Shown here piece after piece: positions 1 through 64,000 of a stretch of DNA of 64,000 nucleotides. The position numbers were made by a program, and so were the translations under genes. The first letter of the stretch is position 1; every line of letters begins with the position of its first letter. Source of the DNA: Enteractinococcus coprophilus (GTDB lineage Bacteria; Actinomycetota; Actinomycetes; Actinomycetales; Micrococcaceae); contig NZ_VFOU01000001.1 of NCBI RefSeq assembly GCF_006716305.1, positions 248,001-312,000 of the forward strand, written 5' to 3'. The notes beneath the pieces are model-generated. The model was not told the origin of the DNA, did not search any database, and was given only the letters and a program-made list of their open reading frames with translations.

Positions 1-485
1 GACGCACGCGAAGTCTTTTACGTCAACGCACGGTAACGCGATAATGTATGTCATCAGTCATCCTCGTGCTCGGCAGCTGATGCACTACGACACCGGGCAA
101 TTTCTGGGGCGACTTTCGACACCGAGCGCGGTGTTGTGGTGTAGATCACGATAGCATTTTTGCTCTGCGGTGTGATAGATCAACATGGCGAACACCATCC
201 TCGCCGCTCACTGTCTCTGCAGCTTCGACGTAGCCTGCACTCGGACTTTCAATGCCATGATGTGCTAGATACCGTCAGTTGCGTTTGTTCCGCTTAACAG
301 CCCGGTTATCACTGGACCAGCAACCATGATCGAGGAACAAAAAGATCACCTCAGCTGGTCATTTCACAATGTCGTACGTGGAGTGGGGATCAGCACGTTC
401 GCAGGCCACGGCGACTGGCACGTTGGGCGTACCCGCTTTGGTGGGCTAGCTGCTACGAATGAGGAGCCATCGAGTTAGGGGTTTC
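1..485. other. Left-edge stretch without a supported gene
   Basis: I see no recognisable gene here. The only frame worth noting is a 50-codon plus-strand ORF at 326-478 (ATG, ending TAG) that contains the string GVGISTFAGHGDWHVG. It resembles no family I know and has no clear Shine-Dalgarno sequence, so it may be chance or the tail of a decayed gene. The stretch lies downstream of the minus-strand gene ending at 486, and no strong terminator hairpin was seen there. Confidence 0.3.
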
Positions 486-2255
486 TCAGCGGCTTTCAGG
501 CTCATGATCTGTTGTGGTGCGGCCTGGTTGAGCTTCTGGACGGTTTCCGGAAGATTGTACTGGCTTTGTCACCCGTCCCCGGGGAGTCTTAATGTCTTTT
601 CGGATCGCGCGATGCTCAGCAGCTGGTGCTTGGTGGGTCGACGTGCGATGTGGGGTTTTGGAAGTAGTTGTTGGGACGCCGAAGGAGTCAGAGTCTGCGA
701 TCTTCCAATCTTCGGCCCAGTCAATAGGTGGGTCTTCAAGGAGTTGGTGAGACTTCAGACCGGGAAACAACTCTGCATAACTACGTGTTGATAGCTCATC
801 GATTCGGCGGTGCAGCATCTGCGGAGTGAGCTGGTCAGGATGTGATACGCCCATTGACGCCATGAATTGCCCCGCTTCGGCTACTGTGAGCTTGTGATAA
901 TTATGAACACGGTTTCCTTTATCTTCTACATCGATAGCTCGCATGAGTCGCGGGTTTTGAGTGGTAACTCCTACCGGGCAGCGGTTAGTGTGACAGATTT
1001 GGGCTTGGATGCATCCGGTAGCCATCATCATCGCTCGAGCGCTCATAACAAAATCAGCTCCTTGGATCAGCCGCTTGACTATGTCATTACCGGAAGCCAC
1101 CTTGCCGGCAGCGCCCAGACGGATACGGCTTCTGAGACCGGTGCCTACGAGCGCGTTATGAACGATTCTGAGTCCTTCGGTCAGGGGCAGACCGATATGG
1201 TCTTGGTACTCTAATGGGGCTGCTCCGGTTCCGCCTTCGGCGCCATCAATGATGATGTAGTCGGGACTGATACCGGTTTCTAACATCGCTTTGCACATTG
1301 CTAGTACATCAACACGGGAGCCGACACACAGTTTGTAGCCGATAGGTTTACCGTGGGCTAGTTGACGAAGTCTGGCGACAAATTGCATCAGCTCGCGAGG
1401 GGTGCGGAATGCTGAATGTGACGCAGGTGAGATACAGTCTTGGTCTTCCGGTACTCCCCGTGCTTCAGCAATCTCGGGAGTAATCTTCTCTACTGGAAGG
1501 ACCCCACCCAGGCCTGGTTTGGCACCTTGGCTAAGTTTAAGGGTAATCGCTTTGACTTGTTCAGTAGCTGCTTTGGTCTCAAAGACGTCTGGGGCAAAAT
1601 TTCCGCGCTCATCTCGACAGCCGAAGTAGCCTGATCCGACTTCCCAGATCACATCTGCGCCGTAGGCGAGATGGTACTTGGTCAGGCCACCTTCTCCTGT
1701 TTCTTGAGCGAATCCCCCCAGAGCTGCACCTTTGTTCATTGCTAATACCGCATTTTTTGATAACGCACCGAAGCTCATCGAGGAAATATTCATCAATGAC
1801 ATGTCATAGGGTTGTTGGCAGTCCGGGCCGCCGATCCGTACTCGATGTGGGTCTTCTGGAGGAGGCAGCGGCATACTGGAGTGCAACAGGAACTCATGGC
1901 CTTGAGCACTGACATCGAGTTCGGTCCCAAACGATGTATGACTATCCATGCCTTTTGCTCGAGCGTAAATCAGTCCTCGAATGTCACGGTCAAAGGGGCG
2001 ACCATCGGTATTGCGCTCAATAAAATACTGCTGAATTTCTGGGCGGATTGCTTCGAGTAAGTACCGCATGCGTCCGAGCACCGGATAGTTTCGTAAGATC
2101 GAATGTTTGGTTTGAAATAGGTCAAAGAGCGCCATGGCCACGAGGACTACTATCAGAGCGGCAAGGACCAGCCACCCGATCAGCCCAAATGATGCAGCAA
2201 TGATCGCTGCTATAGCCAACAGGATGAATACCGTCAAAAAGAAGAACCGCATCAT
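486..2255 (-). CDS. Membrane-anchored FMN-binding glutamate synthase-like protein
   Basis: A 589-residue protein whose core (about residues 90-510) is the FMN-binding synthase domain of the large glutamate synthase subunit (GltB/GltS family). Diagnostic stretches are SSMSFGALSKNAVLAMNKGA, KPGLGGVLPVEKI, DGAEGGTGAAP and GAADFVMSARAMM-like text near the end. The iron-sulfur motif CxxxxxCHTNRCPVGV is intact, so a [3Fe-4S] cluster is expected. The first 45 residues form two hydrophobic helices, as in YerD-like stand-alone homologues, so it is probably attached to the membrane. It has no amidotransferase domain. The last 75 or so residues are a polar Thr/Pro/Arg-rich tail not needed by the fold. 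It lies downstream of the second synthetase-like gene, about 550 bases away with a hairpin between, so probably in a separate unit. The start is one of two adjacent ATGs. Family is clear; substrate is unknown. Confidence 0.85.
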   Translation of the reverse strand: MMRFFFLTVFILLAIAAIIAASFGLIGWLVLAALIVVLVAMALFDLFQTKHSILRNYPVLGRMRYLLEAIRPEIQQYFIERNTDGRPFDRDIRGLIYARAKGMDSHTSFGTELDVSAQGHEFLLHSSMPLPPPEDPHRVRIGGPDCQQPYDMSLMNISSMSFGALSKNAVLAMNKGAALGGFAQETGEGGLTKYHLAYGADVIWEVGSGYFGCRDERGNFAPDVFETKAATEQVKAITLKLSQGAKPGLGGVLPVEKITPEIAEARGVPEDQDCISPASHSAFRTPRELMQFVARLRQLAHGKPIGYKLCVGSRVDVLAMCKAMLETGISPDYIIIDGAEGGTGAAPLEYQDHIGLPLTEGLRIVHNALVGTGLRSRIRLGAAGKVASGNDIVKRLIQGADFVMSARAMMMATGCIQAQICHTNRCPVGVTTQNPRLMRAIDVEDKGNRVHNYHKLTVAEAGQFMASMGVSHPDQLTPQMLHRRIDELSTRSYAELFPGLKSHQLLEDPPIDWAEDWKIADSDSFGVPTTTSKTPHRTSTHQAPAAEHRAIRKDIKTPRGRVTKPVQSSGNRPEAQPGRTTTDHEPESR

Positions 2256-2806
2256 GACAGCATCCTATGCACCTGCTATGTTGCGATGCTGAAGAATTTT
2301 GGACGCTTCGTAGTTCCAAAGACTCTTTCAGGGCTGAGGGTGTGTTGTTTCGGAAGAGTGTTCTTCCATGGGCTGTCGTGTATTTTGTTACACAACTTTC
2401 CGTGAATCGGGTATTTCAGCCTTGTGCCTGTTGTAGTTCTGCTGTGTGTGACTCCGACAGTGCGAGGCCAGCGATGAAGATCCTGACACTATTCGCAGTT
2501 TATGACGCCGGACATCGTTATAGCCTTTACTTCAAGCCGAACATCGGAGTCGCCCGGTCTGTCTTAACGTCGTCGGGGAACATGTGAGGACGCAGCGACT
2601 CCTCGTGATGCTCTGAAAACACGGGTGGTTGTGAAGGCACCAGGGACCCGGAACTTCTGGCCCCGCTCCTGTCACAATACAAACGAGTAGAAGGCACCGA
2701 GCAATAGAGCCTGATAGCAACGCTGGGTGCTTTTTATTGGGTAAATGCGAAACTGGGCCGAAGCAGTCGGCCCAGTTCGCTGGAAGGTCGCTTTACGAGC
2801 TAGTTT
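2256..2806. other. Intergenic stretch between two minus-strand genes
   Basis: No convincing gene is visible. The right end holds the hairpin at 2748-2780, which would terminate the gene ending at 2807. The left end must contain the promoter of the membrane-anchored synthase-like gene starting at 2255, but no clear -35/-10 pair could be assigned by eye. Confidence 0.4.
2748..2780 (-). terminator. Hairpin after the second synthetase-like gene
   Basis: The arms AACTGGGCCGA (2751-2761) and TCGGCCCAGTT (2767-2777) pair perfectly around a 5-base loop and extend outward by GCG/CGC with one bulged A. On the minus strand the stem is followed by a T-rich run (TTTCGCATTT). This fits a Rho-independent terminator 27 bases after the stop codon at 2807. 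Confidence 0.7.
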
Positions 2807-4174
2807 TTAGACCATTGGCATAGGTCCCATGAGGTAATTATCGATCTCCCACTGGGTAACATGCGAATGGTACATCGCAAATTCTTTGCGTTTTTCTTCG
2901 GCAAAGAAGTCTACGAAGTCACCGTGCGGACCGCAACCCATGGCTTTGCGCATGACGTCACTTTCTTGCAGCGCATTGGCGGCTTCCCACAGCGTAGCCG
3001 GTAATGGCTGGAAATCCGCCAGCTCTTTCCGGCTCATGGTGTAGGTGTTGCGTTCTTCCAGGCACTGACCGGGATCAAGTTCACGTTCGATACCGTCAAG
3101 ACCTGCTGCAAGGATCGCCGCGGTAGCAAGGTGGGGACTGGCGCCGCCGTCAACACCGCGGTGTTCGACCCGACCGCCGGCTGGGATACGCAGCATGGTC
3201 GTGCGGTTGTTGCCACCGTACATCACGTGCGTGGGAGTCCAGGTTGAGCCTGACGTTGGGTGTGGCACGCCAATGCGCTTGTAAGCGTTGACGTTCGACC
3301 CAATCAAGGCCTGCATGCCCCAAGCATTTTCGATGATCCCGCCGATAAAGTGGTAGGCCATCTTGGACAGCCCGTAGCGGTCGTTATCATCCTGGAACAG
3401 GTTGTTACCGTTTTCGTCCCACATGCTGAAGTGGGTGTTCAGCCCGTTTCCGGTGTTGCCGGTAAACGGCTTGCCCATGAACGTTGGGACGATGCCGTCG
3501 CCGTCCTGATATGCCACGGCGTGTGCCATGTAGTGGAACAAGATCAGACGGTCCGAGGTGGTCATCGCGTCTGAGTAGTCGATGTTCATCTCGTACTGGC
3601 CGTTGCCGTCTTCGGAGTCGATAGCGGGGTTGCCCCAGCCCATTTCGTTGACGTAGCGGGACATTTTACTCAGGTAGGGCCAGGATCGTTCGATCCCGTA
3701 GGCGTGGTAGCACGGCTTGATTGAGGTATCCAGGTGGTCAGCGATCTTGATGCTGCCGTCGTCGTTCTGACGAATCAGGAAGAACTCTGGTTCCATGCCG
3801 GTCTTGAAGGTCCAGCCTTTTTCTTCTTGGATGGTGTCCATGAGTCGCTTCAGGATATTTTGCGGCGCATACGGCCACGGTTGTCCTTTGACATGCGGGT
3901 AACTCATAAGCACCGCCATGTTGGGACGCCATGGCAGACGTGTGTAGGTGGATGGGTCGGGCATGTAGGCGATGTCGCCATCTGATGGTTCCTGCCAGAG
4001 GCCTCCTGCTGCGAAGCCAGCAAATGCTGCGCCCTCATCGAGCAGGTCGTCGAGGTATTGTGCAGGTGCTACTGAGGCGTTGGGTTTACCGTTGACTTCG
4101 GTACCCATTGCCATGAAGAATTCGATGCCGTCTTTTTCGGCTTGTTCTTTGAGTTTTTCCCGTGAGTCGATCAT
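2807..4174 (-). CDS. Type III glutamine synthetase-like protein (GlnT/GmaS family)
   Basis: A 455-residue ATP-dependent gamma-glutamyl ligase of the glutamine synthetase superfamily. The beta-Grasp region covers roughly the first 100 residues. The catalytic half shows metal-binding motifs EPEFFL (about residue 128) and DSEDGNGQYEMN (about 187), then GNTGNGLNTHFSMWD (histidine in the ammonia/ATP site) and the ATP loop YGGNNRTTMLRIP. Family members make either glutamine from ammonia or gamma-glutamylmethylamide from methylamine. Sequence alone does not settle which, but the glxBCD-type genes just upstream favour the amine route. It has its own leader of about 225 bases after a hairpin that closes the upstream operon. 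The ATG is preceded by AGAGGA. It is a distant paralogue of the synthetase at 8557-9951, with different acceptor-site residues. Confidence 0.85.
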   Translation of the reverse strand: MIDSREKLKEQAEKDGIEFFMAMGTEVNGKPNASVAPAQYLDDLLDEGAAFAGFAAGGLWQEPSDGDIAYMPDPSTYTRLPWRPNMAVLMSYPHVKGQPWPYAPQNILKRLMDTIQEEKGWTFKTGMEPEFFLIRQNDDGSIKIADHLDTSIKPCYHAYGIERSWPYLSKMSRYVNEMGWGNPAIDSEDGNGQYEMNIDYSDAMTTSDRLILFHYMAHAVAYQDGDGIVPTFMGKPFTGNTGNGLNTHFSMWDENGNNLFQDDNDRYGLSKMAYHFIGGIIENAWGMQALIGSNVNAYKRIGVPHPTSGSTWTPTHVMYGGNNRTTMLRIPAGGRVEHRGVDGGASPHLATAAILAAGLDGIERELDPGQCLEERNTYTMSRKELADFQPLPATLWEAANALQESDVMRKAMGCGPHGDFVDFFAEEKRKEFAMYHSHVTQWEIDNYLMGPMPMV

Positions 4175-4335
4175 TTTGTTTTCCTCTCTGCTGCTTTCTC
4201 AAGCAGGTGTGGCCATGATCCTTTGTAAACAGAACATAGATACGGTGGGGCTTGTATTGTGTGCGACTACTGACTGAGACTTGGCGAACAATCCCCTCCA
4301 GTTTTGGGAAGGACGAAACGGTGATAGATACGACA

Positions 4336-4364
4336 CTGCCGCCCGGGAAACTTCCGGGCGGCAG
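4336..4364 (-). terminator. Terminator-like hairpin after glxD
   Basis: Perfect 11-bp arms CTGCCGCCCGG (4336-4346) and CCGGGCGGCAG (4354-4364) enclose a 7-base loop, 36 bases past the glxD stop. The flanking T tract on the minus strand is weak. It separates the five-gene operon from the second synthetase-like gene, so it may act as a terminator or attenuator. Confidence 0.65.
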
Positions 4365-4399
4365 GCGTTGTCATGGCAAAGACGGACCGGACCGGAACA

Positions 4400-5752
4400 C
4401 TACAGGCCGTTGCTACTTGGACCCCAGCCGTTTGAACTGCGACCAGGAACCCAGTCGGTTCCTGCCAGTGGCAGACCGGTCATCGCGGCCGACTCAATGG
4501 TCAGCGCGACAAGGTCTTCTGGTTCGAGGTGGGTCACATGAGATTTACCGCAGGCACGCGCAATGGTCTGGGCTTCCAGAGTCAAGACCTGCAGGTAGTT
4601 CTTCAGGCGTTTACCGGCTTCAACCGGATCCAGTCGAGCCGCTAGTTTTGGATCCTGCGTGGTGATACCAGCCGGATCGCGACCTTCATGGAAGTCGTCA
4701 TAGTAGCCGGCGGCCGAGCCGATCTTTTCGTATTCTTCCGCCCAGCGTGGGTCATTATCACCCAGCGCGATCAAAGCTGCAGTTCCAATAGCTACCGCGT
4801 CGGCTCCCAGTGCCAAGGCTTTGGCAACGTCTGCCCCGGTGCGGATACCACCAGAGATGATGAGTTTGACCTTGCGGTGAACACCCATTTCCTTGAGTGC
4901 TTTCACCGCCGGACCAATGGCCGCCAGGGTTGGGATGCCCACGTGTTCAATGAACACTTCCTGGGTTGCCGCAGTACCGCCCTGCATCCCATCGACCACC
5001 ACGACATCGGCTCCGGCGGCAACCGCGAGTTTGGTGTCGTAGTACGGGCGCGAGGCTGCGACCTTCACATGGATGGGTACGTTCCAGTCGGTGATTTCAC
5101 GGAGTTCTTCGATCTTCAGGGTCAGGTCATCCGGGCCAGTCCAGTCTGGGTGGCGGCAGGCGGAGCGCTGGTCGATGCCTTCGGGCAGCGTGCGCATCTC
5201 TGCAACACGTGACGAGATCTTCTGTCCCAGCAGCATGCCGGACCCGCCGGGTTTTGCACCCTGAGAAACCACCACTTCAATGGCATCAGCTCTGCGCAGG
5301 TGGTCAGGGTTCATACCGTAGCGGGATGGCAGCAGCTGGTAGACCAGTTTGGATGAGTGTTCGCGTTCTTCCTCGGTCATCCCGCCGTCGCCGGTGGTCG
5401 TGGAAGTACCCATTGCAGACGCCCCACGCCCCAGGGCTTCTTTCGCTTGTGCTGACAGTGCACCGAAACTCATGCCCGCAATCGTGATCGGGATATCGAG
5501 GGTCATGGGGTTCTTGGCATTCATCTCGCCCATGGTGACGTCTGTGTCACACCGTTCTCGGTACCCTTCCATTGGATAACGCGAAATCGCAGACCCCAGA
5601 AACAACAGATCATCAAAGTGTGGGACTGCACGTTTGGCGCCCCACCCGCGGATGTCATAGACACCGGTTTTGGCGGCGTGCTGGATCGCAGCGATGGATG
5701 CTCTATCAAAAATTGCGGACTCGCGGAGCCCACGATCTTCAGGACTTCTCAA
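4400..5752 (-). CDS. glxD: FMN-binding glutamate synthase-like subunit (GlxD/MgsC type)
   Basis: About 450 residues carrying the FMN-binding synthase domain of glutamate synthase as a separate subunit. Typical stretches are AGMSFGALSAQAKEALGRGA, QGAKPGGSGMLLGQKI, VVVDGMQGGTAA and the phosphate loop GADAVAIGTAALIALG. With GlxB and GlxC it should rebuild a split GltB that moves an amide or amine onto 2-oxoglutarate, or makes N-methylglutamate in the MgsABC version. Where GltB has cysteine ligands for a [3Fe-4S] cluster, this protein reads GYYDDFHEGRDPAGITTQDP, so those cysteines are missing. I chose TTG at 5752 because the preceding GGAGAG overlaps the glxC stop; the frame stays open to 5947 but that part belongs to the glxC region. 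It is the last gene of the operon. Confidence 0.87.
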   Translation of the reverse strand: MRSPEDRGLRESAIFDRASIAAIQHAAKTGVYDIRGWGAKRAVPHFDDLLFLGSAISRYPMEGYRERCDTDVTMGEMNAKNPMTLDIPITIAGMSFGALSAQAKEALGRGASAMGTSTTTGDGGMTEEEREHSSKLVYQLLPSRYGMNPDHLRRADAIEVVVSQGAKPGGSGMLLGQKISSRVAEMRTLPEGIDQRSACRHPDWTGPDDLTLKIEELREITDWNVPIHVKVAASRPYYDTKLAVAAGADVVVVDGMQGGTAATQEVFIEHVGIPTLAAIGPAVKALKEMGVHRKVKLIISGGIRTGADVAKALALGADAVAIGTAALIALGDNDPRWAEEYEKIGSAAGYYDDFHEGRDPAGITTQDPKLAARLDPVEAGKRLKNYLQVLTLEAQTIARACGKSHVTHLEPEDLVALTIESAAMTGLPLAGTDWVPGRSSNGWGPSSNGL

Positions 5753-5753
5753 T

Positions 5754-6452
5754 TTACTCTCCAGAGTTGAAGTGGTACAGGGTACGTGCCGAGCCGTAAC
5801 GGGTGAAAGAGTCAACATAGGCGTCGTCGTTGGCTTCTTGATCCATGCCGGCATCTTTGAGTAGTTGCACCAGTTCTTCGCGGTGCTCTTCGCGCATTTC
5901 TTTAGCGATACAGTCAGCACCCAGAGATGCGACCTTGCCCCGAACATACAGACGGGCTTCGAAAATGGAGTCGCCTAAGGCTTCGCCAGCATCTCCACAT
6001 ACAACGATGCGTCCGGCCTGGGCCATGAACGCACTCATGGCACCGATATTGCCTTTGACCACGATGTCGCCACCTTTGAGCGAAATGCCGCAACGGGTGG
6101 AGGCGTTACCATCGACGACAAGCAGGCCACCGTGTGCGGTGGCAGCCGCCGACTGCGAGGCGTGGCCCTTGACATGGACAACGCCAGACATCATGTTTTC
6201 GGCGACACCGGGGCCAGCCATGCCATTGACGGTTACCTTGCCGGTTTTGTGCATACCGGCACAGAAGTACCCGACGTCGCCGTCAATTTCGACGTCGATT
6301 TCATCATTGATTCCTGCGGCAACCGAGTGGGCACCGCGGGGATTTAACACCCGGTAATGCGTTGCAGTCGGTGCGTGGAGTTCGTGGTTGAGTTCCCGAA
6401 CGGTCTGTTCTGCCAGATCAAAATCTACGGTGGTTTCAGTTAGCGTTTCCAT
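5754..6452 (-). CDS. glxC: Glutamate synthase GXGXG-domain subunit (GlxC/MgsB type)
   Basis: A 232-residue protein equal to the C-terminal GXGXG beta-helix domain of glutamate synthase. Repeated turns such as GYFCAGMHKTGKVTVNGMAG, GGLLVVDGNAS, GGDIVVKGNIG and AGRIVVCGDAG are visible through residues 55-185. In full-length GltB this domain is structural and organises the ammonia channel between the amidotransferase and FMN domains; here it should bridge GlxB and GlxD. It overlaps glxB by 13 bases and is followed by glxD after one base, which indicates translational coupling and equal dosage. The ATG start gives the usual length for the family. Confidence 0.88.
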   Translation of the reverse strand: METLTETTVDFDLAEQTVRELNHELHAPTATHYRVLNPRGAHSVAAGINDEIDVEIDGDVGYFCAGMHKTGKVTVNGMAGPGVAENMMSGVVHVKGHASQSAAATAHGGLLVVDGNASTRCGISLKGGDIVVKGNIGAMSAFMAQAGRIVVCGDAGEALGDSIFEARLYVRGKVASLGADCIAKEMREEHREELVQLLKDAGMDQEANDDAYVDSFTRYGSARTLYHFNSGE

Positions 6453-7333
6453 GTATACACCTTCCCTGGTCCTGGTTCGAAAATCTCGGCATCTTCCATG
6501 CCCGGCAGGTGAGCAATCGCCTGGAATTCTGAGGCCATGGCCACCCAGTCGGGGTGTTCGGCGATAATTGCAGGTTTGCAGGCGTATTGGTCACGCACCA
6601 CCGCAAAACTATCTTCGGTGGTCACCAGCAGCGTATAGAAGCCATCGAATTCTTCACTAAGCGCCTCGACTGCAGTTTGGAGGTCTTCGCCGAGCTGCTG
6701 CATGCGATAGGAAATGTAGCGTGAGGCTACTTCCGTATCGTTTTCGGAGTCGAAGGTGAGCCCTTTCTCTTCTAGGTCACGACGAATCGTGGCATGGTTA
6801 GCGAAAGAACCGTTATGGACAACGGACAGCCCGTTGACCGAGTACGGGTGGGCACCGGCAGCGCTCACGGCCGATTCGGTCGCCAGACGAGTATGCAGCA
6901 CTCCTTGCCAACCTGTTACGTCTGATAGACGGTAGGTTTCACGCAGGTCCATTGGGTTTCCAACACCCTTATAAATGACACTGTCGTCACCTGCACCGAT
7001 GACGCTCGCTTCGGGAACGATTTCCCGAACCAGTGCCACCAGCTGATCGCTTGGCATTTTGGCTCGGATGAACGTGGTGTCGGACATGTTTTCGACGCTG
7101 ACATCGGCGTCGTGCGATAGTCTCTCAGCTACACGCTGTCGGGTATCACCGGGCGCGTCCAAGAGCGATACTGAGGAATATTCCTCAGGTAAAAGTTCTC
7201 GGTCGCCGTAGATGGCGACGCCAGCAGAGTCTGGTCCGCGCACAACGATTCCGTCGACCATCTCATGCATGAGAGAACCTAGCTGCGGGATAAGCTTTTC
7301 GTCACGCAGTTGGATTCCAGCGATTCCACACAT
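6440..7333 (-). CDS. glxB: Class II glutamine amidotransferase subunit (GlxB/MgsA type)
   Basis: A 297-residue Ntn-type amidotransferase. The sequence opens MCGIAGIQL, so Cys2 becomes the N-terminal nucleophile. Other class II landmarks are VVRGPDSAGVAIYG, the glutamine-loop region around HTRLATESAVSAAGAHPYSV, and HNGSFANHATIRRDL. It lacks the synthetase domains of GlmS, PurF or AsnB and matches the free-standing form encoded next to glxC and glxD in rhizobia and methylotrophs. The expected role is release of ammonia, or of methylamine from gamma-glutamylmethylamide, for use by GlxD. An excellent AGGAGG lies 7 bases before the ATG. It is 62 bases downstream of the Rh-type channel gene and overlaps glxC. 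Confidence 0.9.
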   Translation of the reverse strand: MCGIAGIQLRDEKLIPQLGSLMHEMVDGIVVRGPDSAGVAIYGDRELLPEEYSSVSLLDAPGDTRQRVAERLSHDADVSVENMSDTTFIRAKMPSDQLVALVREIVPEASVIGAGDDSVIYKGVGNPMDLRETYRLSDVTGWQGVLHTRLATESAVSAAGAHPYSVNGLSVVHNGSFANHATIRRDLEEKGLTFDSENDTEVASRYISYRMQQLGEDLQTAVEALSEEFDGFYTLLVTTEDSFAVVRDQYACKPAIIAEHPDWVAMASEFQAIAHLPGMEDAEIFEPGPGKVYTWKR

Positions 7334-7395
7334 GGATAGACCTCCTATATTTCGTGTCTTTGTGTTGTTACGTAGTGTTTTGGTTAGGCCGCTAG

Positions 7396-8511
7396 CTAGG
7401 CGGGATCAGTTGCTCGCATTTCTACGGCTGGGAAGGCTTCGGCGTCGTCGAGCATCTTGGTTGGTTTCGGCATGACCTTGAGAATGAGGCCTACGATGAA
7501 ACCGAGCACAAGGCCAATAACCAGGGTGCCCACCACAGCAATGGCTTGGGCGCCACCGGCAAGGCCTAGCACGATCGGGGCAAGTCCCCCGATGATGCCC
7601 GGTACGCCGTGCAGGTTGTGTACTCCCATGGTGTCCCAGACGCCGGTTTTCTTGCGCAACCATCCGTCAAGGAAGAGGAACGATAGTGTGGATATCCCAC
7701 CGCCGACGAGTCCGATAATCCAGGATTGCAACGGGGTCGCGAGGTCAACGCTGGCCCCGATGGCCACCCCACCGGCGAGGATGGCATAGGTGAATACGAG
7801 TGGATCAATAGTACGTTTCAGTGCCCAAAGTATCACGTAGGTCACTAAGACTGAAGCCACCATCGCCAGGTAGGTGTTCGCCATGCCAGAAATGACATCT
7901 TCTGGTGGCAGCAGCGCGGTCACAAATGATGGCCACAGGACCATCAGTAACATCGAGGCCAACCACACAAACGAAACGGAGTGCACACTGGTATTAGCTG
8001 GTTCATCGTTGACCGCCTTGTTGCGCAGTCCCAGGATGACGCCCCAGCCCCAGTAGGCTGCGAACATGTGCACCAGGATCGAACCGCCGGCATCTAAGAC
8101 ACCATCCAGTGCGGTAAACAGGAACCATTCGATGAACATGTACGAAGGCACAAACAGCACGCCAACGACGAGGAAGGCGATGGTCGAGATGTGGCCTAAG
8201 AAGACGCCGATAGCAATCACTAACGTAATCGCCGCAAAGACCGCGCCGATGAGGAGCTCGATATTTATTTCGGCGTCAAAGAAGGTCGTGTACGCCAGGA
8301 TGTAGAGGGGAAAGACCGTGGCAAACACTAACAGTGTTGCTAGAGCGACCCCCCATTCGTAGCGGCGGATGAACATCATCAAGAAAGCCACGAGCATCAA
8401 CATGAAGAACACATCTTGAGCTCGGTGGTACTGGAACAGTTCAGCAACCTGATCGTTCATCGTCGTTGCCGCGGAGTGTAAGTGAGTGAGAGTGTCTGAG
8501 GCGAAGTGCAT
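7396..8511 (-). CDS. Rh-type ammonium/methylammonium channel
   Basis: A 371-residue protein with about eleven hydrophobic segments of the Amt/Mep/Rh superfamily. It is closer to Rh proteins than to classical AmtB. The motifs around the twin pore histidines read DAGGSILVHMFAAYWGWGV and DTMGVHNLHGVPGIIGG, which match the Rh signatures rather than the AmtB forms. The likely role is passage of NH3 or methylamine (possibly CO2) across the membrane to the synthetase encoded just upstream (45 bases away). The C-terminal tail is short and lacks the usual AmtB regulatory tail, so GlnK gating is doubtful. An internal ATG at 8460 is an alternative start. Confidence 0.85.
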   Translation of the reverse strand: MHFASDTLTHLHSAATTMNDQVAELFQYHRAQDVFFMLMLVAFLMMFIRRYEWGVALATLLVFATVFPLYILAYTTFFDAEINIELLIGAVFAAITLVIAIGVFLGHISTIAFLVVGVLFVPSYMFIEWFLFTALDGVLDAGGSILVHMFAAYWGWGVILGLRNKAVNDEPANTSVHSVSFVWLASMLLMVLWPSFVTALLPPEDVISGMANTYLAMVASVLVTYVILWALKRTIDPLVFTYAILAGGVAIGASVDLATPLQSWIIGLVGGGISTLSFLFLDGWLRKKTGVWDTMGVHNLHGVPGIIGGLAPIVLGLAGGAQAIAVVGTLVIGLVLGFIVGLILKVMPKPTKMLDDAEAFPAVEMRATDPA

Positions 8512-8556
8512 GAGGTTACTTCCCTTGGGCTAGACCGATTGGAAAGACTGCCTGGC

Positions 8557-9951
8557 TTATGGGAAGCGCAGGTAAATATCGATTTCATGGGCAGTGACTT
8601 CGTCAGTCACGTTATGATATTCGGCACGCTTAATGCGGGCGTAGTGATCTACGAAAGCCTCTGTATTGTCCGATGGGCGACCGTATTCGTCGTCGATAGG
8701 CACCTGTCCGAAAGCCTCGCGTAGAACATCGTCTTTGACAAGGTAGTGCACTGATTCCATCAGCGAATGTGGCAGGGTGCGGATGCCGCGGCGTTCAATC
8801 TCGCGGGGTGGCGTCAGGTACAGATCCAGGTCGTTCGGTTCGCCCGGATCGAGTTTGCGATTCACCCCGTCTAAGCCGGAGGCAAGGGCCGCAGTGAATC
8901 CGAGGTAGGTGCTACCAGAGAAGTCCGGAGTGCGGTCTTCGATGGCTCCAGACCGAGCGATACGCATCATCTGTGTTCGGTTGTTACCACCGTAGGTCAT
9001 CGCTACGGGAACCCAGGTGCGGACAGTTTCTGTACCGGCTTTCAGGCGTTTATACGAGTTGACCGTGGGTGCGACCATGGCCATGTAACCGCGCGCATGG
9101 TCAAGGATGCCGGCAACGAATTGGTACCCTAGCTCGGACAGATCCAGACCACGTGCATCATTCTCATCCAAGAATAGGTTCTCATCGGTGTCTTTATCCC
9201 ACAGGCTCATCGTGTAGTGCATGCCGTTACCGGTGTTATCGGTAAATGGCTTAGGCATAAAGGTCGCAATCATGCCGTATTCTTCAGCCAAGGAATCAAC
9301 CATGTAGCGGAAGAACACCGAGCGGTCAGCTGTTTCGAGTGCGTCTGAGAAGGTCACGTTGATTTCGAACTGCCCGTTGCCATCTTCGTGGTCGACGGCG
9401 TAGTTTTCCCAGCCAAGTTCCGTCACGTACTCTGACAGTCGAGTCATCAGGTCGTATTGCCGGGTCAGGGCTTTGACGTCGTAGCAGGGACGGCCCCAGT
9501 TGTCGTATTTATCGGCGACTTTAAGTTTGCCGTCGTCGTCAAAATCGACCAGCATGAACTCGGCTTCAAAACCGAGTTTGAAGACGTAGCCCTGCTCTTC
9601 GGCTTTTTTCATTTGGTTCTGCAAAATGGTTCGTGGGCAGTACGGCCAGGGTTTGCCTTCAACCGTGGCGTTACCGATGACGTGTGCCAGACCCTTCTTC
9701 CATGGCACGATGCGGAAGGTTTTTGGGTCTGGGATCACTTCGATGTCTGGACTCTGAGGGCCCTGTCCAATCTCACCAGCGGCGAAGCCTGCGAAGCCTA
9801 CCCCGTCGGAGAAAAGTGCATCGACTTGGCTTGCGGGCACCAGCTTGGCACTAGCTTTTCCGCGGATCTCCGTGAACGAGGCAAAGATAAACTCAATGTC
9901 ATGTTCTTCGATTAATCTTTTGACATCTTCTACAGACTCAGGCTGTGCCAT
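8557..9951 (-). CDS. Type III glutamine synthetase-like protein, operon head (GlnT/GmaS type)
   Basis: About 464 residues of the glutamine synthetase superfamily. Visible motifs are EAEFMLVDFDDDGKL, the metal site DHEDGNGQFEINVTFSDA, NTGNGMHYTMSLWD with the active-site His, and the ATP loop YGGNNRTQMMRIARSG. It is short like GlnT and GmaS and lacks the adenylylation tyrosine loop of GlnA-I. It heads the operon synthetase-Rh channel-glxB-glxC-glxD. That order suggests uptake of ammonia or methylamine, ligation to glutamate, and transfer by the split synthase. I chose ATG 9951 (GGAG six bases upstream) rather than TTG 9963. A 9-bp inverted repeat lies just upstream. Whether it makes glutamine or gamma-glutamylmethylamide cannot be decided from sequence. 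Confidence 0.87.
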   Translation of the reverse strand: MAQPESVEDVKRLIEEHDIEFIFASFTEIRGKASAKLVPASQVDALFSDGVGFAGFAAGEIGQGPQSPDIEVIPDPKTFRIVPWKKGLAHVIGNATVEGKPWPYCPRTILQNQMKKAEEQGYVFKLGFEAEFMLVDFDDDGKLKVADKYDNWGRPCYDVKALTRQYDLMTRLSEYVTELGWENYAVDHEDGNGQFEINVTFSDALETADRSVFFRYMVDSLAEEYGMIATFMPKPFTDNTGNGMHYTMSLWDKDTDENLFLDENDARGLDLSELGYQFVAGILDHARGYMAMVAPTVNSYKRLKAGTETVRTWVPVAMTYGGNNRTQMMRIARSGAIEDRTPDFSGSTYLGFTAALASGLDGVNRKLDPGEPNDLDLYLTPPREIERRGIRTLPHSLMESVHYLVKDDVLREAFGQVPIDDEYGRPSDNTEAFVDHYARIKRAEYHNVTDEVTAHEIDIYLRFP

Positions 9952-9990
9952 GGACCGCTCCAATCAGGTGAATTTGAACTCATGGGTCAG

Positions 9991-10012
9991 TCTTCATTCA
10001 GGAGAATGAAGA
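9991..10012 (-). promoter_or_regulatory. Perfect inverted repeat in the leader of the nitrogen operon
   Basis: TCTTCATTC (9991-9999) and GAATGAAGA (10004-10012) form perfect 9-bp arms around AGGA, 40 bases upstream of the operon's ATG. It is AT-rich and not terminator-like, so it looks more like an operator for a dimeric regulator. No regulator gene is adjacent. I could not match it to a known GlnR or AmtR box. Confidence 0.4.
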
Positions 10013-11242
10013 AGCTTTTCGGACGTAGATGTCTGAGGTTCGCTCAGTGATGCAAGGTAACTTTTCCAGTCACTTTAGGGGCTGTCAACCGCAGAACCAT
10101 GCGGCAAGTGAGCGGAGATTAGGGGTAGACAACACCTACTTATCGTGTTAGCGAATCCGAAATGATCATTCTGCCCTCGAAAACGATTGACAGAAACTGT
10201 TAACTATGTCACATCATACGAGTGAAGATATTCGCGGTCTAGCCCTAGTCGCCCGAGACGCAGAAGAGCACGCTCAGCAGGGATCTACCGGAGCTCTATG
10301 TCCTGCCATTTCCGCACCATAGTGCGCCACCCCACAGCGTGGTCTGGACCATCTCCCGCGACGCGCGGACACACATTGCGATCGAGTGCGACCCAAGGCT
10401 GGCGGCCCCATACGCCACCCCCGCACCATGGAACGCGAGAAGTGTCGATAACTCGCGACTCAGTGAACAATCGAGGGGCTTTCTTGAACATTAAAACGTC
10501 GCATACGTCAGAAAGTGCGGAGATCCCGCACTTCGAGTTCGATAATAGCGAACGAGCGACTCTACCGAGCGGCAGAAATTCATTGCAGATGCCGACGATC
10601 TGTGACCTCGCGAGGGTCTCGCCTAGTGATTCGAAGGTTTTCCGATGATTGCACAAATCTTGAGAAAGTTAGTTGCCTTTCGCAGAGGACTCTATCCCTA
10701 AGCTTGCTGGGTGAGTCAGGGGGCTAGCTCGGGCATTACTCGCACCGCCTTACGGAAATTGTTAGACAATTCTCGCGCCGCCACAGACTCCTTGCGGGCT
10801 CGCCTCAAAGTGCAATTAATTTTGGTGCACGTCTGACCGGGAAAAACACCAAGGAACACCTACGGTGTTTCCGGAAAGACCCGGGCGCTGGGATCATGGC
10901 TGCCTGTCCAATCGGCTCCGTTGGGGTTAACCCGAGCCACCTCAGTGCAAGAACGGATGGAGAACTTCGAATAGATCCGCGTGGGGTGATACTGCACAGT
11001 CTTTTCAGCGATACAGGCGCCGAGCCGTTTCTTTATTTGTGAGCCTTGGATCACAAGCTTGGAAATTACGTGACCCTGATTACAGCGATCGACCATGGCA
11101 GGAGCGTTGACGTTTTGAAAGAACCCCGGTCACGGGTCAAGCGGCTAGCAGCATCCGATCTAAGCAAATGAATAGCGACAGTGAAAGGTCGCGTTGCCGT
11201 TCATCGAAGTGAGTTTAAGCGCTTCCGGGTAGAGCACCTCTG
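10013..11242. other. Gene-poor, probably decayed intergenic DNA
   Basis: About 1.2 kb without a convincing gene on either strand. Open frames up to about 120 codons exist (for example 10285-10656 and 10860-11096 on the minus strand), but they look like no family and lack ribosome binding sites. The left 200 bases should hold the promoter of the nitrogen operon. A short palindrome CCGCA-N6-TGCGG lies near 10090-10105. Decay is suggested by the regulator remnant next to it (11243-11491). Confidence 0.4.
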
Positions 11243-11491
11243 TCACCTCGATGTCTTTGTAAACCGCAGTAACTCAGGCTGGGGATGCGGTGGCACAGAT
11301 AAAGCGCGGGGCATGCTTGGTATGGTGACGAAATCTTCTATCAATGCGGCAGCTTCATCCAACCGGCGAACTGCGATCAGTGCGTGGATGAGCTCTGGTT
11401 GCCAGTGCCAGAAGGAAACTTGCTTTTCGGTCCAAGGGTCGATTTCAGTTAAAGGCAAGAGAGCGGCCGGCCAGCGCACCTTCGTTGCCAT
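11243..11491 (-). pseudogene. Possible remnant of a LuxR/MalT-type regulator
   Basis: The minus-strand frame contains FWHWQPELIHALIAVRRLDEAAALIEDF. This resembles one helical TPR-like repeat from the large ATP-binding LuxR-family regulators (W-x-x-E-L-I-x-A-L-x-x-x-G-R-x-D-E-A pattern). Nothing of the ATPase domain or the C-terminal HTH is present, and an in-frame stop lies just upstream near 11550. It is best read as a leftover of a deleted regulator gene that may once have controlled the neighbouring catA or nitrogen genes. Chance similarity cannot be excluded. Confidence 0.35.
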
Positions 11492-11556
11492 TTTTGACTT
11501 TGCGTTCGATCGCGCGGGTTCTTCGGCGGGCGCCGTCGGTGAAAGCCGTTAACGCA

Positions 11557-11586
11557 AAAGAGGAGCAGATTGTGCTGCTCCTCTTT
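11557..11586 (-). terminator. catA terminator
   Basis: Perfect 12-bp arms AAAGAGGAGCAG (11557-11568) and CTGCTCCTCTTT (11575-11586) with a 6-base loop, about 40 bases beyond the catA stop. On the minus strand the stem ends in a T-rich run, so this is a good Rho-independent terminator. Confidence 0.85.
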
Positions 11587-11627
11587 CTATGGTGAGTCCG
11601 TGAGACCTACCTGCTAATGAATACCGC

Positions 11628-12512
<885 letters not shown>

Positions 12513-12582
12513 CTACTCAATGTGCTGGGTCGTGGCATGACACGGCCTATCTACTGTGTGCTCTAAAGTGTGGGGAGACGTA

Positions 12583-14169
12583 TCAGTTGTGGCCCTGAAG
12601 CTCGAGTTGCGGCGCCAGTCCCCGGAAGCGCGCCGCCGCAGTAAAGACCTGGATGGATAACTCTACGCCGCGATGGATCGCCATGCGCAAAGCCAGACGA
12701 AGCACCATTTTGATGTCGCGCGGGGTAATACCATCGAAGCTCACCACGAGTTGTTCTAGCAGAGCCGGGGCGAGGACGATGTCATGTTCAGCGGCGAGGT
12801 TTTGCCAGATCTGACGGGCGTGCTCAGTGTGTGGTGGCAGGTAATCAATGACTGCAGCACACCGGGCGAGGATGGCTTCATCGACCCCGTGAATGCGGTT
12901 GGTGGTCAAAAACAGCAGCCCGTCGTAGTACTCCAGGGTGCGCAGGAATTCAGCGACAATTGCGTTTTGCTGTAACTCGAAACCACGCTCCAGCACGAAC
13001 ACGTCTGCTTCATCCAGCAGTAATACGGCATCCCAGCGCTTGGCTCGTTCGAAAATCTCTTCCAAGTTCTGGCGTACAAGGTCTGCGGTGATCCCCAAGG
13101 AGCCGGTGTGAATCGAATACAGTGGCTTTTCAATGACCTCCGCATACACTTCAGCAGTCAGGGTCTTACCCACCCCGGGACGACCGCGGGCCAAAATGAC
13201 GTTGCCAGCTGATTTACCTTCAATAATGTCGCCGGTGAATACTGTGATATCCGAGGTCAGGATATCTAAGAGCTCCCGCTGGTCTTCGGGTAGAACAAGC
13301 TTGTCCTTCAGGCCGGTGTCGTACGCATATTGCGTGAGATCAGCGGTATTGACGTCCAGGTAGTCCTGAGCCGACAAGTCGAAAACGCGCACTGCTGTGA
13401 CGACCGGTACGGTCCCGTGGTGACCGGGTTCAAACAGCGTGGATGCGGTGACGATGCGCAACGGAGCGATCTCATGAGGCGCAATATCATGGACCACTTT
13501 GCGCTGCGTTCGCTCTTTGGCTGAGCGGAAGTCTTCGGTGCGAATTGCTCGCCCAGTGTAGAGGTACTGCTTGCCGAAACCGTGATCAATGAGCTGCTGG
13601 AAAGAATCACGGCGATGCTGATACTGGGCCTTCAATTCGGGTGTTTCTTTATACACTCGGTGGCTGGTCAAGACATCGACCGGCGTCTTACCCACGAGCT
13701 CAGAATCTTCAAAGTACAGCACTCGGGGTGCGCGGGAGGGGCGCTTAACCGTTGGGTTGTCAGCTTCCATGGTGATTTTTATGCGGGCTTCCCGGGACCG
13801 GTCTGCGTGTTCCATTTCAATGCGGATCACCAGGTAAGGGTGCAGGTATCCGTCGGCTTCTTGGACGTACAGCCAGCCGTCGATCATGTCGGATTTGAGG
13901 AACTCCCTGAACATCTCAGCTGCCGAGTCGATATGTGGGATCGGTTGAAAGTTCCCGGCTCTGGCTGACTGCACGGCCATGACTGAACGCGCAAATTGTT
14001 CGTGATCCAGTTTCTTTGCGGCCTCAACCAGGTCTGTCAGTGCGTCGTCGGTGAGGTATTGCTCCGAGATCCCCATGTCTTTGGATCGCCAATTGGCTGC
14101 TTGACCACGGGCTTTTTCCAGGGCAGGCGACGCTGTAACAGCAACCACTTCAGCTGGGGCAACGAACAT
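12583..14169 (-). CDS. AAA+ ATPase with a large N-terminal domain, next to catA
   Basis: A 528-residue protein. Residues 1-300 form a domain I do not recognise, with VLYFEDSELVGKTPVDVL near 150. Residues 305-510 are an AAA+ module with Walker A GRPGVGKT (329-336), Walker B LLLDEADV (about 383-390), a sensor-1-like FLTTNR and an arginine-finger-like ILARCAAVIDY. Such ATPases usually remodel or unfold proteins; a substrate is not evident. It is co-directional with catA (85 bases apart) and divergent from an ABM monooxygenase gene, so a role in assembly of a dioxygenase is possible but only an inference. The start is well supported by GAGGAG six bases before ATG. Confidence 0.8.
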   Translation of the reverse strand: MFVAPAEVVAVTASPALEKARGQAANWRSKDMGISEQYLTDDALTDLVEAAKKLDHEQFARSVMAVQSARAGNFQPIPHIDSAAEMFREFLKSDMIDGWLYVQEADGYLHPYLVIRIEMEHADRSREARIKITMEADNPTVKRPSRAPRVLYFEDSELVGKTPVDVLTSHRVYKETPELKAQYQHRRDSFQQLIDHGFGKQYLYTGRAIRTEDFRSAKERTQRKVVHDIAPHEIAPLRIVTASTLFEPGHHGTVPVVTAVRVFDLSAQDYLDVNTADLTQYAYDTGLKDKLVLPEDQRELLDILTSDITVFTGDIIEGKSAGNVILARGRPGVGKTLTAEVYAEVIEKPLYSIHTGSLGITADLVRQNLEEIFERAKRWDAVLLLDEADVFVLERGFELQQNAIVAEFLRTLEYYDGLLFLTTNRIHGVDEAILARCAAVIDYLPPHTEHARQIWQNLAAEHDIVLAPALLEQLVVSFDGITPRDIKMVLRLALRMAIHRGVELSIQVFTAAARFRGLAPQLELQGHN

Positions 14170-14396
14170 ACTTCACTCCTCGAACACTTCATTCACGTGA
14201 CGATCATCACGCAATAAGGTGCTGTTCACCCTACACCGATTTTTGCAATGAATTAAATACAAGATCCAGCACAATTGAAATGTTTTGAGTATAGATAAAG
14301 TCTCAATATTTAGCTGATGCTTGCTCGTACTCTCAGCACGTGACAGGCTTGATAAGGCAACATTGTCCAGTATCGAGCTAACACAGGAGTAAAGCC

Positions 14397-14717
14397 TTGA
14401 TTTTCATCGCAGCGAAGTTCAAAGTCCGACCAGAATACGCTGATCAGTGGCCCGAGCATGCCCGGGAATTTACGGAAGCCACTCGTCGCGAACCGGGATG
14501 TTTGTGGTTTGAATGGTCCCGCAGCGTCGAGGACCCTCATGAATACGTTTTGCTGGAAGCGTTCAAGGATGATGCTGCCGAAGCCCACGTAACCTCGGAC
14601 CATTTCAAGAAGGCGCAGCAAGATCTACCGCCCCTACTGCAAGAAACCCCCAAAGTTCGAAATATGCTCATCGAAGGCGAACACTGGGATGAGCTCGGCG
14701 AGATGGCGGTGGACTAG
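14397..14717 (+). CDS. ABM-domain monooxygenase (YgiN-like quinol monooxygenase type)
   Basis: A 106-residue dimeric alpha+beta barrel of the antibiotic biosynthesis monooxygenase family. Visible landmarks are the first strand MIFIAAKFKVRPEYADQW, the EPGCLWFEWSRS strand, YVLLEAFKDDAAEAHVTSDHF and the C-terminal helix. Members oxidise quinols or polyketides without cofactors, or act as small stress proteins. The start is TTG with AGGAG seven bases upstream. It is followed after three bases by the PIG-L gene, so the two are co-transcribed, divergently from the AAA+ ATPase and catA. The aromatic context makes a quinol-type substrate plausible but unproven. Confidence 0.85.
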   Translation: MIFIAAKFKVRPEYADQWPEHAREFTEATRREPGCLWFEWSRSVEDPHEYVLLEAFKDDAAEAHVTSDHFKKAQQDLPPLLQETPKVRNMLIEGEHWDELGEMAVD

Positions 14718-14720
14718 CTC

Positions 14721-15455
14721 GTGGTCGAACACCCTTCGCCGCTGAGTCCATCGCTGGTGCCGCTCGATGATGGCGCATTCCAGCGAGTACTGGTGATTGT
14801 GGCGCATCCCGACGACGCCGAGTACGGCACCTCAGCGGCGGTGGCCGAATGGACGTCCCGCGGAATCGAAGTGGGTTATGTGCTGGCAACCGGTGGCGAA
14901 GCGGGAATGCAGCGGCCGCCGGCGGAAGCTTACCAGCTTCGCGCTGCCGAACAACGGGCAGCCTGTGACATTGTGGGCGTGAACCATCTACGCATTCTGG
15001 ACTTTCCGGACGGCATGGTCGAATACGGTGTCGCGCTACGGAAAGCATTGACCTATGAAATCCGTGCGTTTCAGCCCGATGTCCTCGTCACCGGCTCTGG
15101 CGAGTTGGTCGTTCCCTGGGGATTGGACCACCCTGACCACCGGGCCGTAGGGTTAGCCGCCATCGACGCTTCACGTGATGCTGGCAATAGATGGTTGTTT
15201 ACCGAACACTTCGACGAAGGTCTGGGACCTTGGCAGGTTTCGACGCTGTTATTGACCGGTACCGAACCAACACACTTCGTCTCGGTTTCGAAGGCAAGCA
15301 TGGACAAATCAGTGGCATCACTGGCCGCTCACAAACACTATTTGGCCGATTTGCCCGATCACCCTGCACCTGAAGCCTTTATTCCCCCGATGCTCGCGGC
15401 GATGGGCGAACCGGCAGGTGTCCCCTATGCGATGGGTTTCGCAGTCCATGAGTAA
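14721..15455 (+). CDS. PIG-L family deacetylase
   Basis: A 244-residue zinc-dependent N-acetylglucosaminyl-type deacetylase (LmbE/MshB superfamily). The zinc motif AHPDDAEYGT is near the N-terminus, and the second histidine motif DHPDHRAVG is around residue 138. Related actinobacterial enzymes act in mycothiol synthesis and recycling (MshB, Mca) or on sugar amides; this one is shorter than MshB and I cannot name the substrate. It starts with GTG three bases after the ABM monooxygenase stop, which suggests coupled translation, and ends at a convergent terminator shared with the aldehyde dehydrogenase gene. Confidence 0.85.
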   Translation: MVEHPSPLSPSLVPLDDGAFQRVLVIVAHPDDAEYGTSAAVAEWTSRGIEVGYVLATGGEAGMQRPPAEAYQLRAAEQRAACDIVGVNHLRILDFPDGMVEYGVALRKALTYEIRAFQPDVLVTGSGELVVPWGLDHPDHRAVGLAAIDASRDAGNRWLFTEHFDEGLGPWQVSTLLLTGTEPTHFVSVSKASMDKSVASLAAHKHYLADLPDHPAPEAFIPPMLAAMGEPAGVPYAMGFAVHE

Positions 15456-15462
15456 ACGTGAC

Positions 15463-15493
15463 GCTGCACCGCCGATGAGCGCGGCGGTGCAGC
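15463..15493. terminator. Convergent terminator hairpin
   Basis: Perfect 12-bp arms GCTGCACCGCCG (15463-15474) and CGGCGGTGCAGC (15482-15493) enclose a 7-base loop. It sits between the ends of the PIG-L gene (+) and the aldehyde dehydrogenase gene (-), so it can serve both; T tracts are weak. Confidence 0.65.
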
Positions 15494-15508
15494 CTCATGA
15501 AGTCGTCT

Positions 15509-16981
15509 TCACGATCCTTTGTTGAGCCCTAAGGAGTGGGGTTCCTGGAATTCACGCAGACCCAGGATCCCCATCTCGCGGCCCATCCCGGACTGTTTGA
15601 CGCCACCAAAGGGTGCTCGCTGATCTAAGCTCGGAGCCCCGTGAGCGTTATGGAAGACGTAGCCGGACTGCAGCCTGGCACCGACCTCTTTGGCGGTCTG
15701 CTCATTGGAGGTCCACACGCTATTACACAGACCATAGGGCGTATCGTTGACCATCCGGATGCCGTCTTCGACGTCGTCAAACCCGATGATCGGGATGGTC
15801 GGGCCGAACTGTTCTTCAGTCACCACGCGGAGGGTAGGGTCTGGATCCACAATGATGGATGGCCGCACGAAATTCCCGCCAGCCCAAGCGCCAGTCGGCA
15901 TCTCGCCGAATTCGCGCACATCGGCCCCGGCCTCTTTGGCTTCTTGAACCAGTGCCGTCACGTATTGCCACTGCGATTTTTGATGCAATGGCCCCATGGT
16001 AGTTTCAGGATCAGAAGCTGGGCCTAGCCTGACGGTTTCGAGACGTTTGGTTAGCTCATCAATGAGCTCTTGTTTCTTCGAATTGTGCACGTAGAGGCGT
16101 TTGGCGTTCATACAGATCTGGCCGGTCGAACCAAAGATGCCAGCAAATAACCCGTCCATATTTTCTTGGGTGAATTCGGCGTCGTCGAGGATGAGCGCTG
16201 CATCGTTGCCCCCGAGTTCCAGCAGCACACTGGTCATGGTTTCAGCGGCCATGGTCATGATGCGTTTACCACCCTGAACAGACCCAGTGAAACAGACCTT
16301 GGCGATGTCTTTGTTCGAGACCAGCGCTGAGCCGATCTCGGCGTCTTCACCGGTGACGACGTTCAGCACACCGGGTGGAAGTTTTTCGGCATACCGCTGC
16401 ACCGCACGCGTCATAGCCAAGGGGGCACTGGGTGGCGGTTTGACTACGACGGTGTTTCCGGCCATGAGCGCATATGGCATGGAGGCGCCGAGGATCGCGA
16501 TGGGCCAGTTGAAGGGCACGATAATGGTGACCACCCCCATCGGTTTGAATGACACGAGCGTTTCGGTGGGCGGGCCGGGCAGCGTTTCGACGTCGTCCAC
16601 CCGATCTGCCAAATCGCAGGCCAGTTCGGTGCGTTGCACCAAACCCAGCAGGTCAAACGTGGACTCACCGATCACCTTGCCGTTTTCCTCGGACAACAGG
16701 CGAGCTTCCGCATCGGAGTTTTCCATCACCGTGCCTGCCGCGGCCCGTAACAACTCAGCACGGTGCTGTGCACTGGTTGCCGCCCAGTCTGGAAACGCGT
16801 ACTTGGCTGCGACAACCGCCTGACGGGCTTGTTCATGGGTGGCTGCTGCCGCCATTCCCACGATCTGCGATGGTCGTGCAGGGTTGCGGATTTCCATGAC
16901 ATGCTCAGTGTCAAAACTATGACTGGCGTCATAATATCGGCCGCCATAATACAACTGAGTGTGGAGGATGTTGGTTTTCAT
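15509..16981 (-). CDS. Aldehyde dehydrogenase, probably for aromatic aldehydes
   Basis: A 490-residue NAD(P)-dependent aldehyde dehydrogenase. Visible are the substrate/NAD region VIVPFNWPIAILGASMPYAL, the cofactor loop CFTGSVQGGKRIM, the general-base glutamate in LLELGGNDA, the catalytic cysteine in FGSTGQICMNAKR, and the C-terminal FGGVKQSGMGREMG. It directly follows the LigM gene with a 5-base gap, so the two form one operon. A vanillin- or syringaldehyde-type dehydrogenase feeding an aryl-carboxylate O-demethylase would make biochemical sense. The superfamily is too broad to prove the substrate. Confidence 0.85.
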   Translation of the reverse strand: MKTNILHTQLYYGGRYYDASHSFDTEHVMEIRNPARPSQIVGMAAAATHEQARQAVVAAKYAFPDWAATSAQHRAELLRAAAGTVMENSDAEARLLSEENGKVIGESTFDLLGLVQRTELACDLADRVDDVETLPGPPTETLVSFKPMGVVTIIVPFNWPIAILGASMPYALMAGNTVVVKPPPSAPLAMTRAVQRYAEKLPPGVLNVVTGEDAEIGSALVSNKDIAKVCFTGSVQGGKRIMTMAAETMTSVLLELGGNDAALILDDAEFTQENMDGLFAGIFGSTGQICMNAKRLYVHNSKKQELIDELTKRLETVRLGPASDPETTMGPLHQKSQWQYVTALVQEAKEAGADVREFGEMPTGAWAGGNFVRPSIIVDPDPTLRVVTEEQFGPTIPIIGFDDVEDGIRMVNDTPYGLCNSVWTSNEQTAKEVGARLQSGYVFHNAHGAPSLDQRAPFGGVKQSGMGREMGILGLREFQEPHSLGLNKGS

Positions 16982-16986
16982 GGTCG

Positions 16987-18462
<1,476 letters not shown>

Positions 18463-18653
18463 TCACAAAGTATCGTGTGAAGCAGCCCACAGTCTTGAGC
18501 ATAGTGAGAAGACAGGGTTTTCACAACGCGGTTATTTGCCAAAACCTGCCGCGGGCTACTGGGAATCCCCTGAGTGTGAGCTGGGTGTCATTCACAGTTG
18601 TATTTGCTAATCTCGCCGGGATACAAAGCACAGAACCGATGGAAGGGGCAGTT

Positions 18654-19409
18654 ATGCCCAAGAAATTACTCCTGAGTATTGCCGCGGTGTTGGCTGCTTT
18701 CAGTCTGGCCGCGTGTGGGGCTGATGGTGAAGATGCAGCCTCGGAAGGGACCGATCAAAGCCAGCAGGGAGAACAGGCGATGCCCGAACCTGACGTGGAG
18801 AATATTCCGGATGTTGTTGCTGAGGTCAATGGCCGGGAGATTTCTGGAGAAGCCTTTGCCGAAAGCTATGAGGCCCAATTCCAGCAGCTTTCGATGCAGG
18901 CCCAGATGACCGGTCAGGAGCCGAATCAAGATGAGCTGAAATCTCAGGCCTTGGACATGATGATCAATTCCGAGCTGCTCACGATGGAAGCCGAAGATCA
19001 AGGTTTGAGTTCGTCTGAAGAAGACGTCGATGAACTCTTAGCCACGATGGCAGAAGAAAACGGCCTCGAATCAAGCGATGCGCTGATGGAAGAGTTTGAG
19101 TCTCAAGGCTTGAGCCAAGAACGCGTCCGGGAAGATCTCCATAAAGAGGTACTGATCCAGCAGGTCGTTGAAGACCTCGATGTCAAAGAGCCCACTGATG
19201 ACGAGCTGCAAGAAATGTATGATCAGCAGGTGGAACAGCTGGAAGCAATGAATGAGCAGCTGGAAGAAGATCAGGCACAAGAGACACCATCGTTTGAAGA
19301 GATGGAGCCGCAGCTCACCGAGCAGGCGACCATGCAAAAGGAAAATGAGGCAATCTCAGGACTCCTTGATGAGCTTCGTGAGCAGGCTGAAATCGAAACA
19401 CATATCTAG
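18654..19409 (+). CDS. SurA-N-like lipoprotein (chaperone-type, no PPIase domain)
   Basis: A 251-residue secreted lipoprotein. The start MPKKLLLSIAAVLAAFSLAAC gives a lipoprotein signal peptide with lipobox LAAC, then an acidic linker. Residues from about 45 resemble the SurA N-terminal chaperone domain (VVAEVNGREISGEAFAESY, MMINSELLTMEAEDQGL). The rest is highly acidic and helical with Gln/Glu-rich coiled-coil text. A parvulin PPIase domain is missing, so it is probably a holdase for exported proteins rather than an isomerase. The frame is open further upstream, but ATG 18654 has GGAAGGGG just before it and restores the signal peptide. It is divergent from ligM. Confidence 0.82.
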   Translation: MPKKLLLSIAAVLAAFSLAACGADGEDAASEGTDQSQQGEQAMPEPDVENIPDVVAEVNGREISGEAFAESYEAQFQQLSMQAQMTGQEPNQDELKSQALDMMINSELLTMEAEDQGLSSSEEDVDELLATMAEENGLESSDALMEEFESQGLSQERVREDLHKEVLIQQVVEDLDVKEPTDDELQEMYDQQVEQLEAMNEQLEEDQAQETPSFEEMEPQLTEQATMQKENEAISGLLDELREQAEIETHI

Positions 19410-19488
19410 TCGTGCCGCAGCCCTGCGATCATCATCTTGCGGCGCGCAACGCTAGGAGTTGAACAACTCCTGGCATCACGAGTCTGAC

Positions 19489-19525
19489 AAGGGCTGCAGA
19501 TCATTCATTGTGAGCTGCAGCCCTT
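19489..19525. terminator. Convergent terminator hairpin
   Basis: Arms AAGGGCTGCAG (19489-19499) and CTGCAGCCCTT (19515-19525) pair perfectly over 11 bp. A smaller hairpin (AGGAGTT/AACTCCT, 19454-19471) lies just before it. Both sit between the ends of the SurA-like gene (+) and the SseB-like gene (-). Confidence 0.6.
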
Positions 19526-19552
19526 TGGCCATGATGCTTTACTGGCTCGTGG

Positions 19553-19972
19553 TTAGGCCTGGCCGAGTTGGGAAATGATTTCTTCCCGAACAGCAGCGAC
19601 TTGTTCTTTGCCCAAGCCAAACTGACGTGATGTGCCGAAATCGATAACGATACCGGCATCGGTAACCGACTGAATAATTGCTGAACCAGGAACCACGCTG
19701 ACGTGTGGGGCTGCCTCAGCAAAGTCATCAGGGATATTGTCGGGCGAGGTGAACAGCGGCATGACGGGGTTGCCGTCGGTGTCCTGCAGCATCAGCGGGC
19801 TCACGGAACCGTCGTCACCAGCTTTGTCCACCGACGGGAACACGACCTGTGAGTTGAGGAATGCGTTGATGACATCAACAACTTGTTCATTGGTGACTTC
19901 TTCGCCATCTGTAGCGGTCGTAAGCTTTTCAATCAAATGGGTCTGTTCGGGGAACCCTGCATCCTGTGTCAT
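19553..19972 (-). CDS. SseB-like N-terminal domain protein
   Basis: A 139-residue soluble protein matching the SseB N-terminal domain fold. Visible are NAFLNSQVVFPS, PLMLQDTDGNPVMPLFTSPDNIPDDF and GTSRQFGLGKEQVAAV. Actinobacterial stand-alone SseB proteins are common and lack a defined biochemical role; the enterobacterial name comes from enhanced serine sensitivity. I chose ATG 19972 (GAGG seven bases upstream) over TTG 19978. It is monocistronic between a convergent terminator and the MFS gene. Confidence 0.78.
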   Translation of the reverse strand: MTQDAGFPEQTHLIEKLTTATDGEEVTNEQVVDVINAFLNSQVVFPSVDKAGDDGSVSPLMLQDTDGNPVMPLFTSPDNIPDDFAEAAPHVSVVPGSAIIQSVTDAGIVIDFGTSRQFGLGKEQVAAVREEIISQLGQA

Positions 19973-20188
19973 CTTCAAACCTCAAGTATTCTTCATCTAA
20001 CGGACCTGTTGCACAGGTATGACACTCTCCACGCTACGCGTTCCCTGACGCTCGGGGAAATCATTAGGCTGCTCCAGTTCTCCATTCGGTCCGCAGATGC
20101 GGGCTTGCTGGCCTAGATGCCGAACGTTCACTCGTCATGGACACTGTTTCCAGTACTAGATGCCCCGGTGCAAAGCGGCTCTTGTGTC

Positions 20189-21367
20189 TCATGCCTGCGT
20201 GGATTCGTATCGCGCCAATCCTGCAACGGCGACGACGGTGAGGATAACCGCGAGTCCGGCACCGGTGCCAAAGATCAGCGTCCATCGTCCAGCTTCGGCC
20301 AGGGTGCCGGCCACCGCAGAGCTGACGGCACTGCCAGCAAAGAGCGCGCCAGCGAAGAATGCCACTGTCATGCCCCTGGCTTCTGGGATCACTTGGGTCG
20401 CCCAGGATTGCAGCCCGGTGTGCATGAAAGCCCAGGTGCCCCCGAGTAATAGCGCTGCTATCACTACGCTCAATACAGACAGGTGCACCGCCACTGTGCC
20501 TAAGCCAATGACCAGGCTGCATCCACCAATGAAGACAACTCGTGGCCCGCTCAGCTTGGCAGTTATCGGACGAACCAGACGGGAAAAAACCAGGGTTGCC
20601 AGCCCGTAGGCGGCTACCGATAGGCCAGCCCAACTTGTTTCGATGCCTTGAAATTCCAATGCGGGAGCCAGCAGCGTGAGAATACCGAGCACCAGGCCAC
20701 CTTCAACAAATGCTAGGAACACGACAAAGCCGGCCCATTTTTCGTTGAAGAACAGTTTCAACGCGGCAAGCACCCCGGTGCGCTGGTCGCGAGTGGGTTC
20801 GGTCAAACGGAACAGCGGGATGAGGCTTGCGAGCGCAAGCGTAGCGGACAGGGCAAAGACGATCCGCCAGCTGAAGACCTGGCCTAATATGCCTGCGGCT
20901 GCCGTGGCGAATGCCGTTCCAACCGCGATAGCCGCCATCAAATCGGATAGGGCTGATTGTCGATTTCGCAACGCGGTGGTATCACCAACATATGTGATGG
21001 CGGCCGGGACGATCGCCCCAAAGAAAGCACCTGTCAGGGCCCGAGCAATCGTCAGCAGTATCAGGTTGGGGGCAAAGGCAGAACTTATTCCGCACAGCAG
21101 TGCCCCTGTCAGGGCGACCCGCATCACGGGCAATCGTCCGAATCTATCGGACAGCATCCCCCACAACGGCTGGCTGAGTCCATACGTAAAGAAATAGACC
21201 GAAGCGACCGTCACCGCGGTGCTGAGCGAGACATCGAAATCTAACGCCAAGATCACCAACAGCGGGGAGACCCCGAACCGATCCACGCTGGAAGTAAAAG
21301 CGGCTAACGCGACTGCTACCGGCGGGTGAGTCACTGGGGTTGCGGACTTGGGTGCATGAGAGGTCAC
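20189..21367 (-). CDS. MFS transporter (sugar/drug efflux type)
   Basis: A 392-residue membrane protein with twelve hydrophobic segments of the major facilitator superfamily. The loop 2-3 signature reads GMLSDRFGRLPVMRVAL (about residues 67-83), and helix 5 has a proline-glycine pattern typical of exporters. The arrangement is like the DHA1/arabinose-efflux group. Substrate is unknown. It is a single gene, divergent from the M20 amidohydrolase. The ATG start places the first helix immediately after a short Pro/Thr-rich N-terminus. Confidence 0.82.
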   Translation of the reverse strand: MTSHAPKSATPVTHPPVAVALAAFTSSVDRFGVSPLLVILALDFDVSLSTAVTVASVYFFTYGLSQPLWGMLSDRFGRLPVMRVALTGALLCGISSAFAPNLILLTIARALTGAFFGAIVPAAITYVGDTTALRNRQSALSDLMAAIAVGTAFATAAAGILGQVFSWRIVFALSATLALASLIPLFRLTEPTRDQRTGVLAALKLFFNEKWAGFVVFLAFVEGGLVLGILTLLAPALEFQGIETSWAGLSVAAYGLATLVFSRLVRPITAKLSGPRVVFIGGCSLVIGLGTVAVHLSVLSVVIAALLLGGTWAFMHTGLQSWATQVIPEARGMTVAFFAGALFAGSAVSSAVAGTLAEAGRWTLIFGTGAGLAVILTVVAVAGLARYESTQA

Positions 21368-21638
21368 ACACCTACCTTAGCGCTGCCAATTTCTCCGAGT
21401 TTTTCAACAGCTTTCCACCTGATAATTGTGCGTCGAGAACACTTGAATTCTTTGGTACTTGAACGTCAGCCCAGCTCCCGCCGCCATTCTGTCGACCACC
21501 ACGTCATGCTTTTGTCATACCTGGTTCTTATACTGAGGATAATTTCGTATGAGGTCGTCAGGCTTGGCCAACTCCTACGGGCGGGCGCTTGACAGTGCCG
21601 AGTCTGCATATGATCGGATGCCCACATGGGAGGTTGTA

Positions 21639-22862
21639 GTGTCTGTACCGTTTCTGGAAAATATGGACGAATTATTAGCTCGACTTCGCGAGGTATATCG
21701 CCAGTTGCATCAGCAACCCGAGCTGAGCATGCAGGAACACAAAACCGCTGAACGGATTGAAGCTGAACTGGCTCACCTGGATGTAGACGTGCAACGTATC
21801 GGAGGGACCGGCGTCGTTGCGATTCTTCGCAACGGTACCGGTCCTACCGTGTTAGCTCGAGCCGATACCGATGCCCTACCGGTAGATGAACAGACCGGGC
21901 TGGACTACGCCTCACAAATCGACGGTGCAATGCATGCTTGCGGACATGACATGCACGTCGCCACGCTCTTGGGGGCAATTGAGTTACTGGCGACGAATAA
22001 GGACGCCTGGTCTGGAACCTATATCGGGGTGTTCCAGCCTGGCGAAGAAACTGCGCAGGGTGCTCAAGCGTTGGTGGACGACGGGCTCGTCGAGAAGATT
22101 CCGAAGCCGGATGTTGCCCTGGCACAGCATGTGATGCCGACGGAAGCTGGCACGATAGGCACCAGTGCCGGACCAGTGTTGTCGGCCGGCGATTCGTTGA
22201 AGATCACGGTGTATGGGCGCGGCGCCCACGGTTCGATGCCGCACAACGCTATCGACCCGGTGGTCTTAGCCTCTTCCATCGTGATGCGGCTTCAGACGAT
22301 CGTGTCACGCGAGACCAAACCCGGCGAATTTGCTGTGGTGACCGTCGGTGCGCTGCATGCCGGATCCAAATCCAACATCATCTCCGACCGGGCAGAATTA
22401 CTGCTGAACCTGCGCACCTATGACACCGAGGTTCGCAAGAATGTCATGACCGCTATCGAGCGTATCGTGCGCGGCGAGTGCCAGGCTGCTGGATCCCCAA
22501 AAGAACCGGAATTCGAATACTACGATCAGTTCCCCCTCACGACAAATACTCCAGACGTCAACACCAAGATCACTGAGGCATTCACCGAATTCTTCGGTAC
22601 GGATGTGGTCTATGAAACACAGCCGTACACCGCTTCGGAAGACTTCAGTCGCCTCCCGAATGCCTTTGGCATTCCCTACACGTTCTGGTTCATTGGCTCG
22701 GTGGCCCCAAAAAAATACCGCAAGGCAGTTGAAGCTGGCACCGTTGCCCAAGATATTCCGGCCAACCACTCCCCCTTCTTTGCTCCAGAGATTGACCCGA
22801 CATTAGAAATAGGCATTCAAACGCAGGTGGTAGCGGCTCTGTCCTACCTCGCGAAAGATTAG
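21639..22862 (+). CDS. M20 family metallo-amidohydrolase (hippurate hydrolase-like)
   Basis: A 407-residue M20D-type peptidase/amidohydrolase. Metal and catalytic motifs are visible: RADTDALPVDEQTGLDYAS, HACGHDMHVATLLGA (binuclear metal site) and FQPGEETAQGAQALVDDGL (catalytic Glu pair). The dimerisation insert follows around residues 185-300 (GRGAHGSMPHNAIDPV). Members cut N-acyl amino acids such as hippurate, indole-acetyl conjugates or N-acetyl-diaminopimelate. I chose GTG 21639 because GGGAGG precedes it by five bases; the frame continues to 21549 without a ribosome site. A small broken membrane ORF follows after 9 bases. Confidence 0.88.
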   Translation: MSVPFLENMDELLARLREVYRQLHQQPELSMQEHKTAERIEAELAHLDVDVQRIGGTGVVAILRNGTGPTVLARADTDALPVDEQTGLDYASQIDGAMHACGHDMHVATLLGAIELLATNKDAWSGTYIGVFQPGEETAQGAQALVDDGLVEKIPKPDVALAQHVMPTEAGTIGTSAGPVLSAGDSLKITVYGRGAHGSMPHNAIDPVVLASSIVMRLQTIVSRETKPGEFAVVTVGALHAGSKSNIISDRAELLLNLRTYDTEVRKNVMTAIERIVRGECQAAGSPKEPEFEYYDQFPLTTNTPDVNTKITEAFTEFFGTDVVYETQPYTASEDFSRLPNAFGIPYTFWFIGSVAPKKYRKAVEAGTVAQDIPANHSPFFAPEIDPTLEIGIQTQVVAALSYLAKD

Positions 22863-22871
22863 GAGACCAAC

Positions 22872-23052
22872 GTGTCTACCACATCTCAGTCAACCGCCGA
22901 CGCGACATGGAAGCCTATTATTCAACGTCTTGATGGTTGCTTTGGCCATCGCATCAATTATCTTGACGGTTCCACGCGATAAAAAAGTCAAAATTGCCGA
23001 AAACGGCCGTCCAGAACGCCAAGACGTCGCACCGCCACCAATCGGTAACTAA
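22872..23052 (+). pseudogene. Small membrane protein ORF broken by a +1 frameshift
   Basis: A GTG at 22872 with AGGAGA upstream, coupled to the M20 gene, begins a frame of 19 codons (STTSQSTADATWKPIIQR). It then needs a one-base skip near 22929 to join a second frame that encodes LMVALAIASIILTV (one transmembrane segment) and a polar tail KIAENGRPERQDVAPPPIGN ending at 23052. Read together this is a plausible single-pass protein of about 59 residues. It could be a pseudogene, a sequencing error, or two separate small ORFs (ATG 22933 opens the second). No family recognised. Confidence 0.4.
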
Positions 23053-23494
23053 ACCACCGCAGGATGCATTCTTGTAACCTAAGAGGCGGGCTCTTCGAAC
23101 ATATTCGGAGAGCCCGCCTCTTAGGTTGTGTTGTAGTTTGGGCGCCGTCGATGAGCAGTTCTTCGACTTCGTTCGGTTCGCTGATCAGCCCGATACGCTC
23201 CGACATATCAATAACCTGTTGCAGTGATTCTCGGCGGTGTTCTTGTGGGAACCGTGGGACAGTCGTTTGTTCGAGGATCTCGGGTTCGGTTGTCGTATAT
23301 TCTACGATGACTTCGCGCACGATGTCGTGGTTCTGTTCGGCAAACTGCTGCGATTCCTTCATGGCCGCAGTAAATTTCTCGACCAATTCCGAGTTGTCTT
23401 GGATCATTTCTTCGGTCGTGAAATACTCATCGATCGAAAGATCTGGAACCGGTTCGGAAAAATGGCCCGTAGATGCGTTCCAAACCGGCCTCAC
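22988..23494 (-). pseudogene. C-terminal remnant of an NMT1/SsuA-type ABC substrate-binding protein
   Basis: The first 118 or so codons of this minus-strand frame (23494 down to about 23141) match the last third of periplasmic binding proteins for nitrate, sulfonate or thiamine-precursor uptake. Examples are EPVPDLSIDEYFTTEEMIQD, ELVEKFTAAMKESQQFAEQN and the closing helix ERIGLISEPNEVEELLIDG. The signal peptide and the first two lobes are missing; upstream DNA belongs to the unrelated DUF2218 gene. Beyond LLIDG the frame simply reads through the terminator hairpin. No ABC permease or ATPase gene is near, so this is a decayed gene. Confidence 0.65.
23078..23125. terminator. Very strong convergent hairpin
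   Basis: The 17-bp arms CCTAAGAGGCGGGCTCT (23078-23094) and AGAGCCCGCCTCTTAGG (23109-23125) pair perfectly, and the loop-side bases TCGAA/TTCGG extend the stem to about 22 bp with a 4-base loop. It lies between the M20/small-ORF unit (+) and the truncated binding-protein gene (-). T tracts are weak on both sides, but the stem is the strongest in this region. Confidence 0.75.
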
Positions 23495-23549
23495 CTACAA
23501 GACCATTGAGTAGAGTACTAATTGAAAAGCACTACGACCTTGTCGAAGA

Positions 23550-23879
23550 CTATTCAGTCGCTTGACGCGTTCCCTCAGCATCATCGCTGCGGTGCCATTG
23601 CACTACGATTTCTAAGGTTCTGGCAAAACTCACCAAATGACGACCAACGACGCCTTCGAGTCGTTCGATGTGATCAGCTGGACCCTCGACGGCCAGTTCA
23701 AGCTGTTCTTGGGCTGCAACGACCTCAGCACGGTCGTCGCCTAGGTTGATCCAGCCGCGCTCAGCCTCAGCATCCCATTCGCCCCCGCTCTTGCGCTTGA
23801 GATGATTGACTAATTGCTTGCCATACCGTGCAGGCCGCTCAATCGCCACGGTCGCTGTACTCGTAATATTCTGCGACAA
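23550..23879 (-). CDS. DUF2218 domain protein
   Basis: A 109-residue protein matching DUF2218. It shows ARYGKQLVNHLKRKSGGEWDAEAERGWINLG in the first half and ERLEGVVGRHLVSFARTLEIVVQW in the second. Family members are small cytoplasmic proteins, often near siderophore or metal genes, with no established function. The best start is TTG at 23879, since GGAGG lies eight bases upstream. It is a single gene; the neighbours offer no clear functional clue. Confidence 0.8.
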   Translation of the reverse strand: MSQNITSTATVAIERPARYGKQLVNHLKRKSGGEWDAEAERGWINLGDDRAEVVAAQEQLELAVEGPADHIERLEGVVGRHLVSFARTLEIVVQWHRSDDAEGTRQATE

Positions 23880-24016
23880 ATTCCAGTCCTCCTCGATGGG
23901 TATTCATGTGTATGCCTATCTGAGATCCTAGGTGGCTCCCGGGCCAGCTGCTATGGCTGACTTCACCAACGCTTTGGGCTATTCAGAAAACGCGTAGGTC
24001 AAACTACAGTGAAGCC

Positions 24017-24388
24017 ATGGATACGCTGCAGGAATACCTTGAGACCATTCCCAATGACGACCACCGCACGAAACTCGAACACGTCATCCAGTGGGGTACT
24101 GAGACGTTTCCGGAACTCAAAGTCGAAATCAAGTGGAACCAACCAATGATGACGCACAACGGAACATTCATCATCAGTTTCAGTGCATCCAGCAAACACT
24201 TTTCGGTCGCACCTGAGCGTCACATCCTCGATGAGTTCCGTGACAAGCTCACCGAAGCAGGATACTCACACAGCAAGGCGTTATTCCGGATCCTATGGAC
24301 CCAAGATGTCAATTACGCATTGCTGGCAGAAATTATTGAGCGCAGCATTGAGTTTAAGAAGGGTTCCAAGACTTTCTGGGCGAAGTGA
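24017..24388 (+). CDS. DUF1801/YdhG-like protein
   Basis: A 123-residue protein of the DUF1801 fold (structurally like the frataxin-related iron chaperone Fra of Bacillus). Visible are the helix-strand unit IQWGTETFPELKVEIKWNQP, the strand FIISFSASSKHFSVAPERH and the C-terminal helix LLAEIIERSIEFKKGSKTFW. Length and motif spacing are typical. An iron-related role has been proposed only for some members. It stands alone and converges on the thermonuclease gene 26 bases away. Confidence 0.83.
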   Translation: MDTLQEYLETIPNDDHRTKLEHVIQWGTETFPELKVEIKWNQPMMTHNGTFIISFSASSKHFSVAPERHILDEFRDKLTEAGYSHSKALFRILWTQDVNYALLAEIIERSIEFKKGSKTFWAK

Positions 24389-24414
24389 ACCTCAACGTCA
24401 AGACCTTACCCAGC

Positions 24415-25569
24415 TCAGCACGGCTTCCAGGATCTACCGCCCGGCGCATAGCATCGAGGTCCGGTGTATCCCGGATAATCCGCATCGGTACCGTAGCCGG
24501 ACGGCGCATCATTGCGGCTGGGGTTTGAGTTCCTTGACGGCGCAGGTGCCGAGCCACTTGACGAGTCACTATTTTGCGGCGTGCGGCTTTGTTGCCGCGC
24601 AGTGTCGGCCTCAGCTTGGCGACGGTGTTCCTGCTGGGCGTTTTGTTGTCGCTGGCGCTCAGCAGCTTCAGCTTCTTGTCGCTCCCGTTCTTCTTTTTCT
24701 TTTCGCTCTTGCTCTTGCTGCTTTCGTTTTTCCTCGGCTCTGCGGCGTTGTTCTTCAGCTTGAATGTCCTCTCGAATCTGTTCGAGCTGCGTCTCACGCT
24801 CATCCAGAGTAGCAACAGCCATATCAAGCTGCGTATGAAACGCTTCCAACCGCGAGCCGTACAGATGAGACAAAAAGGCGAACTGCCCGTTGTTCAGATG
24901 GTGATTTTCGAGTTCCATCAACAGCGTTGCTAAGTGGTCCGCCTGTCTTGCAACGAGAGCCAAAGCCTCAAGCTCTGCTTCTGCCTCCTCAACATCCTGA
25001 GGTTGTGCATCGCTGAGCTGTTCGACCTGGTCCTGCAGGTTTTCGATCATTTGAGGTGGCGTGCACTGTGTTGTGGGATCAAAAAGCCCGGAGGCCTTAT
25101 TGCGAGCCTGGCGCTCTGCTGCCTTCACCTCGTCATAAAACTTATGGTTGGGCTCATAAGTGACCGCAACGCCAAGGCCACGGGCAGCTATCTGGGCATT
25201 CACCAACGTGTCGTTATAAAAGACTCCGGCAAGTGTCCTGTCGTAGCGGTCTTTACGCTCGACGTCGTACTCCAAATCAATGCGAGTCCCCGCAGGAAGT
25301 AGCTCTTGTAAGAATTCTGTTGCTTCAGGCCCCAAACATTGCACCGCTTCGTGAGGATGTTTTGTCTCAGGGGTATCGATGTTCAGTAGTCGTATGCGTG
25401 TGGGTTCGCCATCGAGTTCAACATCGAGCGTGTCACCATCGATCACACGCAGCACAGTAGCCCGGTCGTCTTTGTCGTTGAGAGTAGTTCCGAACGCGAC
25501 TCCAGCAATAGTCAGTGGTGCAATGAGCATTCCGGCAGTCCACAAGGCTGCCTTTTTACTTAGAGCCAT
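24415..25569 (-). CDS. Secreted thermonuclease (SNase) with long coiled coil and Cys tail
   Basis: A 384-residue exported nuclease. ATG 25569 opens a signal peptide or anchor (KKAALWTAGMLIAPLTIAG). Residues 35-165 are the staphylococcal nuclease domain with its active-site residues: Asp in VIDGDTLDVELD, Arg in TRIRLLNIDTPE with the general-base Glu, and the second Arg in RYDRTLAGV. Then follow about 60 helical residues, a long Glu/Arg/Gln coiled coil (QQEQERKEKEERERQEAEAA), a Ser/Asn/Pro linker and a short tail with two cysteines (PRCYAPGGRSWKPC). The coiled coil and tail are additions to the ordinary nuclease. The role is probably degradation of extracellular DNA or RNA. The frame is open upstream to 25830 but without sense as protein. 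Confidence 0.85.
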   Translation of the reverse strand: MALSKKAALWTAGMLIAPLTIAGVAFGTTLNDKDDRATVLRVIDGDTLDVELDGEPTRIRLLNIDTPETKHPHEAVQCLGPEATEFLQELLPAGTRIDLEYDVERKDRYDRTLAGVFYNDTLVNAQIAARGLGVAVTYEPNHKFYDEVKAAERQARNKASGLFDPTTQCTPPQMIENLQDQVEQLSDAQPQDVEEAEAELEALALVARQADHLATLLMELENHHLNNGQFAFLSHLYGSRLEAFHTQLDMAVATLDERETQLEQIREDIQAEEQRRRAEEKRKQQEQERKEKEERERQEAEAAERQRQQNAQQEHRRQAEADTARQQSRTPQNSDSSSGSAPAPSRNSNPSRNDAPSGYGTDADYPGYTGPRCYAPGGRSWKPC

Positions 25570-26103
25570 GGAAATCCTCTGAGAGTAGGTGTGATCAGGA
25601 ATAAAGATAACCCAGAGCCGCTCTGCGGACTCACATAAGGCTGTATCGGCATCAAGGAAGCGCGGGATGGCCCGTTTTGCCGCTCGGAACTTGCGCAAGC
25701 TTCGGATGCGCAACCTTGTGAAACCTACCGAACCACCGCATAAGCTTGGCCGCTGTGGCCAGTCGCCCACTCTTTCCATTTCAGGGTCGATCGTTTCTCT
25801 TTCCGAAACGATGTACACAATCCGCCACATTCAAGCGCCCGAAATCAAGCTATTTAGTGAAGCCAGGCGGGTTTTCGGGACGTCTCTCACCGCCCTCTAA
25901 GGGCAAAAGCGGTCGGGTTCTTTCAACCTTGACTAGGAGCATTGCCGGTGGCAACCTGGTGAGCAACTGTAACGTAGCGCACAATTCACAGTAGCAATGA
26001 TGAGCATTCCTCCATCAGTAATGATCCCGAAGCACGCTCGAAACACCCGATACCGCACCGTAGACAACAACGAGCATTCTCGTATTCAAAGGACTTGATA
26101 CGC
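25570..26103. promoter_or_regulatory. Divergent intergenic region, thermonuclease / sox operon
   Basis: About 530 bases with no gene supported. It must hold the promoters of the thermonuclease gene (-) and the sox operon (+). On the sox side the heptamer GAGCATT occurs three times (25937, 26002 and 26072), the last inside the small palindrome ACGAG-CATT-CTCGT. An ATTGCC-GGT-GGCAA palindrome lies near 25941-25954. No firm -35/-10 pair was assigned. Confidence 0.35.
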
Positions 26104-27381
26104 GTGGTGAATAATATAAACCCCGGCAAGAAACGTTCACGCTATTCCGCTTTCCAGCTGTTCTCCAAAGGGCTAACCCAAGAAGATTGGCCTGAAATTT
26201 GGTCAGAACCAGATATGAAAGACAGCTATGAAGTCGTCATCATCGGTGGTGGGCTGCATGGCCTGGCGACCGCTTACTATCTCGCAAAGAACCACGGCAT
26301 TACCGACATCGCGGTGATCGACAAGAACTATATTGGCGCTGGCGGTTCAGGGCGCAACACCTCGATTCTGCGGTCAAACTATCTGACACCCGAAGGTGTG
26401 AAATTCTACGACCGTTCGCTAAAACTCTATGAACAGCTATCGTCAGAACTCAACTTCAACTTGATGTTCTCGCAGATGGGTCACATGTCGCTGGCTCACG
26501 ATGACGGTGGCATGCGCACCATGCAATGGCGCGCGCAGGTCAACCAGGTACAAGGCGTCGATTCCAAAGTTATTAGCCCCGACGAGATCAAAGAACTCGT
26601 CCCCTATATCGACATCTCCAAAAACACCCGGTATCCGGTACTCGGGGCGCTCTACCACCCGCCCGGCGGTACCATCCGCCACGATGCGGTGGTGTGGGGT
26701 TATGCCCGTGCTGCACACGAGATGGGTGTACACATCATTCAGCACACCGAAGTCACCGGCATCGACGTCGAAAACGGTCGTGTCACCCGCGTTCGGACCG
26801 ACAAAGGCAATATCGCCACCGGTACGGCCGTGAACTGTACTGCAGGTTGGGCCTCGCTCATTTCGGATATGGCCGGGGTCAAAATGCCAGTCACCACGTC
26901 CCCACTGCAGGCAGCGGTCACCGAACCGGTCAAACCGTTCCTCGGTACCGTCGTCGTCTCTGGCACACTGCACGTCTACGTCAGCCAGACCGACCGCGGT
27001 GAACTGGTCTTCGGCGCCAGCGTTGATCCATTTACCTCGTACTCGATGCGCGGCACCCTGGAATTCGTGGAAGGTCTGGCCACCAACGTGCTCAGCCTGA
27101 TGCCGTCGCTATCCAAGATGCGACTACTGCGCCAGTGGGCCGGGCTGTGTGACATGACCCCGGACTACTCACCGATCATGGGTGAAACCGAAGTCGAGGG
27201 CTTCTATGTCGACGTCGGCTGGGGCACCTACGGCTTCAAGGCCGGTCCGGTCGCTGGTGAAGCCATGGCCGAGACCATTGCCACCGGTAAGCGTCCAGAA
27301 ATCATCCAAGGCTTCGGCTTGGACCGCTTCTCATCTGGCCAACTGGTCGGTGAGAAGGGTGCTGCCGCGGTTGGCCACTAA
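26104..27381 (+). CDS. soxB: Sarcosine oxidase/N-methylglutamate dehydrogenase beta subunit
   Basis: About 425 residues of the FAD-dependent amine oxidase family. The N-terminal lead RYSAFQLFSKGL and Rossmann motif VVIIGGGLHGLATAYYLAKN (about residue 44), then GGSGRNTSILRSNYLTPEG, are characteristic of the beta subunit of heterotetrameric sarcosine oxidase. The closely related MgdA subunit of N-methylglutamate dehydrogenase looks the same. It oxidises the N-methyl group, passing the C1 unit to tetrahydrofolate in the alpha subunit. The frame opens at TTG 26095, but AAAGGA ten bases before GTG 26104 favours that start (GTG 26107 is also possible). It is first of the soxB-soxD-soxA operon. The glx/glnT genes 17 kb away make N-methylglutamate a serious alternative to sarcosine. 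Confidence 0.85.
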   Translation: MVNNINPGKKRSRYSAFQLFSKGLTQEDWPEIWSEPDMKDSYEVVIIGGGLHGLATAYYLAKNHGITDIAVIDKNYIGAGGSGRNTSILRSNYLTPEGVKFYDRSLKLYEQLSSELNFNLMFSQMGHMSLAHDDGGMRTMQWRAQVNQVQGVDSKVISPDEIKELVPYIDISKNTRYPVLGALYHPPGGTIRHDAVVWGYARAAHEMGVHIIQHTEVTGIDVENGRVTRVRTDKGNIATGTAVNCTAGWASLISDMAGVKMPVTTSPLQAAVTEPVKPFLGTVVVSGTLHVYVSQTDRGELVFGASVDPFTSYSMRGTLEFVEGLATNVLSLMPSLSKMRLLRQWAGLCDMTPDYSPIMGETEVEGFYVDVGWGTYGFKAGPVAGEAMAETIATGKRPEIIQGFGLDRFSSGQLVGEKGAAAVGH

Positions 27382-27407
27382 CCCGAATCACGACAAGGAG
27401 CAACGTT

Positions 27408-27662
27408 ATGATGCAAATCAACTGCCCGTGGTGCGGGCTACGCAACGCCACCGAATTCAAACAACACGGTGAAAAACCACCGCGCCCCGATGTTGCCAAC
27501 GCAACCAGAGAGCAATGGGCCGACTACCTGTATTTCCGTAATAACACCTGGGGTGTCGTCAAAGAACAGTGGTTCCACTCCTCAGGTTGCCGCCAGTTCT
27601 TCATGCTGCACCGCGACACGTTTGCCAATAAAGCCATCCGTTCCGAAGGAGACGTTCGATGA
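27408..27662 (+). CDS. soxD: Sarcosine oxidase-type delta subunit
   Basis: An 84-residue zinc-binding subunit. The four ligands known from the family are present: Cys6 and Cys9 in INCPWCG, and His57 and Cys61 in WFHSSGCRQFF. The delta subunit clamps the alpha-beta contact in heterotetrameric sarcosine oxidases. AAGGAG lies seven bases before the ATG. Its stop overlaps the soxA start by 4 bases (ATGA), so translation is coupled. The gap to soxB is 26 bases. Confidence 0.88.
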   Translation: MMQINCPWCGLRNATEFKQHGEKPPRPDVANATREQWADYLYFRNNTWGVVKEQWFHSSGCRQFFMLHRDTFANKAIRSEGDVR

Positions 27663-30600
27663 CCCCGTCTGAGCATAATCAACCGCTGCGTCTAGTAACA
27701 CAGCCCAACGAGGAAATCGATCGATCACAGCGGGTCACGTTTACCTGGAACGGCAAGACCTACACCGGCTACCAGGGCGATACGATCGTCTCGGCACTCT
27801 ATGCGGCCGGCGAGCGGGTGTTTTCACGTTCGATGAAATACCACAGCCCCCGAGGTGTGCTGACCGGGACGCTACATGATCCAGGAACGATACTGCAGGT
27901 CGACGACGAACCTAACGTTCGCGGTGCGCACCGGCTGATCGAAGAGGGTATGAATGTCACCTCGCAGAACACCTGGCCGTCGCTGAAATACGATGTGCGT
28001 GCAGTCAACCAACTCGGTGCGCGATTCCTGGGGCCGGGCTTCTATTACAAGACCTTCATGAAACCCGACTTCTTGCGCCCCGCCTATCAGCGGGTGCTGC
28101 GCGGCTTCGTCCATGGGGGCAAGGTCTCCAAGAATCGTCCCGAAGAAACCTATGAAAAGCGCTACGCCCACACCGATGTGCTGGTAGCAGGCGGCGGGCC
28201 TGCCGGCATGGAAGCCGCCCTGGCGGCCGCTGCCTCGGGAGCATCCGTCATGCTGGTCGAAGAAGACCACCAGTTGGGTGGTCACCTGCGCTGGGCGGAC
28301 GGTCAACTGGCCCGTGAACTCCGCGCCCAAGTCACCGCTAACCCCAATATCACCGTCTACACCAACACCACGGTTGCCGCCCGCTACGATGACAACTGGT
28401 TGGCCGTTGTACAACGGTCCCCCGAACCCGGCATGGGCGAACGGTTAATCAAGACTCGCGCCCGCAGCCTGGTGGTCGCAGCCGGGCTGCTGGAACGCCC
28501 CTACGTTTTTGAAGGCAACGACCTGCCCGGCGTCCTGCTCTCCACGGCCGCACGTCGTTTGATCAACCTCTACTCGGTGCGCCCCGGCGGCCGCGCCGTG
28601 GTAGTCACTGCCAATCCCGAAGGTGATGCCGCGGTCGAAGACCTGCGTCGTGCCGGCGTAGAAGTGGTTGCCGTCGTCGATGCCCGCCAGGGTGACACGG
28701 TGGTCCGAGCAACCGGCCGCGGCCGCGTGCAGTCCGTTGAACTGTCCACCGGACAAAAGATCGCAGCCGATTTGCTCGTCACGGCCGTGGGTTGGACTGC
28801 CCCAACCTCGCTGCTGAATATGTCCGGCGACAAACCGTACTACGAACCACAAGCAGCCCGCTTCCTACCCGGTGGTACCGAAGAGGGCGTCTACGCTGCC
28901 GGTGGGATTTCCGGGGATGGCACCGTGGCGCAGTTGCGCGATCATGGTGCCGCCGTCGGTGCGCGTGCCGCGGCTCACGCGTTAGCGCAGCGCAGCTTGA
29001 AGATCGCGTCTGCCCCAACGGTTTCAGGACAAACTGAGGCCCCGACCACTGAGAACCTGCCAGAGGTGCAGCCGTTACCGGTGCCGCAGCATCCTGAACT
29101 GTTCCGCTCTTCGACCCACGGGTTCGTGGACTACTCCGAGGACATCACCTCGTCTGATCTGCAGGCCGCCGTGGCGGAAGGCTACGACTCAGCCGAACTG
29201 GTCAAACGCTTCACCACCGTGACCATGGGACCGCTACAGGGCAAGATCGAACTGGTGAACTTCATCGCCGTCGTTGCAGAAGCCACCGGCAAGACCATTG
29301 CCGAAACCGGGACCACCACGTGGCGACCAATGTATGCACCGGTGACCCTGGGAGCGTTGGCCGGCCAGAAATACGACCCGATCCGCTACTCCTCGATCCA
29401 GACGTGGCACGAAGCCCACGGTGCCAAACCGATGATCGCTGGTCAGTGGATTCGTCCCGAACACTACGGGGATCCACAGGCTGAAGTCCGTCGGGTACGC
29501 GATGGGGTGGGCATCATCGATGTGTCGCCGTTGGGCAAGATCGACCTGCGCGGTCCCGATGTGCCAAAACTGCTGAACCTGCTCTACACCAATAAATGGT
29601 CCAAATTGGGCATCGGCAAGGTCCGCTACGGGGTCATGGTCTCTGAAGATGGTGTGGTCATGGACGATGGCGTCACCGCCCGACTCGATGAAGACCACTA
29701 CCTGATGACGACCACAACCGGTGGCGCCGGCCGCGTGTGGGACTGGATTGAAGAATGGCTGCAGACCTTCCACCCAGAATGGCAGGTCAACGCCACCCCG
29801 GTCTCAACCGCCTACACCAGTATCAACATCGCCGGACCCCACGCCCGGACGCTGTTGTCGCGACTGACCGATGTGGACGTGTCCGCGGAGGCCTTCAAGT
29901 ACATGGAGGTTCGCACCGGAACCGTGGCCGGGGTCGAGAACTCGATCCTGTGGCGGATCGGGTTTACCGGGGAACTCTCTTATGAAATTCACGTCCCGGC
30001 CGCCTACGGGCTGCACGTGTGGGAGACCCTGCTGGAAGTTGGCCAGGACCTGGGCGTTGGTCCATTTGGTATCGAAGCCCAGCGCATCCTGCGTCTGGAG
30101 ACCGGCCACCTGATCGTCGGCCAGGACACGGATGGCTTGACCCAGGGCTACAGTGCCGGTCTGGAATGGGCCATCAAATTAGATAAAGACGACTTCGTGG
30201 GCAAACCCGAACTGGCCTGGCAACAGCAAAACCAGACCGGAATGCGCCTGGTCGCCGTCCAACCGGTTGATACCCATGTGGTTCCGGATGAGGCAAGCCA
30301 GATCCTCTTCGGCAATGGCACCATCGCCGGACGCATCACCTCCGCACGGTTGTCCCCCACTCTGGGTCGGTCCATCTGTTTGGCCCAGGTCGAACAGTCG
30401 CTGGCCGAACCCGGCACCATGGTCACGATCCGCCAGATCGATGGCACCATGATTCAGGGCAAGGTCATGGAGGGTCTGACCGCGGTGGATAAAGAGGGTA
30501 CCCGACTGGATAATGACAGCCAGCCGGAGGCCCGCGTCGAAGTCGGCGAACCAATTGGCCGCAGCCCGGTACGCGTCGGTGACGCCAAGACCTTGCTTGC

Positions 30601-31171
30601 GGGCTGGGAAGTCTCTGCCCAACCGGCAGCTGGTCCGCTGACTATCCAGGACCAAAGTGTCATGACCAAGCTTGAGGTTCGCAGCTCGTTTACCGGTTCA
30701 ACCGCCGAGAAACTGCATGCCAGCTTCGGTCGCACCCATCGCAGTCAAGACGGCACATTGGTGATCGGTTCTGGCCCTGGCCAGTGGTACATCTTGGGCG
30801 AACCAGGCTCCCAGCAGACCATGCTCAATGCACTGCAGCACATGGCTGATAGCGCCAATGAGCTGACCACTGTGGTCGACCTGACGCACGGTCGCGCGCT
30901 GTTCCGGATCACCGGGGATGAAGCAGCCGCACTGCTCAATAAGCTGTGCTCGCTGGAACTCTCCGATGACATTGTCCCGGATGGGTCCGCACTGCGCAGC
31001 AGCGTCGCCGGGGTGGTCACCGACATCATCCGTGACGACGTCGACGGCGCGCTCAGCTACTTGGTCCACTGCGAGCGTTCCTCGGGTCAATACCTGTGGG
31101 ATACGCTGCTGGATGCCGGAGCTGAATACCGACTGGCTGAAGTCGGTTACACGATGGCCTACGCCAACTAG
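27659..31171 (+). CDS. soxA: Sarcosine oxidase-type alpha subunit fused to gamma subunit
   Basis: A 1170-residue protein. Residues 20-120 are the N-terminal SoxA domain (TFTWNGKTYTGYQGDTIVSAL, SMKYHSPRGVLTG). An NAD/FAD-type Rossmann module follows (VLVAGGGPAGMEAALAAAAS, about 175) and closes with YAAGGISGDGTVAQLRDHGA. A bridging segment follows (LVKRFTTVTMGPLQGK), then the folate-binding GcvT-like domain (about 590-950; YGVMVSEDGVVMDDGV, GFTGELSYEIHVPA, PFGIEAQRILRLETGH). Residues from about 970 correspond to the separate gamma subunit (SoxG: VVDLTHGRALFRITGDEAAALLNKLC). The usual alpha is about 960-1000 residues, so this is an alpha-gamma fusion and no separate soxG follows. It yields 5,10-methylene-THF from the oxidised methyl group. 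A strong terminator follows. Confidence 0.87.
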   Translation: MTPSEHNQPLRLVTQPNEEIDRSQRVTFTWNGKTYTGYQGDTIVSALYAAGERVFSRSMKYHSPRGVLTGTLHDPGTILQVDDEPNVRGAHRLIEEGMNVTSQNTWPSLKYDVRAVNQLGARFLGPGFYYKTFMKPDFLRPAYQRVLRGFVHGGKVSKNRPEETYEKRYAHTDVLVAGGGPAGMEAALAAAASGASVMLVEEDHQLGGHLRWADGQLARELRAQVTANPNITVYTNTTVAARYDDNWLAVVQRSPEPGMGERLIKTRARSLVVAAGLLERPYVFEGNDLPGVLLSTAARRLINLYSVRPGGRAVVVTANPEGDAAVEDLRRAGVEVVAVVDARQGDTVVRATGRGRVQSVELSTGQKIAADLLVTAVGWTAPTSLLNMSGDKPYYEPQAARFLPGGTEEGVYAAGGISGDGTVAQLRDHGAAVGARAAAHALAQRSLKIASAPTVSGQTEAPTTENLPEVQPLPVPQHPELFRSSTHGFVDYSEDITSSDLQAAVAEGYDSAELVKRFTTVTMGPLQGKIELVNFIAVVAEATGKTIAETGTTTWRPMYAPVTLGALAGQKYDPIRYSSIQTWHEAHGAKPMIAGQWIRPEHYGDPQAEVRRVRDGVGIIDVSPLGKIDLRGPDVPKLLNLLYTNKWSKLGIGKVRYGVMVSEDGVVMDDGVTARLDEDHYLMTTTTGGAGRVWDWIEEWLQTFHPEWQVNATPVSTAYTSINIAGPHARTLLSRLTDVDVSAEAFKYMEVRTGTVAGVENSILWRIGFTGELSYEIHVPAAYGLHVWETLLEVGQDLGVGPFGIEAQRILRLETGHLIVGQDTDGLTQGYSAGLEWAIKLDKDDFVGKPELAWQQQNQTGMRLVAVQPVDTHVVPDEASQILFGNGTIAGRITSARLSPTLGRSICLAQVEQSLAEPGTMVTIRQIDGTMIQGKVMEGLTAVDKEGTRLDNDSQPEARVEVGEPIGRSPVRVGDAKTLLAGWEVSAQPAAGPLTIQDQSVMTKLEVRSSFTGSTAEKLHASFGRTHRSQDGTLVIGSGPGQWYILGEPGSQQTMLNALQHMADSANELTTVVDLTHGRALFRITGDEAAALLNKLCSLELSDDIVPDGSALRSSVAGVVTDIIRDDVDGALSYLVHCERSSGQYLWDTLLDAGAEYRLAEVGYTMAYAN

Positions 31172-31181
31172 AACACCCATG

Positions 31182-31214
31182 CTGGTGGCCGGTCCAATAC
31201 GGGCCGGCCACCAG
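31182..31214. terminator. Convergent terminator after soxA
   Basis: A 14-bp stem CTGGTGGCCGGTCC (31182-31195) / GGGCCGGCCACCAG (31201-31214, one G-T pair) encloses a 5-base loop, with outer AACAC/GTGTT pairing. It lies between the ends of soxA (+) and the DUF3237 gene (-) and can serve both strands. Confidence 0.8.
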
Positions 31215-31218
31215 GTGT

Positions 31219-31716
31219 TTAACGCACGATCCACAAATCGATAATCACCGCGTCGGGTTCGCGCCGCCCAGAACCAATGACCACGGTGGATTCCAGCCAT
31301 CGCCATGACGAGGTGTCACTATCGGCTACCTCAAACCGGGGCGCGCAGCGGAAGTAAATCCGTTCGGCAGGCACCTCGTGCCCTTCAGCAAGTGCGGTGA
31401 TGTCTTCGGCTGAGCCGGTCCGATAGGCCACATTCATAACAAACAGGCGCGCGCCGTCGTCCAATTCAATGACGTACCGAGCATCGAGATCTGATTCGGT
31501 GGCACTGCGAATGACCTGAAAATCGGCTCCCGCGTTCAGAATCGTGCCCGATACCTTCGGACCGGTCAGGCTGCCGCCGGTAATTGGGATGACCCGACGC
31601 TGCCCGGCGTACGTGCGACCGACTTCGACCGGGGCTTCGACTTCGATGTTCAGACGACCCAGGTATTCCAGTTCGGGGGCTGGAGGCAGGGCTGGGGTAT
31701 TAGGTGGTGTTGTCAT
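31219..31716 (-). CDS. DUF3237 family protein
   Basis: A 165-residue protein of the DUF3237/UPF0311 beta-barrel family. Recognisable text is RRVIPITGGSLTGPKVSGTILNAGADFQVIR, then ARYVIELDDGARLFVMNVAYRTG and the C-terminal TVVIGSGRREPDAVIIDLW. Function of the family is unknown; a lipocalin-like small-molecule binding role has been suggested from the fold. It lies on the opposite strand to the sox operon and is monocistronic. Confidence 0.82.
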   Translation of the reverse strand: MTTPPNTPALPPAPELEYLGRLNIEVEAPVEVGRTYAGQRRVIPITGGSLTGPKVSGTILNAGADFQVIRSATESDLDARYVIELDDGARLFVMNVAYRTGSAEDITALAEGHEVPAERIYFRCAPRFEVADSDTSSWRWLESTVVIGSGRREPDAVIIDLWIVR

Positions 31717-31875
31717 GGCTCCAGAATACCTAGCTCATCCGAAGGGGCTGTCGTGTTGGCTGCGTCGTTGGGCGGTTTCCGCTGCTCCTGCCACGGCGAT
31801 CTTTCGGGTTATCCATAATCAAAGTGTCCGGCTTTCTCGGTGTTGGTTTGATCTGCGGGACCCTACTGTTAAAGC

Positions 31876-33153
31876 ATGACTTCAACAACACCATCCTCCG
31901 AGGTTCATCCGACCTCGCGCCCGCCGCTCCGGCTGGGCCTCACCCTGCTGCACCTGGCAGTGCTTGGCACCCTAGGTTGGGCAGTCCTCGGGCTGCTCGC
32001 CGCTACCATCGGCGTCGGCGTTGGCCTGTTATTCGTGTTCGGCATCGGCATCATTGTCCTGCTGGGCGTGTTCTACGTTTTATTCGGCCTAGCCTGGCTT
32101 GAGATCGAACGTGTGGCAAGCCTGTACAACATCCCCGCTCATCCGCTGAAGTGGCGTCCCCGCACCGAACCAACCTTCGGTGGTTACGTCAGATCCTTAG
32201 GTGCCAACTTCGTGCACGGCCGGATGTGGGCGGCCCTGGGGAACTTCGTTCTGGCTTCTTTGATGGGGGCCATCATGATTGGCGCGTTTCGCTCGCTGAT
32301 TGCCCTGATCATCGCCTCATTTTCGCCGCTCACAGATGCTGACACCGTCACCACGGCATTCGGTATCCAGCTTGAATCCGGATATGCGCCGCTGCTGTTG
32401 CTCCTGGCGCTGGTGTGCGCCGGTGTGATCATCGGGCTGTTATTCCTGCACCGCACCATCGCTACCGCAATTATCGGTGCGACCGCTCGCGAGTCTGATC
32501 TCACCGAACGCGTGCGCACCACCACCGTTCAGCGCGAAGGTGCGATGCGCGCCGCTGAAGTGGAACGCACCCGCATTGAACGAGATCTGCACGACGGCGT
32601 GCAACCACGCCTCGTCTCGTTAGGTATGACTCTAGGTCTGGCCAAACAACACATCGACACCAACCCCGAACAGGCCAAAGAGCTCATCGATGAGGCACAC
32701 ACCTCGACTAAATCGGCCATCACCGAACTGCGCCAACTGACCCGCGGCATCTATGCCTCGGTACTCGATGATCGCGGTTTAGATGCCGCACTGTCCGCGG
32801 TGGCTGGTCGCTCCCACATTCCGGTGAACCTGGATGTCCGGCTCCCCCACCGGTGTGACCGCGCCACCGAAGCCGCCGTGTACTTCGCCATCGCCGAGGG
32901 CCTGACCAACGCCGCCAAACACTCTCGAGCCTCCGAAGCCCGTGTTACCGTGCGAATGCGCGACGACGACGCCGGTCGTCCTTATATCTGGGCCCGCGTC
33001 GAAGACAACGGCACCGGCGGAGCCAGAGTGGTCCCCGGCGGCGGCCTGGATGGGATCAGCAACCGCGTCGTGGCAGCCGGCGGTACGATGCAGGTAGAGA
33101 GCCCTATCGGTGGCCCAACAGCATTGGAAGTGAGCGTGCCATGCGCATCCTAA
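31876..33153 (+). CDS. Sensor histidine kinase (DesK/NarX-like, HisKA_3)
   Basis: A 425-residue membrane sensor. Five or so hydrophobic segments in residues 15-210 form a membrane sensor region without an obvious ligand domain. The phospho-acceptor helix is ERTRIERDLHDGVQPRLVSLGM (His at about residue 240). The ATP-binding domain shows an N-box EGLTNAAKHSRAS and glycine motifs in EDNGTGGARVVPGGGLDGIS. Its last bases overlap the response regulator by 13, so the pair is co-translated. The same operon carries a DUF4097 membrane protein, a context often tied to cell-envelope stress sensing. Confidence 0.86.
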   Translation: MTSTTPSSEVHPTSRPPLRLGLTLLHLAVLGTLGWAVLGLLAATIGVGVGLLFVFGIGIIVLLGVFYVLFGLAWLEIERVASLYNIPAHPLKWRPRTEPTFGGYVRSLGANFVHGRMWAALGNFVLASLMGAIMIGAFRSLIALIIASFSPLTDADTVTTAFGIQLESGYAPLLLLLALVCAGVIIGLLFLHRTIATAIIGATARESDLTERVRTTTVQREGAMRAAEVERTRIERDLHDGVQPRLVSLGMTLGLAKQHIDTNPEQAKELIDEAHTSTKSAITELRQLTRGIYASVLDDRGLDAALSAVAGRSHIPVNLDVRLPHRCDRATEAAVYFAIAEGLTNAAKHSRASEARVTVRMRDDDAGRPYIWARVEDNGTGGARVVPGGGLDGISNRVVAAGGTMQVESPIGGPTALEVSVPCAS

Positions 33154-33821
33154 TTTGTGAAGACTCCGTCCTGTTGCGCGAAGGACTGGTGCGCCTGTTG
33201 GAACACTCCGGCCACGAAGTGTCAGCGGCCCTACCGGATACCATCGAACTGTTTCCCACGCTGGAAAACGATATGCCGGATCTGGCCATTCTGGATGTGC
33301 GCCTGCCGCCCACCTACTCGGACGAAGGCATCCGGGCAGCCCTGCGCATCCGCCAGCAATATCCCGAGCTGCCGCTGTTGGTACTGTCTCAGTACGTTGA
33401 AGAGCGCTACGCATCCGAGCTGATCTCCGCCTATACCCCAGCTCTGGGGTACCTGTTGAAAGACCGCGTCGCAGATGTCGCCGAATTCGTGGAATCGCTT
33501 GAACAAATCCGCGCCGGGGCCACCATCCTCGATCCGGAAGTGGTAGCCCAGTTGTTGACCAGATCGAATCACGACAACCGCATGCAGCGCCTCACCCCGC
33601 GAGAACGCACCGTGTTAGCGGCTGTGGCCGAAGGGAAATCCAATCAGGCGATCGCCGGACTGCTGCACCTTTCGGAAGCAAGCGTTGAAAAACACATCAC
33701 CGCGATTTTCCAGAAACTTGAACTTGAAGCCGACGGCACCGGCAACCGCCGCGTCTTAGCCGCCCTGGCACACATCGAAAACCAGGCTGCCAGCCCGCAG
33801 CCACGACAGGATCAGCCATGA
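33141..33821 (+). CDS. NarL/LuxR-type response regulator
   Basis: A 226-residue regulator. The receiver domain (1-120) has the acidic pocket near CEDSVLLREGL, the phospho-accepting Asp in LAILDVRLPP and the Lys of LLKDRV. The C-terminal HTH (155-215) reads LTPRERTVLAAVAEGKSNQAIAGLLHLSEASVEKHI. It is the partner of the overlapping kinase. Its targets are unknown; autoregulation of this operon is likely because the third gene is a typical target-type membrane protein. Confidence 0.88.
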   Translation: MRILICEDSVLLREGLVRLLEHSGHEVSAALPDTIELFPTLENDMPDLAILDVRLPPTYSDEGIRAALRIRQQYPELPLLVLSQYVEERYASELISAYTPALGYLLKDRVADVAEFVESLEQIRAGATILDPEVVAQLLTRSNHDNRMQRLTPRERTVLAAVAEGKSNQAIAGLLHLSEASVEKHITAIFQKLELEADGTGNRRVLAALAHIENQAASPQPRQDQP

Positions 33822-34684
33822 GCACCCACACCCCGTACCCACAACCCGAACCACCAGCTCCACCCAACCCAGAACCGCGACGATCTTCGGCCACCAAACC
33901 GATCATGATCACTCTTGCCATCGTCGGGGCACTCGCCCTGGTAGGAGTCCTCGTGACCACCCTGTTGTCCTCGATCATCGGTCTGTCGTCACAAGGCTCC
34001 GCTAGCCAAACCGCCGACACCACCGGTGTCACCCAACTCGAGCTAAACTCCAATGCCGGCAATGTGAATATTCTGTTCGACGACGTCGATCAGGCCACCC
34101 TGGACGCAACCGGCCAGCACGCCGACCGCTGGGAACTGGTCCACCGCGGTGACACTCTGGCCGTCAATGCTCCAGATACCTGGTGGTCCTGGTGCTGGTT
34201 CAATTGTGAAGGCACCGAAGTCACCGTGACCCTGCCCCAGGAACTCAACAATGGAACTCTGAACGCGGAGTTCGACCTCAATGCCGGACGACTCGATGCC
34301 ACCGGCAACTTCAACGAACTCGCAGTAGAACTCAATGCCGGAGAAATTAACGTCGGCGGCGCAGCTCGCGCACTGCAGACCGAAGTCAACGCAGGCAATG
34401 CAAACCTGCAATTGGCTGACGTTGAAACCGCATCCTTTGAAGTTGCTGCCGGACGCATCGACTCCGAACTCACGGGCACTGCACCGACTACGACGGACAT
34501 TGATGTCAGTGCCGGGCAGCTGATCCTGGCACTACCAGACGCTGAGTACGCCGTCGTTTCAGATTCGTCTGCAGGCAGCATCAATAACAATCTCCGGACC
34601 GCTTCGGATGCACCACATCGCGTCACCGTCGACATCGCAGCTGGTGATGTGACACTGCGACCAGGTCAAACACCGACGGAGTAG
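33818..34684 (+). CDS. DUF4097-type membrane protein in the kinase operon
   Basis: A 288-residue protein: a Pro-rich cytoplasmic N-terminus, one transmembrane helix (IMITLAIVGALALVGVLVTTLL, near residues 30-52) and an external beta-solenoid made of short repeats (LNSNAGNVNILF, FDLNAGRLDATGNF, VELNAGEINVGG, EVNAGNANLQLADV, EVAAGRIDSEL, VSAGQLILALP). This is the repeat style of DUF4097/adhesin-like domains. The start overlaps the regulator by 4 bases (ATGA). It might sense or shield the envelope as accessory of the two-component pair. Function unknown; a strong hairpin follows. Confidence 0.78.
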   Translation: MSTHTPYPQPEPPAPPNPEPRRSSATKPIMITLAIVGALALVGVLVTTLLSSIIGLSSQGSASQTADTTGVTQLELNSNAGNVNILFDDVDQATLDATGQHADRWELVHRGDTLAVNAPDTWWSWCWFNCEGTEVTVTLPQELNNGTLNAEFDLNAGRLDATGNFNELAVELNAGEINVGGAARALQTEVNAGNANLQLADVETASFEVAAGRIDSELTGTAPTTTDIDVSAGQLILALPDAEYAVVSDSSAGSINNNLRTASDAPHRVTVDIAAGDVTLRPGQTPTE

Positions 34685-34705
34685 AGACCGTCAAGTTCAG
34701 CGTGG

Positions 34706-34746
34706 CTTGCGTCGAAGTGCACAGATGATGTGCACTTCGACGCAAG
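34706..34746 (+). terminator. Perfect 18-bp hairpin after the two-component operon
   Basis: The arms CTTGCGTCGAAGTGCACA (34706-34723) and TGTGCACTTCGACGCAAG (34729-34746) pair without mismatch around GATGA. It starts about 20 bases after the DUF4097 stop. The T tract is lacking (TCTCC follows), so besides termination it could be an RNA-stability element or protein site. Confidence 0.65.
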
Positions 34747-34865
34747 TCTCCAGCGAATAGCTCCTGGCGCCTTCAGGTTCTTTGGCCCGTCGGTCCGTGC
34801 CCCTCGTGACTCGCCGGGTGAGGGTTTATGGTGAGATGAGTGTCGCCTGCAAGCAAGGAATCCTC

Positions 34866-35930
34866 GTGCATACCATTGGCTCTGACTCTTCAACCGCCTC
34901 TGTGACCACCAAGTGGTGGAGCCCGGTCGATTTGACGCCCGGCTATTTCGCCTTGGTCATGGGGACCGGCATTGTCTCGGTTGCGCTGCACTTGTGCGGC
35001 TATGCGGTAGTTTCAAGACTCTTACTGGCTATCACGGTGGTTGCATACGTGGTGCTCGTCGTGTTAAATCTTTGGCGGATTATTGCCTATCGCTCTGCTG
35101 TGGTGTCGGACGTGTCTGATATCGCCCGGTCCTTTGGCTTTTTCACATTTGTAGCCGGCAGTGGGGTGATTGGGTCGCGTCTGGCGATGGCGGGCTGGTG
35201 GACTGCTGCCGCGGTGTTGCTCATTGTGGCTGCGGTCAGTTGGCTGTTCCTGGGCTATATTGTCCCCGTCGTGGCCGTCTTAGGTCGTGCCGAGCGCCCG
35301 ATTATCAAAGGCGCCAACGGACTGTGGTTCGTCTGGATCGTTGGGGCACAATCGGTTGCGATGCTCTCCGCGACGCTGGAACCCATCCTGGCCGGAGCCC
35401 GAGAAATATTGGCCATCACCGCAGTCTTTGCCTGGTCGTTAGGAATGATCCTCTATGTCGCAGTCGCCATGTTCGTGGCCCTACGACTCATGACTTTCCC
35501 CTTGGATCCACGCGATTTCAACCCAACGTATTGGATCTCGATGGGAGCGCTGGCAATCACCGTCGTAGCAGCAGCACGCATCGCTGAGATGGCATCGGCA
35601 CCCATGGTGGATGCCACCCGCGGACTGGTCGCCGGTACGGCCGTATTATTATGGTGTTTTGCCACCTGGCTGATCCCCGCATTATTCGGTGTCGGCGTCT
35701 GGCGTCACGTCATCCACCGAGTGCCACTGCGATATGAACCCAGCCTCTGGAGCATCGTCTTCCCACTGGGCATGTACTCGGTGGCCGGGATCTATCTTGG
35801 ACGTGTCAACGAATTACCGATCGTCGAGGCCGTCGGCACCGCCTGGTTATGGGTGGCAGTGACCGCCTGGGCCGTGACGTTTGTCGCGATGATCCGAGCG
35901 ATCCTGCTGCGCATCATCCGACGTCGCTAG
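34866..35930 (+). CDS. TDT family transporter (tellurite resistance/C4-dicarboxylate type)
   Basis: About 354 residues with ten hydrophobic segments of the TehA/TDT (SLAC1-like) family. The start of the fold, LTPGYFALVMGTGIVSVALHL, is typical. Members move C4-dicarboxylates, sulfite or anions; the tellurite effect of TehA is indirect. I prefer GTG 34866 with AAGGAA six bases upstream, which places the protein start just ahead of the first helix; ATG 34836 is also in frame. It is a single gene. Confidence 0.8.
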   Translation: MHTIGSDSSTASVTTKWWSPVDLTPGYFALVMGTGIVSVALHLCGYAVVSRLLLAITVVAYVVLVVLNLWRIIAYRSAVVSDVSDIARSFGFFTFVAGSGVIGSRLAMAGWWTAAAVLLIVAAVSWLFLGYIVPVVAVLGRAERPIIKGANGLWFVWIVGAQSVAMLSATLEPILAGAREILAITAVFAWSLGMILYVAVAMFVALRLMTFPLDPRDFNPTYWISMGALAITVVAAARIAEMASAPMVDATRGLVAGTAVLLWCFATWLIPALFGVGVWRHVIHRVPLRYEPSLWSIVFPLGMYSVAGIYLGRVNELPIVEAVGTAWLWVAVTAWAVTFVAMIRAILLRIIRRR

Positions 35931-35999
35931 TGAGTTTTCTATGCTAAAGCGGCGTTCCGAGATATCACAACCGTCTTGAGAAGGAGTAGGCTGTGATTC

Positions 36000-37142
36000 A
36001 TGTTGATTGGCGTTCCTAAAGAAATCATGAATAACGAAAACCGCGTTGCCCTGACTCACGGTGGGGTGCACGAACTGGTCAAAGCCGGCCACACGCTGGT
36101 GGTCGAGGCAGGTGCCGGACTTGGGTCTGGCATCACCGATGAGGACTATAAAACTGCCGGAGCAGAATTGGTCGACGACGCCGCAGAGGTGTGGGAAGGC
36201 GCCGAGATGATTCTGAAGGTCAAAGAGCCCGTCGACGAAGAACTCACCCGCATGCGCGAAGGCCAACTCCTGTTCGCCTACCTGCACCTGGCCGCATCGG
36301 CCGACTGCACCAAAGCCATTCTTGATTCAAAAGTCACGGCGCTGGCCTACGAGACCGTGACTCGCGGCCGGACGCTGCCACTCCTTGCACCAATGAGCCA
36401 GGTCGCCGGCCGACTCGCCCCGGTTGCCGGTGCTTATCACCTCACCCAATCCCAGGGTGGTTCGGGTGTGCTCATGGGTGGGGTGCCCGGTACTCGTCGC
36501 GCCAACGTCGTCGTCATTGGTGGCGGTGTCGCCGGTGAAGCCGCCGGTGTGATTGCCGCGGGCATGGGCGCCAATGTGAAAGTCATTGACCTAAACCTCG
36601 AACGCCTGTCAGAGCTGGAGCAAGTTCATGGCAACCGCCTGGATACCATCGCCTCGAATGCAATGAACATTGCCGAAGCTGTTGCCGATGCCGACCTGGT
36701 CATCGGTTCCGTGCTCATCCCGGGTGCTGCCGCACCCAAACTGGTCACCGCCGAAATGGTCGAACGTATGCGTCCAGGCTCCGTGCTGGTTGACATTGCC
36801 ATTGACCAGGGTGGCTGCTTTGAAAATTCGCGCCCGACGACGCACGAAAACCCCACCTATAAAGTGGGCGACAAAATCTACTACTGCGTTTCGAACATGC
36901 CCGGTGGCGTGCCGCAGACTTCGACGGCGGCCCTAACGAACGCCACGCTGCCATATATTCAGCGCATTGCCTCCCAGGGGTGGACGAAAGCGCTCGCCGC
37001 CGATGAGGGCCTGGCCTCCGGTCTGAACGCTCACGATGGCAAGATCACTCACCGTGGTGTTTTTGAAGCCATGTTGGAAGAACTCAAGCTGGAACAGAAT
37101 CACGATTTCCGCAACGTTCAGGACATTCTCGCCAGCGTTTGA
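36000..37142 (+). CDS. ald: Alanine dehydrogenase
   Basis: A 380-residue NAD-dependent L-alanine dehydrogenase (reversible pyruvate amination). Family landmarks: the opening MLIGVPKEIMNNENRVALT, catalytic Lys in MILKVKEPV, catalytic His in FAYLHLAAS, Rossmann motif VVIGGGVAGEAAGVIAAGMG and the end of the NAD domain VDIAIDQGGCFENSRPT. Length is slightly above the usual 371. An AAGGAG lies 13 bases before ATG, a little far but in place. It is monocistronic. In this nitrogen-rich region it could act in ammonium assimilation or alanine use. Confidence 0.92.
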   Translation: MLIGVPKEIMNNENRVALTHGGVHELVKAGHTLVVEAGAGLGSGITDEDYKTAGAELVDDAAEVWEGAEMILKVKEPVDEELTRMREGQLLFAYLHLAASADCTKAILDSKVTALAYETVTRGRTLPLLAPMSQVAGRLAPVAGAYHLTQSQGGSGVLMGGVPGTRRANVVVIGGGVAGEAAGVIAAGMGANVKVIDLNLERLSELEQVHGNRLDTIASNAMNIAEAVADADLVIGSVLIPGAAAPKLVTAEMVERMRPGSVLVDIAIDQGGCFENSRPTTHENPTYKVGDKIYYCVSNMPGGVPQTSTAALTNATLPYIQRIASQGWTKALAADEGLASGLNAHDGKITHRGVFEAMLEELKLEQNHDFRNVQDILASV

Positions 37143-37175
37143 GAACACTTCCTGGAGAGCGTCAGGCTCGGCGCA

Positions 37176-37814
37176 TCAATCTTCGAGCGAATGTGTACCG
37201 CGAGGGGTGGGGGCGTCGAGTTTATAGCGGATCCCGATAATTCGAATCAGCCAGCAGGCACTGGCAGCGATGACTGCTGCAGCCACCCCGTAAAGATCTG
37301 CCATCATCGCTGCTACGGTCAGGCCCGCACCAACGATAGCGGGAACCGCATAGAGCCCTTCACTCATCACCGACGGAATGCGACCGATTAAGGCATCTCG
37401 TATAGTGCCCCCGCCGACCCCGGTGAGTGTGCCCAGGATGATCGACTGCACCGGGCCAAGACCGTATTCCATAGCCTTGCTGGCGCCGGTGACCGCAAAG
37501 ACGCTCAGGCCTACGGCGTCGAGAACTTCGATCGGTACTGTGATGCGGCCTAAGTGCTTGGCAAAGATAAAGACAATGAAGGCCCCGAATGCAGCCACAG
37601 CAAGATATCGCCAGTCTTGGAAGGTGGCCGGTGGGAGATCATTGAGCATGATGTCGCGAAGGATACCACCGCCCAGAGCGGTGATCATGCCCAGGGTCAG
37701 CACACCAATGATATCGATGCGCACGTGTCGCACTGCGGTCAGTGCGCCGTTGAGCGCGAAAGCAAACGTGCCCAAGAGGTCTAGTAGTAGCAACAGAATC
37801 TGTTCAGGGCCCAT
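37176..37814 (-). CDS. TRIC-type cation channel family protein (UPF0126)
   Basis: A 212-residue membrane protein with two repeats of three transmembrane helices. Each repeat carries a glycine-rich pore motif: LGMITALGGGILRDIML and LGTLTGVGGGTIRDALIG (the GGG-x-x-RD signature). These match the YadS/UPF0126 prokaryotic TRIC family, trimeric channels permeable to monovalent cations. Physiological role in bacteria is not settled. It is convergent with ald and has no operon partners. Confidence 0.88.
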   Translation of the reverse strand: MGPEQILLLLLDLLGTFAFALNGALTAVRHVRIDIIGVLTLGMITALGGGILRDIMLNDLPPATFQDWRYLAVAAFGAFIVFIFAKHLGRITVPIEVLDAVGLSVFAVTGASKAMEYGLGPVQSIILGTLTGVGGGTIRDALIGRIPSVMSEGLYAVPAIVGAGLTVAAMMADLYGVAAAVIAASACWLIRIIGIRYKLDAPTPRGTHSLED

Positions 37815-37925
37815 GTGCCTACATCATCCTTGCTGCTGGTATTCGACTTCATCGATCCATTGTTGCTTGTCGAACTGGCCAGTGCAAGGTGCAGTCTTGC
37901 ACCTGACCAGCACTATCGTAGAAAC

Positions 37926-37965
37926 GCGAACGGGTGCCATACTTCGACATGTGGCACCCGTTCGC
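37926..37965 (-). terminator. Terminator hairpin of the lipoprotein gene
   Basis: Perfect 14-bp arms GCGAACGGGTGCCA (37926-37939) and TGGCACCCGTTCGC (37952-37965) with a 12-base loop start 13 bases after the lipoprotein stop on the minus strand. A T run (TTTT) follows on the plus side. Confidence 0.75.
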
Positions 37966-37977
37966 TTTTGATCAGTC

Positions 37978-38817
37978 TTACTGGCCGGCAGCTGCGGCCA
38001 TCAGGTCTTCTTCAGTAATCAGCTGATCTTCGCTTGGTTTTTCGGGAATGTCCACTTCGTCGTCCCAGGTGAAGTCCATACGATCATCGCCATTGCGCAT
38101 CTCGACCATGCGCGGAGCCTCACGGTCGGTCACAAGTCCGATGAAGTGCACCGCTTCCCCGTTCATGATGTCGCCTTCCTTCTGGCCGTCAGTCGAGTAG
38201 AACCAGCCGGTATCGTCGGTTTCCATGTCAAGGCGCATGTAGTCGCCTTCTTGTTGAAGTTCTCCGAAGTTAAACCCGGTGACTTCATCGGTCTGATCGG
38301 CTTCTGCAGCCGAGCGCATCTGCTCCAGCAGGTCTGCCATGTTGACAGACTCTGCCATGGAGGCATAATTTTCGCTGACGTCGATGTACTTCCCTTCGAA
38401 ATCTGCGGTGTTCTGACGAACCTCTTCAATGTCGGCCTCGGAAGCACCAGTCATCATCGATGAGGTCAAGACTTCCCACATCATGTCCCAGGACACGTAC
38501 ACTTCGTCACCAAAGAACGTCATGATCGGGTCTTCATCGTCGCCCAAGCGGATCGCGGTGGCAGAACCGTCCAGCGGACCATAAATCTGAAGTTCGGACA
38601 GGTCTGCACCGAGCATATCCACGATGATTTCTCGGTCACTGGCCATCTCATCTGGCAGGACCCCTGTCATTCCCATGGCTTCGGACGCTGCCATGGATTC
38701 CCACATCTGACCTTCGATGTCGTCATAGGCGGGAACATCGGAATCGCGGGCGCAACCACTCAGTGCCAGCCCGGCGATGGCGGCCGTTGCGACGACTGCT
38801 CGGATCGATCGTGACAT
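37978..38817 (-). CDS. Secreted lipoprotein, LppX/LprG-like, function unknown
   Basis: A 279-residue exported lipoprotein. MSRSIRAVVATAAIAGLALSGC is a signal peptide with lipobox ALSGC; the mature part is acidic, Asp/Glu/Met-rich. The pattern of MASDREIIVDMLGADLSELQIYG, AIRLGDDEDPIMTFFGDEVY and MRLDMETDDTGWFYSTDG resembles the LolA/LppX-type lipid-binding folds of actinobacteria, but this is only a resemblance. I chose ATG 38817 over TTG 38826 because it gives a compact signal peptide. It is a single gene ending in a terminator. Confidence 0.7.
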   Translation of the reverse strand: MSRSIRAVVATAAIAGLALSGCARDSDVPAYDDIEGQMWESMAASEAMGMTGVLPDEMASDREIIVDMLGADLSELQIYGPLDGSATAIRLGDDEDPIMTFFGDEVYVSWDMMWEVLTSSMMTGASEADIEEVRQNTADFEGKYIDVSENYASMAESVNMADLLEQMRSAAEADQTDEVTGFNFGELQQEGDYMRLDMETDDTGWFYSTDGQKEGDIMNGEAVHFIGLVTDREAPRMVEMRNGDDRMDFTWDDEVDIPEKPSEDQLITEEDLMAAAAGQ

Positions 38818-38964
38818 ATTTTCCAAACTTTCTGCTGTGGTGGTCGTTACGGTGGTGATTCAGCGTAGGGAGCGCCCTAGCCAAAGCAACAACTTTCAAG
38901 TGTAGACCGCAGGTGTTGTTTGGAAGTTCACAATGACGCCGCTGTCTGGCGAGATCACGTCGAA

Positions 38965-39441
38965 TTAGGAGGTCATCGCTGGGGTGCCCGCCTGAGAATC
39001 GATCCGGGTCTCTTCACCGACTCGTGCACCCTTGGGCACTTTGCGGTCGGCTTCGGCTTCGGTGATGAGCGGGTAGACACCGGACTCATCGTGGGTTTCC
39101 CGCCCCGTGACCGGTGGGTTGAATACACAAGCCATGCGCAGTTCGGTCTCGGCGCGCACGGTGTGCTTTTCGTGGCCATCGAGCAAGTACAGTGTGCCGT
39201 CGCGAAGGTCGTGGACTTCGCCGGTTTCCTCGTTGGTCAAGGTCCCAGTACCTTGAACACAGTAGACGGCTTCGATGTGGTTTTCGTAGTGAAACGTCGA
39301 CGTCGTACCGGCATAAATAACCGTGTCATGCATCGAGAAGCCCACGCCTTCGCGGGCCAGAATGATGCGGCGGGAGCGCCAAGTTTCGGATGTGACGTCG
39401 CGTTCGGTGTCGTTGAGGTCTTCTAGTTGGGTAACGATCAT
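38965..39441 (-). CDS. ectC: L-ectoine synthase
   Basis: A 158-residue cupin that closes N-gamma-acetyl-diaminobutyrate into ectoine. The cupin fold is visible in [27 protein letters not shown] and [27 protein letters not shown], with the Fe ligands Glu, Tyr and His in that set. Start ATG 39441 opens [16 protein letters not shown], the standard ectoine synthase N-terminus. It is the third gene of ectABC, 26 bases after ectB. The C-terminal tail is longer than usual by about 20 residues ([20 protein letters not shown]-like text). No ectoine hydroxylase gene follows. Confidence 0.9.
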
Positions 39442-39467
39442 GTGGTGGATCCTTTCGCAGGCTTGAG

Positions 39468-40763
39468 TTAGGCGTTGGCGGTTGTTGGTTCGAATACCAG
39501 AGTGATGTCTTGACCGGTGACCTCGGCGATGCAATCGGCCAGGGTGTTCAGCCCGCGCTCCAGCACGACCAGATCCATGGTCAGCGCCGGCATGAGCTTG
39601 AGGACCTCGTCCTGTGGTCCGGAGGTTTCCATCAGCAGGCCTTTTTCGAAGCCGGCAGCAGCCACTTTGCCTGCGACGGCTGGATCGCGGAAGTACAGTC
39701 CGGTCAGCAGCCCCCGACCTTTGACGGTAGTGCCTTCGACTTCGATGGCGATCTTGGTCAGCGCATCCTGGACGGTGTCAATGACCTTGGCCAGGTGGCC
39801 GCTTTGGAAGGAGTCATCGGCCCAGTAGCGGCGCAGTGCAGCGGTGGCGGTGACGAATGCTGGGTTGTTGCCGCGGAAGGTACCGTTGTGCTCACCCGGC
39901 GCCCAAACGTCGAGTTCGTGGGAGAACAAAGTCAGGGCCATCGGCAGGCCATAACCGGAAATCGATTTGGACACGCATACGATATCGGGCACGATGCCGG
40001 CTTCTTCGAAGCTGAAGAACGTCCCGGTGCGACCGCAACCTGCCTGGACGTCATCGACGATCAGCAGGATGTCGTGGCGTTGGGTCAGCTCGCGCAGACC
40101 GCGCAGCCATTCGGCGCGAGCGGCGTTGAGGCCACCTTCGCCCTGGACGGTTTCGACGATGATCGCAGCTGGTTTATCGACGCCGGAGCCGGAGTCTTCC
40201 AGGACGCGTTCGAGCCAGAGGAAGTCTGCGGTTTCCCCATCGAGGTAGTTATCGTAGGGAATCTTAGAGCTGTTGGTCAGGGGCATGCCAGCTCCCTGAC
40301 GCTTCATCGAGTTCCCGGTAACCGACAGGGAACCCAGGGTCATGCCGTGGAATGCGTTGGTGAACGACAGAATGTGCTGGCGCCCGGTAACCTTGCGAGC
40401 CAGTTTCAGTGCCGTTTCCACGGTATTAGTACCGGTTGGTCCGGGGAACATAACCTTGTAACCCAGGCCGCGCGGGTCCAGGATGACCTCTTTGAACGTG
40501 GTCAAGAATTCGCGTTTGGCAGGGGTCATCATATCCAGCGAGTGCACGAGTGCATCGGAGCTGAAGTAATTGAGCAATTCGGCGCGCAGTTCGGGGTTGT
40601 TATGGCCGTAATTCAGGGCACCTGCACCGGAGAAGAAGTCGATGTATTCTTTGCCCTGTTCATCGGTGAGGATGGAGCCGGAGGCTGAGGTGAAGACGGT
40701 GGGCCAGCTGCGGCAGTAGCTGCGAACCTGTGATTCTGTGGTTTCAAAAATGGTGGTATCCAT
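39468..40763 (-). CDS. ectB: Diaminobutyrate--2-oxoglutarate aminotransferase
   Basis: A 431-residue class III PLP aminotransferase that makes L-2,4-diaminobutyrate from aspartate semialdehyde and glutamate, first step to ectoine. Landmarks are [80 protein letters not shown] and the PLP lysine in [16 protein letters not shown]. Start ATG 40763 gives the usual length; the frame runs further upstream without family similarity. Middle gene of ectABC. Confidence 0.92.
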
Positions 40764-40841
40764 GAGTCCCTTTCTAAGGTGTTGGTGAACTGTTTTTGCG
40801 CAGCACAGCTGCACAACAAGATTGGAAAATCGGGTGAGTGA

Positions 40842-41402
40842 TTAGTTGAGCGCTAGCTGCTCGGCGGCTGTTGCACGACGACGCGCCAGCTCGGGCACTA
40901 ACGGTCCGATGCGGTGGAGGTATTCGGTGTCGTGTTCATCCGGATACATCTCGGAAGTGAACAGCGATTCGATGTCGTGTGGCGCCTCGTGCCGGTGCGC
41001 TAGCGAGGCGAAGAGTTGTTTGGACGCGGCGTTGTCATCGGTCACGGTGGTTTCCAGGTATTCTGTGCCGGTGGTTTCAACCAGATAGTCCAGCATCCGG
41101 CTGGCCAGTCCGTGGCCTCGTGCTGCCTCATCGACGGCGACCTGCCAGATCAACAGGGTGGTCGGTGCGTTGGGTCGAAAGAATCCGGTAACAAAGCCCA
41201 TGAGCTTGCCATCCTCGGTCGTGGCGACGACGCTGGTGTCGGCGAAGTCTCGGCACCACAGCAGATAGTGGTATGAGGAGTTCAGATCAAGAACTCCGGT
41301 TGAACGAGTCAGGCGCCAGATATCGGCACCATCGGACACCCGCGGGGACCGCAGATCAATAGCATAGCCAGAATGATCGTTCTTAGATTCGGAAAGATGC
41401 AT
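40842..41402 (-). CDS. ectA: L-2,4-diaminobutyrate gamma-acetyltransferase
   Basis: About 186 residues of the GNAT fold, acetylating diaminobutyrate from acetyl-CoA, the second step of ectoine synthesis. The family signature is clear: DLNSSYHYLLWCRDFADTSVVA, LMGFVTGFFRPNAPTTLLIWQVAV, the CoA loop ARGHGLASRMLDYLVE and HDTEYLHRIGPLV. I chose ATG 41402; ATG 41474 and TTG 41528 are in frame and none has a strong ribosome site. Gap to ectB is 78 bases. A TTGACC hexamer near 41560 followed by TATTGG may be promoter elements (spacing 15, so weak). Confidence 0.87.
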   Translation of the reverse strand: MHLSESKNDHSGYAIDLRSPRVSDGADIWRLTRSTGVLDLNSSYHYLLWCRDFADTSVVATTEDGKLMGFVTGFFRPNAPTTLLIWQVAVDEAARGHGLASRMLDYLVETTGTEYLETTVTDDNAASKQLFASLAHRHEAPHDIESLFTSEMYPDEHDTEYLHRIGPLVPELARRRATAAEQLALN

Positions 41403-41790
41403 AGGCTCAACAATAACGAGCTGAGGATTCAGATCAACCAGCTCAGCCGCAGTTTTGCGCGCGATCGGCCACATTTCAACCTGCCAAAACACCGGCGCTC
41501 CCGCAGGGTGTCGCCGATCCGCACCCAATAAAGAGCACCACCTGGGGTCAAGCCAATGTTATCAAAACGTTATCCTTTTGTTGCGCTCTCGTTATGCAAG
41601 GAATCCCTTGCCTCCCGACGTAAGAACGTGAAGTTACCCACACATCCTGGGTAATGACTACTGACTTCACCTGCTGGCAACCTTTAGGTGACCAAACTGC
41701 AGGTCACATATAGCCCAACGTTCAACTCGCCCCGACACGATGACCATCGTTCATACAACCTTCAACCATCACTCCTCGGAGGTGACCCTC

Positions 41791-44301
41791 TTGACTCGCA
41801 TCTCTCGCTGGCTACCTGCTTCAACGTTGACCGTTGGGCTCGTGGCATCCAGCCTGGCGGTTATTGCCCCAGCACAAGCGAATCTTGAAACCGATCCAGA
41901 ATCTGACGTTTTGATCGACGAAACAACGACGTGGCGCTATCTTGATGACGGCACGGATCCGGCCAACCACCTGCCGTCACGCACCGACTGGACTGCCCCA
42001 GAATTCGACGATTCCTCGTGGGATTCTGCGGCCGGTAGCTTCGGCGCGCTGCGTGGTGAAATCGCCGAACTCAATGGAGGCTACACACCAGACAACCTGC
42101 TGTCGCAGTACAAAGATGGTACAACCGACAATAAGGAAGCGTTCTTCTTCCGTTCCGAGTTCACCGTCGACACAGATGAACTCGATGCCGGTGACGAAGT
42201 CAATGGCGCAATCTTGTACGACGACGCCGCAATCGTCTACGTCAACGGTGAGAAAGTTCGCGGCTTCCACGACGACGACCTGCCCTTCACCGAAGATGGC
42301 GACGACCGCAACCTCGTCTACGGTGGAGCCAATGCTTCTGCACCCCACTACCGCGAGTTCACGGTTCCAGAAGACCTGTTGGAAGATGGCGAAAACACGA
42401 TCTCCGTCCAGCTGCACAACGGTCGTGAGACCAGCTCGGACCTCTACTTCGAACTGGAACACCTCACTGTAGAGACCAACGAGCCAGAAGGCCCGACCGC
42501 CATTCTGTTGCAAATGGGCGCTGATCCATCCGAGCGTCGTCTGTCGTGGCTGACCGACTCGGGTGTTGCAGAATCCGTGCAGATCGCTTCAGGGGCAGTT
42601 GATACCATGCCCGAAAATGCGACCACAATTGACGCCACCGAACAGGCTGATTCCGCTCACGATGGCAAACAATATGCTCAGGCGACCCTGTCGGAACTGA
42701 CCCCGGGCACCTACAGTTACCGTGTTGGCTCAGAGGATGGCACCTGGTCGGATATCGCCCAGTTTGAAGTCCACCCCAACGACGTTGAGCACACCTTCAC
42801 TATGGTCGGTGACCCACAGCTGGGCTCCTCGGGCAACCTGCAGTCGGATGGCGCCGGTTGGCAGCGTGCACTGGACGCTAACGATCAGCTGTTCCCAGAG
42901 TCCCAGTACATTCATTCTGTTGGCGACCAGGTTGAAACCTATGAAGGTAACCCGGACCAATATCTGTCCGTCATCGCAGCGCAGCAGCTGCGCTCACAGC
43001 CGCTGATGGCCACCCTGGGCAACCACGACTTCAACCGCAGCTCACCACAGGATCTGTTTGGTCAGCACTACAACCTGCCAAACCTAGCAGACTACGACCC
43101 AACACAGGGCAGCTACTGGTTCATTTACAATGACGTGCTGCATTTGAACATCAGCACCGAATTCCGTTCCGACTACGATGCACACCGCGAGTTCTTGGAG
43201 ACCACCATCGCTGAGCACGGTGATGATGTGTCCTGGACCATGTTGACCTTCCACCGTCCGCTCTACAGCGGCGGTAACCACTCGGTGACCGGCACCACCG
43301 ACGGTATTCGCAACAACCTTGGCCCTATCATCAATGATTTGGATATCGACGTCGTCCTGACCGGCCACGACCACTCCTACACCCGTAGCTACTTGATCGA
43401 TGCTGATGGTAATCAGGTTGATCCTGAGACTTCGGAAATCATCGTGGATGCTGAAGGCAACGTGACCGATCAGGAACTCATCGCCAATTACGAAGGCACT
43501 GATTCCAGCCAGCGACTTGAAGACGGCAGCTACGTTCGCGTCACTCCAGAAGAGGACGAGACCCTGTTCGTCACGGCCAACTCCTCCAGCGGCTCCAAGT
43601 ACTACAATCTGCAGGACGCTTCGAACTACCGCGAGGGCTTCCAGCCACGCTTCCGCGACCAGCAGCGTGAACAGAACATCACCGGGGTAGAAGTTGACCA
43701 GTGCACCGTGACGACCACCACTGTCGAACTCGACGGCACTGTGGTCGACAAGGTTGAACTGCTGCGTGATCACACCGCACCCGTTATCACCGCAGCCGAC
43801 GCCACCGTTGCACTCGACGGCGAATTCGATCCGCTGGCTGGTCTAGAAATCTCGGACGACTGCGCAACGCTGACCACCGACGACGTGGAAGTTGAAGGCG
43901 AAATCAACACCTCGGTCCTCGGTCAGCAGACCATGACCTACCGCCTCGCCGATGCGGCCGGGAACGAGACCGAATTCGAACGTATCGTCATCGTTGCTGA
44001 AGTCGCCGATGAAGACAAAGACAACACCGACGACGAACCAACGCCTACTCCGACCCCAACCTCGGGCGAGGATGATGCCAGTGACCCGAATCCGAATCTC
44101 AACAGTGGCACCGACGGTGACGACAATGCCGCCGGAGCCAATGATGACGTGACCGATGCTGATCGCAGCGCCGACACCGATCGCGACGGCGCGCTGGCCA
44201 ACACCGGTGCCAGCATTATGTGGGCGGTCGCGATTGGTCTAACCGCCTTGGCAATTGGTCTAATCTTGTTCTTGGTAAAGCGTAATAGGCTGACCCCGTA
44301 A
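41791..44301 (+). CDS. Secreted, wall-anchored metallophosphoesterase (purple acid phosphatase-like)
   Basis: About 836 residues. TTG 41791 (GGAGGT seven bases upstream) opens a signal peptide that ends VIAPAQA. A galactose-binding-like domain follows (about 40-250), then a fibronectin-like N-domain (about 255-345) and the calcineurin-type phosphoesterase domain with VGDPQLG, SVGDQVETYEG, LGNHDFN, MLTFHRPLYSGGNH and LTGHDHSYTRSY. The C-terminal part holds an Ig-like domain, an Asp/Thr/Pro stalk and a sorting signal LANTGA followed by a hydrophobic helix and KRNR. That is the LAxTG type used by class E sortases. Likely role: extracellular phosphate release from organic phosphate. The ORF has an upstream ATG at 41740 but weaker support. 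A terminator follows. Confidence 0.87.
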   Translation: MTRISRWLPASTLTVGLVASSLAVIAPAQANLETDPESDVLIDETTTWRYLDDGTDPANHLPSRTDWTAPEFDDSSWDSAAGSFGALRGEIAELNGGYTPDNLLSQYKDGTTDNKEAFFFRSEFTVDTDELDAGDEVNGAILYDDAAIVYVNGEKVRGFHDDDLPFTEDGDDRNLVYGGANASAPHYREFTVPEDLLEDGENTISVQLHNGRETSSDLYFELEHLTVETNEPEGPTAILLQMGADPSERRLSWLTDSGVAESVQIASGAVDTMPENATTIDATEQADSAHDGKQYAQATLSELTPGTYSYRVGSEDGTWSDIAQFEVHPNDVEHTFTMVGDPQLGSSGNLQSDGAGWQRALDANDQLFPESQYIHSVGDQVETYEGNPDQYLSVIAAQQLRSQPLMATLGNHDFNRSSPQDLFGQHYNLPNLADYDPTQGSYWFIYNDVLHLNISTEFRSDYDAHREFLETTIAEHGDDVSWTMLTFHRPLYSGGNHSVTGTTDGIRNNLGPIINDLDIDVVLTGHDHSYTRSYLIDADGNQVDPETSEIIVDAEGNVTDQELIANYEGTDSSQRLEDGSYVRVTPEEDETLFVTANSSSGSKYYNLQDASNYREGFQPRFRDQQREQNITGVEVDQCTVTTTTVELDGTVVDKVELLRDHTAPVITAADATVALDGEFDPLAGLEISDDCATLTTDDVEVEGEINTSVLGQQTMTYRLADAAGNETEFERIVIVAEVADEDKDNTDDEPTPTPTPTSGEDDASDPNPNLNSGTDGDDNAAGANDDVTDADRSADTDRDGALANTGASIMWAVAIGLTALAIGLILFLVKRNRLTP

Positions 44302-44344
44302 CCACCACGAACCATTTGTAAGGCGCACCCGTCTGACAAATTCA

Positions 44345-44383
44345 CCGGCGGCGTGTTTCCTCAACCCGGAGACGCGCCGCCGG
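44345..44383 (+). terminator. Terminator of the phosphoesterase gene
   Basis: Arms CCGGCGGCGTGT (44345-44356) and ACGCGCCGCCGG (44372-44383) pair over 12 bp with one G-T pair and are followed by CTTTCTTG. It lies 44 bases after the stop codon. Confidence 0.8.
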
Positions 44384-44576
44384 CTTTCTTGCGAGACACG
44401 GTCTAGCTTCAAGAACAGCGTTCCTGCGGAGCCATCCACTGTTCGCAACCATTGACCTTGTGACAGCACGGCTGGATTCTTTCCTCGATGCTCAATAGAG
44501 CCTTGGCTTGCGCTCGATGTCAGAGCTTGGTTATGGTCTGATCTGGGAATTACCTCAACACTAGCTAGGAGAAACC

Positions 44577-45008
44577 TTGAAGAACTCGTTGTATCGCGGC
44601 GGCGGATTAGCGCTTACCGCAATGATTGGTGCTCTTGCACTGGCTTCGTGTGGGGAAGCTCCGACCGCGGCTGTGGGCGACTGCATCAATAGTTCAGATT
44701 TATCCGACGAGGGGATCGACGAGATCGCTGCCATCTCGTGTGAGGAGTCCCATGACCTTGAGGTTTTTCACGTCTTCGAGATGCCCGAAGGCGACTTTCC
44801 TGAAGAGGCCGGGTTAGATAGCGCAGCTGAAGAGCAGTGCATCCCGGCGTTTGAGGAATACGTCGGCATTGACTATCTCGAATCCGATCTTTGGATTACG
44901 ACCATCTATCCTTCTGAAGATACCTGGCAGCGCATTGATGACCGCGAGATCCTCTGCCTGTTGCAGACCGACGGCGACAGCGGCTCAATGAAGGGCGCCC
45001 AGATCTAG
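44577..45008 (+). CDS. Septum_form-like lipoprotein
   Basis: A 143-residue secreted protein. The signal peptide ends in lipobox ALASC. The mature part fits the actinobacterial septum formation domain: VGDCINS, paired cysteines in AISCEESHDLEVFHVFEMPEGDFP and EEQCIPAFEEYVG, then TTIYPSEDTWQRIDDREILCLL. The four cysteines probably form two disulfides. The family name derives from a septation phenotype in some members, but most have no known role. TTG start with AGGAG upstream. Single gene, convergent with dedA. Confidence 0.8.
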   Translation: MKNSLYRGGGLALTAMIGALALASCGEAPTAAVGDCINSSDLSDEGIDEIAAISCEESHDLEVFHVFEMPEGDFPEEAGLDSAAEEQCIPAFEEYVGIDYLESDLWITTIYPSEDTWQRIDDREILCLLQTDGDSGSMKGAQI

Positions 45009-45113
45009 TGTCTGACGGTGCGGCCGATACGATTCCGGATCAGGGGTGATACGCGGCCCTACCACGAAGATGCAATCGGCGCCGGCTTCGCGGCAGCGAA
45101 CGGCGCGAGAGGC

Positions 45114-45887
45114 TTACTCCGAGCTGCGCGTATCGTCGGCTTGTATGCGTCCGACCAACCGATCGATCCTCGCGGCGACTTCCGCGGGGCTTTCCGGCTG
45201 ATAATTGGGGTCACGAGCACGACGTCGATTACGCACGATCCGCGCCGTGACCCATATAGCCAGCACGACAACGACGGCGATCAGGACCACGTTAGAAAAT
45301 ACGTCTGCATAGTCGGAAATCAAGTGGAAATTCGCGCCCAGTAAGTAACCACCCATGATGAAGATGGTGTTCCAGATGAGCGATCCGAGAGCGGTAAATA
45401 GGGTGAATAGCCAGAAGTTCATGCGTTCAAGACCCGCCGGTATCGAAATCAGCGAGCGAAAGATCGGGATCATCCGGCCGAAGAACACCGTCCAGTAGCC
45501 ATATTTAAGAAACCATCGTTCGGTGCGTTCAATGTCGTCAATATCGACCAACGGCATAATATAGGCGGCCTTGTATAAGCGGTATCGTCCGAACCAGGCA
45601 CCCAAACCGTAGAGCACCCACGCACCGGTCACTGAACCGATGGTCGCCCACAGAATGCCTGCGGCCGGGGTAAACGTGCCACCGGCTGCGGTAAAACCGG
45701 CGAGCGCTAGGAACAGCTCGGACGGGATCGGGGGGAATACATTTTCGATGAATACTGCCAGCCCAAGGCCGATCGGGCCCAGTGCCTCCATGACGGCTAC
45801 GACGAGGTCGCCAAGCCAACCGTAGGAGACGTCGTCGGGTGGCGTGGTGGTGCCACTTTGGCTAAGTACTCTAGGCGCGATCATCAT
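45114..45887 (-). CDS. DedA family membrane protein
   Basis: A 257-residue membrane protein of the DedA/VTT family, which includes lipid flippases for undecaprenyl phosphate and phosphatidylethanolamine. The amphipathic re-entrant motif GLAVFIENVFPPIPSELFLALAGF and the conserved GRMIPIFRSLISIPAGLERM are both present, with five hydrophobic segments. The C-terminal tail is basic and Pro-rich (RRRARDPNYQPESPAEVAAR). Two ATGs (45887, 45884) are possible. Neighbouring genes give no specific clue. Confidence 0.88.
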   Translation of the reverse strand: MMIAPRVLSQSGTTTPPDDVSYGWLGDLVVAVMEALGPIGLGLAVFIENVFPPIPSELFLALAGFTAAGGTFTPAAGILWATIGSVTGAWVLYGLGAWFGRYRLYKAAYIMPLVDIDDIERTERWFLKYGYWTVFFGRMIPIFRSLISIPAGLERMNFWLFTLFTALGSLIWNTIFIMGGYLLGANFHLISDYADVFSNVVLIAVVVVLAIWVTARIVRNRRRARDPNYQPESPAEVAARIDRLVGRIQADDTRSSE

Positions 45888-45944
45888 TTCATGATATCCC
45901 GATCAGCCTGAACATACGCTGAACCTGCTGAACGGTCCTAGAGC

Positions 45945-46196
45945 TCAATGTTTGAAATGCACGAAGACCCGCCCGAAATTCCTGCTGTCTTTTTCCACAC
46001 GGTGATATCGCGCTTTAATGTCTTTCCGGTCGAGGAAGCGCAGGACTCGCTTCTTCAGTGCGCCGCTGCCCTTGCCCGGGATGATCTCCACGGTCTTGAC
46101 CTTGGTGGCCTCCGCCTCGTCGATGATGTCGTGCAACGCCTGATCAAGGTCCCGACTTTTGTTGTAGATATCGTGAAGATCTAATTTCAAACGCAC
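45945..46196 (-). CDS. Smr domain protein
   Basis: An 83-residue stand-alone Smr (small MutS-related) domain. It opens LKLDLHDIYNKSRDLDQALHDIIDEA and carries the signature VEIIPGKGSGALKKRVLRFL (the IxGKGxG loop). Smr domains are DNA nickases or RNA endonucleases; stand-alone forms have no clear role. GTG start with GAGGAG five bases upstream. It follows the DHFR-like gene by 9 bases, so both may be transcribed together. Confidence 0.88.
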   Translation of the reverse strand: MRLKLDLHDIYNKSRDLDQALHDIIDEAEATKVKTVEIIPGKGSGALKKRVLRFLDRKDIKARYHRVEKDSRNFGRVFVHFKH

Positions 46197-46205
46197 GCAG
46201 GCTCC

Positions 46206-46772
46206 TCATCCTTGGTCCTGGCCAGGATACGTCAATCGGTAGCGCAGCCGGGCGAACTGGCCGATCTGCTGCGCCTCAACCAGGATTAGACGATCTGATT
46301 CAATCCGCTGGCCCAGCAGAGGTGCGCCCTCGACCAGTGCGACCGGGGCGACACTGAGCACGATTTCATTCAGGGCTCGTGCGGTAATAAATTGCGAGGC
46401 CAGTCCCCCACCACCGACTACCCAAATGATCCCGTCACCCGCGAGCTCACGTAATTGTGGCAACGCCGCGGCCACATCGCCCGACATAAACCGAATATCA
46501 GCATCGCCCGGGGCAGGCAGGTCTCGAGACGTAAAAACCACGGTGATCACATCTGGCATCGCAGTACCCCAGGCGTCCATCTTCTCTAACGCCCCAAGTT
46601 CGTCGAGTACCCACTCATAGGTCGTGGAGCCCATGACCTGGACTGCGGCCCGCGGCGGAGCAAGCTGCGGGTCGTCTCCGTCTGGCACAGCAAAGAGCCA
46701 CGATAACGAATTGTGTTGATCCGCCAGGTAACCGTCCAAGCTCGTGGCGGTCTCATACACGATTTGTCCCAT
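46206..46772 (-). CDS. DHFR/RibD C-terminal family reductase (first of three)
   Basis: A 188-residue NADPH-dependent reductase fold of the RibD C-terminal type. Visible are MGQIVYETATSLDGYLAD, the MGSTTYEWVLDE helix and the cofactor loop GIIWVVGGGGLASQFITARALNEI. The group includes dihydrofolate reductase-like and riboflavin reductase-like proteins, mostly of unknown substrate. ATG 46772 chosen; the frame runs upstream without similarity. Two paralogues on the opposite strand begin 220 bases away. Confidence 0.85.
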   Translation of the reverse strand: MGQIVYETATSLDGYLADQHNSLSWLFAVPDGDDPQLAPPRAAVQVMGSTTYEWVLDELGALEKMDAWGTAMPDVITVVFTSRDLPAPGDADIRFMSGDVAAALPQLRELAGDGIIWVVGGGGLASQFITARALNEIVLSVAPVALVEGAPLLGQRIESDRLILVEAQQIGQFARLRYRLTYPGQDQG

Positions 46773-46995
46773 AATCGCGAGGCTAGCGCCCAAGAATCTT
46801 CCCCAACACCGGTGCGCACTAATCTCGAGGAAAACCCTGGTCAGCGCACGATGCATTGTTCTCATACCCGACGCTTAGGTGTCGAGGTAGCGACGTCGCC
46901 GTCAGCGTCGCCGAAGGACCAGTAGTCATTTGTCACCCAGGTTTTTAGACTGGTGACTGAGCCATCCTCACGGTGTATTGGAGGAGAAATCCATC

Positions 46996-47658
46996 ATGCG
47001 GCTCAGTATCAATCTTTTTATGACACTCAATGGTGTCAGCCAGGCGCCAGGCGGCCCGGAGGAAGACACTCGTGGCGGCTTTGAAGACGGCGGCTGGCTC
47101 ATGTCCGTATTCGATGAAGGCTGCGGTCAGGCCGTCTCCCGCTGGTTCGATCAGTGCGGAGCCCTGCTGCTGGGGCGTCGCACCTACGATATCTTCGCCT
47201 CGCACTGGCCCCAGGTCACCGATCCCAATGATCTCGTAGCGCGGTTAATTAACACCTCGCAGAAGTATGTGGTGACGTCGTCTGCACTCAGAGACGTGTG
47301 GGCAGATTCCTCCACCCGGCTGGGGGATGATTTCCTCGACGAAATCCGGCGTCTCAAAAGCGTTGAGAGCCAGGGTGAACTCCAGGTGCACGGCAGTATT
47401 CAATTGGCCCGCACACTGCACCAGGCAGGGCTCATTGATGTCTATCGTTTTCTTGTGGCACCGGTGACGGTTGGCCCAGGTTTTGGGATCTTCAGCGAGG
47501 CCGGTCCGTCTTTGAAGATGCACGTGCGCCACGGCGTAGTGACCCAGAATGGGGTGTTTGATGTGGAGATGACGCCGGAACCCTTCGGTGGGCGGAAGAC
47601 CGTTGGGGTGGAAGACGGTAAAGAAGTGGTGCTCGAAGTCGAAGATCCGGAGGCTTGA
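46996..47658 (+). CDS. DHFR/RibD C-terminal family reductase (second of three)
   Basis: A 220-residue RibD-C/DHFR-like protein. It opens MRLSINLFMTLNGVSQAPGG, with ALLLGRRTYDIFASHWPQ and ELQVHGSIQLARTLHQAGLIDVYRF as nucleotide-side motifs. GGAGGAG precedes the ATG at 46996. Its TGA overlaps the ATG of the next gene, so the two are translationally coupled. Substrate unknown. Confidence 0.85.
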   Translation: MRLSINLFMTLNGVSQAPGGPEEDTRGGFEDGGWLMSVFDEGCGQAVSRWFDQCGALLLGRRTYDIFASHWPQVTDPNDLVARLINTSQKYVVTSSALRDVWADSSTRLGDDFLDEIRRLKSVESQGELQVHGSIQLARTLHQAGLIDVYRFLVAPVTVGPGFGIFSEAGPSLKMHVRHGVVTQNGVFDVEMTPEPFGGRKTVGVEDGKEVVLEVEDPEA

Positions 47659-48245
47659 TGAGCTGCTATGCCAGTGTGAGCGTTTCTCTAGACGGCTACT
47701 ACACCGGGTTGAATCCTTCTCCGCAGCACATGTTGGGTGAAGGTGGTGAGGTGCTGCATGCTTGGCTGCCACGCGATGTGATCGACCGCCCGGAATCCGG
47801 GGTGCACGACATTATTGCTGAGGAGTACACGCGGGTTGGTGCTGTGGTTATGGGGTGGGATAGTTACGAGCACGCCGAGACCGCCTGGGGTCCAAAGCCA
47901 CCGTTTGGGGTGCCGGTTTTTGTGGTCACCAGCCGGTATTCGGCCGATGACGTCCGGCAGGGCACGACCTTTCATTTCGTCAACGATGGTTTCGAAGCCG
48001 CGGTCGAGCAGGCGCACAATGCGGCAGGAGCCAAGGATGTTGGCCTGCACGGCGGTGGGGCGATCCGTCAGGGACTGCTTCACGGTCTCCTTGAGGGATT
48101 ACAGCTCCATCTGGTGCCCGTACTGCTTGGTAACGGACGTCAGTTATTCGACGGTGTGGATCCAGGTGGCATTCAGTTGGAGCAATTGCGTGCCGCCGAG
48201 GGGCAGAACGTCACGCACATCAAATATCGTGTGCGTTATGGCTGA
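47658..48245 (+). CDS. DHFR/RibD C-terminal family reductase (third of three)
   Basis: A 195-residue RibD-C/DHFR-like protein: SVSLDGYYTGLNPSPQHMLG, VVMGWDSYEHAETAWGPKPPFG and AKDVGLHGGGAIRQGLLHGLLEGLQLHLVP. It starts with ATG overlapping the previous stop. The pair is clearly diverged from each other, suggesting different substrates rather than a recent duplication. Confidence 0.85.
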   Translation: MSCYASVSVSLDGYYTGLNPSPQHMLGEGGEVLHAWLPRDVIDRPESGVHDIIAEEYTRVGAVVMGWDSYEHAETAWGPKPPFGVPVFVVTSRYSADDVRQGTTFHFVNDGFEAAVEQAHNAAGAKDVGLHGGGAIRQGLLHGLLEGLQLHLVPVLLGNGRQLFDGVDPGGIQLEQLRAAEGQNVTHIKYRVRYG

Positions 48246-48412
48246 GCTGCTGAGCAAAACTTCACGAGTTGTGCAGCCATGGGTGCGGGTTCCCAATCAT
48301 GGATGTGGCCCGCCACCGTGACTTTCTCGGCATTTGGCAGTGCTGCTATGGCTTCAGCTGCCCTATGCATCATCTCGAAGCTTGCAGCGTATCGGCGACC
48401 TCGGCCAGCAAG

Positions 48413-49111
48413 CTAATCCTTGGCTGCTGGCCGACGCCGGCGGAGGTTTTCGATGGCTTTGACCACTCCCCCGACGGCAAACGCTGCGAACACGGTGCCT
48501 TCGCGCACACCTTCGAGCCGCTGCATGAGCACCAGCGAGACGATGGCAGCGATGATCACCAGTGACCAGTCGACGATTTGTTTCATGGTTCCAAATCGTG
48601 CCGATGTGACATGGGTCAGCGCCATGACGATGCCTTCGCCCGGCAGATACAGCAGTTTGGGTTGGATCTGGATGTAGACGCCGATACCCAGGATGAGCGC
48701 ACCGACGATCGTGACGACCCACTGGAGCAGATAGTTATCAGTCTGTGCCCATTCGGTCAAAAAGATGGAGACGTCGATCAGGGTGCCAAAGATGACGGCG
48801 ATCGGCAGCTGTACGAGTTGAAACAGTGGAAAACGCCGTCGCAAAATGATGATCTGGATGAGCACGAACACGGCGTTCATCACCACGGTCACGCCACCGA
48901 CGCTCCATGAGGTTGCGGCGTCGATGACCGCCGGGAACGTGGAAATCGGGGCGGTACCCAGTTGGCCGTGCACACTGAGTGCGATGCCGACCGACATGAC
49001 AAACACACCGAGCAAAAAGGTGGCCCAACGGCCCAACATACTGGCAGCTTTGGGTTGTGATGCGGTGTCTTCGGTAGTGGTGATTTCTTCGTTGTGCATG
49101 CCCTCGGGCAT
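48413..49111 (-). CDS. YitT/YczE-type membrane protein (DUF6198)
   Basis: A 232-residue membrane protein with five or six hydrophobic segments. It opens with a polar N-terminus, then LGRWATFLLGVFVMSVGIALSVHGQLGTAPISTFP, typical of YczE/YitT-like proteins. No catalytic motif; function is unknown. GAGG lies six bases before ATG. It is divergent from the MFS gene. Confidence 0.78.
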   Translation of the reverse strand: MPEGMHNEEITTTEDTASQPKAASMLGRWATFLLGVFVMSVGIALSVHGQLGTAPISTFPAVIDAATSWSVGGVTVVMNAVFVLIQIIILRRRFPLFQLVQLPIAVIFGTLIDVSIFLTEWAQTDNYLLQWVVTIVGALILGIGVYIQIQPKLLYLPGEGIVMALTHVTSARFGTMKQIVDWSLVIIAAIVSLVLMQRLEGVREGTVFAAFAVGGVVKAIENLRRRRPAAKD

Positions 49112-49257
49112 CGTGGTCCTCGCTTCGTCATCCGGTATGGCCTACCGGCCTGCCACTACTGTAGTCGCACGGGCGATGAATCCAAGATTTGCGGTCGTCA
49201 GATCCGCTACCGAATGCATGACCCCGTTCCGGTCGACGACGTCGAAAAAGGACTACT

Positions 49258-50523
49258 GTGGTGGATGTGACCACTGATAGAACCCCTGCACGGTCGGCAT
49301 CGACCGGCCTGCTAGTTATTTTGTTGTGCGCGATGGGTGCCGGCCCGCTGTTTAACTACGGCATCTCAGTGTCGTCGGCGCTGATTATCGAACAGCTGGG
49401 CATTTCCGCCGGACAGCTTGGCCTGATTGTCACAGTGGTGTTTGCTACTGCGGCGTTGTCGAGTATTTGGTTGGGCAACCTGGCCGATAAGATCAGCGCC
49501 CGTTCCCAGATGCTCATCATTTTCGTAGGGACCGCTGTTGCGCTCGTGGTGGCTGCTTTTGCGCACGATTACTGGGTGTTGCTGCTGGCCGCCGTGCTGG
49601 CCGGACCAGCCCAAGCGATTTCGAACCCCACCACCAACCGGGTGATTATCCGTGCGGTGCCAGCGGAGAAACGCACCGGCTGGATCGGGGTGAAGCAGTC
49701 TGGTGTCCAGGCCTCCCAGCTGTTTTCGGGTTTGTTCTTCCCCTCGGTTGCGATCGTGTTGGGCTGGACGGGCGCCGCCCTGGGGGGCGCGGTGGTCTGT
49801 CTGCTTTTGTGGCTCGTGTCGTTGAAATACGTGCCGTCGCCGGCCCAGCTGGCCGCCCGCCAATTCCGGCCCGTTGAACCCGCCCCACCGGAAGTCACGG
49901 TTGATACCGGACAGATCTCGACTGTGACCACCAAAGAAAAAATGCCGGTGATCGTGTACTTCTTCGCCGTTATCGCAATGCTATCGGGCATGGGGATGCA
50001 GGCGACCAACGTCTATCTGCCACTGTTTGCGGTCCAAGAACTGAATTTTTCGTTAGTACTGGGCGGTGCCGCGGCAGCCGTGTCAGGCGTGGTCGGTGTG
50101 GTCTCACGCATTGCTTGGTCCCGCCGCATGCAGGCCGGAGCCCAACCGTCGCGTTTATTGATCTACATTAGTGCCGGCGCACTACTGGGCGTCTTTGCGT
50201 TTCTCGGTGCGGCCTACTGGCAACTTCCAGCTCTGGTGTGGGTCGGTGCCGCCCTGCACGGTATTACGGTCTTCGGGGCCAACGTCGTCATTAATGCGGG
50301 TCTACTGCGTGTGGTGCCGGGGCATAAAATTGGTGCAGCTTCCGGACTGAATTCGATGGGCATGTATGCCGGATTTGCGGCCGGGCCGCTCATTATGGGG
50401 CTGTTACAGGACGTAACGCATGGATTTACCGCCGGCTGGATCGCCGTAGGCTTGAGTTATCTACTGTGCGGTGTGGTCACCGTGTTACTCCATCGCCGCA
50501 CGCAGCGTAAGGAGAAACGTTGA
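49258..50523 (+). CDS. MFS transporter
   Basis: A 421-residue MFS protein with twelve hydrophobic segments. The loop 2-3 motif reads LGNLADKISARSQMLIIFVG; helix 4-5 has AQAISNPTTNRVIIRAVPAEKRTGWIGVKQSG. The nearest type is the CynX/NimT group, which moves cyanate or drugs, but the substrate is open. The GTG start has AAAGGA upstream. The following membrane gene overlaps its stop. Confidence 0.82.
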   Translation: MVDVTTDRTPARSASTGLLVILLCAMGAGPLFNYGISVSSALIIEQLGISAGQLGLIVTVVFATAALSSIWLGNLADKISARSQMLIIFVGTAVALVVAAFAHDYWVLLLAAVLAGPAQAISNPTTNRVIIRAVPAEKRTGWIGVKQSGVQASQLFSGLFFPSVAIVLGWTGAALGGAVVCLLLWLVSLKYVPSPAQLAARQFRPVEPAPPEVTVDTGQISTVTTKEKMPVIVYFFAVIAMLSGMGMQATNVYLPLFAVQELNFSLVLGGAAAAVSGVVGVVSRIAWSRRMQAGAQPSRLLIYISAGALLGVFAFLGAAYWQLPALVWVGAALHGITVFGANVVINAGLLRVVPGHKIGAASGLNSMGMYAGFAAGPLIMGLLQDVTHGFTAGWIAVGLSYLLCGVVTVLLHRRTQRKEKR

Positions 50524-51038
50524 TGCTCATTAGAACCACCCATACGCCTCGTTGGGCTAGAGCCTTGATGTTGTTGATCCCACCGATTTGGCTGGGGTTG
50601 ATTATTGGGATTTCGTTCATCGAAGCGCCTTTAAAATTTACGGCACCGGGCATCACGATTCCACTGGGCCTGGGCATCGGGCGTCGCGTCTTTTTAGCGA
50701 TGAACATTACCGAGGTGCTGCTGGGGATCTTGCTGCTGATCGCATTGATCTCGATGTGGCGCGATCACCGCCACCAGGAACTGCCAAACTTTCATAAAAT
50801 GCAGCTCTACAGCTTCGTGGCCCTTGCACTACTGCTGATCAAGACCGCCGTGATTCGGCCATTATTGGCAGCTCACACCGATCGAGTATTGGCCGGAACC
50901 TTTGAGGGTGGTTCCACGGCTCACTACTACTACATCGGCGTCGAAGCCGTCTTAGTTATTGTATTGCTGCTATTGATGGTCGCTGTCGTTCGCGGACTAT
51001 TGCCACCGAGCCCGTCCAGCGACGACGTGTCCCTCTAG
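50523..51038 (+). CDS. Four-helix membrane protein, unknown
   Basis: A 171-residue membrane protein with about four helices (LMLLIPPIWLGLIIGISFIE, FLAMNITEVLLGILLLIALI, MQLYSFVALALLLIKTAVI, GVEAVLVIVLLLLMVAVV). The ATG overlaps the MFS stop codon, so they form one operon. It resembles small conserved membrane proteins of actinobacteria without known function. Confidence 0.75.
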   Translation: MLIRTTHTPRWARALMLLIPPIWLGLIIGISFIEAPLKFTAPGITIPLGLGIGRRVFLAMNITEVLLGILLLIALISMWRDHRHQELPNFHKMQLYSFVALALLLIKTAVIRPLLAAHTDRVLAGTFEGGSTAHYYYIGVEAVLVIVLLLLMVAVVRGLLPPSPSSDDVSL

Positions 51039-51520
51039 GAACCGGGAGCGGCTGATCACTAGCTGCCTACGACGTAACGCACAACGAGTGATCAGGTTGT
51101 TGTTAGGCATCCACGAGGTGGGAGTTTTGCGTCCGGGTGGCTGACGGGGTGCGGTAGCCAGAACCGGGCAGCAACGCGTCGATGCTGAATTTCCCGGCCC
51201 GCCGCGTCTGGCAATCAGCAGCGCGAAGTCGTCGATGATTGGGTATTTTTTACAGGGTGTAAGAATGTCAGCATGACCGATAGCTCGACACGGAAAGTGT
51301 TTCCGCGGCAAGTCAATCTCGTGTAAACCGCCACTATCACCAGAAGTCCCAACGCACTCCTGGCCCTACTTCCTCGCATTCATACCGAAGTAGGCGGGAT
51401 CCATCAAGTTTATCCAATAGCGAAACGAACAACAGCCCGCGGCTTCTTGGCTCATCGAAGACGTCTGAAACCAAGTCCGCAGGGCACAAGGCACCCCACA
51501 AACCCGGGAACAGAGCAGGT
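51039..51520. other. Intergenic stretch with a possible gene fragment
   Basis: No complete gene is visible. On the minus strand, 51337 to about 51480 encodes RGLLFVSLLDKLDGSRLLRYECEEVG, which reads like a real protein C-terminus but has no start or ribosome site and belongs to no family I can name. The rest shows no clear feature. The plus side may carry weak promoter-like AT-rich text around 51240-51260. Confidence 0.3.
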
Positions 51521-52312
51521 CTAAGCGGCGGATGAATCCTGCGGAACACGATCGAGCAGCTCGTCCCAGAGCATCGGCGCGAAAGTGAATGTGTCGGCCC
51601 CATCAAGCCCGCCGCTGAGGAATTCGTGTTCATATTCCCACTGCAGCTCGTCGATCACATCATCAACGGTTACGCCAGCTGCCCCGTCCTCCACGGCTCC
51701 TGCAGTTTGGGGATCAAACTCAATGCCCAGCGCTTCGTAAACATCGGTCAGCACGTTGCGAATGGGTTCGGCGTCCTGCACAATCAGACTGGTGGAAAAC
51801 AGCCAGGCGCCTTTGACCACGCGTTGAGCGGTGCCGGCGAGTTTGATGCGCAGATTGGGTGCTAGCACACCGTGAACCGAGTATTCTCCTGCACAATACT
51901 CCCCCGGGATCTCTCCGACGGCAGCCTGCACACCCAGTCGCGTCAACACGTTAGTAAATAGTGCACCGAAGTACTCAAACCGAGACTTGAAACCAACCAT
52001 GGCATGATCTGCAGGCTGGATGTGATCGATCAGCAGTGAACCTCGATGATATGCTGCCGCACGCCCACCCACTTTGCGCACCATGGACTTAAACCCGTGC
52101 TGTCTGCTGCGTTGCTGCGCTGCGTTGTACCCGGTCATGCGCACGTCTTGCTGACCAAAGGACACCGTTGGTTCGGGTCGATAGATTCGGACGAGGGGGC
52201 CTTCAAGCCGATCGCGTTGCACAGCTCGCAGCAACGTTGTTGAATACGCCAGGTTTTCCTCTGCGCCCAGGCTCTCTTCCTGCTCTACCCAGGTCAGTGT
52301 TCTTGATGTCAC
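51521..52312 (-). CDS. Lipoate-protein ligase A-like protein
   Basis: About 263 residues of the LplA/BirA-type ligase fold. Visible are LVRIYRPEPTVSFGQQDVRM, RKVGGRAAAYHRGSLLIDHI and the lysine motif NLRIKLAGTAQRVVKGAWLFST. This family transfers lipoate or octanoate to carrier domains; some act as amidotransferases in the octanoate relay. GTG 52312 is supported by GAGGT five bases upstream, while the frame runs on without family text. Which acyl group it handles is open. Confidence 0.82.
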   Translation of the reverse strand: MTSRTLTWVEQEESLGAEENLAYSTTLLRAVQRDRLEGPLVRIYRPEPTVSFGQQDVRMTGYNAAQQRSRQHGFKSMVRKVGGRAAAYHRGSLLIDHIQPADHAMVGFKSRFEYFGALFTNVLTRLGVQAAVGEIPGEYCAGEYSVHGVLAPNLRIKLAGTAQRVVKGAWLFSTSLIVQDAEPIRNVLTDVYEALGIEFDPQTAGAVEDGAAGVTVDDVIDELQWEYEHEFLSGGLDGADTFTFAPMLWDELLDRVPQDSSAA

Positions 52313-52511
52313 GTGTACCTCAATTCGTCGGTCAGTCTCAGATGAGCATACGCAACATGACCACCCAGCCACGAGATATCGTCGCCTTCCTCTAGAGTCG
52401 TTGTGCGTCCGGTCGCCGGAGCACATAGCGCATACCGAGCCGTGCACACCCTTGTGACAGCTGCGATAATGGTAGGACTTATCACTTTCTCACTGTACGG
52501 GAGGACTAGGC

Positions 52512-53630
52512 ATGCAATTTCTTCAACGAACATGCCCGATCCTGCTGGCGGGCATATTGTTGGTCACCGGGTGCGCAGCAGATCCAGAACCTACCACCAT
52601 GGATACGCCCGAGGCGTCGCAGCCGGCGAGCGATCACGCCGAAACAGCCACCCCGAGCAAAAACCCCGATCCTATCGAGTTAGGTACGGTTGAAGTCATC
52701 GCCCAGGGCCTGACAACACCGTGGTCTGTGGCATTTGCCGGGGATACACCGGTGCTCAGCGAACGCGACAACGCACGTATCGTGGCGCTCAATGACGAAG
52801 GTACCGTCCGTGAGCTGGCCGTTGTTGATCAAGCAACGCCCGGTGGTGAGGGTGGGCTGCTAGGAATTGTGATTCACCAGGACAAGCTCTTGGCCTATCT
52901 CACCACGGCCACTGACAACCGCATTTTGAGTTTTGATCTCTCGGGTGCAGGTGAGACTCTGGCATTGGGTAAACCAGAAGTCCTCTTGGACGGCATCCCG
53001 GCATCGGACTATCACAACGGTGGCCGTCTTGGTATCGGTCCGGACGGAATGCTCTACGCCACGACGGGTGATGCCTTAGAACCAAGCGGCTCCCAAGATT
53101 TGGACTCACTGGCGGGCAAAATCTTGCGCATCACGCCCAGCGGCGACATCCCCGACGATAATCCTTTTGAAAATTCTCCGGTCTACAGTTATGGGCATCG
53201 TAATCCTCAAGGGATTGCCTGGGCTGCCGATGGCACGATGTATGCCAGCGAATTCGGTCAAGACGATTGGGATGAACTCAATGCGATCGAACCTGGTGGC
53301 AATTACGGTTGGCCAGAAGTTGAAGGTGCTGAGGACCAAGAAGAATTCATCGACCCGGTCCAGCAATGGATACCAAAAGATGCTAGCCCAAGCGGAATCG
53401 AAATCAATGACGGCACACTGCTGATGGCAGCACTACGTGGTGAGCGGCTGTGGGCAATTCCCCTGGACGACGTCACCACATCCAACGCCTATTTCGAGCA
53501 TGAATATGGTCGGCTGCGCGACGTTGCGACCGCACCCGATGGCTCTATCTGGGTGTTGACCAGCAACACTGACGGCAACGGGGCTCCCACACCTGTAGAC
53601 GATCGAATTCTTCGCATCGAGGTGCAATAA
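52512..53630 (+). CDS. PQQ-dependent sugar dehydrogenase-type lipoprotein
   Basis: A 372-residue secreted beta-propeller of the glucose/sorbosone dehydrogenase family (YliI/Asd type). Signal peptide with lipobox VTGC, then a Thr/Pro linker. Propeller motifs are GLTTPWSVAF, GEGGLLGIVIHQD, HNGGRLGIGPDGMLYATTGD, SYGHRNPQGIAW and EFGQDDWDELNAIEPGGNYGW. The family binds PQQ and oxidises aldose sugars at the cell surface. PQQ synthesis genes are not in the window. The gene ends inside a convergent hairpin. Confidence 0.87.
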   Translation: MQFLQRTCPILLAGILLVTGCAADPEPTTMDTPEASQPASDHAETATPSKNPDPIELGTVEVIAQGLTTPWSVAFAGDTPVLSERDNARIVALNDEGTVRELAVVDQATPGGEGGLLGIVIHQDKLLAYLTTATDNRILSFDLSGAGETLALGKPEVLLDGIPASDYHNGGRLGIGPDGMLYATTGDALEPSGSQDLDSLAGKILRITPSGDIPDDNPFENSPVYSYGHRNPQGIAWAADGTMYASEFGQDDWDELNAIEPGGNYGWPEVEGAEDQEEFIDPVQQWIPKDASPSGIEINDGTLLMAALRGERLWAIPLDDVTTSNAYFEHEYGRLRDVATAPDGSIWVLTSNTDGNGAPTPVDDRILRIEVQ

Positions 53631-53644
53631 ACTACGCACCTCGA
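53617..53644. terminator. Convergent terminator overlapping a stop codon
   Basis: Arms TCGAGGTGC (53617-53625) and GCACCTCGA (53636-53644) form a perfect 9-bp stem whose loop contains the TAA of the sugar dehydrogenase gene. It sits just before the end of the minus-strand decarboxylase gene (53655). Confidence 0.6.
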
Positions 53645-53654
53645 CGGGGTGCCG

Positions 53655-54953
53655 CTAGATCGCTGGTTCTGCCCCGAGTTTCCGGGCGGTGTTCACTGGA
53701 CGCTTGAGCGTAACTGCATCCTCCATTGGTTCTGCTGGCGACTGTGGCCAATAGCTGCCCTGAACGTATTCTAAAGCGCCCCATTTGCGTCGTACCAGTT
53801 GCAGCTGCTGGTCCTCGTTTCGAACATACACTGCCGGCAGGTACTCGATAAATAGCGGCTGCAGGCTGAGCGTATACGCACCGACTTTGTAAAATACGAT
53901 CCGATCATCAAGTTGCAGAGCTGGGGTATCCTGCAGGGTCATCATCCGGTCACCTTCAACCAAGGTGAAACCGCACAACACCTGTTGCGCTAGGCGTTCA
54001 GTACTTTGGGTTTTCAGACTGATCTCATATGGTTTGTCTTTTCTCAGCAGGGGATCGATGTTGGTTCGACTGGCATCGGTCACCACCAGCCTCTGACCCT
54101 CAATTTCTTTGATATCAACAACGCTGGCGTGAAATTCGAATGGCACCGCAACCAAAGCACCGCCTGGTTCCGTAATTAAGCAGGTGCGTTCCATATCGAC
54201 GACGCCCTCTAACGTTTCACTGATCACCTGGAAATAATCATCAAATGTTGGGCTACCGTGCTCGCTGCCGAAGAAGCCGCCACCGATATCAATCCAGTCC
54301 AGGTCCAAATTTCGAGACGTGATAATCTCAGCGGCTACCGTGGCAGCAGCTTGGTAGACTTTCAAGCTTTGGGTTCGGGAGTTCCGGTGGACGTGAATCC
54401 CCGCAATCCGGACGCCGGCAGCTTTGAGCTCGGAGATCGCCTGGTCAAGCTCACCATTCTCGGGGCTAAACCCAAAGCGACTCTTTTGCTCGCCGAAGGT
54501 GCTTTCTCCAGGGGCTCGGGTCTCCAAATCCCAATTGATACGTAGCCCGACACCAAAATCTCGGTCCGGTAGTTCCCGAGCAAGTTCAATCGTCCAAGCA
54601 ACGTCTCGTTTGGCATCAAGATTGACAATCGAACCGCCAAGCAACGCCGTGCGTAGTCGTTCGCGGCTTTTATAAGGGCCGTTGAGGACGATTCGGTCCG
54701 GCGAATATCCCAGCGTCAGCGCCAATTCGTATTCGGCGTCGGAAACAACCTCGGCCCAGGCACCTCGATCTCGCATGAATGCAACCAGCCAGGGTAAGGA
54801 GTTTGTTTTGAACGAATAGCCCAGAATCGAATACGGCCAATGCGTGTGCTTCGCCGTTAAGAATCGATCAGTGAACTTTTCCAGCAGTGGTTCGTCGATA
54901 ACAAAAGCCGGTGTTGGCGGTTGTTTCTCGTCGAGTAGGTGTGAGCGATCCAT
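53655..54953 (-). CDS. PLP-dependent decarboxylase (Orn/DAP/Arg family, alanine-racemase fold)
   Basis: About 432 residues of the fold-III decarboxylase group (DapDC/CANSDC-like). The PLP lysine lies in YSFKTNSLPWL, then GIHVHRNSRT, the glycine loop IDIGGGFFGSEH and EPGGALVAVPF (phosphate side). The second-site motif reads CGFTLVEGDRMM, with the Cys that contributes to the opposite active site. It is less like lysA than like carboxy-norspermidine or ornithine-type enzymes, but also resembles decarboxylases found in biosynthetic clusters. ATG 54953 chosen; ATG 54974 is also possible. It lies at the edge of the polysaccharide locus, where it may supply an amine. Confidence 0.82.
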   Translation of the reverse strand: MDRSHLLDEKQPPTPAFVIDEPLLEKFTDRFLTAKHTHWPYSILGYSFKTNSLPWLVAFMRDRGAWAEVVSDAEYELALTLGYSPDRIVLNGPYKSRERLRTALLGGSIVNLDAKRDVAWTIELARELPDRDFGVGLRINWDLETRAPGESTFGEQKSRFGFSPENGELDQAISELKAAGVRIAGIHVHRNSRTQSLKVYQAAATVAAEIITSRNLDLDWIDIGGGFFGSEHGSPTFDDYFQVISETLEGVVDMERTCLITEPGGALVAVPFEFHASVVDIKEIEGQRLVVTDASRTNIDPLLRKDKPYEISLKTQSTERLAQQVLCGFTLVEGDRMMTLQDTPALQLDDRIVFYKVGAYTLSLQPLFIEYLPAVYVRNEDQQLQLVRRKWGALEYVQGSYWPQSPAEPMEDAVTLKRPVNTARKLGAEPAI

Positions 54954-55225
54954 GAGACTTCCGGCCTCCAGCATATAAAAATTTTCTCTACGCCAGACTC
55001 TTCGAAACCTCGCAGAGAACAACCCAGGCTGCGTCAGCACTGCTACGAGCATTCCAGCAAAAAGTGGCGATGGATGCAGCGGTGAGCGACGCGATATCTT
55101 TCACTCAGGCTGCAAGCTCTATACTATTACACTGTCGTGAAATTTACCATGAAATTCTGGACATTCCAGTGGCTTCATGTCACGGTGGTGACCATTCTGG
55201 ATTCACCTAACGGTAAGCAGACCAG

Positions 55226-55810
55226 TCAGCGCAGAGCACCTTCAAAATAGGCGATGACCGTTTCCACCGCTGCAACGATTTGATCCCGGGACGTCTGATA
55301 GGTCTGTTCGCTGCGTTGATAGGGATCGAGGATATCGTCATCCTCCGGTGCATCCGGGGGTATCGGGATGCCTCGATATGACGCGGCGCGTTCAACAGCG
55401 TGGCGCAGCTTGTCCGCCGGTGTCTGGGCGCTTGGAGCGTGCAGTTGCGATGCAGGGACCACGTCGCTAATGCGGGCAAACTCTCGAAGCGTAAAAGCTC
55501 TTCGCAGTATGTTTGGATTCAGCTGTACCGCGGCGCTGCGGTGTTCTCGAGCCATGCCAAGCACCAGATCAACGTTGTGCAGATCGTCCGGGGCCAGCTG
55601 CCGCCCAGCATGATCGGCGGCAGTTTTGAGTCCAAGCTGTTGTGCAATAGCCAATTGCGGTGCTGGCATCGGGTGTTCCACGAGCGCCTGGATTCCAGCA
55701 CTTCGAATCTCTACCGGGATGCCGTCCAAACCCTGTTCTAGGAGGAGTTGTGCCAGGGGCGACCGACAAATATTGCCGGTGCAGATGGTCAAAATGCGGA
55801 AAGCTGCCAA
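55226..55810 (-). CDS. Low-molecular-weight protein tyrosine phosphatase
   Basis: A 194-residue phosphatase. The P-loop ICTGNICRSPLAQ is at residues 8-20, with the Cys nucleophile and Arg, and the general acid Asp is expected in the C-terminal DDILDPYQRSEQTY. These enzymes remove phosphate from the paired tyrosine autokinase. The stop of the kinase gene is 6 bases upstream on the same strand, so the pair is a single unit and a normal control module for exopolysaccharide export. TTG start at 55810 with AAGGA nine bases upstream. Confidence 0.88.
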   Translation of the reverse strand: MAAFRILTICTGNICRSPLAQLLLEQGLDGIPVEIRSAGIQALVEHPMPAPQLAIAQQLGLKTAADHAGRQLAPDDLHNVDLVLGMAREHRSAAVQLNPNILRRAFTLREFARISDVVPASQLHAPSAQTPADKLRHAVERAASYRGIPIPPDAPEDDDILDPYQRSEQTYQTSRDQIVAAVETVIAYFEGALR

Positions 55811-55816
55811 CGGCGG

Positions 55817-57262
55817 TCATCCTTTTCGTCTCGTGCCGGCCTTTTGCCTCGGCAGCAATTTGCGGAACCAGGATCTCCGCGGAGCTGTTCGATTTTCTTC
55901 ACCATAGGCGTATGCGTAGGCGCCATAGCCGTTCAGACTAGCGCCTTTGGCCGGCAACATGGTTGCAATAATGCCCCGTAGTGGAACATGCGCGGTATCA
56001 AGCGAAGTGATCGCGCCTTCGAGGGCTCGTTTCTTGGTGATACCTGCTGCCGCCACAAAGATCATGCCCTGGGTTTTTGCTCCGACGACGACCGCGTCGG
56101 TCACAAGCAGCACGGGTGGGGCATCCAGAATTACCATATCGACCTGTTGCTCAAGTTGAGCCAGCAGCTGGTCCATCATCGACGAGCCCAATAGTTCCGA
56201 GGGGTTTGGTGGAATCTGGCCTGCGGGTAAGACATATAGTTGGGTCTGACCCCAGCGCTGCATGACGTCGGCTGCTTCAACACGACCAATCAGCACGTCG
56301 GTCAGTCCTACAGAGCCTTCAACGCCCATATATTCTGCGACGCGTGGTCTGCGAAGGTCACAGTCCACCAGGGCAAGCTTCATTCCGGTCTCGGCCAGGG
56401 CCAGGGCCAGATTCGCAGCAGTCGTAGATTTACCTTCTCCGGGCCCGGCACTTGATATGACAAACGTCTTAGGGCCCTCCCCCACCGCCAAGAATTGGAC
56501 GTTAGTCCGCAAGGTCCGAAACGACTCCGCGCGAGGGCTCTTGGGATCCAGGTGAACGATCAGTGGTTTCTTAGCGGCTTTGGAATCATGCGCGATCCGT
56601 CCAAGAATTGGTGCTGCACTGATTTGTTCGATGTCGTCTGTCGTACGAATCCGCGTGTCCAGGACTGTTCGAAGCAGTGCGATGCCAACACCCACTGCCA
56701 TTCCGAGCATACATCCCAGGACCAGGTTCGTCTGTGGTCGTGGGCTCACCGGTGCAGTAGGCTCGGTAGCCGGTTGCACGACGGTGATTTGTACCGGACT
56801 GGTGGCATCGTCGTCATGCGGTGGTTCCAGCTCTTCTTCGACCAGAGTTCGCGTTTGCACACCGACCTCGTTGGCAATCGCAACGGCCCGCATCGGATTT
56901 TCATCAAGCACAGAGATGTTAATGAGAGTCGAGTCGGCCGGAGCGGAGACCGTGATTTGGTCAGCAAGCTGGCGCGGCGACACGTCGAGGTTGAGCTCTT
57001 CGGCAAGTGGTACCAACACGCTTTTGGTGGTAGCTAATTCAACGAAGGTAGCCATACTTTGACGCGCAAAGTTAGAACCCTGGAGTAAGTCGCTAGAGGC
57101 TTGAGAGTCGGTACGAACTGACACATAGAGTTTTGCCTCGGCTTCATAGATCGGAGTGGTGAGCTGAGTTACGACGAAGCCGGCGCCTGTTCCGAGAATC
57201 GTGGTAACCACGATAAGTACCCAATGGGTATACAGGATCCGTAAATAGTCGCCTAATTCCAC
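55817..57262 (-). CDS. Polysaccharide co-polymerase/tyrosine autokinase (Wzz-BY-kinase)
   Basis: A 481-residue two-part protein. The Wzz half (1-225) has two transmembrane helices (near 10-30 and about 170-190) around an external chain-length domain. The BY-kinase half has Walker A SAGPGEGKSTTAANLALAL, Walker A-prime LALVDCDLRRPR and Walker B VDMVILDAPPVLL. The C-terminus has the tyrosine cluster GYGAYAYAYGEE, the autophosphorylation site. Such proteins set chain length and drive export of exopolysaccharide. GTG 57262 chosen with GGAGG upstream. Partner phosphatase gene follows. Confidence 0.9.
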   Translation of the reverse strand: MELGDYLRILYTHWVLIVVTTILGTGAGFVVTQLTTPIYEAEAKLYVSVRTDSQASSDLLQGSNFARQSMATFVELATTKSVLVPLAEELNLDVSPRQLADQITVSAPADSTLINISVLDENPMRAVAIANEVGVQTRTLVEEELEPPHDDDATSPVQITVVQPATEPTAPVSPRPQTNLVLGCMLGMAVGVGIALLRTVLDTRIRTTDDIEQISAAPILGRIAHDSKAAKKPLIVHLDPKSPRAESFRTLRTNVQFLAVGEGPKTFVISSAGPGEGKSTTAANLALALAETGMKLALVDCDLRRPRVAEYMGVEGSVGLTDVLIGRVEAADVMQRWGQTQLYVLPAGQIPPNPSELLGSSMMDQLLAQLEQQVDMVILDAPPVLLVTDAVVVGAKTQGMIFVAAAGITKKRALEGAITSLDTAHVPLRGIIATMLPAKGASLNGYGAYAYAYGEENRTAPRRSWFRKLLPRQKAGTRRKG

Positions 57263-57558
57263 CAGGCACCCTCCAGGTCGCACTGCGCACGTTCACAATG
57301 GTTGAGTAATTCCTCCTGTATCAGCTTACCCAGTAGAGCTAGCCCCATTGCCAAAGCACTCAAGAACTAGAACCTACGTACTCTTCTCCATGCTCACCAT
57401 GGTAGAAGCTTCACAGACTCATTTGGAACATTTCAATTAGCGATTATTGTATTTCAATCACAGGTAATTGAACACTGATCATCACCGACCAGGACGACGA
57501 ATTGCTTGCACAGGGAACACCTCACCACAACTGCTCTACGCAGTTCCGCCAGTGATCA

Positions 57559-58182
57559 TCAGCACCGCGTTGTCGTTTCCCATGCCGCCTTCAGAAACGC
57601 CGCATTTTCATAGACCACGTGCCAGGCCCACTCAGAGATGTTCAGATCACGCTCAGAAAAGACGATATTGATCTCCACGTCACCATCTAAGCACTGGTCA
57701 TAAATGTACCGGGTTCTGAAAGCGTGGAACGGGTCGGTCACCACGGTCAGAGAGTCCCAGGAGTTGTCTTTGACCAGGTCTGAGATGGCGAGCGCTTCCC
57801 CAAGGGTTGAATCCTCCTCCGGTGTGAAACACAGGATGTCGGGTTCTTCGCTGGGTTCACAATAATTCGACAGCGGAACCATACCGTCGGTAGGAGCTGC
57901 AATGTGATTCATCGGATCGTGCGCAAAATACGAAATGACTAGGGTATCGGCAATACCTTCAGCAATGAGCTGCTGAGCCATCGGCAGGCGGCTCTCTTGC
58001 GGAGCGAGACTCACCACGACGTCACGTGGCGAGTCTAGGTCGCCTTGCCTTGGTGCCACGATATTCACGCTTACATAAACCAACCAGCCAATAATGACGA
58101 CAACTGTCACACCACCTACGACCTTCCACCATCGCGCTCGCCTTCTGGGGTTTCCTGCCGTTCGCTCGGGTGTTGACGTCAT
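57559..58182 (-). CDS. YdcF/DUF218 family membrane protein
   Basis: A 207-residue membrane-anchored protein with one N-terminal helix (VVGGVTVVVIIGWLVYVSV). The DUF218 fold shows QQLIAEGIADTLVISYF, EDSTLGEALAISDLVKDNSW and the TDPFHAFRTRYIYDQC signature. Family members are proposed to bind nucleotides or sugar-lipids; a role in envelope polysaccharide is suggested by the context. It is divergent from the plus-strand glycosyltransferase. Confidence 0.83.
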   Translation of the reverse strand: MTSTPERTAGNPRRRARWWKVVGGVTVVVIIGWLVYVSVNIVAPRQGDLDSPRDVVVSLAPQESRLPMAQQLIAEGIADTLVISYFAHDPMNHIAAPTDGMVPLSNYCEPSEEPDILCFTPEEDSTLGEALAISDLVKDNSWDSLTVVTDPFHAFRTRYIYDQCLDGDVEINIVFSERDLNISEWAWHVVYENAAFLKAAWETTTRC

Positions 58183-58464
58183 GACTGCTCATTTCAGGTG
58201 TGCGATTGAGGAGACACACATGAAGTTGACTCCACGCGTGTCATCTTGGTGACTTGAGACATAGCCAATTCTAGCCGCTATGGTGTCACCCGTCACTGAT
58301 TTCTGCCAGCTATGGCGCACTATTTCAAGACGTTCAGCAATCAGTATCTGACGGAATATGCTGCCTTGAGTGTAGGCTGAAAGCACGTTTTCATGCTGCC
58401 CACCACGGTGGGCAACTGTCGTTTCTTCGGTGGTTAAGTTCGCTGGTCGTCAGAAGGGCAACTG

Positions 58465-59583
58465 ATGAAAGAGATAGTATTCTGGCAAGAGGCCCTGTCA
58501 ATCCATCGTGCTCCGGTGATACGGGAGCTGTCCCGGTTAGCAGGACTACGTGTCAGCGCCGTGTCATTCAACGCTGTCTCGAGCGCTCGGCAAGCTATGG
58601 GATGGGACACCCCAGATTATGGCCAGGCCCACCTAGAAATATTTGATCCCAGCCACTGGCAGCGCGCTGCGGAGGCTTACCGTAATGCTGATGTACACGT
58701 GTTTGCTGGCTTCGGTGCTTGGCCAGGCCTGCGTGAAGTCCAGGCTCATCTGGCCCCCATCTCGGATGCCATGATGTTTGTACTCACTGAGCCGTGGGAC
58801 GATCGTGGATTCAAAGGTTTCCTGCGGCTGCTCCGTGCCGGTCGACGTGTCAAGCGACTCGGCCCGCATCTGTCAGGTGTCCTGCCGTGCGGTCCTCGCG
58901 CTAAACAACAACTCCAAAGTTTTCGGCCGCTACGGTCCACCCCGATCTACGATTTTGGGTACTTCGTCGATGCATCCGCTCCGGTAACCCAGTCGCCAGC
59001 TGACAGCCAGCGGCTTATCTTCGTGGGAGCCCTCGCCGAGTGGAAACGTCCCCTCTTGTTAATCCGCGTTCTAGCCAGGTTGCAGCACCTGAGCTGGCAT
59101 TTAGATATGTACGGGCAGGGTGCTCAGTCCTCCGAAGTACACCGCGAAATTGAGCTGCATAGTCTAGAAGGTCGTATTCATGTCCATGACTACCGGCCGT
59201 ATCACGCAATCCGTGAAGAAATTGCCGCCAGTGATCTTCTCATTCTTCCCAGCGCCCATGATGGTTGGGGCGCGGTCATCAACGAAGCACTCATGGACGG
59301 CACTCGGGTCGTTGTGAGTGATGCCGCAGGCGCCAGTGACCTAGTCACCCACGAAATGCTCGGCGGTCGTTTTCGATCTGGAGACCGTTCAAGTCTAGAA
59401 GACGCATTACGTTCAGCCCTTGCATTCCACCACGATCATCAAACATGCAGTGCCATCAGGACATGGGCTGACAAGACCATATCGCCTACCGCAGCGGCTG
59501 AATACCTGAAAACGATCCTTCTGACGTTGCCCAAACCAGTAACAGCCCCTTGGAAAGAAATCGCCCCTTCATTAGGTGACTAG
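58465..59583 (+). CDS. Glycosyltransferase family 4
   Basis: A 372-residue retaining transferase of the GT-B fold. The C-terminal nucleotide-sugar domain shows RLIFVGALAEWKRPLLLIRVL and the EX7E element LPSAHDGWGAVINEALMDG, followed by a DAAGASDLV loop. The N-terminal acceptor domain opens KEIVFWQEALSIHRAPVI, as in several exopolysaccharide transferases. It is on the opposite strand to its neighbours and convergent with the flippase gene (27 bases apart). Confidence 0.87.
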   Translation: MKEIVFWQEALSIHRAPVIRELSRLAGLRVSAVSFNAVSSARQAMGWDTPDYGQAHLEIFDPSHWQRAAEAYRNADVHVFAGFGAWPGLREVQAHLAPISDAMMFVLTEPWDDRGFKGFLRLLRAGRRVKRLGPHLSGVLPCGPRAKQQLQSFRPLRSTPIYDFGYFVDASAPVTQSPADSQRLIFVGALAEWKRPLLLIRVLARLQHLSWHLDMYGQGAQSSEVHREIELHSLEGRIHVHDYRPYHAIREEIAASDLLILPSAHDGWGAVINEALMDGTRVVVSDAAGASDLVTHEMLGGRFRSGDRSSLEDALRSALAFHHDHQTCSAIRTWADKTISPTAAAEYLKTILLTLPKPVTAPWKEIAPSLGD

Positions 59584-59610
59584 TATCGAACCCCTCTTGC
59601 TCGAGAATGT

Positions 59611-61011
59611 CTAGTCTTGTAACCGTTGTTCTGGTTCTGGCTGCATGGTGCGAGCCTTCGGGTTTCTTGACGCCCCTAAATACCCGGCTTTCTTCAGGGC
59701 ACGGGTTTGCGCCAGCACGAGCGGAATCATGACGAGTGCGTGGGCTATGACAATGGCTGCCCAGGTGTTGATGCTCAGGGACAGTATGTAGGCCAGTGGA
59801 ATTTTCATGATAGCGGCAACGGGCATCCACACCATCTGTGGTCGCAATGCGCCGGTCCCATTGGCAATGGTGGTTCCGGCATACATAAACAATTGCACTC
59901 CGACGAGTAAAACGAATGCTAGTGCCTGCCACCAAACCACAACGATCTCACCGGGACCCAGCCAGAGATTAAAAATACTTTGCAACAGCGGGACTAGGAC
60001 AAGTCCCATCAAGGTCGCGCCCGCAGCAATCAGATAGAGGGTCCTGGCTGCGTTACCGATCCAGCTCTTCTTACCTTCGGCCGCAGCCGATGTGACGGCT
60101 GACCAGAATGGTTGGGTTAGCAATTGAAAAGCCATCGTCACTACCGTGAACACACGTAAATGCACCTGATAATCTACGACATCTGCACTACTAAACACGG
60201 TGGTGATCAGGATTTGGTCCGTTGACTGTACAACCAACAAGGCCAGCTGCACGGCGAAAAACCCGAGGCCTAATCCGCCAACACGGCGCATCGCCGTCAG
60301 AGAGGTTTTCCAACGCGGGTGCATCCCCGGGATGATAAATGAGAACAGCCCGATGTGTACGACCAGCAGCGGAGCGACTGTGGCCACAAAGAATATGCTA
60401 GCGAGTCGCAACAAGTCGGTTTCGGTATTGCCGGTGCCACCGAACAATAAAAAGATCAGAATGATGGTCGATGTTGCTAAGGCCGGGGTGTGCGCAATGA
60501 CCATTCGTTGCAGCCCGTATAAGATCGAAATCGCATTTCGCAAAAACAGCTGCACACAGACTGTCCCCAGGACGATCACTAGCGTGAGTTCAAGAACTTC
60601 GGTTCCTACATTAGTATTCTCTAGGTCAAAAATACGCTGCCAGTCAATGAGGTGAATAGTCAAATACCCCAACGCGGCAACGACAATCATGACAACGAAG
60701 GCCAGATGATACCCCGCTGAAATGAGCTCGCGAGCGCCGCCATGTTCTTTGTCAGACATCGCTTGTGCAACATTATTTCTCAGGCCGTTGCCAACGCCGA
60801 AATCGAAAAATGACAAGAAAGTCAAGAGGGATAAAACTGTAAACCAAGTGCCCAGGACCGCGCTATTTGAAAAGTAGCTCAAATATGCTGGCATCGCGGC
60901 AAGGCTCAGCAGAATCGCAACACCCCGAAGGACTGCTGTACCGGTGATGTTGCTCAGCAGAATCCGATTAGCTGACACGATTGCTGGGATCTTGTCCAAA
61001 AGCCGCCTCAT
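59611..61011 (-). CDS. Wzx-type polysaccharide flippase
   Basis: A 466-residue membrane protein with about twelve to fourteen hydrophobic segments of the MOP superfamily (Wzx/oligosaccharide flippase). It starts VSANRILLSNITGTAVLRGVAILLSL, with FFDFGVGNGLRNNVAQAMSD near residue 70, typical of the group. It flips undecaprenyl-linked repeat units across the membrane. The ATG overlaps the stop of the polymerase gene by 4 bases, so they are coupled. Confidence 0.85.
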   Translation of the reverse strand: MRRLLDKIPAIVSANRILLSNITGTAVLRGVAILLSLAAMPAYLSYFSNSAVLGTWFTVLSLLTFLSFFDFGVGNGLRNNVAQAMSDKEHGGARELISAGYHLAFVVMIVVAALGYLTIHLIDWQRIFDLENTNVGTEVLELTLVIVLGTVCVQLFLRNAISILYGLQRMVIAHTPALATSTIILIFLLFGGTGNTETDLLRLASIFFVATVAPLLVVHIGLFSFIIPGMHPRWKTSLTAMRRVGGLGLGFFAVQLALLVVQSTDQILITTVFSSADVVDYQVHLRVFTVVTMAFQLLTQPFWSAVTSAAAEGKKSWIGNAARTLYLIAAGATLMGLVLVPLLQSIFNLWLGPGEIVVVWWQALAFVLLVGVQLFMYAGTTIANGTGALRPQMVWMPVAAIMKIPLAYILSLSINTWAAIVIAHALVMIPLVLAQTRALKKAGYLGASRNPKARTMQPEPEQRLQD

Positions 61012-62309
61012 ACTTGCGCCACCTTCCCGACAAGATTCTGGAACTTATCCGGGGTCCGCATCCTCGACAGGAAGTAGAACAAGAACACGAAGGTCACCAA
61101 AATCGCATTATGGGGCTCTTTATTCACGATGATCAAAAAACAGATCAGGATGATAACTCGCTCACTGAGACTGATACTCGTATCTAGTAGGACAGCGAAC
61201 CATCCCAAAGTGTATAGCAGTCCGACAATCCCCAAGGCAGCCAGAAAATACGTGCTGGTCGAGGTCTGCGCGGCAACACCTGAACTAGCCATCTGATCCC
61301 AGACTTCCTGGTTTGCGCCCTCAAAGCCCCAACCGATCAGTGGGGAATCACTAAAGATCTGAAAATTCAGATCTAACACTTTCATCCGTGATGAGCTCTG
61401 TAATGCTTCTTGTTCCAGTTTGCCAAAGAGCTCGGGATTAAAAGCGATGAGCCGGCGAATGATGGATTCAAGCTGAGTGTAGGCCGTCAGTGCGAGCAGT
61501 GAAATGAAAAAAGCAATGACTCCAGTGATGGTCGTACGTCGCCGGAATAAGGCCAGGGCCAGCGCGGGAATAACCAGCAAGAACCCCGCAGTCGACTGTG
61601 CAATCACAATTCCCAAGAGCAACGAAACAATGACCCATTTTCGTACCGGAGCTATCCTAAACGAGATCTCAGCTAATAACGCGATCACAATGAACGAGGC
61701 AAAAAGCCCAGGTTCCCAAAAGGGTCCCATGGATCTGTCGATCGGTAGACCATCCCACCCCAGCAATAAAAAGTAAATAACACCATTGTTGTATACCGCG
61801 CCGTTGTAGTTGATGACTTCATTGCCCACTAGCGGCAGTTCGAAGACGATAAACAGCAGCCAGGCGGCCAGAGCAATCAGCGAAAATACTGCCATTGCCC
61901 CACAAAACCAGTGCACGAAAATGTCAAAGGGTATGGCCTGTGAAAGCAGGTAGCCACACATGATCAATACCGGAACCTGCAACGTACCAGGCAATGATGC
62001 ATTGGACTGGAGCAAAGCACTCAAAAGTGCTGTCACAGACAACACCGCTGCGAATGCCAAAGGGAGCCAGTTGCTTCGGGTAACCAGCGGTTTGCCAGTC
62101 ATGACAAACCAGATGAACAAGACCCCGGTCAGCCCAAGCGATACATGCACGGTTCTGGGCAAGACGGGGGTAGTGGTCAGAGCGTAGCCACTGAGAATCA
62201 CAATGGTGGCGGTGAGGAATACACCAACAAGTATCGTCGTAAGACGTAAAATAGCGTCTGTTGGTGCTGTTTGCTGCTGGGGGCTGCTGAGCCGTTGCGT
62301 TTGATACAT
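61008..62309 (-). CDS. Wzy/O-antigen ligase-type membrane protein
   Basis: A 433-residue membrane protein with about eleven helices of the O-antigen polymerase/ligase superfamily. The long loop in the middle (QLESIIRRLIAFNPELFGKL and SSRMKVLDLNFQIFSDSPLIGWGFEGANQE) is the expected periplasmic segment with the GxG-E pattern of Wzy/WaaL. It polymerises repeat units after flipping. Order polymerase-flippase, with an upstream glycosyltransferase at 4 bases, fits a Wzy-dependent exopolysaccharide operon. Confidence 0.83.
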   Translation of the reverse strand: MYQTQRLSSPQQQTAPTDAILRLTTILVGVFLTATIVILSGYALTTTPVLPRTVHVSLGLTGVLFIWFVMTGKPLVTRSNWLPLAFAAVLSVTALLSALLQSNASLPGTLQVPVLIMCGYLLSQAIPFDIFVHWFCGAMAVFSLIALAAWLLFIVFELPLVGNEVINYNGAVYNNGVIYFLLLGWDGLPIDRSMGPFWEPGLFASFIVIALLAEISFRIAPVRKWVIVSLLLGIVIAQSTAGFLLVIPALALALFRRRTTITGVIAFFISLLALTAYTQLESIIRRLIAFNPELFGKLEQEALQSSSRMKVLDLNFQIFSDSPLIGWGFEGANQEVWDQMASSGVAAQTSTSTYFLAALGIVGLLYTLGWFAVLLDTSISLSERVIILICFLIIVNKEPHNAILVTFVFLFYFLSRMRTPDKFQNLVGKVAQV

Positions 62310-62312
62310 CGT

Positions 62313-63317
62313 TTACGTTCGCAACCAGTCACGTATTGACGAGGTGATGGATGTTTCGCCGTCTATTCTCAAAAGTTTGCCAAGGATGCGTCGCACGGCA
62401 GTTTTCATACGTGCAGATGCGGGTAGCAGGATGATCTTCGCGATTTTCTGCTCGTAGTCTCGATCAGGTTCAATCTTTGGGGGATGTTGCAACGGAAAAT
62501 CCAGAGCAATTGAGTCCATACCGCAAAATCGCCGTGTCATCTCGAGTTGCAAGGACGTGCCACCGTGCTCTGCATATTCATCAGCCCCAATATTCCGTAT
62601 TTGATTGCGTCCCGGTGAGATTCCTAGCAGGTTATGTTTCCGCAGCGTCCAGGCCATGTGATAGTCCCAGGAAATAAACTGCTGTCCCTGGTTGAAACGT
62701 TGACGTTCGGCTTGGATACTCCGCAATTGTTGTTGGAAAAGCCCTTTGTTCTCATATCGGGACCGTACCGTGGAGATGGTGTCGGGGTCTTCTACTGAAG
62801 CCAAATCGACGTCGTAATAATGATTGAATTTCTTGCCCCAAGATGCCCAGCCGCAGGGCAACAGATGCCGGGTAAACATGTAGCTGGCGGCATTTGCAGG
62901 CTCAAAGCTTTCCAAGTAATTCGTGCCACAAATCCATAGGACTTCTGGGGTGTGCTCGTATTTATGGAGGAGCTCACGACAATAATCGAAAAACGTTACT
63001 TCAGGGACATTGTCGTCCTCGAGAAAAATCGCGCATGGTTCTCGTTCGAAGACCCATTGTGCGCCCATACCAATATTTTCAAAAACGCCCCGGTTTTCTT
63101 GGGCATAATGCTTGATGACTTCGCAGTCCCAGTCAATGGCGGCTTCAACTGCTGACCGCACCTCAGCGACTAATGAACGTTCTTCATAGTTTCGTCCTGC
63201 ATCTGAGAGTAAGTACAGCCGTCGTGGGGCGCGCATGCGCACTCGGTCCAGCACTTGTAATGCTGACTCTTTACGCCTGAACAGGAAGAGTACGACGGGG
63301 ATGTCAAACGCGTCCAT
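62313..63317 (-). CDS. Glycosyltransferase with EDDN motif (GT2/GNT-I-like)
   Basis: About 334 residues of a GT-A type transferase. The opening IPVVLFLFRRKESALQVLDRV is typical of HlpA-like or GNT-I-like enzymes. The metal motif EDDN occurs in FLEDDNVPEV (about residue 112). Then WICGTNYL and the region WASWGKKFNHYYDVD follow, as in related capsule enzymes. I chose ATG 63317 with AAGGAA upstream; it overlaps the GT4 gene by 14 bases. Acceptor and donor sugars unknown. Confidence 0.83.
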   Translation of the reverse strand: MDAFDIPVVLFLFRRKESALQVLDRVRMRAPRRLYLLSDAGRNYEERSLVAEVRSAVEAAIDWDCEVIKHYAQENRGVFENIGMGAQWVFEREPCAIFLEDDNVPEVTFFDYCRELLHKYEHTPEVLWICGTNYLESFEPANAASYMFTRHLLPCGWASWGKKFNHYYDVDLASVEDPDTISTVRSRYENKGLFQQQLRSIQAERQRFNQGQQFISWDYHMAWTLRKHNLLGISPGRNQIRNIGADEYAEHGGTSLQLEMTRRFCGMDSIALDFPLQHPPKIEPDRDYEQKIAKIILLPASARMKTAVRRILGKLLRIDGETSITSSIRDWLRT

Positions 63318-64000
63318 AGCGTTCCTTACGTTGAGTTGTAACGGCATCGATCATGCGAAGAATCTTTTTGGTTTGCACCTCAGGGTTCTTCTGTTCCTGT
63401 ACGAAGGTTCGTGCTCGGTGCCCGAAATCGCGTCGTTGTGCTGGAGACTGTGCCAGGACTTGTTGGATCGTCTTGGCCAACGACGCGATGTCATTTTCTG
63501 GAACGATAAAGAGATGCTCCCGGTATTCCGCTGGCATACCATCGAGATCGTAGGCAACCGTAGGAGTGCCGCTGACCATGTATTCCATCAGTTTCGACGG
63601 AAACGAATACTTGACATATTCCTCCGTGTTTTGGCGAGGATTCACCAAGACTGTGGCTTGCCGTTGCAATGCAACGACCTCCTTGTGAGGCAACAGACCT
63701 TGATAGATGATCCGTTGGTCAGAGGTGGCGTATTCTTCAATCGCCTGGACGGCATCTCCGACACCGCATAGCACCAGTCGTAATGATGGGTCGGTGAGTG
63801 TGCTGAATGCTTGAACCAATTCCAACACTCCGAAGGCTGCGTTGAGGCCACCGGTGTAGACAATCATGGTGTCTGAGCTAGCGGGTGACTCCGTGGAGCT
63901 TTGGTCGAGATCAGGTGCATCAGACGGTGGGGCGATCCCCTCGATGACGACATGGGGCTTGGTAAATCCCATGTAGGAAACCATGGGTTCGGTCAAGACC
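63304..64000 (-). CDS. Glycosyltransferase family 4, truncated by the window edge
   Basis: The C-terminal domain of a GT4-type enzyme, running off the right edge. Visible are VVIEGIAPPSDAPDLDQ, the donor-domain opening TMIVYTGGLNAAFGVLELVQA, RIIYQGLLPHKEVVALQRQA and the acidic motif region KYSFPSKLMEYMVSGTPTVAYD. The N-terminal acceptor domain lies outside the window. It is the first visible gene of the minus-strand polysaccharide operon and overlaps the next transferase gene by 14 bases. Confidence 0.83.
   Translation of the reverse strand, partial: VLTEPMVSYMGFTKPHVVIEGIAPPSDAPDLDQSSTESPASSDTMIVYTGGLNAAFGVLELVQAFSTLTDPSLRLVLCGVGDAVQAIEEYATSDQRIIYQGLLPHKEVVALQRQATVLVNPRQNTEEYVKYSFPSKLMEYMVSGTPTVAYDLDGMPAEYREHLFIVPENDIASLAKTIQQVLAQSPAQRRDFGHRARTFVQEQKNPEVQTKKILRMIDAVTTQRKERYGRV

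Follow-up and report, generated by a model that had tools for sequence, protein, structure and literature searches.

Gene organization of the two loci

The window, i.e., the complete 64,000-nucleotide stretch of Enteractinococcus coprophilus DNA analysed here (NZ_VFOU01000001.1, positions 248,001 to 312,000), harbours a minus-strand operon at 9951-4400 encoding (i) GlnT-A, a GmaS-like ligase (8557..9951; assigned by TIGR03105, catalytic residues and tree position), (ii) a predicted ammonia/methylamine channel of the Rh family (Rh50-like; 7396..8511, PF00909), (iii) GlxB/MgsA, a class-II amidotransferase subunit with an N-terminal Cys2 (6440..7333, PF13522/PF13537), (iv) GlxC/MgsB, a GXGXG beta-helix subunit (5754..6452, PF01493), and (v) GlxD/MgsC, an FMN-type glutamate-synthase-like subunit (4400..5752, PF01645). 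From GlnT-A to GlxD, successive gene pairs are separated by 45 nt, 62 nt, a 13-nt overlap and 1 nt. GlxD is followed after 225 nt by GlnT-B (2807..4174, minus strand, TIGR03105), a diverged GmaS paralogue. Thus, the tight synthetase-Rh-glxB-glxC-glxD operon and the second synthetase-like gene described in an earlier note on this DNA were all recovered on the minus strand with exact limits; the start of GlnT-A is set at the ATG at 9951, the mechanical open reading frame beginning at a TTG at 9963.

The gap between GlxD and GlnT-B contains a strong terminator-like hairpin on the minus strand (4330..4400; predicted fold of -32.6 kcal/mol across 71 nt, no clear U run), one arm of which (GGGCGGCAG) recurs in four of the five other aligned loci of the genus. 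Because of this hairpin, GlnT-B probably represents a separate transcription unit. Ahead of GlnT-A lies a palindrome, CTGAG-N5-CTCAG (10033..10047), exact in eight of nine upstream stretches of the genus and preceded further upstream by a conserved TTGACA. It is a possible operator, by itself not rare enough for significance, since its counts are near chance (five one-mismatch matches versus 2.3 expected, and 1 versus 0.5 in another count). Shared regulation of the two loci was considered and dropped: the window holds a single exact copy of the palindrome, and aligning the regions ahead of soxB and of GlnT-B revealed no operator common to both loci. The neighbouring gene at 486..2255 (minus strand) encodes a stand-alone FMN glutamate-synthase-like protein (PF01645) with an intact CHTNRCPVGVTT motif; a match of this type (E about 1e-89) occurs among the genus genomes only in the present one, and the protein probably stands outside the pathway discussed below.

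The second locus, 16 kb away, is a plus-strand operon at 26-31 kb coding for a SoxB/MgdA-like FAD subunit (26095..27381, TIGR01373), a zinc-type SoxD/MgdB-like subunit of 84 aa (27408..27662), recognized as an open reading frame between soxB and soxA homologous to soxD of reference clusters, and a SoxA-SoxG (MgdC-MgdD-like) protein (27659..31171, TIGR01372 and TIGR01375), soxA and soxG being a single gene here. The latter is predicted to belong to a tetrahydrofolate-linked N-methyl amino acid oxidase.

Within the genus, GlnT-A together with GlxBCD is found in all nine genomes, the Rh channel in seven and GlnT-B in six; GlnT-A and SoxAG co-occur in eight of nine, the ninth genome being 71 % complete. 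Among 50 relatives, only one GlnT-A homologue (43 %), no full-length SoxAG and no Rh match were detected, and 28 other sampled genera of the Micrococcaceae yielded neither a GlnT-A nor an Rh match, placing the probable N-methylglutamate route in a single genus of this family. Across 295 other actinobacteria, 23 genomes have a SoxAG match and 11 of these contain GlnT, versus 7 of the 272 genomes lacking such a match (p 1e-9, uncorrected for kinship).

The best solved relatives of the channel are Rh50 of Nitrosomonas (E 4e-54) and, next in rank, human Rh proteins; a single Amt matches far more weakly (E 3e-6). Both histidine motifs (twin pore histidines) of NeRh50 are aligned in it, and the protein is nearer to Rh than to Amt. 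Different from Nitrosomonas europaea Rh50, the closest solved channel, it is encoded inside a glnT-glxBCD operon. Among 80 related loci, an Amt gene is present in 18 and Rh in none outside the genus. Since short contigs limit such linkage counts, these were repeated with loci of at least 14 kb; 26 of these 54 contain soxA and 17 Amt.

The two synthetases

Both synthetases exceed the cut-off (469.6 bits) of the type III GlnT model TIGR03105 (GlnT-A 519.8, GlnT-B 497.2 bits), a model that does not separate GmaS from GlnT. Residue mapping on RhGmaS demonstrated that GlnT-A retains Arg312, Asp177, Glu186 and all Mg ligands. Furthermore, both synthetases have Ala48 and Trp300, as in GmaS, at the positions where ammonia-type glutamine synthetase carries the ammonium ligand Asp50 and the catalytic flap Glu. 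Four sites of GlnT-A are changed, i.e., Gln175 to Ala (amine/ATP site) as well as Trp189 to Val, Tyr191 to Phe and His237 to Thr (ATP site). Ala175 is common among the actinobacterial rows and Thr237 was found in Enteractinococcus only; mutants of RhGmaS in pocket and ATP residues are impaired in function.

In a careful tree of 50 chosen rows, in which long branches among the outgroups were flagged, the sister clade of GlnT-A consists of actinobacterial GlnTs (support 97/94), and in six of its eight rows the contig also carries sox-type genes, in one case just a soxD piece. In a quick tree of 107 rows, support for the clade holding GlnT-A is just 85. The trees comprised synthetases other than ammonia-specific GlnTs known by assay, and L034, which shares its contig with L075, and the repeat copies L059-L065 were left out. 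The stems of GlnT-A and GlnT-B are long (1.08 and 1.13 changes per column in the 50-row tree); in case of GlnT-A, this length suggests that the amine may have changed. The altered amine/ATP-site residues and the long stem of GlnT-A were counted against a methylamine route. Median pN/pS of GlnT-A is 0.098 (nine genomes).

GlnT-B preserves Ala48, Trp300, Arg312, Asp177 and Glu186, but lacks Lys30, Tyr174, His178 and His235 (RhGmaS numbering) in all six genomes carrying it (7 rows among 109, 107 of which are distinct); three of these four residues are conserved in all 101 other sequences. Since the missing residues bind Mg, glutamate and amine in GmaS, GlnT-B does not qualify as another ordinary GmaS, at variance with the pair of GmaS-type ligases proposed in the earlier note, and we regard it as a paralogue with a non-standard or regulatory role. 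With a median pN/pS of 0.129, indicating purifying selection, it provides a clean example of a conserved yet crippled ligase paralogue. Phylogenetically, GlnT-B falls into a mixed clade with partly sox-linked and partly unlinked members. Origin of GlnT-A and GlnT-B from one recent duplication was not adopted: the two stand apart in the best tree, a single clade being unrejected by the AU test (p 0.112).

GlxBCD and the sox-type enzyme

Matches of GlxD, GlxC and GlxB to PF01645, GXGXG and class-II amidotransferase models, respectively, define separate FMN, GXGXG and amidotransferase subunits. GlxB starts with MCG in 110 of 114 rows and VCG is found in three of the other four, repeat copies being included among the rows. 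The Fe-S cysteines are absent from GlxD, which displays the motif YDDF..G.DPAGITTQ with Asp337, Tyr356, Phe359 and Asp364; in canonical GltB and GltS, positions 337, 359 and 364 are occupied by Cys, and these cysteines hold the Fe-S cluster. The same Cys-less class (class II) is present in Aminobacter aminovorans (L248) and Methylobacterium DM1 (L249), and among 79 distinct GlxD sequences found beside GmaS-like ligases outside the genus, 53 lack these cysteines and 26 possess them. The closest relatives of GlxD (80-81 %) are encoded in stretches of Streptomyces, Paractinoplanes and Mycobacterium without soxA. Profile searches of the operon's genes revealed no NAD(P)H-dependent GltD or other electron-input subunit among them. 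Together with the Cys-less GlxD, this speaks against ammonia as alternative substrate, as envisaged in the earlier note: without the Fe-S cysteines of glutamate synthase, the operon running on ammonia should be a futile cycle.

Since most GlxD/MgsC proteins near GmaS-like ligases are devoid of Fe-S cysteines, one may tentatively speculate, as a joint claim somewhat more likely to fail than to hold, that the Cys-less MgsC-class synthase has moved away from glutamate-synthase chemistry to become an electron-independent exchanger (glutamate + amine to N-alkylglutamate + ammonia), and that in Enteractinococcus this exchanger is combined with the Rh channel and with GlnT-B as a selected pseudo-synthetase, which would have lost normal Mg/glutamate binding and would probably regulate or sense. 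The redox cofactor of N-methylglutamate synthase is named as an open question in PMC6237917. The absence of cysteines in GlxD bears on this question by predicting that no redox cofactor is needed, and the exchanger reading, if true, would settle it for the Cys-less class.

The sox-type subunits match their family models below cut-off (SoxB: TIGR01373, 519.1 bits versus 529.45; SoxAG: TIGR01372, 869 bits, and TIGR01375, 97.7 bits). The SoxB motif reads GWGTYGFK as compared to GWG(T/S)GGFK in five aligned rows of the canonical clade, and SoxA contains a domain of GcvT/THF type, which would suit the transfer of one-carbon units. SoxAG is placed apart from canonical sarcosine oxidases (support 100), while two other Sox copies of this genome do group with them; hence, the grouping with sarcosine-specific enzymes that would have spoken against the pathway was not observed. 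Relatives of SoxAG in Pseudonocardia (L102, 66 %; L094, L099 and L090) are encoded together with glnT and glxBCD in a single cluster. More distant SoxAG homologues (39-42 %) occur in G129, G150 and G140; they are marked as unlinked in the tree, although the contig of G129 also bears a GlnT fragment and G150 has GlnT elsewhere.

In a phylum sample drawn regardless of GlnT, 11 genomes have a SoxAG homologue of at least 59 %; in seven of them no GlnT exceeds the family cut-off, and the other four carry GlnT on a different contig. Since most sampled genomes with a close homologue thus lack such a GlnT, the sox-type enzyme is regarded as no more than a candidate for acting on N-methylglutamate. Clade membership of SoxAG was dismissed as proof of N-methylglutamate use, for the loci of the favourable clade in the first tree had mostly been fetched via GlnT, and the GlnT-blind sample undid that certainty. 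These 7 of 11 genomes, the nearest relatives of GlxD without soxA and the lack of a common operator were likewise counted against the route.

Probable methylamine route and alternatives

An N-methylglutamate-type methylamine route distributed over two loci is considered the best explanation, with a probability of about 0.6. Of the whole route split in two loci that the earlier note considered possible, the genes of GmaS-Mgs-Mgd type, the clade of GlnT-A and the non-canonical sox subunits are in favour, while the ammonia half is not retained. The Rh channel would let in methylamine (or methylammonium), which GlnT-A would join to glutamate at the expense of ATP, yielding gamma-glutamylmethylamide. 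GlxB would free methylamine inside the GlxBCD complex, where GlxD with FMN would let it replace the amino group of glutamate, forming N-methylglutamate and ammonia without outside electrons. SoxB-SoxD-SoxAG may then oxidise N-methylglutamate back to glutamate, the methyl carbon being passed to tetrahydrofolate. On balance, methylamine would be converted to ammonia and a one-carbon unit. For upstream sources of methylamine, the search covered DmmC, a dimethylamine monooxygenase subunit; it had no match in this genome in a search run without positive control, a result likewise counted against the route.

The genes resemble msmeg_6259-6263 of Mycobacterium smegmatis, as judged from the names printed in PMC4222082 (a channel of the Amt/Rh superfamily, GlnT, amidotransferase, FwdC-like and glutamate-synthase-like genes), the channel there being named Amt1. 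According to PMC4222082 and PMC4617892, those genes are GlnR-dependent and induced by nitrogen starvation, and methylamine as nitrogen source did not support growth of that species, which was also counted against the methylamine route. A corresponding nitrogen-scavenging operon, in which ammonium would enter via the channel, GlnT would make glutamine under nitrogen starvation and GlxBCD would act as split glutamate synthase unrelated to sox, would agree with the kinship of GlxD to the Streptomyces, Paractinoplanes and Mycobacterium versions and with 13 of the 80 loci having Amt close to glnT but no soxA. It is nevertheless unlikely, since a Cys-less GlxD in an operon without electron-input subunit makes reductive glutamate synthesis improbable, GlnT-A clusters with mostly sox-linked GlnTs and lacks the ammonia-binding residues, and the genome encodes two further glutamine synthetases. 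Very improbable is a replacement of lost canonical GltB by GlnT-A and GlxBCD doing GS-GOGAT work: canonical GltB is indeed missing from all nine genus genomes, as compared to its presence in 9 of 10 genomes from other genera of the family, and GlxD is the sole PF01645 protein (E 1e-40) in three genomes (G003, G004, G006), but it lacks the cysteines retained by GltB and stand-alone GltS, a glutamate-dehydrogenase-family protein is present, and the co-distribution with SoxAG would be left unexplained.

The long stems and altered pocket positions of the synthetases, the predominance of GlnT-free genomes in the SoxAG clade outside the genus and the several amines accepted by RhGmaS, as reported in PMC7948447, would also suit a pathway for a different primary amine, from ethylamine upwards, or else a pair of independent functions, i.e., amine capture and oxidation of a sarcosine-like N-methyl amino acid. 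This is improbable too, considering that the GcvT/THF-type domain of SoxA fits one-carbon transfer, that the genome already holds two canonical-type Sox copies, and that the genus carries GlnT-A and SoxAG together.

The methylamine route can be compared with several known systems. Heterotetrameric sarcosine oxidase (1vrq, 2gag) has homologous alpha and beta subunits; here, the subunits fall outside the canonical clade and under the NCBI SoxA/SoxB cut-offs, and Tyr replaces Gly before GFK. The best-matching sox subunits linked to glnT-glxBCD are those of the glxBCD-glnT-soxB-soxD-soxAG cluster of Pseudonocardia nigra (L102; SoxB 74 %, SoxAG 66 %), differing in that the cluster is contiguous, without Rh match, and its GlxD (64 %) belongs to the Cys-containing class. 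The N-methylglutamate clusters (gmaS, mgsABC, mgdABCD) of Aminobacter aminovorans (L248) and Ponticoccus (L024) comprise the same three modules and share the three-gene split synthase, the Cys-less GlxD/MgsC and the GmaS catalytic set of GlnT-A. The actinobacterial system differs from them by its two loci 16 kb apart, the fusion of soxA and soxG and the additional, crippled GlnT-B. A further difference from these clusters is the Rh channel encoded within the operon.

Gene organization and distribution

The genes for a GmaS/GlnT-type synthetase (GlnT-A), an Rh-family channel, the amidotransferase, GXGXG and FMN subunits of a split synthase (GlxB, GlxC, GlxD) and a second synthetase-like protein (GlnT-B) lie between 9951 and 2807 on the minus strand, which confirms the six-gene order proposed earlier. 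The first five genes are tightly packed (gaps of 45 and 62 nt, a 13-nt overlap, and 1 nt) and form an operon; a strong hairpin and 225 nt lie between glxD and the GlnT-B gene. A sox-type operon with soxB, soxD and a fused soxA-soxG (product SoxAG) is found at 26095-31171 on the plus strand of this 2.88-Mb genome (6 contigs). A methylamine route split over these two loci is the best reading (probability roughly 0.6).

GlnT-A is present in all nine genomes of the genus vs 1 among 50 further genomes from the same family and order, the Rh channel in seven vs none of the 50, and GlnT-B in six. SoxAG of at least 73 % identity occurs in eight of the nine (for G001 this is only a piece of 600 residues at the end of a contig); the ninth genome is 71 % complete; relatives among the 50 others are partial (~40 %). 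In the four genomes carrying both loci on one contig (G000, i.e., that of the window, G003, G004 and G006), GlnT-A and SoxAG lie within ~26 kb of each other.

Upstream of the operon, ~1.7 kb off and on the same strand, a catechol 1,2-dioxygenase of actinobacterial type is encoded (11628-12497). At 486-2255 lies the gene for a stand-alone FMN glutamate-synthase-like protein whose cysteines are intact; among the nine genus genomes, a match of this kind occurs only in that of the window.

Synthetases and Rh channel

Residues of Rhodovulum GmaS (RhGmaS), taken from the accessible portion of PMC7948447, were mapped onto 116 rows (107 distinct sequences without repeats). GlnT-A retains Lys30, Glu122, Glu124, Tyr147, Asp177, Glu179, Glu186, Asn188, His235, Arg288, Arg312, Arg317, Glu325 and Arg327. 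Gln175 is replaced by Ala, the state of most actinobacterial rows, and the ATP site is changed at Trp189 (Val), Tyr191 (Phe) and His237 (Thr, found in no row outside the genus). Both synthetases carry Ala48 and Trp300 at the places of the ammonium Asp and flap Glu of ammonia-type GS. The earlier note's view of two GmaS-type ligases should be dropped, since GlnT-B is altered at Lys30 (Ser), Tyr174 (Pro), His178 (Ser or Ala) and His235 (Asn), the last being a Mg and glutamate ligand in RhGmaS according to the same portion of PMC7948447. Positions 30, 178 and 235 deviate in the GlnT-B rows (6 genomes) only, position 174 in two further rows. GlnT-B is nevertheless under purifying selection (median pN/pS 0.129; GlnT-A 0.098).

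The careful tree groups GlnT-A with GlnTs from Solirubrobacterales, Thermoleophilia and other actinobacterial lineages (support 97/94); six of the eight rows of its companion clade have sox-type genes on their own contig (L076 a soxD piece only). GlnT-B is placed within another actinobacterial clade (100/97) containing a mixture of sox-linked and other rows. A single common clade of both was not rejected by the AU test (p-AU 0.112).

Judged by solved relatives, the channel is of the Rh rather than the Amt type. Methylamine would be a plausible cargo by analogy, since Rh50 of N. europaea was assayed with labelled methylammonium (review PMC10433425, available part).

Split synthase and competing roles

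GlxD rows form two classes by their cysteines. Class I rows carry Cys at positions 337, 356 and 364 and mostly also at 359; canonical GltB and stand-alone GltS proteins have it at 337, 359 and 364 (GlxD numbering). In glutamate synthase, these cysteines presumably bind the 3Fe-4S cluster. Class II has no Cys at 356, 359 and 364, and Cys337 in 1 of 65 rows. It comprises the window's GlxD and the whole genus as well as Aminobacter aminovorans (L248), Methylobacterium DM1 (L249) and Paracoccus aminovorans (L250). The distinct GlxD outside the genus (26 class I, 53 class II) all stem from glnT-bearing loci, largely because they were retrieved that way. Since both classes occur beside glnT and are adjoined by sox genes, the Fe-S motif was gained or lost within glnT-linked clusters. 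This Cys-less GlxD class is of wider interest, together with the Rh channel inside the operon and GlnT-B.

Because GlxD lacks the Fe-S motif and the operon an electron-input subunit, GlxBCD should, as predicted from sequence, only exchange amines: with methylamine it would form N-methylglutamate, with ammonia it would merely regain glutamate in a futile loss of ATP. Ammonia as alternative substrate, put forward in the earlier note, is therefore to be abandoned. According to the available part of PMC6237917, it is not known which redox cofactor N-methylglutamate synthase uses; two proposals are named there, one reductive and an older one that starts from glutamate and methylamine. No literature linking N-methylglutamate with 3Fe-4S was found, and that retrieved for iron-sulfur, glutamate synthase and methylamine, seen in part, mentions iron-sulfur only for a Rieske protein; subscription papers were thinly covered in both cases.

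Canonical GltB was detected in none of the genus genomes (0/9 vs 9/10 other-genus genomes of the family), so that a role of GlnT-A and GlxBCD as replacement glutamate synthase deserves consideration; against this stand the Cys-less GlxD and the presence of a glutamate-dehydrogenase-family protein in the genome. Counter-evidence to the methylamine reading comes from M. smegmatis, where msmeg_6259-6263 (amt1, glnT, amidotransferase, FwdC-like, glutamate synthase family) is GlnR-dependent in nitrogen starvation and methylamine gave no growth (PMC4222082, PMC4617892, accessible parts). In Rhodococcus, Prescottella, Nocardia and Gordonia (L108, L120, L145, L150), dimethylamine-monooxygenase-like genes and Amt occur in the vicinity of glnT-glxBCD, the first three loci also encoding a single-subunit, SoxB-related FAD oxidase; these loci perhaps represent a dimethylamine route ending in a different enzyme.

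Sox-type enzyme

For the split methylamine route, the SoxB-SoxD-SoxAG enzyme is the candidate for N-methylglutamate oxidation. In trees, the window's SoxA belongs to a clade of 22 rows that is separate from the canonical sarcosine oxidases; both other Sox copies of the genome fall among the canonical ones. The same clade includes Mycolicibacterium L099, Pseudonocardia L102, L094 and L090 with adjoining glnT and glxBCD, the majority of loci in this first tree having been found via GlnT. In a GlnT-independent check of 296 genomes sampled evenly across the phylum, 11 besides the window's own harbour a SoxAG homologue of at least 59 %; GlnT above the family cut-off was detected in four of them, always on another contig, and not in the other seven. 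GlnT is enriched with such homologues (4/11 vs 14/284, p 0.0025) and with any SoxAG match (11/23 vs 7/272, p 1e-9), both uncorrected for kinship.

In one of the four (G323), a distant GlnT-like gene (30 %) and an own Glx set (GlxB/GlxC-like and, at 52 %, GlxD-like genes; L223, G323:C324, 14717-19000) adjoin a sox operon. L236 (G150:C80, 275-3316) likewise combines GlxB/GlxC-like genes with such a distant GlnT-like one (30 %). Possibly, these represent another amine ligase-synthase pair.

Recurring sox neighbours among the 11 loci, in clusters identified from one representative each, are an FAD oxidoreductase (7), formate-THF ligase (3) and an MTHFR-like protein (3); GcvT relatives include a DMSP-demethylase-like protein. 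In SoxB, an aromatic residue precedes GFK in its own clade, glnT-linked or not, and in the neighbouring glnT-linked clade; Gly takes this place in the five aligned canonical-clade rows and likewise in glnT-linked L026 and L248. About 5 kb beyond the sox-type operon, an alanine dehydrogenase (36000-37142; TIGR00518 above cut-off) is encoded, a possible outlet for released ammonia.
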